Notes under the pieces: model-generated
What the model was told of the DNA's origin: nothing
Seen by the model: the letters and a program-made list of their open reading frames with translations, nothing else
The model's database searches: none
NCBI RefSeq assembly: GCF_000340215.1
Contig: NW_006921550.1
Coordinates: 434,001 to 498,000 of the forward strand
Direction of reading: 5' to 3'
Length of the DNA: 64,000 nt
Origin: Pseudocercospora fijiensis CIRAD86
Taxonomy: Eukaryota; Ascomycota; Dothideomycetes; Mycosphaerellales; Mycosphaerellaceae
Made by a program: the position numbers and the translations under genes
Shown: piece by piece, positions 1-64,000 of the stretch
How positions within the stretch are numbered: the stretch's first letter is position 1
Layout: each line of letters begins with the position of its first letter

Positions 1-572
1 TACTCCCACATGAGCTCATCCATTCCTCCTAATGTTCCCGCAGCTGAAGTCCAAGGAGTTGCTTGAGGATCCCAACCTTCTAGAGTTGCCCAGGGAAACT
101 TCATGTCGACAGTGTTAGAAGTGCGGTGGTGTAGCGTGAACTCACAAACATGAGTGCGCGCACTCTCTGAGGGATCGCCAAACGCGTGTCGATATATCCG
201 CAAGTGGGGCTCCTTCTTGAGATTGACAGCGGGCGTCATATCTATAGTCCAGACCGGTCGCGAGGATGGCATGTTGCGTAGAACTACGGCTAGCCTAATC
301 TTTCCACTTAGCATGTGCTTGCCCATCGTCATCCAATAGACGTCGTAGCCATATGTATAGTTCTTGGGAGGCTCGGGCTTGAAGACAGCTTCTTTCGCCC
401 GATATGGCGGTGGAGGTTCGGTGGCTTGAGATCGATCGTCTTCGGTGTCTGCGTCTTGCCGAGCATTGATTTGGTAGGGAGGAGCTGCATTGGAAGAGGC
501 ACTGCTGTCGAACGGGCCGGTCTGGCTCGAATCGCCTGTGTTTGAGCTGCTGGCTCGAGTTCTGTTTACCAT
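1..572 (-). CDS. Hypothetical protein, C-terminus beyond window edge
   Basis: An uninterrupted frame runs on the minus strand from an ATG at 572-570 to the window edge, 190 codons without a stop. The first ~60 residues are polar and low in complexity (Ser, Thr, Asn, Gln), with a PPPPY stretch near residue 55. A more ordered part follows, with aromatic segments such as TYGYDVYWMTMGKHM and a PVWTIDMTP block. No family is recognised. The gene lies head-to-head with the + strand membrane protein at 1860, about 1.3 kb away. Start choice: first ATG of the open frame. The real end is outside the window, so length, later introns and function cannot be judged. Confidence 0.6.
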   Translation of the reverse strand, partial: MVNRTRASSSNTGDSSQTGPFDSSASSNAAPPYQINARQDADTEDDRSQATEPPPPYRAKEAVFKPEPPKNYTYGYDVYWMTMGKHMLSGKIRLAVVLRNMPSSRPVWTIDMTPAVNLKKEPHLRIYRHAFGDPSESARTHVCEFTLHHRTSNTVDMKFPWATLEGWDPQATPWTSAAGTLGGMDELMWE

Positions 573-1859
573 GATGAGGAGGCCTAAGTAATCAACATTC
601 GGGGCAAGCGCTGCTCTTACTGACACCCTAGGTCTTACTTATATTCCATAAGGTCCATTGGCATCATGAGAGGACCATCCCATCATAGCAAAGCATCGTG
701 TGACGTGCAGGCACAAGACGGCTTTCTGAAATTGGCTAAAAGATCAAAACAGATCACAAAGTCGGCAATGATCATCTTGGATGCCTTAAAGATCTTCGAG
801 ATGTTCTTGCTCTGAACCGAACTGTGCCAAAGGGAGCCCAAGCTGTCTCGCTATTACTTCTTCCGAGGGCTGAGTGGTGAAAATGGGTAGAGATAGCTTT
901 GAATGTCCAGAAAGGTCATGTTGGCAGTGATGGGCCCTTGTGAAAGAGTGTGGAAGTGTGGGACGGACCCCGGCCCGGTCCGGTGCATGGGTTTGCGGTT
1001 CAGCCGAAGCTTACTCAGCCCCTACTTTTCTCCCCGTAGAACACTGAAGTTCCTTCTCCAACTCCAATTAACGCTATACAGGAGAGACCTGACTCCTAGC
1101 CTCCTAGGTATGGCCGCACTCACCGGCTGCATCAAAACCACCATCCTTCTTATTGTCAAGCATCTGTCAGATCAAGCTTGAAACACGCAGCGATTGCACG
1201 ATATCACGACTTGAGGTGCACACAATGGCCGGCACAACGAGGCACGAATCCGAGACTGGCAATACAATGGTAAAGTAGGAAAGGATGCATGATGACACGT
1301 ACAGCCTACACCTGCTGAAGTCGCGGATGGTGTTGAAGGATGTCAATACTTACAGTAGCTCATCCTTAGGGCTGGTATCGATCGCATGTTTACTGCCTTT
1401 CGAGTAAAGCGTAGCCTTGCGCTGACCACGCTGCATCGCGAAATATGATCCGGCCCCTCGCTACGGCCGCCTCTCAGAGCACAAGACTATCTGTGGCACA
1501 CATAGTACCAGCTCTCGCGAATCTCCGCCCAATAGCAGCGACATGCGGAAGCGTTCAGCTGCTGTGCCAAGTCGGTCTTGGAGCTTAGCTTCTTATTCTG
1601 GAAGCTGTCAATCGTCCTCGAGCGCTGGAAGTGGACCCTCTCTAGCCTGCATCGTCTGCACAACCTGCATGCCGTGTGCCATCCTATAGTGCCCTCGTAC
1701 AACAGCAGATGATGAGGTGCGATACATATGCCTCAGCTTTGCGACCGCCGACATGTCCGGAAGCTTTCTCGCTTGCCAGATCGACGTACTCGACCTCACT
1801 AAATCATCAATTTTCACTGTTTCGATGTACTCGATCGTATATCGCATGGAAAAGGCAGT
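573..1859. other. Intergenic region between divergent genes
   Basis: No reading frame here has a convincing start, composition or splice structure. The region should hold both divergent promoters. Two ATGs in one frame (1825 and 1846) lie just upstream of the 1860 start and open a short out-of-frame uORF overlapping it, which matters only if the transcript begins that far upstream. Confidence 0.5.
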
Positions 1860-4429
1860 ATGGCGGAGCAACAGAAGCAGCAGGAATTAAGTCCGCTGCA
1901 TCGAACTCACCGGACTTCTTCTGTATTTTCGCCACTGGCATCGCACGCGACAACGCTCCAAGACGATCCACTGGATACAGCCTATCGCAGTCCGTCACTT
2001 GCAAACTCTCAGACTGCCTTCTTGGGCAATGATCGAGGCGCAGAATCTGACCACGAAGCGCCAAAAAACCGAAAGTTCCACACTGAAGAGCCAGAACAAG
2101 CAACTTTCTCCAGAGTCCTTATCTTGCAAATCTTTGCACTGTCGTGGACTGTCCCAATTGTCGCTCTACTTGTGCTGAACATCAAGAGGCATGTAATTGG
2201 TGCGACCGCATGGTGCCCACTAGGTCGATGTCTGCCTCGAGTGGAAGACCCAGATCCAACCATCTCCAGGGAGCTTCCGGCAGTTTTCGATCGGCAGACT
2301 CACAATTTACTGGGCTTTCTGCAGCTAATCGCGAAGGCTCTCGAGGTGCGGTTCATTTTGATCGCTACCTGGCTAGTGTATTTGATGACCATACGGTTGG
2401 CGCCAAAGCTTCGCGGCCTTCCCATCGGCTATCTGTCTCGTCCAAGCGAGTTCGCAGAGATACCAAGTCTGTTTGATGCTCAAGTGTGGTCAACGTTGCA
2501 TGAACGTGGCGTCAATGGACAGTCACGTACGTCCAAACGTGCGAGATATCGGCTGTGGACCTTCATACTAATCACTGTCATTCTGTGTGTGCTTTGTAAC
2601 CTCATGGTACGTGTTGTGCTACTGAGAACGTACGCTGATGCTAATAAACTGCTGCATATGGTCCTGCTGGTGCCGTATTAGTGTTGCCAAGCCTACAATG
2701 GATCGACACCGAAAGAATAGTTCACTCCAGGTTCGATACTCTCAACGCCAATGGCCTGCCTGGCGAAGATGGATATCAATTCGCCGTTTTGGATGCTGCA
2801 TGTGCTGAAGGATGGTTCGACATACAATACTACAACTGCTCGGACAGGTGGCAGCGCGGTATAGATGCCTGGGTCGCATCTACCTTTGCACGGCAAGATT
2901 ATGCGGCTCCAGTGACATCATTTCAAGGTATGGTTGCTTTCACATACAACGCAACCGAATTACCCACCTCGAATGCCACATTTGAGAATGGGACTCTTGT
3001 CAATGAAGGCTACCTCGAGAGCATCAACTGGGCGCCCAGCCGACAGATGCTGAATGAGCTTACTGATGATCTCTTGATCGTCCAGAGCATGTCTCGTGGT
3101 TGGGACGCTTTGGATCCTCGGGACAAAAGTTCCGTCTCAACCTACGCGCCGTATAACAACACAGTACAGACGGTGATCAGACGTAAAGGTCCAATCCTGG
3201 GCGCGTTGATCAACACTTGGGTGGGATACAACACTACGTACGACTCAGCTCGGCACTATACGATCACTGTAGGCTGGAATCGCATGGTAAGATGCTACGA
3301 AAATTATGACTTGTACAACAGCCCGCTGTGCTTTGGAACTTGCGAGTCTTCCAGGTTGAAAACCTACACCAGGTGCATCACTTTAGGCACAGGTTGGAAC
3401 GATGGCTACAAGAGTGCAAAGTTTCGAGTCGCTTCTAAGAAGCACATGCTGGTCGGCTTCAACGGTCCAAGTGCTCATTTTGAGGTCCATGCCTCGGGGC
3501 GTGCAGCCTATGTTCCATCATTCGAAGGCAACGAAACTTTACCAGAGAAAGTTATAGAGGCAGGATTCCCCATGACATGTCTCAGTAACAAGACTGTGAA
3601 CGACACTAGATGCATTTGGGATGCGTTCTTCAACCTAACTGCTGAAGACCCCGAGGTCAAACCGCATTCGAGAAACGTTACAAGCTGGCAAATATGGTGG
3701 GATATGAAGGACTACCCAAACAAACCCAACAACATCGTGTTGGCAGTCGACTTCGAGACGTATGTCTTGTTCGGAGACTATGAACTAGACCCCTCAAGGC
3801 TGTCCAACCCTCATCGTCAAGTCAATCATTTCCTCCCCAGCGTTCGCAAGAAGGATGAAATCTTGCCTCTAAATCCGATCCGCGTCGATCCAGCCTGGAC
3901 AAGAGCAGCATGGGCAGTCGAACAAGACGGAACCATTGATTCCACTCGTGCGGCGGCAAACCGTCTGCAAGAGCTCTCGGATCAAATCTATGCCACTGAC
4001 ATCTTCGACCAAAATCAGACGGATGTTCTTCTGCACAATCGCTATTACTTGAACTCCTTAGCCGTCATGCCAATCATGCAGACTTTGAGCCTGATAGAGT
4101 ACAACGTGAGCGATGCCGAGGCGACTGACGACGACAATGATCCAGAGAAACCGCTTCTGGTGCAGGATGCTCGCATCAATGTATGGGCATACGGGCTTGC
4201 CTCGAGAACGTCTTGGCTAGGCCTCGTTGTTGTAGTCTGCGGCTGCTTCGTGGTCGTCGCGGAATTTGTGCTGGGAATGAACGACAGACGTCTGTTCAGA
4301 TCACCGACACAGCTGTTGGTGGCGGCGCTCGAGTATCACGATGCAGGCGAGTTCAATAGCTTGTACGCGGAAAAGGACGTGGCGAAAGTACCCTTCCGTC
4401 TCGAGAACGACCATTTGGCTGCAGGATGA
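1860..4429 (+). CDS. Multi-pass membrane protein with large N-glycosylated ectodomain
   Basis: Two exons, 1860-2595 and 2682-4429, giving 827 residues. The intron 2596-2681 starts GTAACC, has a branch-like GCTAATAAAC and ends TTAG. The better-looking GTACGT donor at 2607 would put the frame out. A polar N-terminal tail of ~85 residues is followed by hydrophobic helices at about 86-108, 161-180 and 231-250, then ~500 residues rich in Asn-X-Ser/Thr sequons (YNCS, YNAT, SNAT, ENGT) and cysteines, then a last helix near 752-776 and a short cytosolic tail. This is the layout of large uncharacterised fungal plasma-membrane or endomembrane glycoproteins. I cannot name a domain. It converges on HRI1 with 199 bp between stops. 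Confidence 0.75.
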
Positions 4430-4628
4430 TTCAGATTTCGCAAGACGTGATATCAGAGAACCCTCTCGACAGCTTGTGGCCTTGCAGCACAGTCTATGAT
4501 AGTAGCTCTAGCATCTTCATCATTCATAATCTAATCGCTTCCCTTCTCCTCTCATCATCAACTCAACTTCACAATTCCCCAAACCTCACCATTCTTCTCT
4601 TCTTCGCCTTATCCCCTCTCACCTCAAC

Positions 4629-5442
4629 TCAACTCAACTCCACAATCCCCCAAACATCCTCCCCAAACCTCACCTTCCCACCCACAACCAACTCCCCCCT
4701 CTCCATCGCAACCCCACACGGCATCCACAAATCCCCCATCCTCACGACTCTCCTCCACCCCCCTTTCTCCTCCCACTCCCACCTCTCCACCGAAAACCCT
4801 TCCCCCCGCCTCACAACCCCTTGACAAAAACTCCCCACCCTGACAACCATCCCCCTCGTCCCCGCCTCATCATCCCATAATTCCAAAACCACGACCTCCA
4901 CATTTTCAGCCGTCTTGTTTGATTTGTTTGTCGTCCGAGGTGGAATTTCAAGCCACATTTCTTCGTATTTTTCGATTTGGTTTGTGGAAACATTGAGCAT
5001 GGAGCCGGATTCTAATGTCAACCCTTGTCCATTTGGCTGAGGAAACATGAGAGCGGAATCCGACACTTTGGAGACATCGGGATGGCGAGAATCTACGAAA
5101 TGCGTCCATGTGGATTTTGTCCCGCCGGTGGGGAGGATTTCGGAAGTGGAGGTTCCGGCGAAGGCCCAGTCGAGGTGGGAGGATGGGAGGATGGCTATGG
5201 ATGTTAGTGGAGATGGATAGATGGAGGGAAATGGGTGGTGGTGGTGGTGGTGGTGTTTGTTTACCTGCGTCGCGAGCTAGTTGGGGGATTTCAGGGTCTG
5301 AGTGTCCGGAATTTAGGATGCGGATGTCGACGAAACGGGAGCCGGGGGAAGTGAGGACTAGTGTGTTTGTTGGTTCGTGAGGTTGAGATGGTGGGTGGTG
5401 GTCGGACTCCCATCTTATCCATTGGCGTTTTGAGATGCTCAT
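4629..5442 (-). CDS. HRI1: HRI1 family protein
   Basis: Two exons on the minus strand, 5442-5265 and 5194-4629, with a 70-nt intron (GTAAAC..CTAACATCCATAG). The product is 247 residues, close to yeast Hri1. Family features are clear and in order: an N-terminal RWESD, then NTLVLTSPGSRFVDIRIL, LDWAFAGTS, TWTHFVDSRHPD, the MFPQPNG turn, YEEMW, and a C-terminal block with GMVVRVGSFCQGVVRRGE, WEW and WRRVVRMG. Hri1 is a small two-barrel fungal protein found as a partner of the kinase Hrr25; its biochemical role is unknown. The intron contains a (CCA)n tract. The start at 5442 is the first ATG of the conserved region. Part of the 3' coding strand is very pyrimidine-biased, but the frame stays intact. 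Confidence 0.9.
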
Positions 5443-5710
5443 GTTGGGTATGGTGATTGTCTTGGTTTAGTCGATGGGAAGAAGATGAAGTTCGAGGTCA
5501 AGATGTGGATGTGGACGCCGGTGCGGAACGGGAAAATCAGTGGGGCTCTGGAAAGGGAAGGTGCAGATGAATCCAGCAAACGGTCCATGTTGTTCGGGAA
5601 AGTTCTCTTCGCCCTGGATTATGTACGGGTTTATCTACATTATGTACAATCTATGTTTGCTCGTGCTTTCGTCTAATTTTTGAAATGACTGTTTGATTCA
5701 TTCTTCCCTC

Positions 5711-6745
5711 CTACATCACGGTTTGAACGATTCTGTTTGCTTCATGCTCCATGGGCATCGCAGGCACAGGTGGCATGTCTACCTTGTCAAATGGATCCAA
5801 GTCTTCATCGAATGCAGGAGTCGGTGGTATTGTGCTCAACTTGTGAGCTTCGAAGTTGCTACTGAAAGCGGAGTTGTTGATGGCTGAAGGAATGCTTGTG
5901 GGGCAGCCAGCGCTGACACTGTTGCGCACATAGGTCGGCGTGCGGTATACGGGTGCGGAACTTCCGCCACCGATAGATCCCCTCGATTGCGGTGCGCCGG
6001 CGCTTGCGATGCTTGAGCTGCGGCTCGACGCGGGCGCCGCCGACGTGAAGACTGTCGATAGCCTGCGGAAGACTCCACTCCCAGCGCTGGCAATACTGGA
6101 AGATCGTTGTGGCTTCTCACCTTGCTGATCGTTGGTGTCGAGCATGTAAAAGACTCCCTTCAGGCCAGCAGTAGCAGCAATGATTGAAGCCTTCACAATG
6201 TTCCAGCTCTCCTCCAGTCGAATGAAGTCATCCATCTTATTGTCCATGAGATCAAGTTGCTGGATCACAACTTCGACACAGTCTGCGACAAGGGTCACTC
6301 CTGTGATGAAGACATTTGCGACTTGGTCTCGGACATTGGGTGCCTGTTGGTGTATCAACGCCACTGCAGAGTTGCACAGCTTGTCAATCGCCATCTCTGT
6401 CATCTGCTTTTGCTGGCTAATGTCCACATAAAGTTTCGATTTCTCTGCTTGCTTATCGTCATCCCGCGTGGCATTCCTCAAATTGTCGTAGACTTTTTGG
6501 AATGCGTCTTGGTGGATGTATGCAAGTCCTCCGTTGAGATTGTCCATGGCAGCCATGACAACATCTGCATCGTCTCCCATAAGCTCGGCCAAGGTCGCGA
6601 AGTGATTTGTGCCCTCCATCAGGCCTGTCGCCTGTAGCGTCTTGAAGAAAGTAAAATCCCCACTCCTGCTGGCTGCATGAAGGTTGTGCCTCACAAGCGC
6701 TATGCGCTGTGTCCAGTGAAGCTGTTTTGTCTGTGCAGATGCCAT
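5711..6745 (-). CDS. Hypothetical protein, 344 residues
   Basis: A single-exon frame from ATG 6745 to a stop at 5711. The first ~215 residues look like a compact mainly helical domain, with long amphipathic stretches and few low-complexity runs (for example VANVFITGVTLVADCVEVV). The rest is Ser/Ala/Pro-rich and disordered, with two near-repeats of RSSSIASAG and an acidic FDEDLDPFDKVD motif before the C-terminus. No catalytic motif or known domain is visible. A plausible reading is a structured N-terminal domain with a phospho-regulated tail, but that is inference from composition only. It lies in tandem with HRI1, 268 bp upstream of its start, and is divergent from the Nudix gene. Confidence 0.7.
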   Translation of the reverse strand: MASAQTKQLHWTQRIALVRHNLHAASRSGDFTFFKTLQATGLMEGTNHFATLAELMGDDADVVMAAMDNLNGGLAYIHQDAFQKVYDNLRNATRDDDKQAEKSKLYVDISQQKQMTEMAIDKLCNSAVALIHQQAPNVRDQVANVFITGVTLVADCVEVVIQQLDLMDNKMDDFIRLEESWNIVKASIIAATAGLKGVFYMLDTNDQQGEKPQRSSSIASAGSGVFRRLSTVFTSAAPASSRSSSIASAGAPQSRGSIGGGSSAPVYRTPTYVRNSVSAGCPTSIPSAINNSAFSSNFEAHKLSTIPPTPAFDEDLDPFDKVDMPPVPAMPMEHEANRIVQTVM

Positions 6746-6845
6746 TTTTGAAAGTGCTTCGACTGAGTCACAGAATGGCTAATAGTTGGCGTAGTCTAGA
6801 TTGTTAATGCCAAGTCGAAAGCATACAGTATGTACAAGAAAGTAG

Positions 6846-7325
6846 CAAAAGCAGGTTGTTCGGGTCTCGGACACGGCACGGCTTCACAAAATACACTCAC
6901 TGAAGGTATATGCGCTCTGTCCTCATTGTTACGATAAGCCTCACCACGATAGTCTAGATGTTCTACGGCGACACCGCGAAAGACTTGGTATCAATTACCC
7001 GATCTCTTGGACCGATGGGGAGTCGCTAGCCACGCTTTTGAGACACACGGGAGTCCCAGATTGGGTAGCGAGGAATGCATGCAGAACCCAGCAGTTCGGA
7101 ATCTTTGTAGAGCAGCCGCTCGCGGACGCTATCGCTTGCACATTCCTTCGTGCGGGTGTGGACTTGAAACAAAGGACAAAGGCCTCTTTCTCCAACGCAC
7201 TGGTCTCGTCCACATTGTCGGTAGAAGATGACGATGGATGTGCCTTATTTGTCGCGTGGCAGTTGCTTTATTTCACCAAGATGGTGCCGTTCGATTGGGA
7301 GGCAGTGTGCTGTGACCAGCCATAG
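6846..7325 (+). CDS. Possible coding exon of unknown gene
   Basis: A 160-codon stretch open between a TAG and a TAG, without an ATG. It contains CPHC followed by histidines (CPHCYDKPHH) and some protein-like composition (FGIFVEQPLADAIACTFLRAG). It could be an internal or 3' exon of a small spliced gene, but I found no convincing start exon. The reverse strand is also open over part of the stretch, so chance is a real alternative. Confidence 0.2.
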   Translation, partial: QKQVVRVSDTARLHKIHSLKVYALCPHCYDKPHHDSLDVLRRHRERLGINYPISWTDGESLATLLRHTGVPDWVARNACRTQQFGIFVEQPLADAIACTFLRAGVDLKQRTKASFSNALVSSTLSVEDDDGCALFVAWQLLYFTKMVPFDWEAVCCDQP

Positions 7326-7579
7326 TGCTGATGCGACAAGAGAGGGTGTGGTAAACACTACGGACAGAAAGACTCAGATGAGGTCGAAGCTTGAATTTGC
7401 GCGCAAAGTCGAAGTTGGTGGAGGTGGCTGAGCTTCTGTCGGCGGCATCTTCCGCGCCGGGCGAACTTCAGAAGACCGCCCTGGGCATATACCAATGTTA
7501 TAGACACATCTAGCGACAAGTGGGATTCAAAGCTCCTGGTCCATTCCACTCAGCCAGAAAAGATAGGAAACCCTGGATA

Positions 7580-8128
7580 ATGGCAAGCTCACACTTCGAG
7601 ACCCATCAATACACATCAGAGTACTTCGTAGAGAGTGCAGGCACGATTCTCTTCAGACTCTCAACTCGCCAGATTTGCTTGGTCAAGCACCATAAGCGCA
7701 ATGAGTACCTCCTACCAAAGGGCAGAAGAAATGTCGGCGAGAGCCGCCAGGAGACGGCAGTACGCGAGACACGGGAAGAAACAGGCTTCCCGACCAAATT
7801 ACTGCCAGTGACTTTTCGGACCCATTGTACTCCAAACGTGGAGGAGACCGAATTTACGCCGGACAAACCACGCAGGTTTGAGAACATCGTCGAGCCGTTT
7901 ATGGTTGGGCACCGAGTCATCCCAAATGCTGGCGTTAAGCTTATTTGGTGGTATATTGGAGCCATTGATGAGGAAGCTGTTTGTGGGAAGGGAGAAGAAC
8001 AGTTCTCGGCAGAGCTGTTCAGCTTCGACGAGGCTCTCAAAGCTTTGCATTATCAGCAGGATCGAGATGTTGTGGCCCGAGCAATCGAGGTCTTTGAGGA
8101 GACCTTGGGAAGCGACCAGAAGGGCTGA
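7580..8128 (+). CDS. Nudix hydrolase
   Basis: An intronless gene of 182 residues. The Nudix box GX5EX7REUXEEXGU is complete: GRRNVGE, seven residues, then RETREETGF, at about residues 49-71. Nudix enzymes use the two central glutamates to bind Mg2+ and cleave a nucleoside diphosphate linked to another moiety. The box follows a beta-strand pair (AGTILFRLS, ICLVKHHKR) as usual for the fold. The substrate cannot be read from the sequence; the closest general type is the small single-domain fungal Nudix protein that acts on dinucleoside polyphosphates or diphosphoinositol phosphates. Start: MASSHFETH at 7580 is the first ATG, and nothing in the frame upstream resembles the family. Confidence 0.9.
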   Translation: MASSHFETHQYTSEYFVESAGTILFRLSTRQICLVKHHKRNEYLLPKGRRNVGESRQETAVRETREETGFPTKLLPVTFRTHCTPNVEETEFTPDKPRRFENIVEPFMVGHRVIPNAGVKLIWWYIGAIDEEAVCGKGEEQFSAELFSFDEALKALHYQQDRDVVARAIEVFEETLGSDQKG

Positions 8129-8379
8129 GCGTCGGTCTCGACGTTTCTTGACAGTATCGAATGGGGTCCTGGAGTACTGCGCGGAATCGATGTTCTTTTC
8201 GCTATCAGTTTGTCCGTCTTACTCGTGATGTTTTGAGACGTTTTCAACGCGAGTAACGCTGCGTAGAGAGACTTCCACAGCTTGCTAGATCGATAGAAAT
8301 GTGGCACGCCAGAGTGAGGCCTTGCTCGAAGGATCCGAGTCATACTCGATTTGAGCAGTAAGAACGCTCCCAATGATTC

Positions 8380-9372
8380 TCACTCATCTAGCTGCCACGC
8401 ATATTCGAGGGCCTCGCGGTCTTTGGCTTTGTTTCGCGCAGCGAACCATTTCCGCTCAAATCCATTGCCTCGATCCACTCCGTCCCATCTCCAGCCAGGC
8501 CGTATCCCGTATCTATTTGGCTCAAAAGCGCCTTGGTAGGACTTGCCACTGGCCTTGCCCTTTCCACTTTTGCTGCTGCTCTTCTTTGTTGTTAGCAGTT
8601 GTGCCATCGGATCATTCCACCTCTCCCTATCCTTTAGCTCCTCATTCATCTTCTCGTCATCTGCATGCCTCGCAACAGTCATGACCTTTGCACCTTGGAG
8701 CTCTTGTCTTCGCTCCTCCTTCTGTCGCCTTTGAACATCACCCTTTCTGCTCTCCAACTCTTCTTGCTGTTTTCGCTCTTCTTCTCGTGCCTTTTCTTCG
8801 GCTTCTTCCTTTTTCTGCTTGACATTAATCATGCGGCCCGAAGCATCACGATAGATAGTCTGCTGCGCCAACCCTCCCGAATCCAGCCCGGCGGCCTTCA
8901 TCGCGTTCATCTCTTCCTTCTGCTTCTTCTGGAGCGCTTTTGAGACCTGCTCGGCTGTCTGCAAACCAGCGAGGGCTCCATTTGCCATGACAGGTCCATC
9001 GTATTCTGCTCCGTCTTCGCCAACCACCGCAGGATCATCGTCATCCTGCTGTGCTCGGGCTTGCGATTCTTTTCGCGCTTGTGCTAGAATTGCATCGGCC
9101 TCTGCCTGGTCTGAGTCTTTCGGAGCTTCTGCGCCTATCCTGATCCATTTCGACTTTTTGGATGGCTTATTCAGCCCACCTGCTAATGCGCCCACTATGG
9201 TCGGCGCATCGTCGTCCTCATCGGCATTTTCTGTTGGCTTGGTCCAGGTATTCGCATCGTCGTCGGCGATTGTAAGCCCCTCTGAATGCGCTTTGCCCTT
9301 TCTTTTACGCTTCTTCGACGGCTTCGCATCTGCTGAGAGATAGTTCTTGGCAAGATAGTCAGCCAAAGTCAT
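8380..9372 (-). CDS. CWC26: Pre-mRNA-splicing factor BUD13/CWC26 (RES complex)
   Basis: An intronless gene of 330 residues. It begins MTLADYLAKNYLSAD, the family N-terminus, which fixes the start at 9372. A lysine-rich basic patch (KKRKRKGK), an acidic disordered middle and a long charged coiled stretch (residues ~165-250) follow. The C-terminal block RPGWRWDGVDRGNGFE is the signature of BUD13/CWC26. In yeast this protein is the scaffold of the retention and splicing (RES) complex with Snu17/Ist3 and Pml1, bound to the activated spliceosome in the nucleus. It lies head-to-head with the ATL gene, with 157 bp between the two start codons, so the two probably share a promoter region. Confidence 0.93.
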   Translation of the reverse strand: MTLADYLAKNYLSADAKPSKKRKRKGKAHSEGLTIADDDANTWTKPTENADEDDDAPTIVGALAGGLNKPSKKSKWIRIGAEAPKDSDQAEADAILAQARKESQARAQQDDDDPAVVGEDGAEYDGPVMANGALAGLQTAEQVSKALQKKQKEEMNAMKAAGLDSGGLAQQTIYRDASGRMINVKQKKEEAEEKAREEERKQQEELESRKGDVQRRQKEERRQELQGAKVMTVARHADDEKMNEELKDRERWNDPMAQLLTTKKSSSKSGKGKASGKSYQGAFEPNRYGIRPGWRWDGVDRGNGFERKWFAARNKAKDREALEYAWQLDE

Positions 9373-9529
9373 GGTTGTCTGGTGTTTCGAGAGTTGTTGC
9401 AAGTGCAAGGGCCGATCTGCGAAAGTGACGTCTCGTGAGATCGCGGTCCAAGCGCGCCTGTAGTGCGAACTCTAATTTCCCTGCATTTCTTGCGCCCTGT
9501 TGCACTCGGCGGTGAACAGTACAAAAACA

Positions 9530-10135
9530 ATGTGCCGCACAATCGGGATGCCGCGAGAGAGATCGGATGAAGCTGAGGCTTGGTATGCCGCTGTCTATCA
9601 AGCTGTCCAGGAGGTGCCCTACGGACACGTGACTTCTTATGGTCACATCGCTACGCTGCTCGGCTATCCGTAAGTACAGGTATCAGGATCATGAATATTT
9701 GAAGCAGAATGCTCAACAAAGGTCATTCTAGCGAGCGACCCAGACAAGGTATGAGAGTCAGGTAGTATCTAAGCAAGACAATCTGACCTGCGCGATAGTC
9801 GGGATGTGCCTGAAGTATCTGCCACGAGCGACCGATCAATGCGATGCTCGCTACAACAGCGATACAGTGCCATGGCAGCGGGTGATCAACTCCAAAGGAA
9901 TCATCAGTCCGAGGCAAGTCTGCCCGTCACGGTGATGGCTTCGCGCGAGCTCTGCCTGCTGACCTCTGACGCCTGCAGAGGGACGAACGGAGCTGCCAGA
10001 CAAGAAGCTCAACTTAATCTCGAAGGCGTCGAAGTTGGTCGAGGGCCTCTGGGCGAGAGGACGGTCGACTTCTCCACCTATGGCTGGTTTCCGAACACGC
10101 TGCCAAGCGAGGAGAGCTCAGGGTGGAGGGTGTAG
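9530..10135 (+). CDS. atl1: Alkyltransferase-like protein (ATL, non-enzymatic O6-alkylguanine sensor)
   Basis: Four exons, 9530-9669, 9732-9748, 9799-9913 and 9979-10135, give 142 residues. Family motifs run in order: VYQAVQEVPYGHVTSYGHIA, LGYPERPRQVG, then VPWQRVINSKG, and a C-terminal EGVEVGRG..TVDFSTYGWFP. In MGMT the active site is PCHRV with an alkyl-accepting cysteine; here it is PWQRV, so the protein should bind alkylated DNA and flag it for nucleotide excision repair, as S. pombe Atl1 does, and not transfer the alkyl group. Exon 2 is a 17-nt microexon encoding the ERPRQ turn. The last intron appears to be GC-AG (GAG^GCAAGT..CTGCAG), the only choice I found that keeps the conserved C-terminus in frame. 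Confidence 0.87.
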
Positions 10136-11108
10136 GCGGTTCAGCGGCCTCTAATCCGTGACTCCGTGGCACCGTGCAGACCGCATTCGATTGCAGCAAG
10201 CGAAGAGATGCTGGAAGTTGGCGGGTTCACATCAGCAGACGCTGGCGACTGTGATTGCTGGCCTTGCTGTGACGAATGATTGCTTCACGTGCTCCACGGC
10301 ACGGCAGTGACTGAGGAATGTTGTGCAGCCCTGAGCCATCGTTTTACCCGATATAGCGCAAAATGACGTCCGAGCTCGAGCACCCGCAACTCCGCCTTGC
10401 TGGGCTTGCAAGTTGCAACATCAGCGCTCACCACAACAAAGCTCAGCTTTCCGGTTTCGAAACCACCCGAGGCAGACATGGACAGCCGCCGCACCCGTAA
10501 ACCAACCGCAGTGCCACGTTCAGCGTTCCTGACAGCCATGACGAATCGTTCAGGACGTGGGTCACTTGAATCAGCGCGCCCGCGCCACGCAGCATGACCT
10601 ACCTTATCGCTACTCCCCACATCCGGGTAGCCTGCCTTGAGGTTATGCCTTGGATAAAGGCAGTTGTTTACGCCCATTGACGTGCTTTGTGCTGCTCCCA
10701 ACGCCATCAATTGACCGAGCTCACCTCACAGCTTACTCCTCATTCCCCCTACGAAGCGAGAACGCGTCCGTCCGTATACGATCACCGCATTCCCAGACCG
10801 AGACAACCGCACAAGCCTCGTGACTCAGCTTCACGAGCGCAGTCACGACTGCCGCTTGTTCTAGACAACGCTGTTGCCCGTGTCTTTGATAAGCCGTCTT
10901 GCGGGCGATCACGTACTGCCATTCTTTGTTTCCTTCAATACACCTAAGATAACCACCTACGACATCCTCTACCTCGTACACTCCCACATCCACGACCATC
11001 ACAACAGACATCAAGGTGCCCATTCAGTCCCCTTCGGCGGCTAAGCGATCTACCAACACTCAACTCGACCACTCCAACAGTACGGAACGCTCTTGCGTTC
11101 AAGCCACC
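10136..11108. other. Intergenic region and 5' leader
   Basis: No supported gene. The last few hundred bases before 11109 are pyrimidine- and CA-rich with many TCAACAC-like runs, as in fungal leaders. Frames on both strands here lack fungal-gene composition or splice structure. Confidence 0.45.
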
Positions 11109-11748
11109 ATGTCCTCTGAGCAGACCTTCTCCAACGCCGATCTCCGCAGCACTGCTCAAGACTACAAACGCGACGCTGCACACAAGCACAAATGGGCTCT
11201 CGGTGCCGTTGATGGCACTGGACGAGCACAGGGCAAGCCACGGCCTCAGCGCGTGTCGGAGAAGTGAGTGTCATACTTCATGCACATGCACATGCACATG
11301 CACCTGCAGCTAACAACGAGCCAGTGAGTACATTTTCCGACGCCGCGCTGAGAAGGGCGAGGTAGCTTCCTACGCCCAGGCCGCGAAGGTGGCTCGCAAG
11401 CACGACATGCTCGACGGTGCAGCCATTACGGATGACTCCTCTGGTAGCAACAGTGATGAGTACGACGAGACTCCATCGCCACCTGTCGACGCTGGCGTGA
11501 CCTACTCCTTCGATGCCGTTCGATCACCAACCAAAGGAAGCCAGATCTTGAATGTCGCCCTCGCCAAAGCCGTCGAGAAGTTCGAAGAGAGAGAAACTGT
11601 CAAGCTGGTGAAGAGCGAGTATGAGCTCCTCGACTCTGACGGCGAGACAATGGCGCCTTCTCCAATGAAGCCAGAGAAGAAACGCAAGGGCAAGAAGGCC
11701 GAGTCCGCGGTGGTCGTTGGTGAGGATGAGGACTACGAATTTGTCTAA
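11109..11748 (+). CDS. Hypothetical protein, 192 residues, probably nuclear
   Basis: Two exons, 11109-11263 and 11325-11748. The 61-nt intron begins GTGAGT, holds CTAACAAC and ends CCAG. The start sits in a strong context (CCACCATGTC). The N-terminal half is basic and helical (YKRDAAHKHKWALGAV, YIFRRRAEKGEVASYAQAAK); the middle is acidic and Ser-rich. Near the C-terminus is KPEKKRKGKKAE, a likely nuclear localisation signal, then an acidic tail ending EDEDYEFV. No known domain. The intron carries a short ATGCAC tandem repeat. Confidence 0.75.
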
Positions 11749-13027
11749 GCTTCCACATGCACCGCTCGTCGACGATGATACGATTGTATAATGCCCCGTG
11801 ACATGGCGTTTCGGTTGGATTGTTCTACTACTTCTACACCCGCCACCACAGTATTGATTGGTTTGCATTTCGGTGGAATACGTCGAGGACAGCATAGGAA
11901 ATGGCGTTACATCAGCATGGTCATGAGAAGAGCTCCCGTGACTTTTGGGGGCGTTCTTTGAGGACATGAACTTTGCGCGATACCCTATTAGCAGAGTTAG
12001 TACAGACAGCAGCAGTTGACGAGCCTGTCAATTCCGAATGAATCATTTGAGTCTGCGGTCAATTGGCCGTAGGCAGAATCGAGATGATCCTTGTTTCCTT
12101 ATCATCGGAGGAATCGTTGTGTGTCGCGGTGTCCGTAGGTAGCCTGGCTCCTTTCGAGTCATCAAAGCTCGATTCTGTTCCGCCGAGCGGCGTACCTGCT
12201 CCGTGAGCCCGAGCAAATAATGTCTTGCGTGAGCCAGTAGCTGGGTTTCCCTTACTGACCAGAACAACGATGTGGTCACAAGCCTTCTCCCACATGTCAT
12301 TCGACAAGGGCCCTGCTCGCGCTCGCTTCTGCCTGAGGTGTGTGTGTGGCTGAGCCCGTGTCGGCGCGTATATTAGAATAATTCATTGTCTCACACTTCA
12401 CACCTCATCTCTTCCTTTGACATTGAAGCTGGGCTGTTCTGCTGTCTGGTCGATGAATAGCTGCGGCCATCGATCAATGCACGCCTCATGGCCTGGAATA
12501 GCGACCTCATACACCAATACTGCTGCATTTGCCCACCTCGAACAAAGTGCCGTGTCGTCGTCACAAAGGCGCGCCGACGTTCGTGCATTCGAAATCGGCG
12601 TCCGTGATGGGTATCTGGCTTTGCTATTGACAGCTTTCTGCAGGCCTGATCCTTGCAAAAGAGGCTTTTGCCATAATGATTCGCCCAGGAGTTTCGCAGG
12701 CCGATTCGATACATGGTCCTCCTGGTCGGGACTGCGATTGCCTTTGTCAAAACGGGATCGCTTTCAACGATGATTGTCGTGTGAAAACATTCTTGTGCTG
12801 AGAAGAGAAATGGTCTTGTGCAGACCGGTGAAGAATGTACTCCACTCGGCGAAATTTGCGGCTCGCGTTGTACCCGTCAAGGGACGAGGAAGGCTGAAGA
12901 AGCTAAGCTGAGGGCAGGACTCCGGCGTAGCATTTCTGTGCCACTGCCATCCCACACCCTTTTCGACACCTCTCCTGGTGCCTAAGGCATATCATAAGGC
13001 ATCAGGCTGTAGACTGGAGTCAGAGAC
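11749..13027. other. Intergenic region
   Basis: About 1.3 kb without a gene I can support. Short open frames on both strands overlap each other and lack consistent start or splice signals. It should contain the terminator of the 192-residue gene and the promoter of the gene at 13028. Confidence 0.45.
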
Positions 13028-14847
13028 ATGGCAGACAACGCAAATCGTGGGCGCTCCCTTCTGAGATTTGCAAATGACTGTGAAGATGCCGCCGCGGGCC
13101 TGCATCGCTTCCGGGACGCTCTGCCTAGGAATGCGACGCGAATTACTGCCGTTGTAGGCGAGCTCTTCGCGATCAGCTCGGCCTTGAGACAGATCCACAC
13201 TGGAGAAGGCATTCGCAGCTATGGGCCATCCTTCTACCGCATCGACGATGATCTGCAACTGGTGTTCCCGTCGTTACAACGTACCGTGCACGACATCTTC
13301 GACATGTTCGCACGTGCTCACGAAAGGCCAGAACAGACCGTGTGGGAGGACATGGGCCATCAACACGAAAGGGTTGAGAAGTTTGGTCTCCTAGAGCGTC
13401 TGGAATGGTATCGAGACTTTCTAGATGTTCAGTTCGACATATTGCAAGGTCGACCAATCGCGGATCCTGATAACCTCAGGGACCATATCGCAGACCTTTT
13501 GGAAGCACAGCAGAAGGCAAGACGCCGTGCCAGTCGACAATCTATGCCTGTTCCTGAAAATGACTATTCTGGTGAGACACTTCTGAGCTTAGCCCCATGA
13601 GCTGGTCAACACTAACATATGGCTATCTAGGAGCAAGCACGCCTCGACCACGACCACGCAGGACATCAAGACCGACAATGCCTCCTCGTATCAACACGCC
13701 CAGCACGCCCACTGTAGCATCTGATGTGTCTTGGGAGTCCCCTTGGAACCTTACGGCACGACCCTATGCTCCGGAGCCTCCAGTACCGCCTTTGATGTTT
13801 CCCCCAACTCCAGGTTCACCAATGTCTCCCATGTCACCTGTCTTCAGCAACTTCACATCAAGCTCGTCTCAGACAGCATCAAGCCACACCTCATATTCAA
13901 CGACCGATCCATACGCGCCATCTGCACTCGTGCACTGGGCCGACGACATTTTCGACGGTCAACACCCGAACACACAATATCGACCCGATTACCAACTGAG
14001 CGATCGCTCAGCATGTTATGGTCAACCCGACCAATATGCGCTCGAGCACCTCTCTCGCGACGGGTTTCAAAAGGTCCTAGAACTGCCCTTCGACGAACGA
14101 AAGCTCTGGGTCCGGCTCTACTGGCGCCCGAACGACTTCCGCGCACGTCTCCTCATCCTGAGCCAAACCAGTTCCGGTACCCAACAACACTGCTGCCAGC
14201 CTCTCACAGCCCTCAAAATCATCCGCCGCGCATCAACTCTCCAACTATGCCAAGCCTCAAAATCCAGCACTCGCTACAAACTCTGGGCCCGTCTAAACTT
14301 CCTCCTCCACGAACGCATGGTCCTCTTCTACTCCACCCTCATCGCAATGAAACACCAAGACAAACGCGGAATCCCTCACACCAGCCTATCCGACGCCTTC
14401 GAACTCGAAACCTCGGACGGAGAAATCGTCTTCTTCGCAGGCGAAATCCAACACAACGACATGCTGCACGCATTACGAATTTTTCGAGATCGCGGTTCCG
14501 GCGTCGTTAGACTTGAAGTTTCCGCTTTGCGTGGTCCGAGGAAACATGTGCCTATTTGGACGGCTTTTGTTACGAAGTATTCTGATGCGGGCGATCCGGA
14601 TTGGTGTCAGTGGGAGGGCAATGGGATTGTCAGTTTGGCTGCGATTAAACCTGCGCCGCCTTATGTGTTTATCTCGAGGTATGAGCCTCCTAAGCATGGA
14701 CGGAATTGGATTTTGCCGTTTACTACTGATGAAGGTGAGTTGAGACGTCTTATACTTTGATATGGTATGCTGACTTGACGAGTAGATGCTAGGATGTTTG
14801 TTGAGAGTTGGGCGGGGTTGTGTCAACGGTATGGGGGTCGTGATTGA
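13028..14847 (+). CDS. Hypothetical fungal protein, 569 residues
   Basis: Three exons, 13028-13571, 13631-14734 and 14786-14847. Intron 1 is GTGAGA..CACTAACAT..TCTAG, intron 2 GTGAGT..GACGAGTAG. The N-terminal ~150 residues are helical (FANDCEDAAAGLHRFRDAL, ITAVVGELFAISSALRQI) and resemble the helical N-terminal domains found on many fungal proteins of unknown function. A Pro/Ser-rich linker (~200-300) follows, then a mixed alpha/beta C-terminal domain (YKLWARLNFLLHERMVLFY, FFAGEIQHNDMLHALRIF, ending FVESWAGLCQRYGGRD). The third exon is supported by its conserved-looking end and clean phase. No enzymatic motif is visible. The coding strand is strongly C-rich between about 14,150 and 14,460. 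Confidence 0.8.
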
Positions 14848-16123
14848 TTTGAGCATTGCATTCCTTTTTATCTGCGTGGCGTTTATGAGCGATTCTCCTC
14901 TTTATCTTTATGTCTGCTTTGCTTTCCCCCCCCCCCCCCCCCCCGGGCGATGAAAAAATGGAGCGTTTGAGCGAATCTATACATGATGACGAGATACGAT
15001 ATGATGACGAAGCTACGAATGCTGATGAGGGTATGGATATGAATTTACGAGTTGACGACTGGAGCTTGCCATCGCACATTGCACGGAAATTTAACTAGAT
15101 TCGTTCGTTTCAGCGCATGAGAATTTCCGATCGAGTCGCTAGCGAATTCGTTCATTCCATCCTCATTATACATGTACCCTCTAAGAGTTTTCCACACTCT
15201 ACCTAGTCGAGATTGATATGGCATGACGCCTTTACAAGCACGACGAAGAATGTATGAGGATAAGGTGTCGTAGATGGTCCTGTCCATCCCATTCTCATTC
15301 CCAATTCTTAAAACCCTTTCAACCAAAAAAAAAAATTCGCACAATCATAGGGTATGCATCCAACCAAACCAAGACCCCAATCCCAACTCCCAAAATCTCA
15401 GTCAAAATCCTCATCCCCCGAATCGCAAACTATCAATAATACCCTCCCCTATTCCCCCCCTCCCATCAGCTCCAGTCCTAACAATCTCAATCCACTCACT
15501 CACTCACATCTCCAACCTCAACCCTCACCCCTAACTCTGACTCCCCATCTCCACCCGATGTTTTGCAACACACCTAAGAAACTCCTTTGTGAATCTAGGT
15601 TTTCGCCAATACGTTCGACACCCGTGGGCTCGATACGTGGAAAGTTGAGAAATGTAGGCGCGCCAGAAGGGAGACATGCAGTGGAGGTTGGATGTGATGA
15701 TGAGCATGCGGGAGGGGTGGAGTGAGTGAGTGTGTTGTGAGGTTCCAAAAAAAACATATAATAAAGAAGAAGTAAGTGTCGCGTGCTGACATTCTCCTTT
15801 TATTATTATTAGAAGCTTTGCATGTATATATAAACTTCATGACAGTTGAGGCATGAGCCATGAGGGATTTTTTTTGTACTGTATATCGCGCGCGGGAATT
15901 ACCTCATCAGTCTTATGCCATTGTTACAAAAGAGTGGCGGGCAGTGTCACGACACTTATTTCAGCATGTGGTGGGTAGGTAGTGTGCACGACTGAGCTGA
16001 GAGCAAGTGGTGTGAGGACGGGATGGCCGAGTGTGGCATGGCATGAAGGCAGACTGGGGGTGTAAACTCTAAACTCCTCTTTTATAGTCTTCAGCGCAAC
16101 GACATCCTCCTCCATCAACATCA
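14848..16123. other. Intergenic region, low-complexity
   Basis: It holds a 19-C homopolymer, an A10 run near 15,325, long C+A-rich stretches (15,350-15,560) and TAT/TTA repeats near 15,800. Several short frames are open but their composition follows the low-complexity DNA, so I call no gene. Confidence 0.5.
14926..14944. repeat. Poly-C tract (C19)
   Basis: Nineteen consecutive C residues lie about 80 bp past the stop of the 569-residue gene. Length in the assembly may be unreliable. On the minus strand it is a G-run able to form a G-quadruplex or slip. Confidence 0.9.
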
Positions 16124-17679
16124 TCATGAAATTACGCCTTGATTTTTCAAAGCTTCGACTTCATTAGGCTCCATACCAAGAATCCCCGTAAGGAGTTCGT
16201 CAGTATGTTGGCCGAGCGTGGGTGGTGGCGTTCTGATGCGCGGTTGGCTGTGAGAGAACTTGACCGGCGGCGAGACGAGCTTCATTGGACCGCATGTTGG
16301 GTGAAAGATTTCTGTGACCATGCCACGAGCTTGAGCTGTAATTGTTATACATGTCAGCGTTTTACACGAAGATGTAAGTAATCAAAGCAACTTACTATGC
16401 TCGTGTTCAAGAGTTTGCTTGACATCGTTGATCGGGGCGTAAGGCATCCCGCTGCCTTCTAGGATGTCGAGCCACTGCTGAGTGGTTTTTGTTTTTGTGA
16501 TGTTTTCGATCAGATCTTCGAGCTCGTCTCTTCGTTTTACGCGATCGGGATTGGTTTTGAATCTGGCATCCTGTGCCCATTCTGGCTTGCCGAGCTTTTC
16601 GCAGAGCACGCCGAATAGTCTGTCATTTCCGCCGCCGAGAAGAATATCACCGTCCTTTGTTTTGAAGCCTTTGTATGGCACGATGGATGGATGCGCTGTT
16701 CCCCATCGTCCGGAATCAGGCTTCCCGCTGATCAGACAGGAGCTCGCAATGTTGGCGAGTGTGGCGATCTGGCAGTCCGCAAGCGCCACATCGATATGCT
16801 GTCCTTTGCCAGTCCTGCCCCGAGCAATGAGAGCGGCCATGACTGAGTTTGAGGTATAAAGACCAGTGGTCAGATCTGTCACGGCGACGCCGACCTTAGC
16901 AGGTGGCCCATCTCGATGTCCTGTGATGTGCATCAAGCCCATTTCAGCTTCAACCATCACGTCGTAGCCTGCTCGCTTGCTGTGAGGACCCGTCTGGCCG
17001 TAGCCGGTTATGCTAGCGTAGATAATGTTCGGGTTGACTTTCGAGACGCTTTCGTAATCCATGCCGTACTTCTTCAGTGCTCCGGGCAGATAGTTCTCCA
17101 CCAGGACATCGCACTGCTTGGCCAGCTTGTGCAAGATGTCAACGCCGGCTTTGTCCTGGAATGACAGGCCAATCGACTTCTTGTTGCGGTTGACCTGGAA
17201 TGATTAGTAATGACGAGTCACGAGGAATGATTCAGGTCGTACTGCGAGAAAGTACGCTGCCTCTCCGGGTCCTTGCTGTCCACTCTGCTCAGTATATGAA
17301 GCATATGGAGGACCCCAAGCTCTCGTATCATCGCCTCTCGTGGGATGTTCGATCTTGATGACTTCTGCTCTGGTCAGGAAATCAGCTCCAGTCCAGCTGG
17401 GCGACCTGGAAGTGGTCGTACTCAACCGTACCCTAGGTCTCCGAGGATTTGTGTGCAGTACGGCTGGATGTGTCAATGGCGTGGGCATAGCACGATTTCC
17501 AGGTCTGGACAACTCACGCCGGCCAGCACGCGGGTCATATCAAGCACTCTCACGCCCGCAAGTGGCAGTTTCGACGCGTCGACTTCCGTGGCAAGCCATC
17601 TCTTCTGACAGACTGCTCGGCCCGGGATCTGGAAGCGTGCTGGCTGACTAAAGAGCCGCAGCGATCGTTGAAAAGACAT
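16124..17679 (-). CDS. Mitochondrial class III CoA-transferase (CaiB/BaiF family)
   Basis: Five exons on the minus strand: 17679-17518, 17463-17432, 17369-17243, 17194-16396 and 16335-16124, 443 residues. The start MSFQRSLRLFSQPARF is rich in Arg and Ser with no acidic residue, ending near KRWLATEV: a mitochondrial transit peptide. The family core follows: GVRVLDMTRVLAG, YCTQILGDLGAEVIKIEHP, RNKKSIGL, ENYLPGALKKYGMDYE, YASITGYGQTGP, GYDVMVEAEMG, and GQHIDVALAD, whose Asp at ~247 corresponds to the catalytic aspartate that carries the acyl/CoA anhydride in formyl-CoA transferase. It is most like eukaryotic SUGCT (succinyl-CoA:glutarate or hydroxymethylglutarate transfer), but the CoA donor and acceptor cannot be told from sequence. 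Head-to-head with RIB5, 209 bp apart. Confidence 0.9.
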
Positions 17680-17888
17680 TGTTATTGTGCGAAGATCGAG
17701 CGTCACCTATACAATCAGCTGCTATCGTGCATCGTCGTTGGTGTGCTTGGAAAGTGCAGGAGAGAATCCACACCTCGGTTCCACGGTGTCGTTCCTGCCG
17801 ATCTCGGCGTTCGCTGGGTGAATGACGCTTGCACCCACCAAATCACGCCTTCTCCTCCTCCACCACCAAGACATGACATTGATACAAC

Positions 17889-18646
17889 ATGTTCACCGGC
17901 ATTGTTGAGATCATCGGCAGTATGTCTGGTTTTGTTTTTCATTTTGGTGAAGCTGCGCTGACGCTCGGCCAGCTGTATCGAAGCTCGTCGAACTCGATGA
18001 CTCCTCCAGCGGCGGCGGCGGCACCTCCTTGACCATCAGCGGTGCTGCTGAGATCTTGGGCGATTGCAATCTGGGAGACAGTATCAGCATCAATGGAACG
18101 TGCTTGACTGTCACCGAGTTCAGCAAGGATGACTTCAAGGTTGGCGTGGCGCCGGAAACATTGAGACGCACGAATCTAGGCAAGCTCAAAGAGGGCAGCG
18201 GTGTCAATCTGGAGCGTGCCGTGAGTGCGAGCACGAGGATGGGAGGTCATTTTGTGCAGGGTCATGTGGATACCGTGGCCACTATTGCCGAAAAGAGACC
18301 AGACGGGAATGCTGTCACATTCCGCTTGGCGCCCAAGGACAAGAGTGTCTTGCGGTATGTGGTTGAGAAGGGATACGTCACACTCGATGGAGCGTCTCTG
18401 ACCGTGACGGAAGTGAATGATGCCGAAGGCTGGTGGGAGATTATGCTGATTGCTTACACTCAAGAGAAGGTGGTCATGGCCAAGAAAGAGAAGGGGGAGG
18501 ATGTCAATGTTGAGGTCGACATGGTTGGTAAATATGTGGAGAAGAGCGTGGCAGCATATTTCGAGGGCAGCGCAGGCAATGGAGGCGCCATGTTGGAAAA
18601 GATGGTGTCGAATATTCTGGATCAAAAGCTCAAGGCCTCCAGGTAG
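17889..18646 (+). CDS. RIB5: Riboflavin synthase (alpha chain)
   Basis: Two exons, 17889-17919 and 17973-18646 (53-nt intron GTATGT..GGCCAG), 234 residues. It begins MFTGIVEIIG, the invariant N-terminus of riboflavin synthase. The two lumazine-binding barrels are visible as internal repeats: the first contains INGTCLTVTEF and GSGVNLERAV, the second LDGASLTVTEV and VDMVGKYVEKSV, with MGGHFVQGHVD between. The enzyme dismutates two 6,7-dimethyl-8-ribityllumazine molecules to riboflavin plus a pyrimidine. The C-terminal helix (MLEKMVSNIL) forms the homotrimer contact in the family. The insertion SSSGGGG in the first barrel is a small lineage feature. Confidence 0.95.
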
Positions 18647-19292
18647 GCTTCCGTACTCACTCATGATCGTCTCTGTGTAAGCAAATTCTCTACCAGCACC
18701 TATCATAGGCAAGGAAAGCAGATCGACCCAGTGCCTGAAAACTCGCAATGGAGAACACGATCGACCAGCAAATTCTTCTTTCGCACCATTTGACGCTTTC
18801 GATCTCGACTATTGAATCGAAGTGTTTTGGTAAGCCTTAACCTCAAGAACAGTTCTGTACGCAAGCACGAACGTCCTTGGGGAAAGTACTTCAAGGTTGT
18901 GAGAAACGAGGGCGTGAGATTGGACAATGTTGTGGGTGTTTTTGAGAAAGCTAGTACAGAGTGGATTAATCATTAAGCGGTTGAGGAGGGCTGGGGAGAC
19001 TGTCAAATTTGATATTCTGGTGACACGAGAGGTGTTTGGTTTTGCGAGAGATCGGGGAACTATGGGATTACGAGAAGATTGAGACGGCGGGGATGAATGA
19101 GACGTTACACATGATGAAGATCAGAAAAGGGTATCATTCAATTCAAGTACTGCGGTTGACGGCGTTCCATTCATACGAGCAGTATCTACTGACACCAGTT
19201 CGCCATGCGCCAATTGCATATTTCCCAGCATCAAGACCACATGTCATCAGTCCGTCAACGCCATATGCAGATTTTGGGTGAGAAGAGCAAGC
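18647..19292. other. Intergenic region between convergent RIB5 and RPL7
   Basis: No supported gene. It contains the 3' ends of RIB5 (+) and RPL7 (-). Short open frames are present but unconvincing. Confidence 0.5.
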
Positions 19293-20615
19293 CTAGTTCA
19301 TCTGGCGGATGAGCTGGTTGATGTACTCTTCACGGTTGCCAAGGTCACCACCCTCGATGAAGTGACGGAACTTGCGCTTGTGGAAGCCGCCAGTTGGGTT
19401 GGAGAGCTTGAATGGCCAGAGGAAGTTGGAGGCCTGCTTGAAGTTTGGTCCGACAGTGTAGATTTCGTGGATCAGGTCCTCCATGCAGACGATGCCGTAC
19501 TTGCCAAGGTGCTCCTCGATGATGGAGTTGTCGGTGAGAGGAATGCGTTGCTTCTGGCCGGTCTTGGCGTATCCGCGCTTGTAGATGAGCTCACGAACAG
19601 ACTTGAGGTTGGGGTAACCGTAGGCGACGAATGGCTCGACGATGCGGAGCATCTCGGCGGTAGCCTTGGTCAGGCGGACGAAGACACCATTGTTGATCTG
19701 GAGGAGACGGAGAAGCTGGAGAGTCTTGCGCTTCTTTGGGTCGATCTTGTTGATACCCTTGATGCGAATGACGAAGACGAGCTTGGCCTCCTCTGGCACG
19801 TAGTAGCTGCCCTCAGACTTGGCAACGCGGGCGAGGCGGATGGCCTCACGCTCCTTGTCGCGGTACTCCTTGACGTAGGACTCGGCGCGCTTGAAGATTT
19901 GCTCGCGCTTCTGCTTGTTCTCCTATACATAAGCAGTCAGCTATTTGTTCCAAGACTGCCCTTGTGAGTTGTGTCGAGGAAAGAAGTCGAAGCAAGATCA
20001 GTCCCGAAAGATGGTTAACTATAGGACAACACCGCCCGGAGGCTAGTCGCTATGGTTGGTAGATATCATCACCAAGTGCTGGGCGGGTGCAGTGGGAAAG
20101 ACCAACCTTCTTGCGAGCCTCGCGCTGCTCGGCCTTCTCGGCGCGCTCCTTCTCCTGGCTCTTGCGCTTCTTGAGAAGGGTCTCTGGCACCAAGATGTCG
20201 TTCTGGGATGGAACGCTCCTACCTGGATTGTTAGTCGGCCCGCATGTGTGATGTTGCTCAACGCGAAGAATTGCGGCACAGTGGTCTGCTGGCTCTCATG
20301 CATTCTCCGCTGAGCACTCATCGAAGAGTGTTATTTTGATCAGTGGGACGAATCCCATCCGACAAACCCTCGCTAGGCGAGAATGTCAGCTCTTTCGAGC
20401 GACAATGACAGATGTTTCCATGCTGTCTGATACCATCCCACATTCTGACGCGCCAGAGTTTGACAGCGTGCAGGACTGAGTTGGCTTATGGAGTATGAAT
20501 TTGCTGCTGCATTGGAGCGAGCATTTTGAGCGGTAGCGGACCGACTGTGCTGCAAATTCGTCGCGCCGTGTAGATGCGCTTACGCTTTGGTGGAGGTCTG
20601 CTTCTTGGGGGCCAT
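19293..20615 (-). CDS. RPL7: 60S ribosomal protein L7 (uL30)
   Basis: Three exons on the minus strand: 20615-20584, 20218-20107 and 19922-19293, 257 residues. The protein reads [10 protein letters not shown] at the start, then [16 protein letters not shown], a long Lys/Arg/Glu helix, [70 protein letters not shown], and the family C-terminus [23 protein letters not shown]. These are diagnostic of eukaryotic L7. Introns are long for this window (365 and 184 nt); the second has a GTTGGT donor and holds a box C/D snoRNA. The first exon is only 32 nt, a typical ribosomal-protein gene layout. Coding sequence is strongly codon-biased toward C/G third positions, as expected of a highly expressed gene. 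Confidence 0.96.
19992..20080 (-). ncRNA. Box C/D snoRNA in RPL7 intron 2, 25S rRNA methylation guide
   Basis: Within the 184-nt intron on the minus strand, a C box GTGATGA (20072-20066) and a D box CTGA (20002-19999) are 63 nt apart, with AGCA/TGCT able to close a short stem outside them. The sequence directly upstream of the D box, CCATCTTTCGGGA, is complementary to the conserved large-subunit rRNA stretch TCCCGAAAGATGG. Pairing extends further upstream through TATAGTTAA with one G-U wobble, about 22 positions in all. By the D+5 rule the target is the G of CCCGAAAG. In budding yeast the RPL7 introns host snR39 and snR59, which guide at the same rRNA segment, so host gene and target agree. 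Confidence 0.85.
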
Positions 20616-20967
20616 TGCGACGGTGTTGGCGATGGGCGATGGGAGAGATACCGGAGTCGTTGGGCGTACAGAGTAGAACGTCGGTGCGAGCTTTGTTACA
20701 ATAGCCTGAAAGTGGTCCAGTTGTTTCTATACCTAATACCCCTTTGTTTGCTTTAGTGGTTTGCTTGTTTGACCTACCACAGCAGACCCAGAAGAACTTG
20801 GAGAGTGTGTGTGTGTAGCTGGCTATTACGTGCATGATGCCTGAGGCTGCAACTGTGCACACTTTATCTTTGGGCTTTCTGTAGATTAGCCCTCTTCTGA
20901 ATACATCACAGTTTACATTAAGTGGTTATGAGCCCCCTGCGTTTCCAACGCCTCCAACCGGCGCGGC

Positions 20968-21726
20968 GTGGGCCTCAGCGCCTTCTCCAATGCCGCCATC
21001 TCCTCCGACAAGTATGCCGCACATGGTGCTGCCCTCCGCTCCAACCATGCCGACGCCCTCGCCAACCAGCTCGCTGTCTTCCAAGCCGCCCTTCATAACT
21101 TCTCCCTGACCCATGCCAAGGACATTCGCAGCAATCCCACCTTTCGTGCTGAGTTCGCGCGGATGTGTCATGCTATTGGTGTTGACCCGCTGGCTGGTAG
21201 CAATACCAAGGCACGCGAGGCAAGCGGCAAGGGCGGCAGCGTCTGGGCGAAAATGCTAGGCACGAGCGTGAACGACTTCTACTTCGAGCTCGGTGTAAGG
21301 CTGGTGGAAGTATGTCGTGAGAGTCGAGGAGAGAACGGGGGCATGATTGCTCTTTCCGAGGCAAGGAAGAGAATTGCTTCGGGGAGAGGTCTTGTTGGTG
21401 GTGGCATTGATGTCACCGACGACGATGTGCAAAGGGCATTGGAATCTCTGGAGCCTCTGGGTGGACAATTCAAGATTGTCCAGCTGGGAAGCATCAAGTA
21501 TATCCGCAGCGTGCCCAAAGAGCTGAATCCTGATCAGTCAACAGTGCTGGAAGTCATCCAAGTCATGGGATTCATCACCGTATCTATGCTGCAAGCGAAC
21601 TTGGACTGGGAAGGCGCCCGGGCTATGGCAGTCATTGATGACCTTGTCGCTGATAGTCTGGTTTGGGTGGACGATCAAGCTGAGGAGACCGAGTACTGGA
21701 GTCCTGCTAGCATGCACGAAGGCTGA
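20968..21726 (+). CDS. SNF8: ESCRT-II subunit SNF8/VPS22 (N-terminus unresolved)
   Basis: The frame encodes RRGVGLSAF directly before and through 20968, then LALF/HNFSLTHAKDIRSNPTF-type helix, FARMCHAIGVDPLA, NDFYFELGVRLVEVC, a RESRGENGG turn and two winged-helix domains ending with DDLVADSLVWVDDQ. This is the EAP30/Vps22 subunit of ESCRT-II, which sorts ubiquitinated cargo at endosomes and recruits ESCRT-III. A TGA at 20929-20931 closes the frame upstream before any ATG. The conserved RRG begins at about 20959, so the initiating Met is likely on a short upstream exon that I could not place; the ATG at 20928 is in another frame. About 252 residues are visible, near full length. Confidence 0.88.
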   Translation: MGLSAFSNAAISSDKYAAHGAALRSNHADALANQLAVFQAALHNFSLTHAKDIRSNPTFRAEFARMCHAIGVDPLAGSNTKAREASGKGGSVWAKMLGTSVNDFYFELGVRLVEVCRESRGENGGMIALSEARKRIASGRGLVGGGIDVTDDDVQRALESLEPLGGQFKIVQLGSIKYIRSVPKELNPDQSTVLEVIQVMGFITVSMLQANLDWEGARAMAVIDDLVADSLVWVDDQAEETEYWSPASMHEG

Positions 21727-22773
21727 CGTGTAGCCTATACGTCCTGTGATTACGCTCATCCCGTCAGCTCATCTCCTTCCTGCATCGACACAGGAGCAGT
21801 TTGAGACGTCTATGGCTTCGCAATGCGACTAGCTATGATAGTGCTGCTGGCAAGCCTTCCATCACTGCATTGAAAGCGCTTCTTGATACCACAAAGAAGA
21901 AATGCCTGCACCTCGACGCTGCCCTTGTCTGCGACTCGATTACATACATGGATGTGCTCGATCCGCTCACCGGAGCATATTGGAATCGCTCGCTTGCCTG
22001 GGAACGGCAACACGGAAAATCTACTGAGCTGGCCCGGCTAGGTCAAGAACTGGGTGCAACGGTCTAGGAGGCGGTTGATAAGTCCCGAACCCAAAATTTC
22101 GGCGACGAAAATTTGTACCACAATCTCGAGTATCAATTTGGCTGGGAAGTGCTAAGACCGGAGCTGGGAAACTGTGATTGCCAGAGTTGCTGTGAGGGCG
22201 ACAATTCGCGTTGCGCTGAGCCGACCTAGGTTGACGCTGTTGAAGAAGAACACGAGTGGGTTAATGCTGAGGAAGAGATGGCATGAAATTGTATCTTGCT
22301 GTCGACAGGTTCATAGCCACATGTTGTGCTATAAATGTCCTATTCCCCTCGCGTCTATTTTCTCGGTTCTTCCCGGTTAAACTCCAGTTCGTCTTCGACT
22401 TCTTCTCGTTCACTCCCCAGTCTCAACCATATATTATGCAGACTGCCTACTTCAAGGTCGCCCCGTGTTGGTCCAGACGCCGGTGAGGACTGGAAGGTTG
22501 CACTTGCCGCTCTACCAAAGGTATTGTGCTGGTCGAACAAAGCTCTTGCCATGTCGATGGATTGTTTCTGTGGCTGAACGTTAAGTTGTCCCTTCCGCTT
22601 CTGAACTGATGTTTACTGCTTCACCTGGAAACTTTGCGGGCATAACAGACTTCCGACACGAATAAATCTCTCGATATCGATACTCTCCGAATCGGGCTTC
22701 TCGCCACGCCGTTATGTTCTCCTCGCATCTCATCATTACACCATAGCGATCGAGTCATTTTGCGTGCCACATA
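21727..22773. other. Intergenic region
   Basis: An 88-codon open stretch (21801-22067) has fair protein composition (ITALKALLDTTKKKC) but no ATG at its start and no clear splice acceptor, so it is left uncalled. Otherwise no gene. It should contain the promoter of the F-box-like gene at 22774. Confidence 0.4.
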
Positions 22774-24525
22774 ATGACGGCGCTTCCATATGGGCCGAAA
22801 TCATCATTACACGCCAACATGGCGCGACGGACACCCGCTTCCTTTGCAGACCTTCCTGTTGAGATGGTTTCCTGGGTGTCTGACCGGATTAAGCATAAGG
22901 AAGACCTCCTCAGCTTTTGTCGCGTTAACTGGGAATCACGCAATAACGGTGTTCGCACATTGTTGAATCGGATGCGAGGTATATATATCGAGCCAACAGC
23001 AGCGTCGTTCGCTAAATTCAAGACTATTGTCCAAACACCCGCGGTCGCCAGTCGCATCCAAACGATTATATACCTCCAGACATTCCCTCCTTTGGACCCA
23101 AAGGCTGTACTACAGCAGGCAGAATTCCACGCGGAGAGGAAACGCCATCAATGCACAATAGCAGGAACATGTAAAGTCATCTGGTGGCTCCAGGACCACC
23201 TCAAAGGCTTTTCCATGGAAATGCTCAAGGAATGTCTCATCGAGGCTGTCGAACACCTTCCGAACTTGCAGCACATTGCTATTGCCGCAAGTCCTGCCGC
23301 TGTAGAGTATAGCACGATGCAGATTCGCTCGGGCGACCTCCTCAATAGAGACTCGCGTTGGCTAGTCAACGAGGAGGAATCTCGCGGTGCATCGTCAGTC
23401 GACAAACTTTGGAACTTCGTGCTCTGGAATAGTTCGTGTAGAGCGAGTCTGGATCCACTCTTGGAAGCCATGGCTCATCATGCAGATTTCCATCCGGAAG
23501 TCCAATTGAACTTGACCTTTCAAGGTGGCGTGCCGGTGGGGACCGAAGAGCTTCTCGAATTCGCCCAAGAGCACTCTGTTACCTTCAATAAAGCAATGGC
23601 TCACATCAAAGACTTCATTGTCCATGCAGCGCCAGACCACCAGGGACATGATCACGGACCATTCGTTCAAAGCCCAGAAGCATATGAGAGTATGCTGTCC
23701 GCGCTGGTCAATATCCAGATGCTCAAAATCATAACAAATAAAAGCGCAGTGCAGCAAGCGGGTGTGCTTGGTGAACTGCTCCGTCATCCCAATCTTCATT
23801 TCCGGAAACTCCAGAAGGTCCAATTCTACACACTCGTTCCGATCTTTGATCCTGAGATAGCTTGGATACAGCAGGAATTGGTTCCATTTCTACCCACGGC
23901 ACAACAACTACTTGACTTCTTGTGCAGGCACAAAACTACGCTGGAGGTCCTGGCACTGGACTCTGTGTCAGGTGTACGCGAAAGAAATCCCCAGGGCCTG
24001 CAAATTGAAGGTCTTGAAAGACTTTTACTCCAATTGCGAAAAAGATTTGGTAAGCTATGGTTGATGAGAGTTACCGAGACAGTCATCTACGGGGACCGGG
24101 ACGATGAGATTGGCTTGCCATATGCACAGATTCTGAAACGAGAGGCCAGGGATGAGGCATTGTCTGGGCTTGGAAAGCTTTCACGTAAGCTAGGCGCGTG
24201 GAAGAAAGTGCAGGTTTGCTCCAAAATGAGCGATGGAACGCTTGTGTGCCGGGACTATAGTGAACCGCCAAACGGTACAGATGCTGTCAACGACAGCAGC
24301 CATGGGGCCTCAGCAGCAGAGCAGCCCAGCCGGGAAGAAAACTCTGATATTGCAGCTGCTCAAACTGCAGCTGGGATCGATGCTACTGCAGTGCAAGAAG
24401 TCAGCACTCATGACTCGAATGACGATAATGACACGGAAGCCAACGCCAGGGACGCGAATCCTACTCTTGTGTCAGAGCATCTCAGCTTTTACTACGAATT
24501 CCAATTGGAAGCTGTAAAGTCCTGA
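22774..24525 (+). CDS. F-box-like protein, 583 residues
   Basis: An intronless frame from ATG 22774. Residues ~21-65 read FADLPVEMVSWVSDRIKHKE and DLLSFCRVNWESRNNGVR, a divergent F-box: LP at the start, then hydrophobic spacing and a W/C-R-V-N-W pattern. F-boxes bind Skp1 in SCF ubiquitin ligases and the rest of the protein selects the substrate. The remainder shows weak leucine-rich periodicity (LPNLQHIAIAAS, LVNIQMLKIITNK, LERLLLQLRKRFGKLWLM), as in many fungal F-box/LRR-like proteins, and an acidic, Ala-rich tail. Such genes form large, fast-evolving families in Pezizomycotina. The substrate is unknown. A second Met at residue 16 is a possible start. Confidence 0.78.
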   Translation: MTALPYGPKSSLHANMARRTPASFADLPVEMVSWVSDRIKHKEDLLSFCRVNWESRNNGVRTLLNRMRGIYIEPTAASFAKFKTIVQTPAVASRIQTIIYLQTFPPLDPKAVLQQAEFHAERKRHQCTIAGTCKVIWWLQDHLKGFSMEMLKECLIEAVEHLPNLQHIAIAASPAAVEYSTMQIRSGDLLNRDSRWLVNEEESRGASSVDKLWNFVLWNSSCRASLDPLLEAMAHHADFHPEVQLNLTFQGGVPVGTEELLEFAQEHSVTFNKAMAHIKDFIVHAAPDHQGHDHGPFVQSPEAYESMLSALVNIQMLKIITNKSAVQQAGVLGELLRHPNLHFRKLQKVQFYTLVPIFDPEIAWIQQELVPFLPTAQQLLDFLCRHKTTLEVLALDSVSGVRERNPQGLQIEGLERLLLQLRKRFGKLWLMRVTETVIYGDRDDEIGLPYAQILKREARDEALSGLGKLSRKLGAWKKVQVCSKMSDGTLVCRDYSEPPNGTDAVNDSSHGASAAEQPSREENSDIAAAQTAAGIDATAVQEVSTHDSNDDNDTEANARDANPTLVSEHLSFYYEFQLEAVKS

Positions 24526-25352
24526 TATCGTAAATAGAATCTACGCTCATTACCACTGGTGTTTGGAGAATAGCGTAGCTTGTGGAGAGTAAAAAATACC
24601 ATAGGCTTGTGAAAAATGTTGCAAGAGCATCTTTTCGCGCGAAGTGCTTGAACAGGTGCCTCCAAAATCGTCTTGTCGAATCTCTCTTGCTATTTCATCC
24701 CTACGCAAGCACTAATATCCACCTGTCCATGTGGTTTCTAACATTCAAGCGTATTCAATTCCGCCTGTGAGAGCTTGGCGTCTACCTACCTGGTCAAAGC
24801 GTCTTTACTCGGCATTTCGCCTCGCGGTTCTTTTTCGCTTCGAATCCGCTACAGAACCTTCGAATTGTGACTTCAGGAGGTCAGTCAGAGCGTAAGTGCA
24901 TTTGGCCAGCAGTCGCTTGTTCAACATCAAGCAATGTTGGTCCATACGGATTCTCAAAGTTACATTGCGGTACACCTGATGGACAGCAGTGGACCATTAG
25001 TGGACCATTATATGACGTCGGCTGGCACGGGCCTTACGATGGTTGGGTGAAGAGGGTCTCGAGGCTCTTTTGATGCCCACCTTTATCCGCCCAGAGTCTC
25101 AGAAATACTCCATAGTGCAAGTTTGAGGATACCAATCTGAACACTTATATGTAGGTCCACGAGCTTAATAGAGTTTGTGGTTCGTAGTTTTGAATTTCTA
25201 TCCATGGATGTGAGCAAGGTTCAGCAGGGGTCCGGGCACATGGGTTCCAGCTTCCAACATCTCGTTACGCTTTGCTGTGAACTCGTCTTCTGCTCATAGC
25301 AAGCCGAAACCTTTTGGAGAAGCACAATCAATAGTGCAGCATAACATTCGTG
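24526..25352. other. Intergenic region
   Basis: No gene supported. A short direct repetition TGGACCATTA(G)TGGACCATTA occurs near 24,990-25,010. It contains the promoter of the small secreted protein at 25353. Confidence 0.45.
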
Positions 25353-25925
25353 ATGGCATATTTGGTTGCATACCTATTGCATTTGACTCTTCTCCCTTTG
25401 GCATTCGGCCTGCCCACCGCCAAGACGACGGCCGGCAAGCACTTCAACGGTGTTCTGGCCAGAAGCACGCTCTTTGGGCTTTCGGGTCATGATACCATCG
25501 TGTGTCCAGATGCTCGACCGAATCAAGATGAGACTAAAGACGTGGTTCGCTTCGAGAAGTCCGCAATCGAAGCTGCTGCACACCAAGGCCTGCTGGCTCA
25601 ACCTGGATCCCGTGACGCGAATCCCGGTGGCTATTCCATCGAATTTGAGGATCAGGGTGATGTAAGATTTAAAGACTGCCAAAGCATGAACCTCTATCAG
25701 TATCCAATCCTGGCAGACGGGAAGATTTATGGCGGAGGTGATCCAGGTCCATTCCGTGTCGTGTTCCAGGTAGACGACTGGAGCAAGCGGGAAGGGAAAT
25801 ATTGTGGTATCGTGTACCAGGCGGTGAGTTCGGCATGGTCAGTAGCATGGCGAATAGTACTGATTGTCCTCTCTCTGTAGTTTGAGAGCAGGAGCTTCAT
25901 GCATTGTGAAGATGAGAGTGCTTAG
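25353..25925 (+). CDS. Secreted RNase T1-like protein, catalytic residues not conserved (candidate effector)
   Basis: Two exons, 25353-25823 and 25881-25925 (57-nt intron GTGAGT..TCTGTAG), 171 residues. Residues 1-20 form a signal peptide (MAYLVAYLLHLTLLPLAFG). The mature part has four cysteines (51, 109, 151, 165), enough for two disulfides. Residues 113-140 (LYQYPIL, GKIYGGGDPGPFRVVF) match the core of the ribonuclease N1/T1/F1 fold, where the usual form is YYEWPIL and GGSPGADRVVF, and the last exon gives the closing F-x-x-C strand. The Arg is kept (135), but the catalytic Glu is Gln (116), and the two histidines expected in YPH and THTG are absent. It is therefore probably an RNA-binding or structural pseudo-enzyme, reminiscent of RNase-like effectors of plant-pathogenic fungi. 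No such function is shown here. Confidence 0.8.
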
Positions 25926-26318
25926 ACGATGCGGTGCGGATGTTGAGAGAAGGCTCGAGAACTCAAGCAGCCCCAGGCTAAAACCATCATCGGGGTTCCA
26001 AGCACTGGAGTGAGCTGTCACATGCGCCTGTAGATTATTGAATGTGCGTATTAATGGCAAGCATATGTGTGCTGCACGCGAACGAAGTGATGTAGACGCC
26101 AAGAGATAGTCGATCTGCACGCAGCCAAGCTTCCGCATAAACTTCGGCTGAACAGGGTTGTCTGATGACGAATGTGAATGGAGCCTTCGAGATTGCCGCC
26201 GCGCTCTCTTCTCTTCTCTCTTCAGGTCAGTATTACTGTTCACTTACGCGGGGAGAATCAAATGCTAACAGATGTTCCCAAAGCTTCATACGGAATCAGT
26301 CTCCCTTGAACAACCAAC
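25926..26318. other. Intergenic region, promoter of the UFD1-AZUL gene
   Basis: No gene seen. The segment lies between two + strand genes and should contain the terminator of the secreted protein and the promoter and leader of the next gene. Confidence 0.45.
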
Positions 26319-28682
26319 ATGACCGAAATGCCACACTTGAAGTGGTCTGCGCAGTACACAGTCACAGCACATTCAAGATCACATCCATTGCCTGGCGACA
26401 AGATCTTACTACCGCCTTCAGCACTCGAGGCACTTTTGTCTGCTTCTTCGAACCTCGCCGCCGAAACAGCGCGACGCGACCTGCCTCAATATGACCCATA
26501 CAATTCAGCGACATATTCCGCTTATCGCCAGGCCGAGTCACAATATCAGGACCAGAAACAGCAACTGCCATACCCTTTGACCTTTCGCTTGGTACATCCT
26601 GAAAGCGGACGCGTGGTATATGCTGGTATTCGAGAGTTCTCGGCGAGTGAGGGACAGGTTGTGCTCAGCTCATTTTTGCTGGAGACGCTGGGCTTGAGCG
26701 CAGAAGACCTGCACAAGCATGAAGACGTTATGCAGATGGACGAAGAGGAAGGCGCTCCGCCAGCCAATGGAGTGTCAGGACCTCAACTTACGGTTCATGC
26801 GCGACAGCTACCAAAGGGTACCTTTGTAAAGCTGCGCCCGCTTGAGCCAGGCTATGATCCAGAGGACTGGAAGGCATTACTGGAGCAGCATCTTCGGGCA
26901 AATTATACGACACTGACGAATGGTGAAGTCTTGGTAGTGCCGGGTGGACGAGGCGTCGGTGGGCAAAAGGAAGAATATAGGTTTCTAGTGGATGGCTTCA
27001 AGCCTGAGGCGGACGGCATCTGCGTCGTGGATACGGATCTTGAGGTTGATATCGAAGCGCTAAACGAAGAGCAAGCACGCGAGACCATGAGACAAATAGC
27101 GGCAAAAATGCAGAAAGCGCCAGGAACGGAGAAGGGAAGCTCAGCTGGTGGAGAGCTAGATCTCTTCAAGGAGCAGGCTGGGCAAGTGCTTCCAGGAGAA
27201 TATGTGGACTACACGCTGCCATCTTGGGACAGGGCACAAGGTCTTGAACTGGAATTGGACGCAATGGATGACGATGAGGATATCAGCATATTTGTCAACC
27301 CTCTCTCTGGCACGCAGCGCGCAAAGCCCAGAATAGATGAGTTCGTCTTTGCAGATCTCGACACTCGACCAAGGAAGCGGGTACGGCTGGAGCCCACGAA
27401 TGCAGAGCTAGAGCATGCTGAAGCTCTTCAAGTCTCCGTTCACGCCCTTGCCTCTGCGGAGAGCCTTGCGAATGGAACGTCAAACAGCGGAGCAGTCGAG
27501 CCACGGCATTACACTATACGCGTACGACATCTCGATCCGAAGGCGACTACAAACCATGCAGATTCGATCGATAGCGAGGCGCCTCCAAATGAAGGCGATG
27601 TTCGTTGCAAAAACTGCAAGCAGTGGGTACCGCAGCGAACACTGATGCTTCACGAAAACTTCTGTCTGCGGAACAACATCCTGTGTCCGAAAGGCTGCGA
27701 TCAAGTATTTCAGAAGCGATCGCCCGAGTTTCAGAACCACTGGCATTGCCCTCATGATGAAACATATGGCAACTCGGCGACTACGCATCAACAGCACGAC
27801 TCAATCTTTCATCCCGCAGATATTCTTCGATGTAGCGATTGCAGCACGGCAGAGACGTTTGCGAATTTGCCAAGTCTCGCTCGACATCGGACAAGCACTT
27901 GTCCCGGCAAGCTCATCCTGTGTCGATTCTGCCATTTAGAAGTTCCACAAGAAGGCGATCCCGATGTTCCGAATGCAGAAGCTTTGCTGTCTGGGATGAC
28001 GCCTCATGAGCTTGCTGACGGAGCTCGAACGACGGAATGCCATCTGTGTTCGAAGATTGTTCGACTGCGTGACATGGAGACTCATCTCAAGAATCATGAT
28101 CTAGATCGACTGCAACGCCCAGCTCCCACGCCTTGTCGCAACGTCAACTGTGGTCGAACACGAGACACCTGCTCGAAGAGCGGCGACACAAGAGCAGGCT
28201 CCCGCATGGGTCAAGGCCCTGGGAACGACGTCGGCCTCTGCTCTGTCTGCTTCGGACCACTCTACGTCAGCATGTACGACCCCGACAACAAAGCTCTTCG
28301 CCGCCGCATCGAACGCCGCTACCTCCAACAACTCCTCACCGGATGCGGAAAGCCTTGGTGCAAAAACGAGTTCTGCAGAACAGGCAGGAAGAACCTCGAA
28401 CTCAACCCGAACATCACCACGAAAGATGCTCTACCTATGGTCAAGCCATTTCTGGATGTGGCGCAGGCTACTACTCCTTTGCATTTCTGTGTTGACGAGC
28501 AGAGTCAGAGGCAGAGAAATCTTGCGGCGATGATTGCTGCTGAGGACGCTGGTCCTGCGGGTAAAGGTGGGTTTGCTTTTGAGTGGTGTCTGGGTGCGCT
28601 TGAGGCTGAGGGTGGGGATTTGGACGGTGCTAGACAGTGGTTGAAGAATTGGGCTCCGGCGAGGGGCGAGGAGAGGAGATGA
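26319..28682 (+). CDS. UFD1-domain protein with zinc fingers and AZUL domain
   Basis: An intronless gene of 787 residues. Residues ~20-235 form a UFD1-type double-psi beta-barrel domain: PYPLTFRLVHP, YAGIREFSASEGQVVL, and LPKGTFVKLRPLEPGY followed by NYTTLTNGEVL, as in Ufd1, the ubiquitin adaptor of Cdc48/p97. Residues ~420-590 hold Cys/His clusters (CKNCKQWVPQRTLMLHENFC, CSDCST.., CRFCHLEVP, CHLCSKIVRLRDMETHLKNH) of TRAF/XAF1-like zinc fingers. Residues ~636-710 are an AZUL domain (RRYLQQLLTGCGKPWCKNEF), the Zn-binding N-terminal module of the ligase UBE3A. The combination suggests a ubiquitin-pathway adaptor linking Cdc48 to the proteasome, but that is inference. The start at 26319 directly precedes the conserved region. 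Confidence 0.88.
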   Translation: MTEMPHLKWSAQYTVTAHSRSHPLPGDKILLPPSALEALLSASSNLAAETARRDLPQYDPYNSATYSAYRQAESQYQDQKQQLPYPLTFRLVHPESGRVVYAGIREFSASEGQVVLSSFLLETLGLSAEDLHKHEDVMQMDEEEGAPPANGVSGPQLTVHARQLPKGTFVKLRPLEPGYDPEDWKALLEQHLRANYTTLTNGEVLVVPGGRGVGGQKEEYRFLVDGFKPEADGICVVDTDLEVDIEALNEEQARETMRQIAAKMQKAPGTEKGSSAGGELDLFKEQAGQVLPGEYVDYTLPSWDRAQGLELELDAMDDDEDISIFVNPLSGTQRAKPRIDEFVFADLDTRPRKRVRLEPTNAELEHAEALQVSVHALASAESLANGTSNSGAVEPRHYTIRVRHLDPKATTNHADSIDSEAPPNEGDVRCKNCKQWVPQRTLMLHENFCLRNNILCPKGCDQVFQKRSPEFQNHWHCPHDETYGNSATTHQQHDSIFHPADILRCSDCSTAETFANLPSLARHRTSTCPGKLILCRFCHLEVPQEGDPDVPNAEALLSGMTPHELADGARTTECHLCSKIVRLRDMETHLKNHDLDRLQRPAPTPCRNVNCGRTRDTCSKSGDTRAGSRMGQGPGNDVGLCSVCFGPLYVSMYDPDNKALRRRIERRYLQQLLTGCGKPWCKNEFCRTGRKNLELNPNITTKDALPMVKPFLDVAQATTPLHFCVDEQSQRQRNLAAMIAAEDAGPAGKGGFAFEWCLGALEAEGGDLDGARQWLKNWAPARGEERR

Positions 28683-29065
28683 GTATCTCACATAGGCAGA
28701 AGACCTCGAACGACAACGCTCAGGTTTGCATGCAATGTCGTTGAATTATGTGTCTTGACACGAGCTTGTAAATTTTTGACTCGGACGAGCGATTCTATGC
28801 CTCCTAGTCGACGTCTGCCATCAGCATGCACGTGATAGTAGTGAGCATATTCATCACAGGCCTGCATCCATGAGGTCGACTGTGAATAACGTTATGTGAG
28901 CACGACGAAAGACGAAGCATCCAATCGGCCCGAGATCGAAAGGCAAATGTCGCCAAGACCGCGCCCCAGAGTCCCAGGCCAGGCAGGTGACTTGCATCAG
29001 TAGCCCCGATTCTTCCAGCCGCACAGGATACCGTCTCTTGAGGGTGACATCCCTCCTCTCAGCAT
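28683..29065. other. Intergenic region between convergent genes
   Basis: Contains the 3' ends of the UFD1-AZUL gene (+) and HGH1 (-). No gene or RNA seen. Confidence 0.5.
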
Positions 29066-30403
29066 CTAGATCACATCAACAATCTGCTCATCCTCGTCCT
29101 CAGCCTCGGTGATCTCCTTTACCCTCGACTCCCCAGCACCAGCTTGCGCAGCTCTCATCTCTTCCTCAGGACTCGGATCGCCAGGCTCGCCCCTCATCAA
29201 AACCTGCACCAAACGATCACAGCCCTCTCTCACATTCTCATCCTCGACATGCTGATGCACTTCCCTCACAATCGGATAGACTTTCACATCCCTCAGCCTC
29301 TTTCGACCCTCAGGCGTAGATGACAGCAGTAGCAAAGTCTCGAGATGCAGACAGATGATGTCTGGCTGCTTCTCGCGTTCCTTGTCGGGAGGCAGAAGTT
29401 GGCATTCGTCGAGCATGCCTTCGGTATCTTCGTCCGAGTACTCTTCGCTGCCCATGAGTGGGAGGAGGATGTATGGGAGAAGACCGACGCCGCCTTCTTC
29501 TGCGTCCTCCAGCAGGGTGGGATGTGAAGGCACGTCGAAGGAGACATTTTTGATTGTGCTTGCTACACCTCGTCTTCGGATTGTGGAGGCGTGTTCGGTG
29601 AAGACGATGAGTTTCGTGATGGGCACAACCTTCTCCGCTTCATCGCCTTCCCCTTCTGATCTTGGCGTCAAGAAATGCTTTCGACCTTGTTCGTGCTTGG
29701 CGAGATCAGCGAAGAGGTAGCAGAGGTAGTCGTAGTTGGCATCCTTGTTGTACGAGCCTTCAGCACCCTTCACGAAGCAGTCGAGCAGCTGGTCTATCGC
29801 AATAGGCGATGTTGACAACGGCTTCGGCACATCTCGCTTCAGAATCAGCAGTTTCGTGATCGTGTCATGCTTAGCCATATTGGCCAACACCATGCACATG
29901 AGATCTGCATTGGGCTCTTTCTGACTCTGCCCTGATCGTCAGCATATCTCACGCCATAGGACTTCACACAAACAGCAGAATCTCGAACCACTGACATACG
30001 GTCACCCTCCGTAATAACGACTCGATGAAGCCATCATCCTCTGCTAATGACTTGACTACTTCTGCATCTTCCGAAATGTTGACCAATATCGTCAAGGCGT
30101 TCTTGGCAATCGGCGGGTAGTCTTTGAGCAGAAGTTTCAGGTCTTGGACGGGCGCGAGTTGATTTCGCCTGAACAGCGATGGCTGTGCTGTTGAATAGCC
30201 CACGAGGTGTTCGGCGGCTGAGGGCAGGAGTCAGCTGTCGGGACCATGCATGGGATTTCTGGCTCACATATTACCTACCGATCTGGCGGATTTGGGTGTT
30301 GCCGTGGTGCAGAAATTCTACGAGCTGGAAAATGGGAGTCAGGCTCATGACAGCGACATCTGCATTGATGATTTCGACTCACTTCTTCCAACTCCGTCGG
30401 CAT
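29066..30403 (-). CDS. HGH1: HGH1 (eEF2 folding chaperone, armadillo repeat)
   Basis: Four exons on the minus strand: 30403-30383, 30324-30279, 30217-30000 and 29926-29066, 381 residues. It begins MPTELEELVEFLHHGNTQIR, then AAEHLVGYS, KDYPPIAKNALTILVNIS, MVLANMAKHDTITKLLI, NYDYLCYLFADLAKHEQGR, RRGVASTIKNVSFD and YILLPLMGSEEYSDED, the ordered motifs of the HGH1/FAM203 family. Hgh1 is a cytosolic armadillo-repeat protein that helps fold elongation factor eEF2 with the TRiC chaperonin. Length agrees with yeast (394). The first exon is 21 nt, so automatic predictions may miss the true start. The C-terminus is acidic (EDEDEQIVDVI). Head-to-head with the golgin gene, 285 bp between starts. Confidence 0.92.
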
Positions 30404-30688
30404 TTTGCTTTGCGATATGACATGTGTCAAGTTTTTTGAGGTCTCGCTTGCTGTTCGGCATCACCCGCCACAGCTCCGAGGCGTTGTTGATCCTTTGACC
30501 ATCTCGAACCGACAATTCCTCGTCTTCCATCCTTCGCTGTCCGTGCAGCCTCACCTCACAATTAGCACGTGAGGCCTAGGAGAAGTCGTTCGCGCCGGCA
30601 TCACGAGCTCGGATTACCAGCAATCGAATGCGCATACAATGAGCAACGAGCAACATACCAATCCGCGGAGGATATCGCCGGCGCAACC

Positions 30689-33600
30689 ATGTTCCAGGTT
30701 CGTGCATACCAGTGCACTACTCGCGGTACGAGGAAAGTTTGGTGCTGATTGTGACTCTGTACAGCGCCTCCAAGGCCTCCAGAAAGGCTTCAATCTCGAT
30801 TTTCTGGACAACAAGATAGCCGAGGAGCAGGAGAAGCAGAAGCAAGACAAACAGCAGAAGTCGGGCTCGCCTGCAAAGCGCACTCCGAGCAACGCAACAA
30901 GGACGACGAGTGGTAGGACAGATTCTCCGAGCAAGAGACCATCCAGTCGACTGCGCGTCCCTGAAGGCAAAGATGGATCGCCAGCGAAAGCGCCTGATCC
31001 AGATGATTTTGTTATTGGCGACGATGAGTCAGTAAACAGTCTGAGCAGGATCCCTACACCACAGCCAATATCGAAAGATGGCGAAGGCGACGAGCGGAAA
31101 GATGGAGGCAAGCAGGATGAAGGCCAGGCTGAGGCAGGCGACAAGGGCAAGGAGAAGGCGCGAGATGCAGATGAGCTGCCGCAGGAAGTACAGGTGAAGC
31201 TACGCAAGCTGGATGCGCTGACGGCGAAATATCAAGGTATGCTCACGTCCCGCGCACCATCGCTACATCGTGATTGGCATTTATTGTTTTACTCACAGAA
31301 TTCCACTTGTATAGATCTGCTAAGGAACTACCGCACCGCACACCAACGAGTCGCTGCAATCGAGCCTTTCGAGGCCACGCTACGAGAGCACACTTCGCTG
31401 ACGTCCATCGACGATCCTGGAGCATTGATCGAATTCCTACACCAGCGAAAACAGCAGACGGACATGACCATGGCCGAGCTGAGGCGAGTATTCGACAAGC
31501 ATCAGCAGACAATGAAGGAGCGAGATGAGCTCAAGATCAAGCTGCAAAAGGCGGAGCAAGATGCCAAGATCGCTTTTGATGAGGCTGCTGGGCTGCGTCA
31601 GGAGCGTAACGAGCTGGAGGCAGAGCCACAAAAGTCTGTGTCTACTTCAGAGGTCAAGCAAGCTCCTACTGAAGCCGCAACAAGTTCTGCGAAGGATGAA
31701 GGCGACTTCTTCTCATACGAAGACGAGGTCTCGAAGGCTGCTGAAGAAGGCGCAGCGACAGCCACAAAGGCTAAAGCTGAAGAGACAACGTCGAGCGCGA
31801 GCGAAGATACCGCTTTGGTGCACGAGGCCAAAGTCAAGGAGCTTGAGACTGAAGTCGAAACGCTGAAGGTGGAGGTCAAAGAGCAAAAGGACTACATCAA
31901 CGAACTCGCTACCGAAAATGCAAACATGCGCCATGAGTTCCTGATCGCTCAGACTGACTTGGATGCCGCAAACAAGAAGCTGACGAAACAAGACCGAGAT
32001 TTTGCCGAGTTACAGTCAGAGCTTCGAAATGCGCGAGAGCAATTAGGCGAAGCCATAGCTGCCCAAGATGCCGCCAGGAAAGAATCTGATGAAGCAGCAG
32101 CTAGCCTAGTACAGAGCGAAAGCCAGCTCGCGGATCTTCAGGCACGCTACAGCCGAAGTCAAGAAGAGCTCAAGAAAGAGGCTGCTGCTGCACACGAGAA
32201 TCTCAAGAAACACCAAGATGAGCATGCAAAGAATCTGAAGGATGGTGTCTATGCTCAGCGAGATGAGAAGGTCATTGATAATCTCAGAAACCTTGTTAAA
32301 ACTCTCCAGGCGCAGGCAAAGGCAGCGACCGAAGCCATGGACCGCGCCAAAGGCGAAGTTAAGGACTGGAAGCTGGAATGCAACAGGCTTGAATCTGAAT
32401 CTCAACAGCCTCGAGATGCAATCGTAATGCTGCGCAGCAAAGAGGCAGATCTTGCTAAGCTTGAGGAGAGGCTTGAAGTGGCGCACAAGGAGCGTGAAGA
32501 TATGGTTCGTGCCAAGGAGGCCACCGTAAACAGGCTAGAGAAGGAGCTAGGCATAGCTCAAGAAGAGCGTGATGCTGCGATCCGGAAAGCCGAGAGCAAG
32601 AATGGACATGAGAAGGCCGTCGCGAGCCTCCGAAGTCAGCTCAAGCGCGCAGAGCAGGAGCGAGAGAAAGCCTACCAAATGATTCTCGACTGCGGCCGAT
32701 GCGGTCAGATTGAGAAAAATACCGGAACGCCCTCCGAGGACACTAACAGCACTCCGGTCCGATCGCGCATGGGCTCGGAATCTACTGAGGTCAGTACACT
32801 ACCTACGGAGGCTGGCAGCGAGACCGCAACTCCTGCGACGCCTTCTGTTGATGGAGGAGAAACTGCCGGATCGGCAGACGCCAAGAAAAAGAAAACCAAG
32901 AAGAAGTCCAAGGCAAAGAAGAAGGAAACGACTACTGCCGCCAGCCCAGCCCCAAGCGAGTCCATCAGGGATGAACTGACGCTTGACGAGCTGATTGGGG
33001 ATCCGACCAAGGCTCCTGACGTCCTATTGAGATCAAAGTTCGGTGAGAATCCGTTAATCCCGTTATTTAAGGACGTTGTCGAGAACCTGAGGGAGCGCAA
33101 CGATTCGTCGAATGCACAGCATGATGAGCTCCTCCAGCATCATGAAAGCAAGATTGAAGAGCTTGAGCAGCAGCTCCGCAACAATTCCATCATCCTCCAA
33201 GCTAAGCACGAGGAGACTCTTGCGCTGCAACAAAGTTTGGCTGACAAGAAAACCTCTGCAGGCACCACTGTGGAGCAAGAAGCTCAACTTGACAGCCTCA
33301 AGAAAGAAGTCGAGGCGCTCAAAGAAGAAATCATTGAGAAAGATGGCAAGATTAAGAAGCTTCAAGAGAGTTTGAAGAGCCAGGCGACCCTGGAGGAGAA
33401 GATTGAAGAACTCACCGAAGAGAAAGACGGCCTTCAAGAGTCCATGGTAGAAGTCGGGAAAGCTGGTACAGATGCGAAGCATGAATTGAAGGAGATGAAG
33501 GAGCGCCGCGACAAGTTGCAGCAGGAGTATGACGAGCTCCAGCTCGAAAGCGACAGTGCTCGCAAAGCTCAGAAGCATGCCGAGGCGTCTGTTCAAGTCC

Positions 33601-35309
33601 TCACAACGAGATCGAAAGAGCTTGAGGCAGAATTGAGCGAACTGAAAACCAAATCTGTGCCAAGCACCGAGCTTGACGGCTTGCGCGAGCAAGTGCAGAA
33701 CCTCGAGAGGGAGAAAGAGGCTCTCCAGGTGTCTAAGGAAACGTGCGAAAAGCAGATTGAGGAATTCAAAGCTCAGCAGACTGCAAGTGGTGCTGCGTTG
33801 GATGCCAAGGAGAAGTCCCTGACTACAGATCTTGACAGGTTGCGATCAAAGAGCAGCGAGCTAGAGAAGGAGCTTGCCCAGGCCAACACCCTCGCACAAG
33901 ATCGCTTCAGGTCTCTCGCAGAAGTCAAGGAACTCTACACGAAAGCACAAGCCGAAGTCAAGAAGCTGCGTGAAGAGCTGGCAGGCTTGAAGACTGCGAA
34001 GGCAGAACTCGACAAGTCAAATGCGATAGTGAAGAAGTTGGAGATGAAGGAGAAGGACCTGCGATCCGAGATTGCAGAATACAAATCACGAGCAGCCGAC
34101 AAGGAGAGTGAGATTGCGTCGCTCTCCGACAAGGCCAAGAAGGCCACCGACCGAAGCACGGCTCTCGAGGAGTCCTATGAGAATGCACGCAAGGAGCTGG
34201 AGAAGAGTGAAAGCATACGCAACGAGGTGACCGAAGCGCGGGAGAAGCTACAGGCTGACCTCAAGAAGCTGCAAGACGAACTTTCCAAGGCCAAGGCTAA
34301 AGCCGACAACCTGGAGCAGGAGGCTCGGAAGGCAGCCGAGGAAGCTACTAGGCTGAAAGACGAGCTGCAATTCACCTCTGCACAACGCGAGAGTTCGCAA
34401 AGCATGATGGACACCATGCAAGACCAGACACGAGAGATGTCGACACGTATGAAGGAGGTCGAGCAGCGCAATGAAAGCTTAGAAGAAGAGCTGGCCGATG
34501 CCCAGCGCTTGCTGTCTGAACGCAGTCGAGAAGGCGAGACGATGCGGAGATTGCTTAGTGAGGTCGAGGCTCGTGCAGACAGCAGAGTCAAAGAGATGCG
34601 TGAGCAGATGGAGCTAGCTGTGTCTGAGCGGGATCGTGCCGAGGACAATGCGAGCAACATCGGGCGTAGGAAGGCCCGCGAAATCGAAGATCTGAAGTCG
34701 AAGCTACGAGATGCCGAGCAGGAAGCTTCGCGTGCCAAAGAAGCACGAGAGGATGCTGAGAAGAGGGAACGAGACTTCAAGACCCAGCAAGCTGACATCG
34801 AAGCCCGCGCTGCCCGAGCTCAGCAAGAACTCAACGAGACGCGAACGGCGATGGAACAATTGCGGGACAGCCTCGATGAGACGGAACGGTCAAACCGCGA
34901 ACTGGAGAACCAACGGCAATCCCTTCGAAAAGAAATTGCCGACCGCGAAGCACGACTCGAGAAACTACAAAAGTCTTCGAAACAGCTGACGGAAGAACTC
35001 AAGAAGTCACAAGCACGCCAAGCCACAGGCTCTTCTCGGTCCTCGATGGAATCCTCTGCCGCGAGAGGTTCGTCCAGAGTCACATCTCCCGCACCTGTGT
35101 CGATTCGCACTTCAAGCCTGAACGGCGCACCAATGTCTCCTGCTGGCAGTAGTATGTCTACCGAACATATCAAGGGCGCGTTGTTGAGTTTCTTTTCGAT
35201 CAAGGAGAAGAAGCATCAGGTCGATTTCGTTAGTGGGCCTATGGGCAAGATGCTGGGATTGAACGATCAGGATCGTCAACAGTTGATTGCGGCGATACAG
35301 GCCAAGTAA
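30689..35309 (+). CDS. Long coiled-coil golgin with GRIP-like C-terminus (Imh1-like)
   Basis: Three exons, 30689-30697, 30765-31236 and 31315-35309, 1491 residues. The 9-nt first exon encodes MFQ, joined to RLQGLQKGFNLDF. A basic, Ser/Pro-rich region (~30-150) precedes an almost continuous coiled coil from ~160 to ~1390, broken near 650-740 by a Ser/Thr/Lys-rich linker (KKKKTKKKSKAKKKE). The last ~45 residues (EHIKGALLSFFSIKEKKHQV, then GKMLGLNDQDRQQLIAAI) have the spacing of a GRIP domain, which binds Arl1-GTP on the trans-Golgi. The tyrosine that is nearly invariant in GRIP (E-Y-L/I-K) is His here. Likely a tethering golgin; Arl1 dependence is uncertain. A start 50 bases upstream at ~30639 would read through the first intron and lacks the fungal MFQRL motif. 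Confidence 0.85.
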
Positions 35310-35459
35310 GACGACGACTTTCGTTTTTGAACAATGATGGGTTTATCATGAAAAGAACAATCGTGTATATATAGCCGTTCACTCATATCGAAGCATAGGC
35401 ATAGCATGGCATAGCATGGCGGAGGGTCCAATGCATGTGACGACTCATTGTAATACTGG

Positions 35460-36444
35460 TCAAGGTTCTTGGTCCTTGGTTCTCGTTTCTCGTTTCATTA
35501 TAGTATCGATACTGTACATCGTGCGTACATCTTGCACGAGCATCGAGCTCAGGCCGTAACACACTTCTTGCACAAACATACCTTCCGCTCCGGCACCTGC
35601 AACGCTCCCAGATACACCATAATCTCCCGAACAACACACCATCCCATCCCTCTCCACAACCCCCTTCAAATCGCCCTCAAACCCCTCCGGCCCCTTACCC
35701 TTCGCCTTCAATATCCTCGTCCATTTCACAGGCGGTGAAAAAAAAACTCTAACCCTCTCCCTCCCACACAATAACTCAATCCTCACATTATCATCCCCAA
35801 ACGCAAAACTATAACTCCGCGTCACGGGAATTCATACTTGCAACCAGCGGTCGATTTTCTTTTGGGTTTCGATTTCGGTGGTGTTGCAGTCGAAGGATAC
35901 AGCGGGGGAGGAATTCTTGCCGGATTTTTTTTTTGTTGGTTGGTTTGGGAAAGGGGGGAGATGAGGAGGAGGGAGGTTGTTATTCTTGGTTGGGGGGTCC
36001 GGTGGGTTTGAATGCTGGGTTTTTCTCCTGGGTGGGAGGGTGAGGAAGGCGAGGGTGTCGTAGATTTGGGTGCGGAGTTGGTGATGGGTGAAGTGGATTT
36101 CGAGAGCGGTTTCCGGACAGTTGTGCCTACGCAGGTATTGCGATATTGGAGATTCGCTGTCTCGACTACTGATTCATCTTTTTCAGTGGAGTCCCAAATG
36201 CTGGTGTACGGCCAGCGAGCCTGATCGTCCAGAAAGGTGGAATACATCAGTCTCATCTCTTGTTCGATTTCTGCGAGTCTCTCCCATGATTCTTTCTCTC
36301 GTTCAAGCCGAATGGCAGCCGTTCCATTGGGTTAGATATCATAATGAGTTTGATCACTACCGGCACACTCTCTTTGACCAACTCTTCACAAACCTGTTCT
36401 TGGAGTTGTCGAAAAACGACAGAAAAGCCCAAAGACTCAAACAT
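35460..36444 (-). pseudogene. Disrupted gene of unknown family
   Basis: Coding-like sequence continues through several frames on the minus strand. An ATG at 36444 begins MFESLGFSVVFRQLQEQ; after a probable 65-nt intron (GTAGTG..ATCTAACCC..GAGAG) comes KESWERLAEIEQEMRLMYST. The frame then shifts near 36,120 to continue as CPETALEIHFTHHQLRTQIY and onward to KKIDRWLQV, an in-frame TGA (about 35,838), and IPVTRSYSFAFGDDNVRIEL, FFSPPVKWTRILKAKGKG and GVVERDGMVCCSGDYG. The part after the TGA is well-formed protein sequence. The TGA and frame shift suggest a recently damaged gene, or sequence errors near an A10 run. It is the last gene before the RIP block. No family recognised. Confidence 0.45.
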
Positions 36445-37599
36445 AGATGTACTCCGCCAATGTGAAACTGATCAACGAAAGCTACAAGCTCACTCACATC
36501 AATCTTCCGGCTGCTTGCCCATTTCTTTGCCGTGAAGTCGCAGCACAAGGCCCGCAGTCGACATATTTGCATGGAGCGAGTCAAGCACCTAGGTTGATAC
36601 TGGCGGGGAGACTTGGAGGGGAATGGATGCTTGAGTGATGGTATGGTCCAGACTCCAGATCTCATCCTTCACGAACTTGTGATCGCAATAGCGGAGATAG
36701 CCTCGTAGATAAGGTCCACAGATCGGGCGTAACTTCGACGGCGGCCGCTTGTGGTTGGCAGCCGTCTAGCGCCAGTCAGATTCCACCGCTGGCCAATCTA
36801 TACAATCCAGTGCGGTGGTGTCAATGGCGTGATGCTCTGTGCCTGTGATGAAGCCTGTGTGATGATGGACTTTCTGCATGGGAACAATCTGAAGACTGAA
36901 GTGAGATGAGACGTGTTTCAGATCACACCTGTCGTTATTATTGCAAGGCTGTAGAGGTGGGGCTGTTCGATCGATTTGCGGGGACAATATGAGTATGGTC
37001 GAGCTGTGACCACGCAGTTGGTCCTGTGCTGATATTCTAAACATTGAGAGCCGTACGTGGTTGACAAGAGTCTTTGTGGTTGACGAGAGTCTTTCGCTGA
37101 CTTCAAAGACTGAACGTGAGTGCAGCATACACGTTCCCGTATGGCCCTCCTGACTCGCGACTGTAGTAGTATTCGGGTCCGGAAATTTTGAGGTGAGGTG
37201 AATGTTGCGAGGATGGAGTTATGGAGCTGGTCAGGCGAAGCTTTGCACTGTGTTTCATACGCTGTGATGTTTTGACTGAGACACCTTCGTTGGTCCTGGA
37301 AAGCGGAGAAGGCTAGACCACAGACTGGCGTCTGGCGTCCATCCTGCGTATACGGTATTCACTTCCGGGACATCCTCTTCTATCGGATCTTTCCGTCGAA
37401 GCAGGCGGCTATGGCGTCTCGAGTGAGGCGGCTGAACTGTCTCGCCCTTGGATAATGCACGAAATTGTGTGCTCGACTGGACGTGCATACATATGTCTAA
37501 CCCTTCATGCGGACTAGCATCGAGGTGATGATCGTCTGTCTGTTGTCTTGACAGCAGAGTCCAAGACTCTAAGGCAGTCTGCAGCGATCAAATACTCTA
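36445..37599. other. Gene-free border of the euchromatic block
   Basis: Normal base composition, no gene supported. Short overlapping frames on both strands (for example 36,766-37,128) lack structure. The region ends at a sharp change in dinucleotide usage near 37,600. Confidence 0.5.
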
Positions 37600-38997
37600 T
37601 CTAATAAGACCTAATTTGTAATTGTATAGAAGTGTAGTCCAGACAGGGGAAAGGAGGAAGCGCAAGCTTTCTATCCCCGATGCTAACGCCCGTTCGCATT
37701 GAAGCAAATCTCGATCTCTTTAGTTAAAAGTGCCTTGTTCGCTAGCTAATTTTTATTAAATAAGCTCACTTTTACTAGACTCTTGCTTTTAATAAAATAA
37801 GGCTAATTTAGTCTAGTTTTAGGTATTATTTAGTTAGATTTATATATATATATAAACTAGATTATAAGATAAAGCTACTAAGCTTAGGAAAGCGGATCCT
37901 TAATAAATCTAATCGACTATTATAATATAACTACGTATTAGTATTATTATACTAGAGTAATAATTATTAATAGCGACTATCTTTATACTTAATCGAGCTA
38001 TTTCTAGTACTTAGAGTAATATAAAGACGTATTCTTATATAGCTATAGCTTCTAAAAGTAAATAGCGAGAATCTAGTTCCCTACTAATAAAGCTACTAAT
38101 TATAAGGCAGAAGCTAAGGAGGCCTAGTATAAAGTACGTAGCCTAGTAGCCGACTTATAGCCTATAAGTACGCCTAAGATCTACGCTTAGTAAGCGCGGA
38201 TACTTCCGATCTTTTATCGCCGTATAATACTAGTAAACGGGTACGCTAGCATAGTAGTTTAATACTAATAGAGCTAACTTTTGCTAAAAAATATCTTCTC
38301 GACTATTTAATACGACTTCTAACCCTTCCTTCTACCTAATATTACCTATAGTAGTATAATTAAACCTCTAACTATAGTGTAATACGCCTATACGACCTTC
38401 TATACTACTAGTAGCGATTCCGACTATTATAGTACCTAGTTTCGATAGCTAGAATACTAAATAGTGCGTTAGTCTATTCCCTCTATTAGCGTATATTACG
38501 TTTAATAAATACCTTAAAGATAAGAAGTAGAAGGGCTATAATAAGATAGTAGTAGCTCGAGAGCGCTATCTTCGTATTATCTAATAGGTTATAGTCGATA
38601 ATATAACGCTTAGCCGCTTCGGATATACTTTACTTAGTAAAGCCGACTATAACGAGAAGATTTAGGCTTTATATTACTTCTAGTAGAATAGGGAAGAGTA
38701 GCGCCTATATATAATTAAAAAGAAGGGTAGTAATAAGAAGGTTATCTAAGAGTATAAAATGTTCTATATTCTAACTACTAAATACTATACTTTTAGATAC
38801 GTACGCCGTAGCGTAATATTATATCTTATTAATAAGAAATTCTATAGTATAACGAAGAAGGATACTACCGAGGTCCTTAAGTACTACTAGGTATATAATT
38901 ATAGCCTAATTAATTACTACCCTACTATACCGAAAAGCGATCTCCTATAATATATACTAGTATTAGAGGGCATATAAAAGGCATATAGCCGGCTAAG

Positions 38998-39137
38998 TAA
39001 AGCTAGGGTCTTAGTGCCTTAGGTAGGGCTTAGCGCTTAGCGTTAGCCTAACTTCCTAACCTTCCTCTCCCTCTTTATAGAACTTATTAAATACTATACG
39101 CTCTTAACTATACTATCTACCTACTTACCTAACCCCT
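38998..39137 (+). repeat. LTR-like direct repeat, copy 1
   Basis: About 140 bp beginning TAAAGCTAGGGTCTTAG that matches a second copy at 40,570 in the same orientation. Differences are mostly C/T and G/A. The initial TA versus TG of copy 2 fits RIP of an LTR start. Confidence 0.7.
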
Positions 39138-39239
39138 ATTATAACTAGCTAAGAAGACCCTCTCTGAAGTCTAAATAGATTTAATCGACTTCCTAAACGA
39201 CCCCGATAGCTCTTATCTATATCTTCTATATATAAAGAA

Positions 39240-39720
39240 CTATAAGTTTAAATTCAACTATATTTACGCCCCTACTCTAAAAGAAAGCGCTAAGATTACC
39301 TTCTATATTTAGGACTTTGCCTACTCTATAGATATTGCGCTACTATATTAAATAGATAATAGTAAAGAATTTAAGAGAGTTATCGAGAAGCTAGTACTAC
39401 TATACAGTATAGAAATTGCTTATAGTACGCCCTATTGCCCTTAATCGTAAGGCCTTATAGAATAAACTAACGGCGTTCTTAAGAGGCGTATTCTCGCTTT
39501 TAGATTATAACTCTACCTCTATAGATAGGTTATAGCGGCGTACGAGGTAGTACGGATTTATAATAGTACCTTCTATACTACTATTAAGATAACGCCCTTT
39601 AAGGCCTTCTTTAACTATAAGCCGCTAATACAACCTTTTATTACTATAGCGGAGACTATAGTAGCGGCAACCGAGGGCAATATAGACCTACTATTTAGAC
39701 CTAACAAGCTACGAGTAGTT
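39240..39720 (+). pseudogene. Retroelement integrase (rve) remnant
   Basis: Between the two direct repeats, the + strand reads DNSKEFKRVIEKLVLLYSI, AYSTPYCP*S*GLIE*TNGV, LKRRILAF and IKITPFKAFFNYKP. These match the second Asp and the Glu of the DDE integrase core (DN.KEF..., SPQ.G.IE) and the P-F-A-x-F-x-Y-K-P box of LTR-retrotransposon integrases. Stops fall at CAG/CAA-type codons. No reverse transcriptase could be followed between the repeats, so the element is internally deleted or very degraded. Confidence 0.65.
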
Positions 39721-40569
39721 AATAATATAGTAGATAATAACGATAGCGAGAATATAGCTACTAGGGGCGCTAACTAATATAATACTAAGTAGACTAGTAA
39801 GAATAGGCCTTAATTTAACCCTAGTAATATACCTCTTAATCCTATAAATAATAGCTAGTATAGTAATAGTAATATTTTAGTAACGCCTCTTTACGACGTT
39901 TATAACTAAAGACGTACTATCTATACCTCTAGCGCTAGTATCTCTTCTGCTATAGACTACTTATAGAATATACTTATAGACTATGTAGTAGCCGCTTGCG
40001 GCTTAATAAGCCGCTAGCCTAAAGGCTAATCGTATATAGAAGTATAGCAATCTACGGACTTTCGAGATTAGTAATATTATTAGCTTATAGATCCCGAAAT
40101 AGTATAAGGTACTAGATAGTCTAAAGCTAATTATATACTAGGTTATAGTCTATAGAGTAGTACGAGGACGATAATAGTATAGCTAAACTACTCTTTAAGC
40201 TACTATATCCCTAGAGGCTAGTTAAATACTACTAGTATATAAGGAACCTCGTTAAAGGCGATAGCTTCTTCTTCGCTAACTTCTTAGTCTATTCTAGCTA
40301 TAAGAAATTAAAAATAGGAAAATAGCCCTCTCTAAAGCCGCTAGGCTATAGGCTCGTATACTATTTGCTTTATATAGTACCTATCGCTATATTAATAGCC
40401 GTTATCGCTCTATACTATATAGCTATTATAAGGCTAGCAGACCGTATTTACTCGCTTACTATAGTAAAGGCAATATCTATAAGAATATAGACGACTACGG
40501 TTACGCTACTAATAAGTTAATATTAGGACTAAAGAGGTTATACGTAATTAGTATATAACTAGGCTCGAG

Positions 40570-40711
40570 TGAAGCTAGGGTCTTAATGCCTTAGGTAGGG
40601 CTTAGCGCTTAGTAATAGGCTAACTCTCCTACCTTCCTCCCTCTCCTTCTAGATCCTTATCGAATACTACTTGTACCTACTACTACCCTATCTACCTACT
40701 AATATAACCCT
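40570..40711 (+). repeat. LTR-like direct repeat, copy 2
   Basis: About 140 bp beginning TGAAGCTAGGGTCTTAA, matching the repeat at 38,998. The pair encloses ~1.43 kb including the integrase remnant. Ends were set by eye. Confidence 0.7.
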
Positions 40712-43110
40712 TCTTATATAGTATTCGATCTACCCTTTAAGGGTAGTAGCTAGATAGTCCTTATTTTAAGCTTTTAGCGGTATAGCTACGAAAACCGTTA
40801 ATCTAACTATATTACGCCCGAAGAACGGGACCTATACGTACTATTCTATTAAAACAACCGTACTAATTATCAAGCAAGGCCTTCTATACGGCCTATTATA
40901 CTAAATTAATCGCACTAAGCCGATATCTACTAATTCCGCTATATCCGTATCTTAGAGGCCTATAATACATTATTAGTGTTACCCCTTATAATAGCCGGCT
41001 TATTACGAAGCAATAACAACCGCGGCGCCGCTAGTAGCGCTAGCAATAACAACGCTAGTAGCATAGTGCCTACTAAAGTGCCTACTAAAGAGCCTACTAG
41101 AGGGCCTGCTAAAGAACCTATAATCGAAGGGGATAACCTATCGTTTGTTACGGTTTAGACAGTAGTGCGGCCGATCCTGCTCCGGATACTGTCGATCCTA
41201 CCGTAGATTAGGACGATTGATATATATAGTTTCCTAGGCTAGTAACTAACTAACAATCAATTATCTTTGTATACTAGAATCGTGTCCGTCTCCGCTCTAT
41301 AGAGCGTATCCTAACAACTTGGTAGCTTCGCTAAGATTACGACCTAATTGGCTTCTATACTAATCAACTCCTCTACTAGAACCGAGCTATTAGTCCTAAT
41401 TGCGACGAGAACCGAGACGATTAGCTAAGGATCCCTCCGATCTAGCGCCGACCGCGACGATTCGACTCGCTACGTTACGACCGATATTTACTCGATTTAT
41501 ACTATTCCGTACTAGTCGGCGGCTACCTACTATAGTGCCTCGCCGACACTAATACACTATATACCCGAATCGCCTAACCGCGGATTCGGTAGGTAGCCGC
41601 GCTTTAGCGGCCGGTAGCTATTTCCCCGCATCCCTAGGAAGGTACCTTTCGAGGAATAACGGAAGGATTAGCCCTAACTAGTTAACAAACCACCTTTTGC
41701 TACTAATCCGGACAGCCTCCGTAACGATACTCTACTATATAACGCTTTACGTTAATCCTACGCTTCGTTTCGCTTCTAACCCGGACAGAAGCACAAATCT
41801 ATTAAACTAGCGGTCCGACCGCTACCCTAGTACCGTAATCTTAGATTACTAGATACTAAGTCTTATATCCTGCGCATTTGTACCTTTATCGGCTACTACG
41901 TCCGGTATAGCGAGAATTTTGCAGTCTAACTTAGAGTAAAGTATAGCCGTATAGACCTACTTGCCTCCTACGTCCTATAATACTACCCGCGACTAGGAAA
42001 TCTACTACCGTCTTAGGCTAAGATCGACGAGCTATACCTATATACCCTCGACGGGATCGACTTCCCTAGCTAGTAGGTAGTCGATAAAGGTACCTTAATA
42101 CGATCGGTTAAGGAACTAAAAGTAGCTTTTCCGAATACTCGCGATTCGTACTATTATAAGTAGTTTTTCCCTAAGGTATACTCGCCCGCGGACATTAAAC
42201 GAGCACGAGTAGGAGAGTAACGCCCGTAGCCCGATCCGGCTACTTATCGCTCGCCTTCTTCGCGGGTACCGGAGTTTTCGCCGATTACTTAGTAGGCGGC
42301 GTCGTTACTACTACCCTCTCCGAGTAGGTATCGACCGCCTAGAGCTACTACCTATTCGGAACAACTACGCGCGCGACGTCCTAATAATTATATAGATAGT
42401 ATATTACCCTCTATATTTCTACGTAGACTGTTACTAATAAGGATCTCTAGCGATAAATCCTCGCCGTAGGAATCCTCGCCGTACTCTCTACTAGATAACG
42501 GACGAGGCCCGATAGACCGCAATTATAAGGACGCGCCGCGAGGCCGCGGGCTAACGAAGGGAAATCTAGGCAATAGCGAGCCTCGTAGCCGGCACTAGCG
42601 TCCGCTATCTATAGGGTCTACGATAGAGCTAGATCGTAGCGAGATCCGTAAACAACTAGACTAGTAGCGCCTATATGCCTTACGGGAGTTAGTACTATAT
42701 CGAGGTATTATCTTAGATAACCGCCTCGCCTAATTTCTTATAGAACAATGCCTTTCTCCTTAACCGGATTAGACCGGTTCCTAGGCGGGCCCCGAAGACT
42801 ACGATAATAGTCGCGACGATCGGTCGCGTATCGTAGGTAGCGATCGTTTCTACGCCGGCTAGGACGATCTAGGGTAGGAGGACCGCGACGGCTACTATAG
42901 CTACGAGTTCTAAGAGCAAGTCGAGGACTATCTTAGCCGGCGTTAGAGGTCGCGACTTAAGAGAGCCGGTTTAGTTTCCGAGAACAGCCGCCGCGACTCG
43001 CTATAGGATCTAAACGACTTACCCGACGGCTAACCGGCTAGCTACGGCCCGCGGTTAGGTCTAGACGGTAATTAAGGCTATAATTACGCTATATATAGCG
43101 GAGGGAATGC
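40712..43110 (+). mobile_element. Degraded host element, 5' part
   Basis: A RIP-mutated region with moderately high GC and many Arg/Ser-rich frames. No domain could be named. It leads without a break into the 96-bp tandem repeats. It contains an inverted pair CGGCTACCTAC / GTAGGTAGCCG near 41,515-41,605. Confidence 0.4.
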
Positions 43111-43568
43111 TAGCGGAGATCCTCGCTACTACTAGTAACTAGGACGCGATAGGAATACTAGCTAGATAGGCAAATTTGCTCCTAATAATCTATATAATTG
43201 CTAGCAAACGTACGCCTAGGGCTAGGCCGCTCGTAAGCCTAAACGCAACGGAAATGCTAGCTAGGCGGGCTAATTCATTCCCGATCTACGTAGTTACTAG
43301 CAACCGTATACCTAGGGCTAGGCTACTCGGGAGCCTAAACGTAATAGAAACGCTACCTAGACGGGCTAATTCGCTCCCGATCTGCTATATTACTAGCAAA
43401 CGTACGCCTAGGGCTAGGCTACTCCTAGCTAGATACAATAATTCCCTCCCGATAACCCTCGCTACTATTAATAAGCGCCGCCCCGGAGCTACGCTACCTA
43501 TACTAGAGGGAATATAGGCTAGTCGCGCTAATTTCGTCTAGATAATCCTCGCTATTATTAATAAGCTT
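43111..43568 (+). repeat. 96-bp tandem repeats in a degraded coding region
   Basis: Units starting CTAGCAA[AC]CGTA..CCTAGGGCTAGG begin at 43,201, 43,297 and 43,393, exactly 96 bp apart, with more divergent partial units on both sides (cctcgctactattaataagc-type near 43,458 and 43,546). The period is a multiple of three, so each unit encodes a related peptide (TSKRTPRARLL, TSNRIPRARLL). The same peptide type resumes at 63,039, after the large insertion. Confidence 0.75.
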
Positions 43569-43700
43569 CGTTACGGAAACTTTTTTACCGATCGCGACGA
43601 TCCTATCGATAGGATCGCTTAGGATCCTTAGGATCCTTAGGATCCTTAGGATCCTTAGGATCGTACGTTAAAGATCTTGTCTAATAGGATCGTCGCGATC
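43569..43700. repeat. Left terminal repeat with palindrome and 9-bp tandem array
   Basis: After the terminal CGTTACG come four copies of AGGATCCTT (43,621-43,656) enclosed by a 17-bp perfect inverted pair GATCGCGACGATCCTAT (43,590-43,606) and its complement (43,684-43,700). The whole segment can fold on itself. Confidence 0.8.
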
Positions 43701-43969
43701 TAGAAATTCTAGCAAATCTGTTCGTATTAAGAATTTTGTTCTTTACCGTCCGACTCGTATATCGAGTCGGGCTCGAGTCGTCGCATATACTAGTACTAGC
43801 ATTTGAATTACATTTTCTATCGGATCTGCATATTATACGATAGTTGCTTCTGCTAATATCTAACGTTTATACGCATACTCGGGTAACTACTAGCATTTGT
43901 ATACGTCTACTATATATACTAAGTTAGTACCGACTTAGCGACCGACTCGTATAGTATTAATAGATTTCG

Positions 43970-44679
43970 TTATATTATATAGGGCATCTATTTATTACGG
44001 TTGATAAGAATGTATTCTATTCGTCCTCTACGGCTATATTAAAGCGATATACCTCTACCTTCTTTCGTTTGTTTCCTTTCGACTTCTTCTTCTCTTTTAC
44101 TATATATCTCCTAATTCTTCGATCCTACGTCTCCTCGTTAAATGCTATCTCCTTAACTTTGCCGCCGTCCGCCTCTATATCCGCCTACTATATCTACTCC
44201 CCCTCTTCTAGCCCTAATATATCCCTAACGCGATTACTTACCGCCGCGAATAAAGTCTTATCTATTATATAAGACTAGTCGGAATACCTACTATTCTTAC
44301 AGTAATTAGCGCGCAATCCTTCCCTGTTGCTATTACCGCGGTATATCTATACCTTTAGTATTAATTGTCTTCGGTTCTATTGTATTCTATTGTCTCGGTT
44401 GCACTTGTGCCGTTGCCTCCCCGTACCGAAGCAAACGGATTAGTAGCCCCCGTCGGCTCCTAATCTGTCGCTTAGAAACTGCTCTATAGTATAGGCAGTC
44501 TAATATCGTTTTTCTTAGGCAGGGCCTCCGCCTCCGCTAACCTATCTATCGTATTGTCGCCGGCTTTAAGTTGTTTACTTAATTGTTGCCCGGTAGACGC
44601 TTTAGGACCTGTCGATTATATTAGCAGGTAAGAGAAACACGGCGCTCGTAGACTACTCTTACTATAGCGCTCGATCGAT
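43970..44679 (-). pseudogene. Unidentified coding remnant, minus strand
   Basis: Read on the minus strand, stretches such as QLSKQLKAGDNTIDRLAEAE and NPFASVRGGNGTSATETIE look protein-coding, with TAG/TAA interruptions. No domain recognised. It runs into the assembly gap. Confidence 0.25.
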
Positions 44680-45495
44680 NNNNNNNNNNNNNNNNNNNNN
44701 NNNNNNNNNNNNNNNNNNNNNNNNNNNNNNNNNNNNNNNNNNNNNNNNNNNNNNNNNNNNNNNNNNNNNNNNNNNNNNNNNNNNNNNNNNNNNNNNNNNN
44801 NNNNNNNNNNNNNNNNNNNNNNNNNNNNNNNNNNNNNNNNNNNNNNNNNNNNNNNNNNNNNNNNNNNNNNNNNNNNNNNNNNNNNNNNNNNNNNNNNNNN
44901 NNNNNNNNNNNNNNNNNNNNNNNNNNNNNNNNNNNNNNNNNNNNNNNNNNNNNNNNNNNNNNNNNNNNNNNNNNNNNNNNNNNNNNNNNNNNNNNNNNNN
45001 NNNNNNNNNNNNNNNNNNNNNNNNNNNNNNNNNNNNNNNNNNNNNNNNNNNNNNNNNNNNNNNNNNNNNNNNNNNNNNNNNNNNNNNNNNNNNNNNNNNN
45101 NNNNNNNNNNNNNNNNNNNNNNNNNNNNNNNNNNNNNNNNNNNNNNNNNNNNNNNNNNNNNNNNNNNNNNNNNNNNNNNNNNNNNNNNNNNNNNNNNNNN
45201 NNNNNNNNNNNNNNNNNNNNNNNNNNNNNNNNNNNNNNNNNNNNNNNNNNNNNNNNNNNNNNNNNNNNNNNNNNNNNNNNNNNNNNNNNNNNNNNNNNNN
45301 NNNNNNNNNNNNNNNNNNNNNNNNNNNNNNNNNNNNNNNNNNNNNNNNNNNNNNNNNNNNNNNNNNNNNNNNNNNNNNNNNNNNNNNNNNNNNNNNNNNN
45401 NNNNNNNNNNNNNNNNNNNNNNNNNNNNNNNNNNNNNNNNNNNNNNNNNNNNNNNNNNNNNNNNNNNNNNNNNNNNNNNNNNNNNNNNNNNNNNN
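44680..45495. other. Assembly gap (816 N)
   Basis: Unsequenced bases. Any frame drawn across it is meaningless. Confidence 1.
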
Positions 45496-46029
45496 TTGAC
45501 AAGAAAACGCAACTCTAATCCGCCCTATCGTCGCCGTACTTCCGTTCTAGCCTTGCCGGATCTTTGCTATTCTTGCCCTTATGCTAGTTACGTTAGTCCT
45601 CTATTACCGTGCTCTAGCGTACGTTACCTTTATAAATTTCGATCTAATGCTAGTCGCTATATATAAACGAGTATCCTCCCTGTTTTCTTCTTCGAATCTA
45701 GTATCCCTATCCGACTCTGTCGAGTTAGATAACGACTTAGTTCTGTATTTATCTTCTTTGTAGTTGCGACCTATCCTAAGTGTACTATAACGAGTAGTAG
45801 TATTGTTGCGAATCTAACGTAGTATATATTAGACTATACGCGTCTTCGTGCTTGTTTACCCTACGAAAAGGGGGGCATTAAATTGCGGTTTCATCTTCTG
45901 CTCCTATATAGACTGCCCGAGTCGCCGTCTATAATCGCTTATTAGTCCTATCGGATATGCCCCGCTAACGCTGAAGCATAATCGTAGCCTATAGACTATT
46001 CGCTATTTTCGTACCTTGTCGACGCTAGC

Positions 46030-47400
46030 CCGATTCGGTCGCGAGTCGGATTCGGGAACTATTAATCTAGCGCTATTATTAGTCTAGCGGTAATTATTGC
46101 AGTCTATGCCGACGGCATATAGCAACACTATCGACATTGCACTAAAGCAATCGGCGCATTTAGACTATTTATTCCTCGCTCGGTCGCTACTACGGTATAT
46201 ATAGATGTATATTCTTTATTAGTAAATCAATCGGCGTTAGCTAATCCGCTAGGTCGAACATATACCTTCGAAGCCGCCTCGCAGCATTACGGGTTAGTTA
46301 GAACTATCTCTATCGGCGTATTTAGCCAATTCGAGGTTAATAATACCGTAGAGGCCCTATACTCGACAGATGCAATTCCAACTAGATTAGCTAGATATAT
46401 ACAATCTACCCTAGCACGACGACTACTAGTCGCAGCCGATTTAGCCTTTCCTTAACTATCGGGCTACCCCGAGTCCGCTATCGCTGCAGCGCGATTAGGG
46501 TGCTTAAATATAGGCCGAGATTAAATAGATAAAGGAAGAGATCGCGGCGCTTAAGACTGCTATACGTAATATGTTTACTATATATTAGTATATATCTAAG
46601 ATCAAAGCGTAGTGCTTATCGTAGTCGGGGCATCTTGCCTTCCGTTTGATAAATAGATTAGTGCCTATTACTATTAGAGTAGGACTTCTATATCGGACTT
46701 AGTGAAATTAATTATTTATCTCGCTTTTCTGCGTTTACATTTACGCTCGTTCTGCCTCCTTAATTTGCCTATAGATTGCAAATCGCAGCTGTAGGCCTCT
46801 ACCTAATGTATTAGATAGACTAGCCCTCTACTATCGCTCGTTGTTAATTCGAACGTATCTATATTAGTCGCTTATTTAATGCAAGGCGTCGACGCCGGCT
46901 TCGAAACTACAATCTACCTGTAGTATCTTAACTAATCGTTCGAGGTCTATATTATCGACTCCTACTAACGCGCGGCCTCTAACTATAGGCTAGCGATAAT
47001 CGAGTTTATATAGTCGATATATAGGTTTTACCTTCCCGTTCTACTCTTGCACTGTAACTATACTCTACTATACATTATTTAGTACGCGGTACGGCGGTAC
47101 CGCTCTAGATCCTTCTAGTGTCGCTAGTCTAGTATCCGTAGATATAGCAATTTCCGCGCAATCGCTAGTATCGCCGACTCTACGTGTTGTTACGCGTACC
47201 GTTTTTCGTCTCGTCCGTCGGCGATAATTAGAACAAATCTTATACACTAGGCACCTAAACGCAGTCTGTCCCTCTATCGTACGGATCTGCTTTACTGCCT
47301 TAGGGAACTCTTCTTCGTATTTCTCGTCTATTAATACTAGGTCGTATAGGTAACTTTGCGTCCTTCGGCGTTCTAGTAATAATAGTAATCGGAACGTGCT
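46030..47400 (+). pseudogene. Unidentified coding remnant
   Basis: The + strand shows coherent protein-like runs broken by TAG/TAA: TYTFEAASQHYGLVRTISIG, YSTDAIPTRLARYIQSTLAR, ASNYRLAIIEFI and IASIADSTCCYAYRFSSRPS. No family recognised. A further open-looking stretch continues to about 48,400. It may be the 5' gene of the large transposon or an extension of the helicase gene. Confidence 0.35.
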
Positions 47401-48896
47401 GCTAATCTAACTAGACTCCTAAATTGACCTCTCGACGCTAGCGTAAAATACGTAGTATATCGACGGCGATAGGCTAAGGCCGCGGGTAATACCGCCTATT
47501 GAATATTAATCGCGAGGTAGTTAAGTACGTAGCATTCTCGAAGGCGGTAGTTATATATATAGCGTAGTAGAAAGTCGACGTTAGTTAGTAGTAGAAACTA
47601 GAACTACTCTAGTCGCGGGGTTTGCTAATACCGACTCGGGCCCTAATTCGATATCGAATCGGGTACTAAGCCTACTAGGCAACTTCTACATCCTCTATTA
47701 CTAACTTCGGCAGCGGGTTCGGCAAATCACGTTATCTATTATCTCGCTTCTTAACCTTACGCCTAGTGTATTGTATTGCCGCGGATTTATATACGGTCGT
47801 TTATTCGGCCTCCTACGCAGACTACTACTCTAGTATACGATCTATAGAATATTTCGATCGTTTTATACCTTTGTTTGCTACTCGTTATAGCTAAACACAT
47901 GCCTTTTCGCCGCCGATAGAGTTAGTAGCATCTATAGAAAACATGCTATCTTAATCGTTAGCTCGAACTATCTACATGCCCTACTCTCGGGTCCTAAGAC
48001 TAACCGCCTTACTAGCCTATACCCTCGTACTATAGCGGGTCTAGTCTACCCGCTATCGTATAATAATTATTAGTTACTATAAGGACATAGATCGGTCAAT
48101 TTGGCTGTATTGCGTAGCTTATAAGCACTCGCGTCTCGCGCTTGCGATCGCAGTCGCAACTCTACTATAGATAGGCTTATATTTACTTTACTAACTTTCG
48201 ATTACTTGTTACGTAGTACTATGTTTACTGCGACTTATTAGTCCTGCATCTAGAACCGTCTATCGTATAGGGGTTCATACTATAACGATTATCTATAGCC
48301 TTATTACTTCGGTTACTAGTTGCGTAACTGAACTATTATATGCTTAAGCGCTAGATGCCTTACTTCGTCGATTTATTAGTTAGTTAGGCCCGACTCGCTA
48401 ACCGACCCGGTTACGACGTAGGCATTTAAGGTCGTTACCTTTCCTTATTACTGCCTTCTTCAACATTTACTGTTAACTCGCACTAATATACCTGTTCTAT
48501 ATATATATACCCCCTTACCCTCCCTATCGCACGTATAGTATATTATTTCCTTCGCTAATACCCTATTCTAACTCGTATATAGGCCGTACTATGTAACTCA
48601 GCCGTCGTGCTCGACTAGCATTAAGCTAGTATATATAGACACTCGTTATATAACGCAACTCTAACGGCTCGCGTTAGGGTCGGTAGGTATAAGCAGCTCT
48701 CCGCTCCTATTCTTACCTCCGCCGACCCTAACGTATAGCGAATTTTACTAACTCTGTTAGTTTATCTGCTACTCTCGGATAGTATACGTCGTTGTCGATC
48801 TATAGTCCCTAACCTCTGTTATATAAGTATTACTAATCAGTATAACCTGTTATATGCTAATGCTATATACTAGTTATAAACTCGTCGCCTACTGCC

Positions 48897-51800
48897 TTTG
48901 CCGAGATAGTAGTCTCTACGAATATTAAGGACTAGCTAAAGGACAACGAGCTACTAATTAAAGCCTTAAATAGCGGCAAAGACGTCCCTAAATATGTTAT
49001 ACTAAACCTGTATAGCATCGACAAGCCTCTTCTTACGTTAGCAATAAAAAGGCTCCTTCCGTATCTAGAGAAACATTTTTCATTTAACTAGTTGAAGGGG
49101 AAGTAGAGTCGCTAGCCCGTTAAGGGGCATTATAAGGAGGAGAAAGCTATAGTATACGCTATTGCTAGCAACCTCAACTATCCTACTAAACCTAGACGTA
49201 CGCTATTAATACCCGAATAGTACTTTAAAGATCCTAAATAGGCTCCGAAGTAGTACGTTAGGGGAATGCTTCCGTAGGATAATGCAAATAGTCCGAATAA
49301 TGAAATTTAGAGGTCTGTAGTCCACTTAGTATGCCGCCTTATATAGAAGGTTATAAGGGACAAGTTTACCCCGCCGGCCGGTAATAATGCTAAAAAGGAA
49401 GACGTATCCGAGAGCGAGACTAATAGATCCCGATAAACTACGCCCTCTATACCTAAGCGTAGAGCAAGTTCTGCCTCTACTAGTAAGACTAGCAGAGCCG
49501 GTCGGGTATTTAAGAGAATAACGCTAGGAGATTCGCACGGTAGCAAGGATACTAATCTAGTAATATCCGACGCGCTACGCCCTATTAAGCCGGACCGGGC
49601 TAAGATTACGTTATAGTTTAGTATTGTCGACTAGCGGTTACCTTTAACGGCAGACTACGACGTATTTAGCCTAAATTAGTCTATCCTATAATCGAAGACT
49701 TCTAATAATATTAGTATAAAGGATTTGTTGCGGCTCTAGCTCGTACGAGAGTTATTGCTATCGCCCGAACAGTAGAAGTACGAATTCTTCGTAGTGATCG
49801 ATCTAGCTCGCGGCCCTAAAGGTCTTTCTAAATGTAAGACTAATCCGATATTCCACTCCCTAGCTATAGAGATATATAACAGCTTAGATACTAGGATTTC
49901 TACTAGACTCGATTTCCTCGTCGGCAAAAATATAACGGACTATACTAGGATACCTTCTATATATCGTCGACCGTCCCTACTTAAGGCTTCTAGAACTATC
50001 GACCTAGCTTAGTACGGTGCTTCTATAGCCGGTAATCCTGCCGAAATCAATGTCGGTTAGGGTCCGCAGTCGCCTACGAAATCGGCTATTAAGTAAGCTA
50101 AGGACGACCGACTCGCTCGTAAGGATCGCGCCGATCGCGAGCGCTATAAACAGCTTATCGCGGATAGATTCCGGAAGATATATAAAGAGTAGGAGGCAGC
50201 TCGGCAGGCAGCCGCGCGAAAAGCTATAGCCGACGTCGCCGCGGATATAATAGCGATTTAGTAGGCTGTCGACAAGGCAGTTAAGGAGGTGCTCCGCGAC
50301 AACGGTTATAATAGGAATACTGCTTTACTTCTAGTCGCCCTCGACGATTCGGTTCGAACGGCCGTCCGTTCCGTATAGCCCGATACGACAGAGTATACGG
50401 TAAAGACCTATATTGCTTCTGCTCTACCTAAGATATAGCACGCTTTAAATAGACTAGTACTATCCCTAGTACAACCTCCGGCGTAGACAAATGCTAGTAA
50501 TAATACTAAGGATAATAGAAAAATTAATCCGAGTAAAGCCGATAATACTAATAGTAAGAAGGCCGGAGATATAATCGACTCGAAGCGAGATCGAATTCGC
50601 TAGAAATGGATCGAGTCGTTACCGAGTTAGATCGTATCGCTGCTAGATCCGAATAAGCCTGAACTCGCCGTACGACTACCGGGTACGCAAGCAGAAGTCT
50701 AAGCCGACCCTCTACCGATCTAGACGTTAGTAAATTTTGTCGATTAGATCTCGTCGGCGATACCTAGCTAGTCGATAGATTTAGATATAGAAACCGACGT
50801 CGAGAAGCAGTTATCTAGTAACGTATACTCCTATCTCGACGCTAAGAACTTTAAGTTAATATACGATTTTAGACTACTCGATCCCTCTTAGACTTTGCCG
50901 CGTATAGGCGTTGTTCCGCCTAATTAGAGATCGACTCGTCCGTTAAAGTCTTACTAATTCTATACAATTACCTAGACGCTTCTAGCTTCCGTTGCTAGCG
51001 CGGACTTCTATATCGGCGGTATAGACGTAGGCATAGGCAAGACGGTATATACGTTAGGGTACGTCGCTATAACCTCGATATAGTAGAGGGTATAGAGTAA
51101 TAACGGGCTATTAACTGCTAACGCCTATCCCTTTCGGCTATCCAATTCGTCGGTTAACCTAGGACTTCGGCTAAATAAGAAAATTGCGTTCGATCCGTAG
51201 GTATTAGCTAGCGGTACAAAGCCGGTTATCCGCCCTAGCGTTTACGTTGTCTGTGTTCCGAAGCAGCTAGCCGAAAACTAGATATATAAGATCGACAACT
51301 TTATGCCCCCCGGAGCTATATTCGTATATCTTATAAAAGACTCTAGTAAGCTAACGAAAGATAAGAGACGCAATAGAACTAGTCCGTAGAACTACAACTA
51401 GGTCGTATATATCGAGGACGTTCTTTATCTCGATTATATAGCGCTCCCGACTCGGCTAGAACTAGAACAGGTGTTCGGTATAAAGGTTATAGATAAGTAG
51501 TAGTTTAAAAAAGGCGTCCCAGTGCGCTTATTGCTTAAATACGAGGATATAGAAGTACCCCCTTGTTTATAGTACTATAAATGGATCGTCCTTACTACCT
51601 CGACTATAATATCTAACGTACTAGATTTTATAACGTACGAACGAGCTAAGAAATAGAAGTCCTAGACACGGTCGGAGAAATCTAATTCGAAACCGCCGCT
51701 ACTTCGTATACTAGCTACGACTATTATCGTCGACGAGTTTTATATTACTAAGATATATAGCGCTAAAGAGTAGACTGCCGTCGCTAGTCTTATAGGCTAT

Positions 51801-53340
51801 CCTTTCGTTCTCGGCCTAAGTAGCACCCCCTTTAGCAAACTATCTAATTTAGCTATTATCGCAACTGCCTCGGTATAGAGATACGTTAATGCCTACGATA
51901 TAAAGGGGTACCTCTGCCCTGTTTGGTCGCCTTCTATAGTACGGTTTGATTTCGTCGACTAATCGCTATCGACTAAAGAGACGCGCGATATAGAACGTAA
52001 CTTCTAGTTTAGCGATAATAGTAATATCTCCGACTCGGCTAGGCATATTAGCAATTAGGTTTCTAAGTACTTATAATCCGAATACTCTAACGCGACAGTA
52101 GGTCGAATAGAACTAAGTATTACGGATAAAGATACTCGGGCGCTAGACAAGTTTCGCCCTTAGTTGCTAACGAAAATGGTTCGCCTTAAGAAGACGCTAA
52201 TATAGCAACCTATACCTAATGCTCCGCGCGTACCGGCTATCGATTGTCTACTATATTCCTATTTTGATATCGGCTTGCAATTTAAATCTATAGAAGATCT
52301 AGCACTAAGCGAGTAGGTCGAAGAATAGAAGGCAGCGGAAGATGCTAAATTTATATACGTGTCTAAGATAATGCGGGTCTTTACTGTATTTCTATCGCTG
52401 CTTCTCGCACTACGGGGGGGCGATACGGACTTAATTAAGGAACTTAGTACTTTTATACTATAGGATATCAAAAATATACTTCCTAGGATACGCGACTACG
52501 GTTTATCGGATCCCTACCTCTAGGACTATATACTAACACTGTATAACGAGCCGGTTATAGTGTCGCTATAGTATATAATCCGAATTAAGCGTAGCAAGTA
52601 GCGCTAGTACGGGCATAGAAGTAAGATTGTGCTAGCTAGCTTCAAGCCGTAGAATATCTTCGTTTTAGACTTAGTACGTATCTATCTGCCCCCCTATCTA
52701 CTAAGCATACAAGACTAACATTTTTATAGTATCTTTAGTAGCTAGCTATATAGAAAAAAGACTCCGAGTATTACGATAACATCCTAAGCACTAGCAATAT
52801 AGTATATAGAATCCTTATCGATACTTAGAGTAGCTAGACCGATACTACTAGGGCCGACCTTATTAAAGAGTTCGTATCTACGAGGAACAAGGTAGATAGA
52901 TATAGCGACGAGAAGTGGCTTATAGTAGCATATATAAGCTAGATTACAACTAGTATAAACCTCCCCCCTACGGATACCGTTATTATTATCGACAACTACT
53001 AGACTCCGGAGGCTAATATTTAAATAGGTAGAAGAGTATCTCGCGCGGCCGGCGTTTAGAGGGCAGATTTCACGGAGTCGTACCGATTTGTAATAGTATC
53101 GGTTGTAATTATATAGGCAGTATAGGTTACAAGTAGACAGGTACGAGCTTAGGATATATAACAATCGCTCGGCTTCGAGAAGGAAAAAAAGAGGAAAAAG
53201 GGTAAAGTATAATAGGATATAGCTATAGCGTACGTCGGCGCTAGTATTACGAGCGGGGGAAGTAGTATATAGAGTCGACGTCGACATAGCAGATACGCTA
53301 TAAAATGTTAATATAAGCAAAGCAAGCCTAACGTTGTATT
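48897..53340 (+). pseudogene. SNF2-type superfamily 2 helicase remnant
   Basis: One frame can be followed from 48,897 to past 51,837, interrupted only by TAG/TAA in the parts I translated. ATPase motifs are present: motif I GGIDVGIGKT (51,015-51,044), motif II IIVDEFY (51,723-51,743; VDEF for DExx) and motif III LGLSSTPF (51,810-51,833). After a shift of frame the C-terminal helicase domain follows: SINLPPTDTVIIIDNY, then PEANI and GRRVSRAAG (motifs V and VI, ~52,950-53,045), with a basic tail (KEKKRKKGKV). The spacing is that of SNF2/DEAD-like helicases that remodel protein-DNA complexes. The ~700 codons before motif I have no recognisable domain. Too damaged to be functional. Confidence 0.75.
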
Positions 53341-53378
53341 TATCCGCGCCTAATGTTAATAACTACTACTGTAGGTAC

Positions 53379-53560
53379 AAATTAGCGATGCGACTCGACA
53401 ACCGACTTAGGGTACGAGTCGGTAAGCCTATACATTAGGAAGCGACCTAGACTACCGCTCTGCCCTTTAAATTAGCGATGCGACTCGATAACCGACTAGC
53501 TGTCCGACTTAGTCCGGCTTAGGTTGCTAATTAGCAAACCGACGTATTAGGAAGCTACCT
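53379..53560 (+). repeat. 88-bp direct repeat pair
   Basis: AAATTAGCGATGCGACTCGA occurs at about 53,379 and again at 53,467, each followed by a related string with CCGACT and ATTAGGAAGC. It lies just past the helicase remnant and before TATATA-containing DNA, so it could be an old promoter or subterminal region. Confidence 0.65.
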
Positions 53561-54124
53561 AACCTACCGCCCTACCCTTCCTATCCCCTCTTACTATATA
53601 TCCGTATAGCATGTTTCCCTATATTCCGTTACTACCTTCTTTGCGTATCGAGCATAATATTATTATATACCTATTGTTTTCGTAATAGAAACGCAACCTT
53701 TTTACGCAATTGCTCTAACTCTAGTGCTAACCGCTCTACCTCGTCTTATAGTTCTTTATTCGTCTTCTATCGCATAAATAGCGGCGGTCTATTCTTGCGG
53801 ATATATAGCGCTACCCTGCCCGAGATTCGAATGCTTCGTTTAATCTGTCTAACCGGGTCCTCTACGTTAGGAAAGGCTAACTAGCTACTACGTTTGTCGA
53901 CTCGATTAAGTGCTAACGACTCAACCGCGTACTACGATTCTTAACTGTCCTTTACCTTATCTATATTATCGAAGTTCCCTATCGTTCTAGTGTTAAGTAG
54001 AATATATATAGTATAGACCCTAGGCTAGGAAATCGAATACAGTCGACTAGGTTACGTAGTATAGGCGATCGGTTAAACAACCCTGCAACCGTAGCTAGAG
54101 CGATTAGCAACTAGCGCGCTAGCT

Positions 54125-54540
54125 AGAACTACACTCGGCGCTACGACACTATTTACTATACAGCGCTACTATTATACGTACGGAGCTAGACTACAGTTAG
54201 GGTAAAGGCGTAGACAAGGTTAACCTCGAGATAAGAACTACGCCGGCGATAAGGAGCATCGCGAGGAGGACGCTACGGCTACGGCTATCGCGGGCCTCTA
54301 GCAGAATAAGAAGCTAAACCCTATCTACTACTCGGCGCCGCTATTATACTACGGAGCAAGATTATAGCTAGGGCAAAAGCGTAAGTAAAGTCAAGCTCGA
54401 GACACGAACTACGGCTACGGCTATCGCGGGCCTCTAGCAGAACAAGAACCTAAACCCTATCTACTACGCGGCGCCGCTATTATACTGCGGAGCCAGATTA
54501 TAGCTAGGTTAAAGGCGGCAAGAGCATCGTAGGAGGACAA
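54125..54540 (+). repeat. Tandem repeat, 136-bp period, ~3 units
   Basis: The string CGGGCCTCTAGCAGAA starts at 54,291 and 54,427, 136 bp apart, inside longer units that also share CGGCGCCGCTATTATACT and GATTATAGCTAGG. A more diverged unit precedes them. Confidence 0.75.
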
Positions 54541-54603
54541 CCGAGTCGCCTAACTTACTCTCGGAGTATCCTACAACTATACCTTTATTATTCTCGCTAT
54601 ATA

Positions 54604-54821
54604 TTGCTCCGACGCATGCAACCTAGCGTAATGCCGTTAAGTTAGATAATAAGGGACCCGGCTTGCGGCTAGAGGTCTAGGTTGTTGTTTAGTGGTAGGC
54701 AAGAGTGCCCGAAAGCGGCCTTTCTCGAGCCTCTAAGCTTCCTTATAGCCCTCTAGCCGAATAAACGGTCCCTTATTATCTAACCTAACGGCATTACGCT
54801 AGGTTGTATGCGTCGGAGCAA
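54604..54821. mobile_element. 218-bp foldback (MITE-like) element
   Basis: Arms of 55 bp (54,604-54,658 and 54,767-54,821) are inverted copies with two mismatches, both G/A as in RIP. They start TTGCTCCGACGCAT. A ~108-bp centre is unrelated to the arms. No clear target-site duplication. The right arm abuts the Argonaute PAZ remnant, so this element probably cut into that gene. Confidence 0.85.
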
Positions 54822-55957
54822 AAGCCGTTTAGAGTTAAGGTTAGGCCTATTATCGGCTTCGCGAAGGCTACCGACAAGATCTAGGTTTAGCGTTTTAGCA
54901 ATGCTAACTAGGTTAGATTCCGCCTTACCGACTGTAGCATCCCGAATGCTACAACGCGACAGATTACTATAAATAATTACTTCCGTTAACACTACGGAAT
55001 TACCCTTAGATACCTAGATAGTCCGGTACTTAACGTTAGTATGCGCGCTAATCCCTAGTACCTACCTGCCGAGCTGTATACAATCCGTACTAATAAGCCT
55101 TATCGACGCCTACTTAGAGGCGACTAGACTTCTAAGATGCTTAAATTCGCAGCTATATTTCTAAACCTCGATGCTATATCTATTACCGGAACTCCTAGTG
55201 CTAGGCTTAGGAATAGTCCGCGGCTCTTCCGTCTTGCCGATCCTACCGGTAATTATTAGTTAACTCCCGTGAAGCTATTTAGCTTCTCGGTAGGTACTAG
55301 CATAATTACAGTGCCCGGCCGCATCCTAGATACTCCTCGCGTAGGCTATAATTCGAATTCGAAACCTAGTATACTATAGAAGGACTACTAGAACTTATAG
55401 AGCGTTAAGTTTACTAGACCTAGAAAATTTAACAAGTAGTCGGTCCTAGTTACTAACCGTAAGAGCAATCGAGGCAGTATACTATATAGTAACCTAGGTA
55501 GTCCTAAAAAGGCCTTTACAAAGCTCTACGGTAGCAAAGAGAAGTATCCGAAGATAACCGTAATTATCGTTAGTAAGCGTTACTACACTCGTTTCTACCC
55601 GACTCGTAGGCAGGATGCATATAATAACTATTAGAACCTACTCGCAGGTACAGTCGTCGACTATAGTATCGCCGACAAGATCTATATAGGGTCGGGCTAT
55701 AGGCACATTTAGGACTTTAAGGCACAGCACGACCCGCTTACTACGTAGTTACTAAGGACGAAATTAAGTTTAAGGCGGATGAACTTTAGCAATTTATATA
55801 CTACCTCTGCTACCTCTTTAGCCGTACGATAAAGGCTATGTCTATCTGCCTACTAGTATACTACGTAGACCTTCTTTACGAGCGTAGCCGTACCTATTTG
55901 TTTAGCGTCCTAGCTGAGAGTTATAGCAGTGATTCTTTAGTCTTTAACGCCGGATAA
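54822..55957 (+). pseudogene. Argonaute remnant (PAZ, L2/MID edge, PIWI C-terminus)
   Basis: The frame starting at 54,822 reads VRFRLTDCSIPNATTRQITI, NNYFR*HYGITLRY, NP*YLPAELYTI, NKPYRRLLRGD*TSKMLKFA, LRNSPRLFRLADPTGNY*LT, TVPGRILDTPRVGY and KFNK*SVLV: the end of PAZ and the linker into MID, as in fungal QDE-2/AGO proteins. About 25 codons on comes FTKLYGSKEKYPKITVIIVS, KRYYTRFYP and LAGTVVD (PIWI). After a frame change near 55,710 follow GTARPAYYVVTKDE, FIYYLCYLFSRTIKAMSIC and VYYVDLLYERSRTYLF, ending at a TAA (55,955-55,957). Most of MID and the first PIWI half, with the first three catalytic acids, are missing; the last metal ligand (Asp of YYVD) is kept. All stops are TAG/TAA until the end. 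Confidence 0.88.
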
Positions 55958-55994
55958 GAGTAGTCTCGTCTAGAGGATAAAGAAGAAGAAGAAG

Positions 55995-56090
55995 AAGAAT
56001 TCAATAGTAGGAGAATAAACTTTAGCAATTTATATACTACTACTGCTACATCTTTAGCTATACGACTAAGGCCGTGTTTACCTATACTAG
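55995..56090 (+). pseudogene. Second partial copy of the Argonaute C-terminus
   Basis: The string AACTTTAGCAATTTATATACTAC and its downstream sequence, which encode the L*QFIYY(L)CYLFS segment of PIWI at about 55,785, recur diverged at 56,003-56,090 (FIYYYCYIFSYTTKAV). The copy ends at the 206-bp hairpin, preceded by a GAA trinucleotide run. Confidence 0.65.
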
Positions 56091-56131
56091 ATATGCACCT
56101 TAGCAATCTAGCGCCCGGACTCGATATAAAC

Positions 56132-56337
56132 CTAATAACGCCGCAGGCTCGGATCTAGTACCGGCATATTAAAAGGGCGTATAAGGCTGCAATTATTATT
56201 AAGTAGCTAATCCCTTCGTTATAGGCGAAGGCAAATGGCTCTACCTATAACGAAGAGGTTAGCTGCTTAATGATAATTGCAGCTTTGTATACCCTTTTAA
56301 TATGCCGGTACTAGATCCGAGCCTGCGGCGTTGTTAG
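56132..56337. repeat. 206-bp near-perfect hairpin
   Basis: Arms of about 92 bp, beginning CTAATAACGCCGCAGGCTCG and ending CGAGCCTGCGGCGTTGTTAG, are complementary with few mismatches, mostly transitions. They enclose a ~20-base loop (around 56,225-56,245). It has the form of a foldback element or an inverted duplication. Confidence 0.88.
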
Positions 56338-56419
56338 CCTCGACCTTCGTTAACTACGGTATAACTACGACGGCGACGAAAATCCTATAGTACTTCTACC
56401 GAGAATTATAACGAGATGC

Positions 56420-57060
56420 TATAAAAGACAAGAAACTATATAGCGGGACCTAAAGCAGTACGGAACTCGTACGAGTCGAGACTGATTAGGCTATCCGCCG
56501 CGAGTCGGTAGCAGTAACAGTAGTAATAGGATATAGATCTAGTAGCCGAGAGGCTAGATAGGACAAGGAAACTAGATAGCGGGAAGTAAAGCAGTACGGA
56601 ACTCGTGCGACTCTAGGCCGAGTAGGCTATCCGCCGCGAGTCGGTAGTAGTAACAGTAGCAATAGGATATAGATCTAGTAGCCGGGAGGCTAGATAAGAC
56701 AAGGAAACTAAATAGCGGGAAGTAAAGCAGTACGGAACTTATACGACTCTAGGCCGAGTAGGGTATCCGCCGCGAGTCGGTAGCAGTAACAGTAGTAATA
56801 GGATATAGATCTAGTAGCCGGGAGGCTAGATAAGATAAGGAAACTAGATAGCGGGAAGTAAAGCAGTACGGAACTTATGCGACTCTAGGCCGAGTAGGGC
56901 ATCCGTAGTAAGTCGGTAGTAGTAACAGTAGCAATAGGATATAGATCTAGTAGCCGGGAGGCTAGATCGGACAAGGAAACTAGATATCGGAAAGTTAAGC
57001 AGTGCGGAACTTATACGAATCGAGGCTAAGTAGGCTATCTATAGCGAGTCGGTAGTAGTA
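56420..57060 (+). repeat. Tandem repeat, 136-bp period, ~4.7 units
   Basis: GACAAG(G)AAACTA..AGCGGG begins at 56,426, 56,562, 56,698, 56,834 and 56,970, exactly 136 bp each. Units also share GCAGTACGGAACT, CCGCGAGTCGGTAG and AGTAGCCGGGAGGCTAGAT. Units differ mainly by C/T and G/A. Confidence 0.92.
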
Positions 57061-57479
57061 GCAGTAGCAGTAGAATGCTAGGATAGTAGCTAGGACAATA
57101 ATTTCAACTAGTAGTAGCTGAACTCTTCGGCACTATATTAATCTATATTAAGGCCTATCGCGATGAAATGCATAGGCATACGTATCTGTACTCAAATTGG
57201 TCGCTATACATACCGGAATGTTTCAAGTTACTTCTAGGTAATTCGACAATCCGCGAAGGCGTAGTTGCCGCTAGCATATAGGATATAGGTTAGTCTAGCG
57301 CTAACCGAGCGTCTAATACGAAGACGGTAATACTAGAAAATGGCATCGTAATACAGCAGGATATAAGTTTGATATATTAATAGTATTACCGAAAAGTGCA
57401 GGCTAACTCTAAGATGCCGAGTCGTAGTATCAATCCGCCCCTAAATTATTAATCGACCCCGAACTTAGCAACCCTATAT

Positions 57480-58110
57480 ATAAATAATGCATATATCTAT
57501 ACTAGACTAGCAGTGCTCGTACGCTATCCTGCGATAGCATACAATACTACCTTAAGCCGACCGTAGCAAACGTTTATCGTACTACTTAGAGTTAGCGGTA
57601 GCCAAACATTCGAGTTATAGTAAAACGTACTTCTCTAGACACTATCGATGTACTGCTTATCTACGCCGCGGACTAAAGCAATAGTACGATCCTTACTAGC
57701 GTCCTAGTTTAATATACTGCCGTCCGGAAACATAATGTAGTCGGCGAGCTTAGTATTAGCTAGAACTAGATCGCATAGGAGGTATATAAACCAGTCTTCT
57801 AGGTACGAGCGATCGAGTAGCAAATCCTTGTTAGCGAACTAGCCTATAAAATAGAAAGAGGCACTAGTAGTAGTATAATTGCTGCCGACTAGAAAATAGT
57901 AGACGCGAGTATTATTACCCTCCCCGGCCTACTAGTATAGAAAGCCGATCAACTCTAGGTTATAACCTACAATATCTTATTAAGTGTAGGCGAGCGAGTA
58001 GGTAACACCCGGCTAAAGCACCTATATCGATACGATTAGCTCTAGATCTCGCTGCGTCGAAGATATAGTCTAGTATAAGGGCAATTCGACCCCGACCGGA
58101 AACACACCTA
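57480..58110 (-). pseudogene. Unidentified coding remnant, minus strand
   Basis: The minus strand reads NNTRVYYFLVGSNYTTTSAS, FANKDLLLDRSYLED*FIYL, ADYIMFPDGSILN*DASKDR and TIALVRGVDKQYIDSV, with TAG/TAA stops only in the part read. Protein-like and RIP-mutated; no family recognised. It is transcribed toward the 136-bp array, away from the transposase. Confidence 0.45.
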
Positions 58111-58959
58111 GCCGACCTTAACACCTAGAACCCTAAAGCGGGTTAGAGCCGCGGGCTCTAGCTAATAGAATAGTGCTATTGGCTAGGGAGCAGATAACTG
58201 GCGCACTATCCCTAGAGCGACGCGAGACCCGATACTTAGCTACGCTAGAGGTTAAGACATAGGTTGATATTAATAAGTCGGCGTATAGGTCTATATAATA
58301 GCGTGTATGTAATAGCGTATATATAATAGCGTGTGTGTAAAAATCAAATAGAGTCGATAGGATAAGGCTTTATACTTCTATCTAATAGGCGCACCGATAG
58401 GGTAGTCGTAACTGCTACGAGTCTTAGAGGCCTTAGATTTGACATAAACCGCTTATTAGATGCCGCCTTAAACGACGTCGTTACTAAGTCGGCTAAGCAA
58501 TACTTACTAGCAGTTACTCGAGCGCTATTCGTTCACTTTGCTTAGAAATACAACCTAGCTATAATATAACTAGAGCAAGCCTTAGTAGTACCGGGCGAAT
58601 TTAACGTAATTAATAATGCTACGGCGTAGTATCAAACCGGAGTAATGCTACTCCTATACGTATACAGAATTGAACATATACAACGCATTTTACGGTATAA
58701 TATATAGGCCTTAGGGCGTTAGAAGTAACGTAGAAGTCTAGTCGAAGTATAGTACGGTCGTTTATATTTGGTATTAATTTTCCGATTAGTCCTAACTAGT
58801 AGCCGAGTCGGACGGCGAGTCGGCATACAAATTAGTATTCAAATATTATCGCAAGAGGCGCTAGTAGAGTAACATTAAGTTAGTATAATCGAACGGGATA
58901 AATCCGAGATTTTGCCGAATCCGCGGGCTACGAATCGACATCGAGTCGGACCCCGACTT

Positions 58960-61900
58960 ATACCTAACTTCGTAGTAGTAGAGCCTTAGTAACTTCGTAT
59001 ACGTCGACATACGGCAACCCTATAGTAGCTATAGCACTAGCGCCTATTATCGAAAGCCAACTATATATATAGTAATGTCTTACTACATCGAATGCGGGTT
59101 ATATAACCGGCTACTTAAAAGCTCCTACGGCTATAAGCAATACAGAAACAAGTGCGAGAAACGCGTCGTACTAAAAGAATTTGCCGAGCACGATTCTACT
59201 ACAAACAATGCCGCGAAGCGAGCCCGACTTAACTTATATACGATCCAAGGTAGTAACTAGAGCGCCGAACAAGCCGACGACAGATCGATACTAGAAGGCA
59301 TATAGTAAGACGTAAATAAAGAAGGCACAATAGAAGCTATTCTAGCAACGATATTAACGCTAACAGTACTAGCGCTATAGGAAGACAAGGGAAGTATAGA
59401 TAGTATTAAATGGGATAGATATCTTAAATCACCGGAATTCGATATATAGGATAGCCTAGCGGACGAAGACGAAATAGAAAGCGTATAGGCAACTGCCGCC
59501 GGAACGACAATAACGCTAGGAAGCTAGAAGTTAATAAGATTACGGCTAACACTAAAAGGCTACCGTACCGCGGATAATATCGATGTATTTACCGAATACA
59601 CTAGCCGTACCGCTAGCAAGCCTATAGCTAGGTATAGCATAATTACAGTTTGGTATAGTAGAGTAAATACAAGCGCCTAATCTATAAGTAGCGTTAAAAT
59701 ACGAATATAAGATACTTCGGGCGAGTACGGAATATTTAAGTTACTATTCGATATAAGCTTTACGCAATTCTTAAAGAGAGAGAGAATATCCGGATATGCA
59801 ATTGCGAGGCTTTTCGAAGACGAGAGGCTAGCACTACTGCACGATCTACTAAGCTAGAAAAGTATAAAGGCTATAACGTCGAAACTGCGAGCTAGCGGTA
59901 TACTACTATCGAGGGCATTAGGTTAAATAAAGGTTCGAAAGCTATACCTTCCGACAAGTCGAACGGGTTGCGGCAGTACGGAGCTAGTACTGCGATACCG
60001 ATCCGTTAAGAAAGCAGTAATATTCTTAATAGGTTATAGTAGCTTTAGGAATAATCTAGTATATAAGCTATATCGAGCGTAGACGACTAACGACCTACTA
60101 TAGCGAATCTACTCTAATATAGCGTTAGCAGACTAGTAGTAGGATACCTAGAGCAAGATAAACATAGACGGCGCAACGATCGTACCTCTAATCGTATTAA
60201 CCGATAAAACGCAGATAACTAACTACTAAGGTAACTTAATAGTATACCCTGTATACCTTACTATCGGAAACCTATACGTACGAGCACGTAACGCGAACAA
60301 TAGACCCGGCACGATCTTACTAGGACTACTGCCGGTCGTTAAGGATAGCGATAGTTTTACTAAAAACAGTGTATATTATATGTCGATAGTATATATATTT
60401 CGCTCCGCTATAAAAGCGGCCGACGGCGAGGGCTAGGACATTATATACGCAGATAGCGCGACGCGCAGGTGCTTTCCAATCTTAGCAGTAATGTTAGTAG
60501 ACTATAAAGAGCAAGTTGCAATTACCGGAGTTAAGACAAATATGTATTGCCTAAGCTGCCTAGTATACCCGATAGAACGAGAGCACCTCGATATTATAGT
60601 AGAATAGCGGTTACACGAATCTACGAAGCAGCGACATCTAAGGCAACGCAAAGGCGAATATATAGCGAAGGATCCGTAGAACGTCTACGATATCGATTGC
60701 TTTATATAGCGCTAGAAACACGTCGATATATACCGGTCTTTAGTAGTAGACACACTATACTAGCTGCTAAAAGGAGTACTAATGCACGCAATCTAATAGA
60801 CTACGGACCTACTAGTAGACAAGATAAGCTATATAAAAACGAGGAGATACCGACTAGTTGCCGACTCGACCCCGAATAGGGGCCTATCTGCTAAAACAAG
60901 AAAGCTAGGGAAAATAGTAGTATAAGGGATTATCGACACGATACTAGACAGACGGTTCGCGTATATACACGTATACACTAATCTTCGCAAGTTCTACTAC
61001 TACTTAGCAGTTACTTAGTAGATAGGCTAAGAGCAGTAAAGCGTCCTACGAGTCTTATTAGTTGTATTTGTACTACTACTCGAAGAGGTCCGTTAACCGC
61101 AGGCGATAAGATTTCTATATATACTAGTAGACTTCACCGTTCTAGCGATATATAGATGCTATAACGACGAAACAGTTAAGTATCTTAGAATAGCATTATA
61201 CCGGATAAACGAATAGAAGAATGTGTTTCGCCTATATAGGGTAACAAAGGTATAGAAGAGGGCCTAGCGGGAGGCGAAGGCTACTACGCGAAGAACGAAC
61301 GACCTAAATAACGACGATGCGGTTACAATAGACGAGGACGACGAAGCTAACGAGCTAATAATAACACAAATAGAAGGGCACTTTAACATACCGAAATTCT
61401 ACGGTATAATATATGCCCCGAGCTATATTAAGACGTTCGGCAATCTTCTAGACTTAAATACTAGCCATTTCGAGCACAAATACTATAAACTACTAAAGCT
61501 TGCATTTCGGCTAATAAACAAGAAGCCTAGCTAGGAAGAAAGTATACTAAATAGCGATGCTAACAGATTAAACATACAGGCCGAAGACGACAAAGAATAT
61601 ATAGCAATCCCTGCAAATGCTCGCACTATTAAGGAGTATACGTAATAGCTAATAATGCTAACTGTAGTACGGCTAGTAGAGGACATCCTAGGATACTAGC
61701 CTGAGAAATAGAGGGACGGAAAGAAATCGGTTAAGTAGATTACGATAAGGGAGGCTATAGCTGCAATAGAAGAGAACTTAGGTCGCGACTTCTAATAAGC
61801 GATTGCGGTATTCGTACGGCAACAGGGTGCCTACGATAAGAATAGCGCATTAAGCACCGTAGCCGACCCTAACGATATCGTAACGGACTGTATATACGTC

Positions 61901-62840
61901 CTAGACATAGAGATCTGCTTCTACGGTGGAATCCGATACTAGAAGCCTACGGGTAAGGATATAGAATATCCTAACGCAGTAGCAGCCGACTTCGCGAGAT
62001 ATATACCAAACTAGGAGGGGCTCTACGGTAATAGACGTTATGATTTTATATAGGTATAGGAATACAACGTCAATTATATAGAAACACCTAATAAATTAGC
62101 GGTTCGATTCGGCGGTCGCCTACTAGCTTAACTAAAGTACGTAATCTCGATTAATATAGAAATAGGAATTAAATATAGGAAGAGGCTTAGGACGAAACGG
62201 AGGCCCGTTATAGGCGTTTTTGTTAAGCTTTACGACTATATTAACGATAAGAGCGAGTACAAGGATACGTATAGTCTAACGATAATCCGGCTACGGCGTC
62301 TTTTACCGTACTATAGTAGACTTAAAGGGCGACGGGTGTATAGCCTACTACTAGTCTATTACACATTGTACGCCGTATCTGTAGACGAAGGCGCCCTATA
62401 TAGGACTCGCTATATTAATAGTATAGTTGATTTCGAGACGTATAACACAATTTACGACGAGGAATAGGAGGATAAGGAAATGCGAGCCGTAAAGGCTTAC
62501 GGGCGAGTAATAAAAAGGCAACGTGCCGTATAGAGTATATAGAAATCGCACCTCCGAAACATAGAGGACAATAATACTAAGGCGGCGAAGAATGATTTTA
62601 TAGTTTATAGAGAACGTATAAGACAGGATGCAGCGATATATAGTAACGACGGTTAATATAATAGTAATACACTTGAAACTATAGTACTACTAGCATATTC
62701 TAGTTTAGACCGAGTCGACTAATACGACCGAGTCGACGAGTCGATAAGTATTAATATAGCACTATACGAATAGTATAAATACTACTAACGACTACGACTA
62801 CGAGCGACCTAGAGCGATCCTATATATACAAAAATTCACC
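58960..62840 (+). pseudogene. Plavaka-type (CACTA/CMC superfamily) transposase remnant
   Basis: One frame holds from about 58,960 to 62,840, with stops TAG/TAA in the parts translated. It matches the Plavaka transposases of fungi in order: ATIVPLIVLTDKTQITNY (60,176-60,229), VYPVYLTIGNLY (~60,242), TILLGLLPVVKD (~60,312), RRCFPILAVMLVDYKEQVAI (~60,460), CLSC (~60,550), LLKGVLMHAI, FLYILVDFTVLAIYRCYNDE (~61,110) and HFNIPKFYG..FGNLLDLNTSHFEH (61,379-61,480) ahead of LAFRLINKK. The usual motifs are SDKTQLT, YPVYLTIGN, LLGYLP, ILA.. DYPEQV, HFNIPKLH and FG..D..NTE. It continues ~350 codons past the core into a D-R-V-D/P-I-D repeat at the right terminus. The N-terminal limit is uncertain. Confidence 0.82.
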
Positions 62841-63038
62841 CTATCGATCCTATCGATCGCGTCGATCCTATCGATCGCGTCGATCGCGTCGATCGCGTCG
62901 ATCCTATCGATCCTAAGCGATCTAGGCGCGAGTCGGGTCGCGACTCGGTCGCTTAGGATCGCTTAGGATCGCTTAGGATCGCTTAGGATCGACAGGATCG
63001 ATAGGATCGACGCGATTAGAAAAAAAGTTTTCGTAACG
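62840..63038. repeat. Right terminal repeat: palindrome with 9/10-bp tandem arrays
   Basis: Arrays of CGATCCTAT / CGATCGCGT words (62,840-62,910) and four exact GCTTAGGATC units (62,951-62,990) face each other across GCGAGTCGGGTCGCGACTCGG. CGCGTCGATCCTATCGATCC and its complement form the long imperfect palindrome. The segment ends TTTTCGTAACG, the inverted partner of the left end. Confidence 0.8.
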
Positions 63039-64000
63039 TTACTAGCAAGCTTATACCCTAGGCCCTTATACGCAAAATAGTAGCTCGTACGACGCTAACC
63101 GATACGATAGCTATACGGAGCATAGCGAGCTAAATCCCGGTTATTAGCGTAAGAACCGGAAGGGAAAGTATCGCGCTCGCGGTTCCCCTTTACTATCTAA
63201 TAGCTCGTCGAGCGACGATAATAGCTACTATAGCGGAAAACACGGCGCGCATCGCCGGGCTCGCTATTATCGCTATTATAGAGATCGTTCCTCGTCTAAA
63301 TTAGACTCCGAAGAACCGGCCGACTATCGGTACTATCCTAGGTTCGATCTAGCCTATCTAGGATTCTTCGACCCGACGCTAAGTATAATAGAATACAGCG
63401 ACGGCGATTACGCCTTAGTAGGTAATAAAATAACCTACCGATCGGTATACGCCTTTATCTCGGCGGCTAAGGACTATATATATATCGTAGGATTAGAGGA
63501 GGTTTGCTTTAATATTTCCCTTTGTTTCCGCGGAATTATATAGACCTAGTACTAGGCGCAGATTTCTAGTTAAGATCGCCGCTATCTTTGTAAGGGGTAC
63601 GGCATTAAGCGTTAGCAAGAGAAGCTTAGCAAGCGCTAGAAGGTTTCGGTAGTAAAGGCGATAAAGCTACTTAACTAGCAGTCGTATAGGTAGAAGGACG
63701 TTAGAGTAGGGAAGTCGATTACGGACTATATTGTTATAACGATAAGGTTAGCGGGCGACGCTAGCTTCGGTAAAGAACTATAGATCCTATAGGCCTATCG
63801 CCGTTTAGAGCCGCGTTTCTAGGAGGCTTTATTCGAACTAGACGAGGATACGACGACGGACGAATTCGTTATAGCCTACGAGAAGAAGTTCTATATATAG
63901 GAGTAGATAGCTACCGGAGGTAAGAATCGTCGCTAGCCTAACTATTAGGGAGTCGGTCGCGATAATCTACTAAGGAGAGCCGACGGTGCTCGGAATTAGA
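63039..64000 (+). mobile_element. Host element resumed, gag-like remnant
   Basis: Directly after the large transposon the sequence TTACTAGCAAGCTTATACCC resembles the 96-bp repeat unit of the left flank. From about 63,180 a frame reads FDLAYLGFFDPTLSIIEYSD, GDYALVGNKITYRSVYAFIS, AAKDYIYIVGLEEV and FNISLCFRG, then SITDYIVITIRLAGDASFGK and EFVIAYEKKFY. This resembles the gag-like first ORF of fungal retroelements (GYF.P-D, GD.V.VG, Y.V..FI...KD, LRG), broken by TAG/TAA. It continues past the window edge. Confidence 0.5.

Follow-up and report, generated by a model that had tools for sequence, protein, structure and literature searches.

Results and Discussion

A Plavaka-type element with shared ends recurs in the genome

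The window, a 64,000-nucleotide stretch of the genome of Pseudocercospora fijiensis CIRAD86, a fungus of banana leaves, raises the question whether remnants of a Plavaka-type transposase, a SNF2 helicase and an Argonaute, placed by the initial annotation between inverted ends starting CGTTACG and 19.47 kb apart, belong to one DNA transposon, and what an Argonaute would be doing there. We confirmed both ends: CGTTACG opens the left terminus at 43569 and the right terminus stops at 63038, giving an element of 19,470 bp in which 35/40 terminal bases match in inverted orientation, flanked on both sides by the dinucleotide TT as a 2-bp target site duplication. The features of the element are as follows:

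43567..43568: left target site duplication copy, TT
43569..43608, + strand: left terminal inverted repeat, CGTTACGGAAACTTTTTT...
43601..43662: subterminal 9-bp tandem repeats, GATCCTTAG-like
49002..52700, + strand: helicase-like reading frame with RIP-type stops, recognised by motif-like positions and recurrence in the genome
54820..55496, + strand: Argonaute fragment part 1, PAZ and linker 2, matching nt 626-1302 of host gene L039
55507..55969, + strand: Argonaute fragment part 2, C-terminal ~45% of PIWI, matching L039 nt 2021-2502
56009..56083, + strand: second, partial copy of the Argonaute C-terminus piece, L039 nt 2306-2380
56132..56337: inverted repeat, arms 94 nt, spacer 18 nt
56432..57111: tandem array of 136-bp repeats, also in relatives of the element
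59000..62599, + strand: transposase reading frame with RIP-type stops and the Plavaka domain (PF18759) inside
62835..63016: right subterminal 9-bp repeats, types TCGATCGCG and TCGATCCTA
62999..63038, - strand: right terminal inverted repeat
63039..63040: right target site duplication copy, TT

Queries from the left end (43569-43720) and the right end (62820-63038) were each scored at 40 places in the genome. Among 16 end pairs examined, 15 were scorable and 13 of these had matching 2-bp target dinucleotides, the other two being unequal; random pairing expects 4.87 matching pairs, and 0/100,000 permutations did as well. The termini of the window element are CGT..ACG, and one copy (L004) begins TGTTACG instead. 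Some end pairs in the genome lie 28-31 kb apart, and the region is repeat-dense. A short element of ~200 bp, suggested by end spacing, proved to be ~1.0 kb in both cases read.

The internal parts recur together. A block of the helicase-like frame (50601-52400) was scored at 40 places out of 76 candidates, the other 39 being 94-98% identical to the window, and 24 of the 40 have Piwi (≤15 kb) and Plavaka (≤25 kb) downstream on the same strand; the right end was present in 27/40, the left end in 17/40 and all parts in 9/40. Copies of the Argonaute fragment have Plavaka within 7 kb downstream in 33 of 40 scored cases and none within 7 kb in seven. The same internal Argonaute junction is crossed by all 40 scored genome matches, of which 35 span 1158 or more of the 1160 bases and 29 have the exact length of the query, with a maximum length difference of 15. 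This collinear recurrence at many loci is far above chance. Since ends, gene order, strand and spacing are repeated across the genome, the three remnants are parts of one element, as had been proposed, and among the scored copies we did not find them in separate elements with different ends.

The transposase match to PF18759 lies at 59969-60790 on the + strand (E=2.7e-42, Pfam), which bears out the initial call of a Plavaka-type transposase. The genome holds 70 such matches, all over the curated cut-off and all with RIP-type stops. In an alignment with a Rhodofomes roseus protein of the same family (P0121) we read LTDKTQ and YADSATRRC as the two D positions, CLSC as C(2)C and HFEHKYYK as the E, which would give D, D, E with C(2)C between the second D and E, the Plavaka catalytic pattern as defined in Kojima 2025 (PMC12730594). 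The H(3-4)H region reads LYXLLKGVLMH against LHQLHQGVIKH in the relative, with Y for H at one aligned position, as RIP would give. Plavaka belongs to the CMCT group (EnSpm/CACTA-Mirage-Chapaev-Transib), with ends TGT..ACA in PlavakaA and CATCA..TGATG in PlavakaB, according to the same paper (PMC12730594). The 2-bp target duplication fits the superfamily range of 2-3 bp; the CGT..ACG termini fit neither lineage, and we place the element in neither. A large protein search returned two basidiomycete proteins as the only homologues of the transposase. We read the element as a large P. fijiensis DNA transposon of Plavaka type (EnSpm/CACTA-related) that probably moved by cut and paste. The remaining frames of 45520-63038, on both strands, gave no Pfam match at E≤0.01.

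The helicase-like frame

The frame named SNF2 helicase in the initial annotation recurs as a helicase-like gene, but its SNF2 identity is weak. It carries, in order, GIGKT at 51030, VPKQL at 51255, VDEFY at 51729 and SSTPF at 51819, which resemble SF2 motifs I, Ia, II and III, and the gap between the last two is ~29 as compared to 27 in most host SNF2s. There was no SNF2 match in Pfam (PF00176) at E≤10, no match to PDB sequences, no homologue in the large protein search at E≤1, no match at E<1 when 25 host SNF2 pieces were searched singly, and nothing with an in silico RIPed SNF2 profile. The nearest of the 25 SNF2 matches in the genome (PF00176) is still 32 kb from any Plavaka match. A profile built from the 25 host pieces did match around motif I at E=7e-4, compared with 0.31 for the best of the reversed decoys, and with it the frame tops 999 shuffles by 12.7 vs. 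3.2 bits; with a sub-profile of motifs II-III it also came first, narrowly (4.5 vs. 3.8). For SNF2 identity this host profile is only suggestive.

The Argonaute is a shortened copy of a host gene

Pfam matches on the + strand (PAZ, PF02170, 8e-8; Piwi, 1.4e-10 and 3.3e-4; ArgoL2, 0.0013) support the Argonaute call, with the change that the piece is cut short, derives from a host gene and, in the window, shows no clear constraint. The genome's Argonaute gene, 99% identical, identifies the genome as that of P. fijiensis. The source of the fragment is L039, a QDE-2-like host Argonaute on contig C3: the fragment scores 313, 61 and 123 bits against L039 in three stretches, and 13, 10 and 33 against the next host Argonaute. 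The two parts are 83% and 82% identical to L039 at the DNA level; RIPing L039 in silico lifts these values to 88% and 86%. Residues are P. fijiensis-like at 20 positions vs. P. musae-like at two. These comparisons confirm that the fragment is a shortened copy of the host's own gene. It lies between the transposon ends and was amplified with the transposon, as expected for transduplication of a host gene. The matched part of the host gene is uninterrupted, which is compatible with a transcript as well as with a genomic source. A long open frame beside a Piwi piece on contig C2 was a run of N.

Between the two parts ~718 nt of the host gene are absent (L039 nt 1303-2020, codons 435-673), comprising the region that separates ArgoL2 (357-385) from PIWI (501-809) as well as the initial 56% of PIWI, and with them the host sequences DVTHP (nt 1738 on), RQEMVDGLEEM (1861) and YRDGVSEGQY (1957). 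The MID and the catalytic D, E, D presumably lie in this missing stretch. A PAZ domain is present in the window piece; the MID region and PIWI catalytic residues were not found in it.

Five other loci (L048, L055, L104, L105 and L106) carry different extents of the L039-type gene with flanks shared on both sides, and one related family retains L039 nt 298-2126. Since relatives carry other extents at the same position, the ancestral element would have held a longer Argonaute stretch. Among the seven loci compared in detail (the five, the window and L057) none has a whole-gene form. Capture by wholly unrelated elements was ruled out for L057 and the five by the shared flanking sequence. L057 and L048, which are older, retain at a few sites the residues ancestral to P. 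fijiensis, whereas the window or L055 is like the present host gene; this fits a single capture with simple descent poorly, and a second capture or host-gene conversion would be needed.

RIP and selection

Compared with the window, four copies show 1-4 transversions over 3.4-3.8 kb; of 611 differences, 540 fall at CpA/TpG sites. Changes in the window Argonaute other than RIP are at the neutral expectation (synonymous 25 vs. 23.2 +/- 3.9 expected), giving no clear selection on the cargo in this copy. A synonymous excess was seen in L048 (68 vs. 53.9 +/- 5.9; 31 vs. 19.7 +/- 3.8 without C>T and G>A), in L057 (58 vs. 50.3 +/- 5.8; 28 vs. 19.1 +/- 3.6 without them) and in L056, a partly masked copy of the window type (15 vs. 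9.5 +/- 2.6, reached in 32/1000 simulations). This excess may come partly from the host branch, and it may reflect past constraint on the Argonaute in these three copies.

Origin of the element and alternative explanations

Taken together, the shared ends, gene order, 2-bp duplications, recurrence, host-gene origin, RIP and varying extents in relatives are best explained by transduplication of a host Argonaute by a Plavaka element, followed by trimming of lineages, a recent burst and then RIP (probability roughly 0.8). A Plavaka-type element would have acquired a copy of the QDE-2-like gene between its helicase-like and transposase genes, and from an early form with a long Argonaute stretch the lineages would have dropped different internal or terminal pieces, the window lineage losing the stretch between linker 2 and PIWI as well as the first half of PIWI. 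This lineage very probably spread recently to at least 40 places, after which RIP would have inactivated the copies independently. The transposase presumably moved these copies, with the Argonaute mostly a passenger, and as a side effect many homologous copies of a silencing gene would have been placed in the genome.

That three unrelated repeats became nested or adjacent by chance between unrelated inverted ends is hardly credible; a repeat-dense region and end pairs as wide as 28-31 kb would suit it, but recurrence of the whole unit, with its ends, order, strand, spacing and Argonaute junction (40/40 scored matches) and with matching target duplications, refutes it. An ancestor whose Argonaute was complete and working, or that carried a decoy with PAZ, might have evaded or reshaped host RNA silencing and left today's copies as its wreck. 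The cargo is indeed a silencing gene and not a random one, belonging to the machinery that normally keeps transposons in check; its position is kept in several related elements, one family still retains L039 nt 298-2126, three copies have some synonymous excess, and fungal DNA transposons including Plavaka bear TET/JBP genes thought to be anti-silencing (PMC12730594). We nevertheless find this unlikely, as all 40 scored matches of the type that spread cross the junction at which the first half of PIWI is lost, no whole-gene form occurs among the seven loci, and the non-RIP changes of the window copy look neutral.

It is more improbable that the Argonaute homology works as nucleic acid, the copies drawing small RNAs, methylation or RIP onto the host gene and thereby weakening silencing. 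That the copies are numerous and 83% identical to the host gene would favour such an effect, as would TpA/ApT values of 0.68 and 0.73 in L039 and L040, the two host Argonautes with repeat-borne copies, the highest of six (others 0.38-0.55), although with n=6 genes this contrast is too small for a test; in Zymoseptoria tritici a DNA methyltransferase was lost after amplification and RIP, as described by Dhillon et al. 2019 (PMC6710886). However, the 847 codons of L039 that were read form an open frame, and at 1.21 its (CpA+TpG)/(ApC+GpT) is near the 1.24-1.60 of the other Argonautes.

A wider and doubtful proposal would make the ascomycete Plavaka lineage an anti-silencing transposon, which acquired and then refreshed a host QDE-2-like Argonaute as protein decoy or homologous nucleic acid and so blunted RNA silencing until RIP ruined the present copies; the refreshing would follow from L057 and L048 predating the residues, at few sites, that the window and L055 share with today's host gene. 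If true, such an element would correspond, on the side of RNA silencing, to the transposons with TET/JBP cargo. Because the captured pieces differ in age, passenger and counter-defence roles are directly testable in sister species.

Comparison with known systems

Pack-MULE and Pack-CACTA elements hold host gene fragments between terminal repeats and are typically non-autonomous; unlike these, the window element carries its own transposase gene. The initial annotation saw a new kind of cargo-bearing element, and the linkage holds, but the element is better read as having transduplicated a host silencing gene, in parallel with the hAT transposon with a captured, RIPed histone H3 in P. fijiensis reported by Dhillon et al. 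2019 (PMC6710886). The two share the species, a host gene between transposon ends, amplification, and RIP of the copies and not of the original. The hAT element differs in its 8-bp target duplications, its size of ~9.5 kb and a histone cargo reported to be transcript-derived (PMC6710886), as compared to a Plavaka-type element with Argonaute.

We found no report of a transposon-captured Argonaute in the open-access literature searched, and the word Argonaute is absent from the main text of Kojima 2025 (PMC12730594), where TET/JBP cargo in fungal DNA transposons is proposed to counter methylation. The captured Argonaute adds the RNA-silencing pathway to the histone H3 and TET/JBP captures in such transposons. 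One may ask whether capture or retention of transposon-control genes exceeds what chance would give. A Plavaka-type element that includes a helicase-like gene is also now recorded from an ascomycete. With Plavaka as described in PMC12730594 the window element has in common PF18759 in which D, D, E and C(2)C can be aligned, 2-bp duplications and silencing-linked cargo, whereas its CGT..ACG termini, ascomycete host, length of 19.5 kb and host Argonaute cargo set it apart from the Plavaka elements published there.

Structure of the Plavaka-type element

This Plavaka-type transposon of P. fijiensis is real. It carries a helicase-like gene and a truncated host Argonaute that was acquired by transduplication, and it was amplified and then killed by RIP (C>T/G>A changes). 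Its features are:

43569, start of the left terminus, CGTTACGGAAACTTTTTT
49002-52700, helicase-like frame
about 54.9-55.9 kb, + strand, Argonaute domains PAZ, ArgoL2 and Piwi
59969-60790, + strand, Plavaka transposase domain PF18759
63038, end of the inverted right terminus

The inverted ends proposed in the initial annotation, ~19.5 kb apart, were confirmed: they span 19,470 bp, match at 35 of 40 terminal bases and have TT on both flanks. Sixteen left-right end pairs were examined and 15 could be scored (no left end was found for C3:93298-112762). The same dinucleotide (TA, TT, TC or GC) was found on both sides in 13 of the 15, the TT of C2:7910672-7939000 being taken by direct reading of the sequence, and was unequal for C1:5314391 and C1:6170000. 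Random pairing gave a mean of 4.87 matches and 0 of 100,000 permutations reached 13. Two short relatives, L102 (995 bp, C3:1035390-1037000, flanked by TT) and L103 (1035 bp, C2:3966730-3968300, flanked by AC), each have ~140 bp of terminal sequence in common with the large element; these shared termini and flanking dinucleotides point to non-autonomous members. Their interiors are unrelated, both have 2-bp target duplications, and eight further left-end places resemble this family over the ~270 bp read. A 96-bp-spaced tandem repeat of three copies (43188-43427) adjoins the left end on the outside, in RIPed DNA.

Scanning 54500-63038 with stops read as X recovered the predicted Plavaka-type transposase (PF18759, E=2.7e-42), and the positions D, D, C-x2-C and E are kept in an alignment to a Rhodofomes roseus PF18759 protein. 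Its only relatives in the large database were two basidiomycete proteins, the best 24% identical, with no ascomycete homologue among them. The same scan gave the Argonaute domains; the - strand of this segment and both strands of 45520-54499 had no domain match at E<=0.01.

The third block had been annotated as an SNF2 helicase, an assignment that is only suggestive. RIP-type stops occur in the frame, as do motif-like strings that follow the helicase order. With a profile built from 25 host SNF2 pieces, the motif I region was matched (E=7e-4; best reversed decoy 0.31) and the frame ranked first among 1000 (12.7 vs 3.2 bits), as it did with a motif II-III sub-profile (4.5 vs 3.8). Pfam gave no SNF2 match, PDB and the large database gave no match, and neither single host SNF2 pieces nor an SNF2 profile RIPed in silico hit the frame. 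We call it helicase-like. It is followed on the opposite strand by an open frame of 192 aa (52784-53362, -), stop-free within RIPed DNA and without a Pfam match at E<=1.

Recurrence in the genome

The initial annotation had linked the remnants into one element, and searches of the 74-Mb genome (30 contigs) with the ends and remnants bear this out, since blocks and ends recur together on the same strand. Only the best 40 candidates of each DNA search were scored, so that copy counts are lower bounds. There were 64 Piwi and 70 Plavaka matches genome-wide. On the same strand as the Plavaka match, Piwi lay 3.9-6.0 kb upstream in 31/70, a right end (best 40 of 260 candidates scored) <=15 kb downstream in 34/70, mostly at 2.84-2.90 kb, and a left end (best 40 of 285, including short derivatives) <=40 kb upstream in 19/70, mostly at 16-17 kb.

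Among the best 40 of 76 candidates for the helicase-like block, the 39 besides the window's were 94-98% identical. Plavaka was present within 25 kb of 33 of the 40, Piwi within 15 kb of 26, both with 24, a right end within 30 kb of 27, a left end within 20 kb of 17, and all four features with nine. For the 1160-bp Argonaute block (best 40 of 69), the internal junction was spanned by all 40 copies, at least 1158 bases were covered in 35 and the query's exact length in 29, with a greatest length difference of 15. Plavaka followed <=7 kb downstream in 33/40, being absent within 7 kb of the other seven; the helicase-like block lay <=7 kb upstream in 26/40, and both neighbours were present in 23/40.

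Origin of the Argonaute cargo

The annotated Argonaute remnant turned out to be a truncated copy of a host gene. The genome has six Argonautes with a long open frame, and the fragment matches the QDE-2-like L039 over three stretches with 313, 61 and 123 bits (next host gene 13, 10 and 33). L039 shares 99% identity with a protein of P. fijiensis CIRAD86; the figure is 88% for P. musae and 82% for P. eumusae, and a homologue at 64% identity bears the source name Qde2. DNA identity of the two parts was 83% and 82%, rising to 88% and 86% after in silico RIP of the host gene. Species-separating codons were P. fijiensis-like rather than P. musae-like by 20 vs 2 and rather than P. eumusae-like by 35 vs 2, which places the source in the P. 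fijiensis lineage. Missing is L039 nt 1303-2020 (codons 435-673), the linker 2-to-PIWI stretch and first 56% of PIWI, including DVTHP, RQEMVDGLEEM and YRDGVSEGQY; presumably the MID and catalytic residues fall here.

Other loci hold other pieces of the gene. Both flanks of the Argonaute piece are common to the window element and L048, L055, L104, L105 and L106, and L057 shares the downstream flank.

L039 nucleotides retained at related loci
L055: 532-922 and 1641-2502
L048: 488-1195 and 1664-2498
L057: 298-2126
L104: 488-1729
L105: 527-1703
L106: 626-1729

L104-L106 stop close to one another in the gene and may represent a single form, which gives five forms; together the extents of all of these imply an ancestor with at least nt 298-2502. 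L057 (C10:2800500-2808500) and seven other places form the family with the longest piece, copies being 97-100% identical; the 8 kb read at L057 had no Plavaka match.

Leaving aside C>T and G>A, L057 and L048 have in common 19 departures from the host gene, and both retain the P. musae/P. eumusae residue at 247, 392 and 663; so does L048 at 241 and 254, and L057 at 405 and 475. At 241 the window fragment and L055 carry the host codon, which L055 also has at 663, and at 254 both have ACG, one step from host GCG. The window fragment retains the ancestral residue at positions 266 and 405, and shows neither state at 247 and 392. The pattern at these few sites suggests that the window fragment and L055, the younger copies, split from the host gene after the older ones had done so, via re-capture or gene conversion.

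RIP and selection

TpA/ApT is 1.4-1.8 in the element vs about 0.5 where the window is rich in genes, and (CpA+TpG)/(ApC+GpT) 0.35-0.39 vs 1.3-1.5. All 70 Plavaka matches contain stops, mostly TAG, as expected from RIP of CAG and TGG. Over 3.4-3.8 kb, each of four copies differs from the window by 1-4 transversions, and CpA/TpG sites account for 540 of 611 differences; these sequences are most simply read as a recent burst, after which the copies were RIPed independently. Among the host Argonautes, TpA/ApT is highest in L039 and L040 (0.68 and 0.73; others 0.38-0.55), a faint hint that RIP reaches the two original genes with repeat-borne copies. RIPed copies of L040 lie outside the Plavaka element, at L046 (C27:83386), L049 (C1:86068) and L050 (C17:17287), those on C1 and C17 <=90 kb from the contig start.

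Selection on the cargo was assessed from synonymous counts among non-RIP changes, and from a stricter count that leaves out all C>T and G>A. The window fragment had 25 vs 23.2 +/- 3.9 expected at random (stricter, 13 vs 12.1 +/- 3.0) and L055 22 vs 18.8 +/- 3.5. Counts were 58 vs 50.3 +/- 5.8 in L057 (stricter, 28 vs 19.1 +/- 3.6), 68 vs 53.9 +/- 5.9 in L048 (31 vs 19.7 +/- 3.8) and 15 vs 9.5 +/- 2.6 in L056, a partly masked window-type copy (6 vs 3.4 +/- 1.6). Part of any excess stems from the constrained host branch, and past constraint on ancestral copies is possible. The Argonaute is most likely a passenger; in the ancestral element it may have had a counter-defence role.

Comparison with known elements

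We found no report of Argonaute capture by a DNA transposon in searches of an open-access library, most subscription journals lying outside this scope, and a term search for Argonaute or Plavaka in PMC3562529, PMC4981457, PMC13041039 and PMC4981473 gave neither in the text available. For Plavaka elements, Kojima 2025 (PMC12730594) describes the termini, target duplications of 2-3 bp and a cargo of TET/JBP genes; Argonaute is not mentioned in its main text. In P. fijiensis itself, a hAT element captured histone H3, and the copies were RIPed while the original was spared (Dhillon 2019, PMC6710886).
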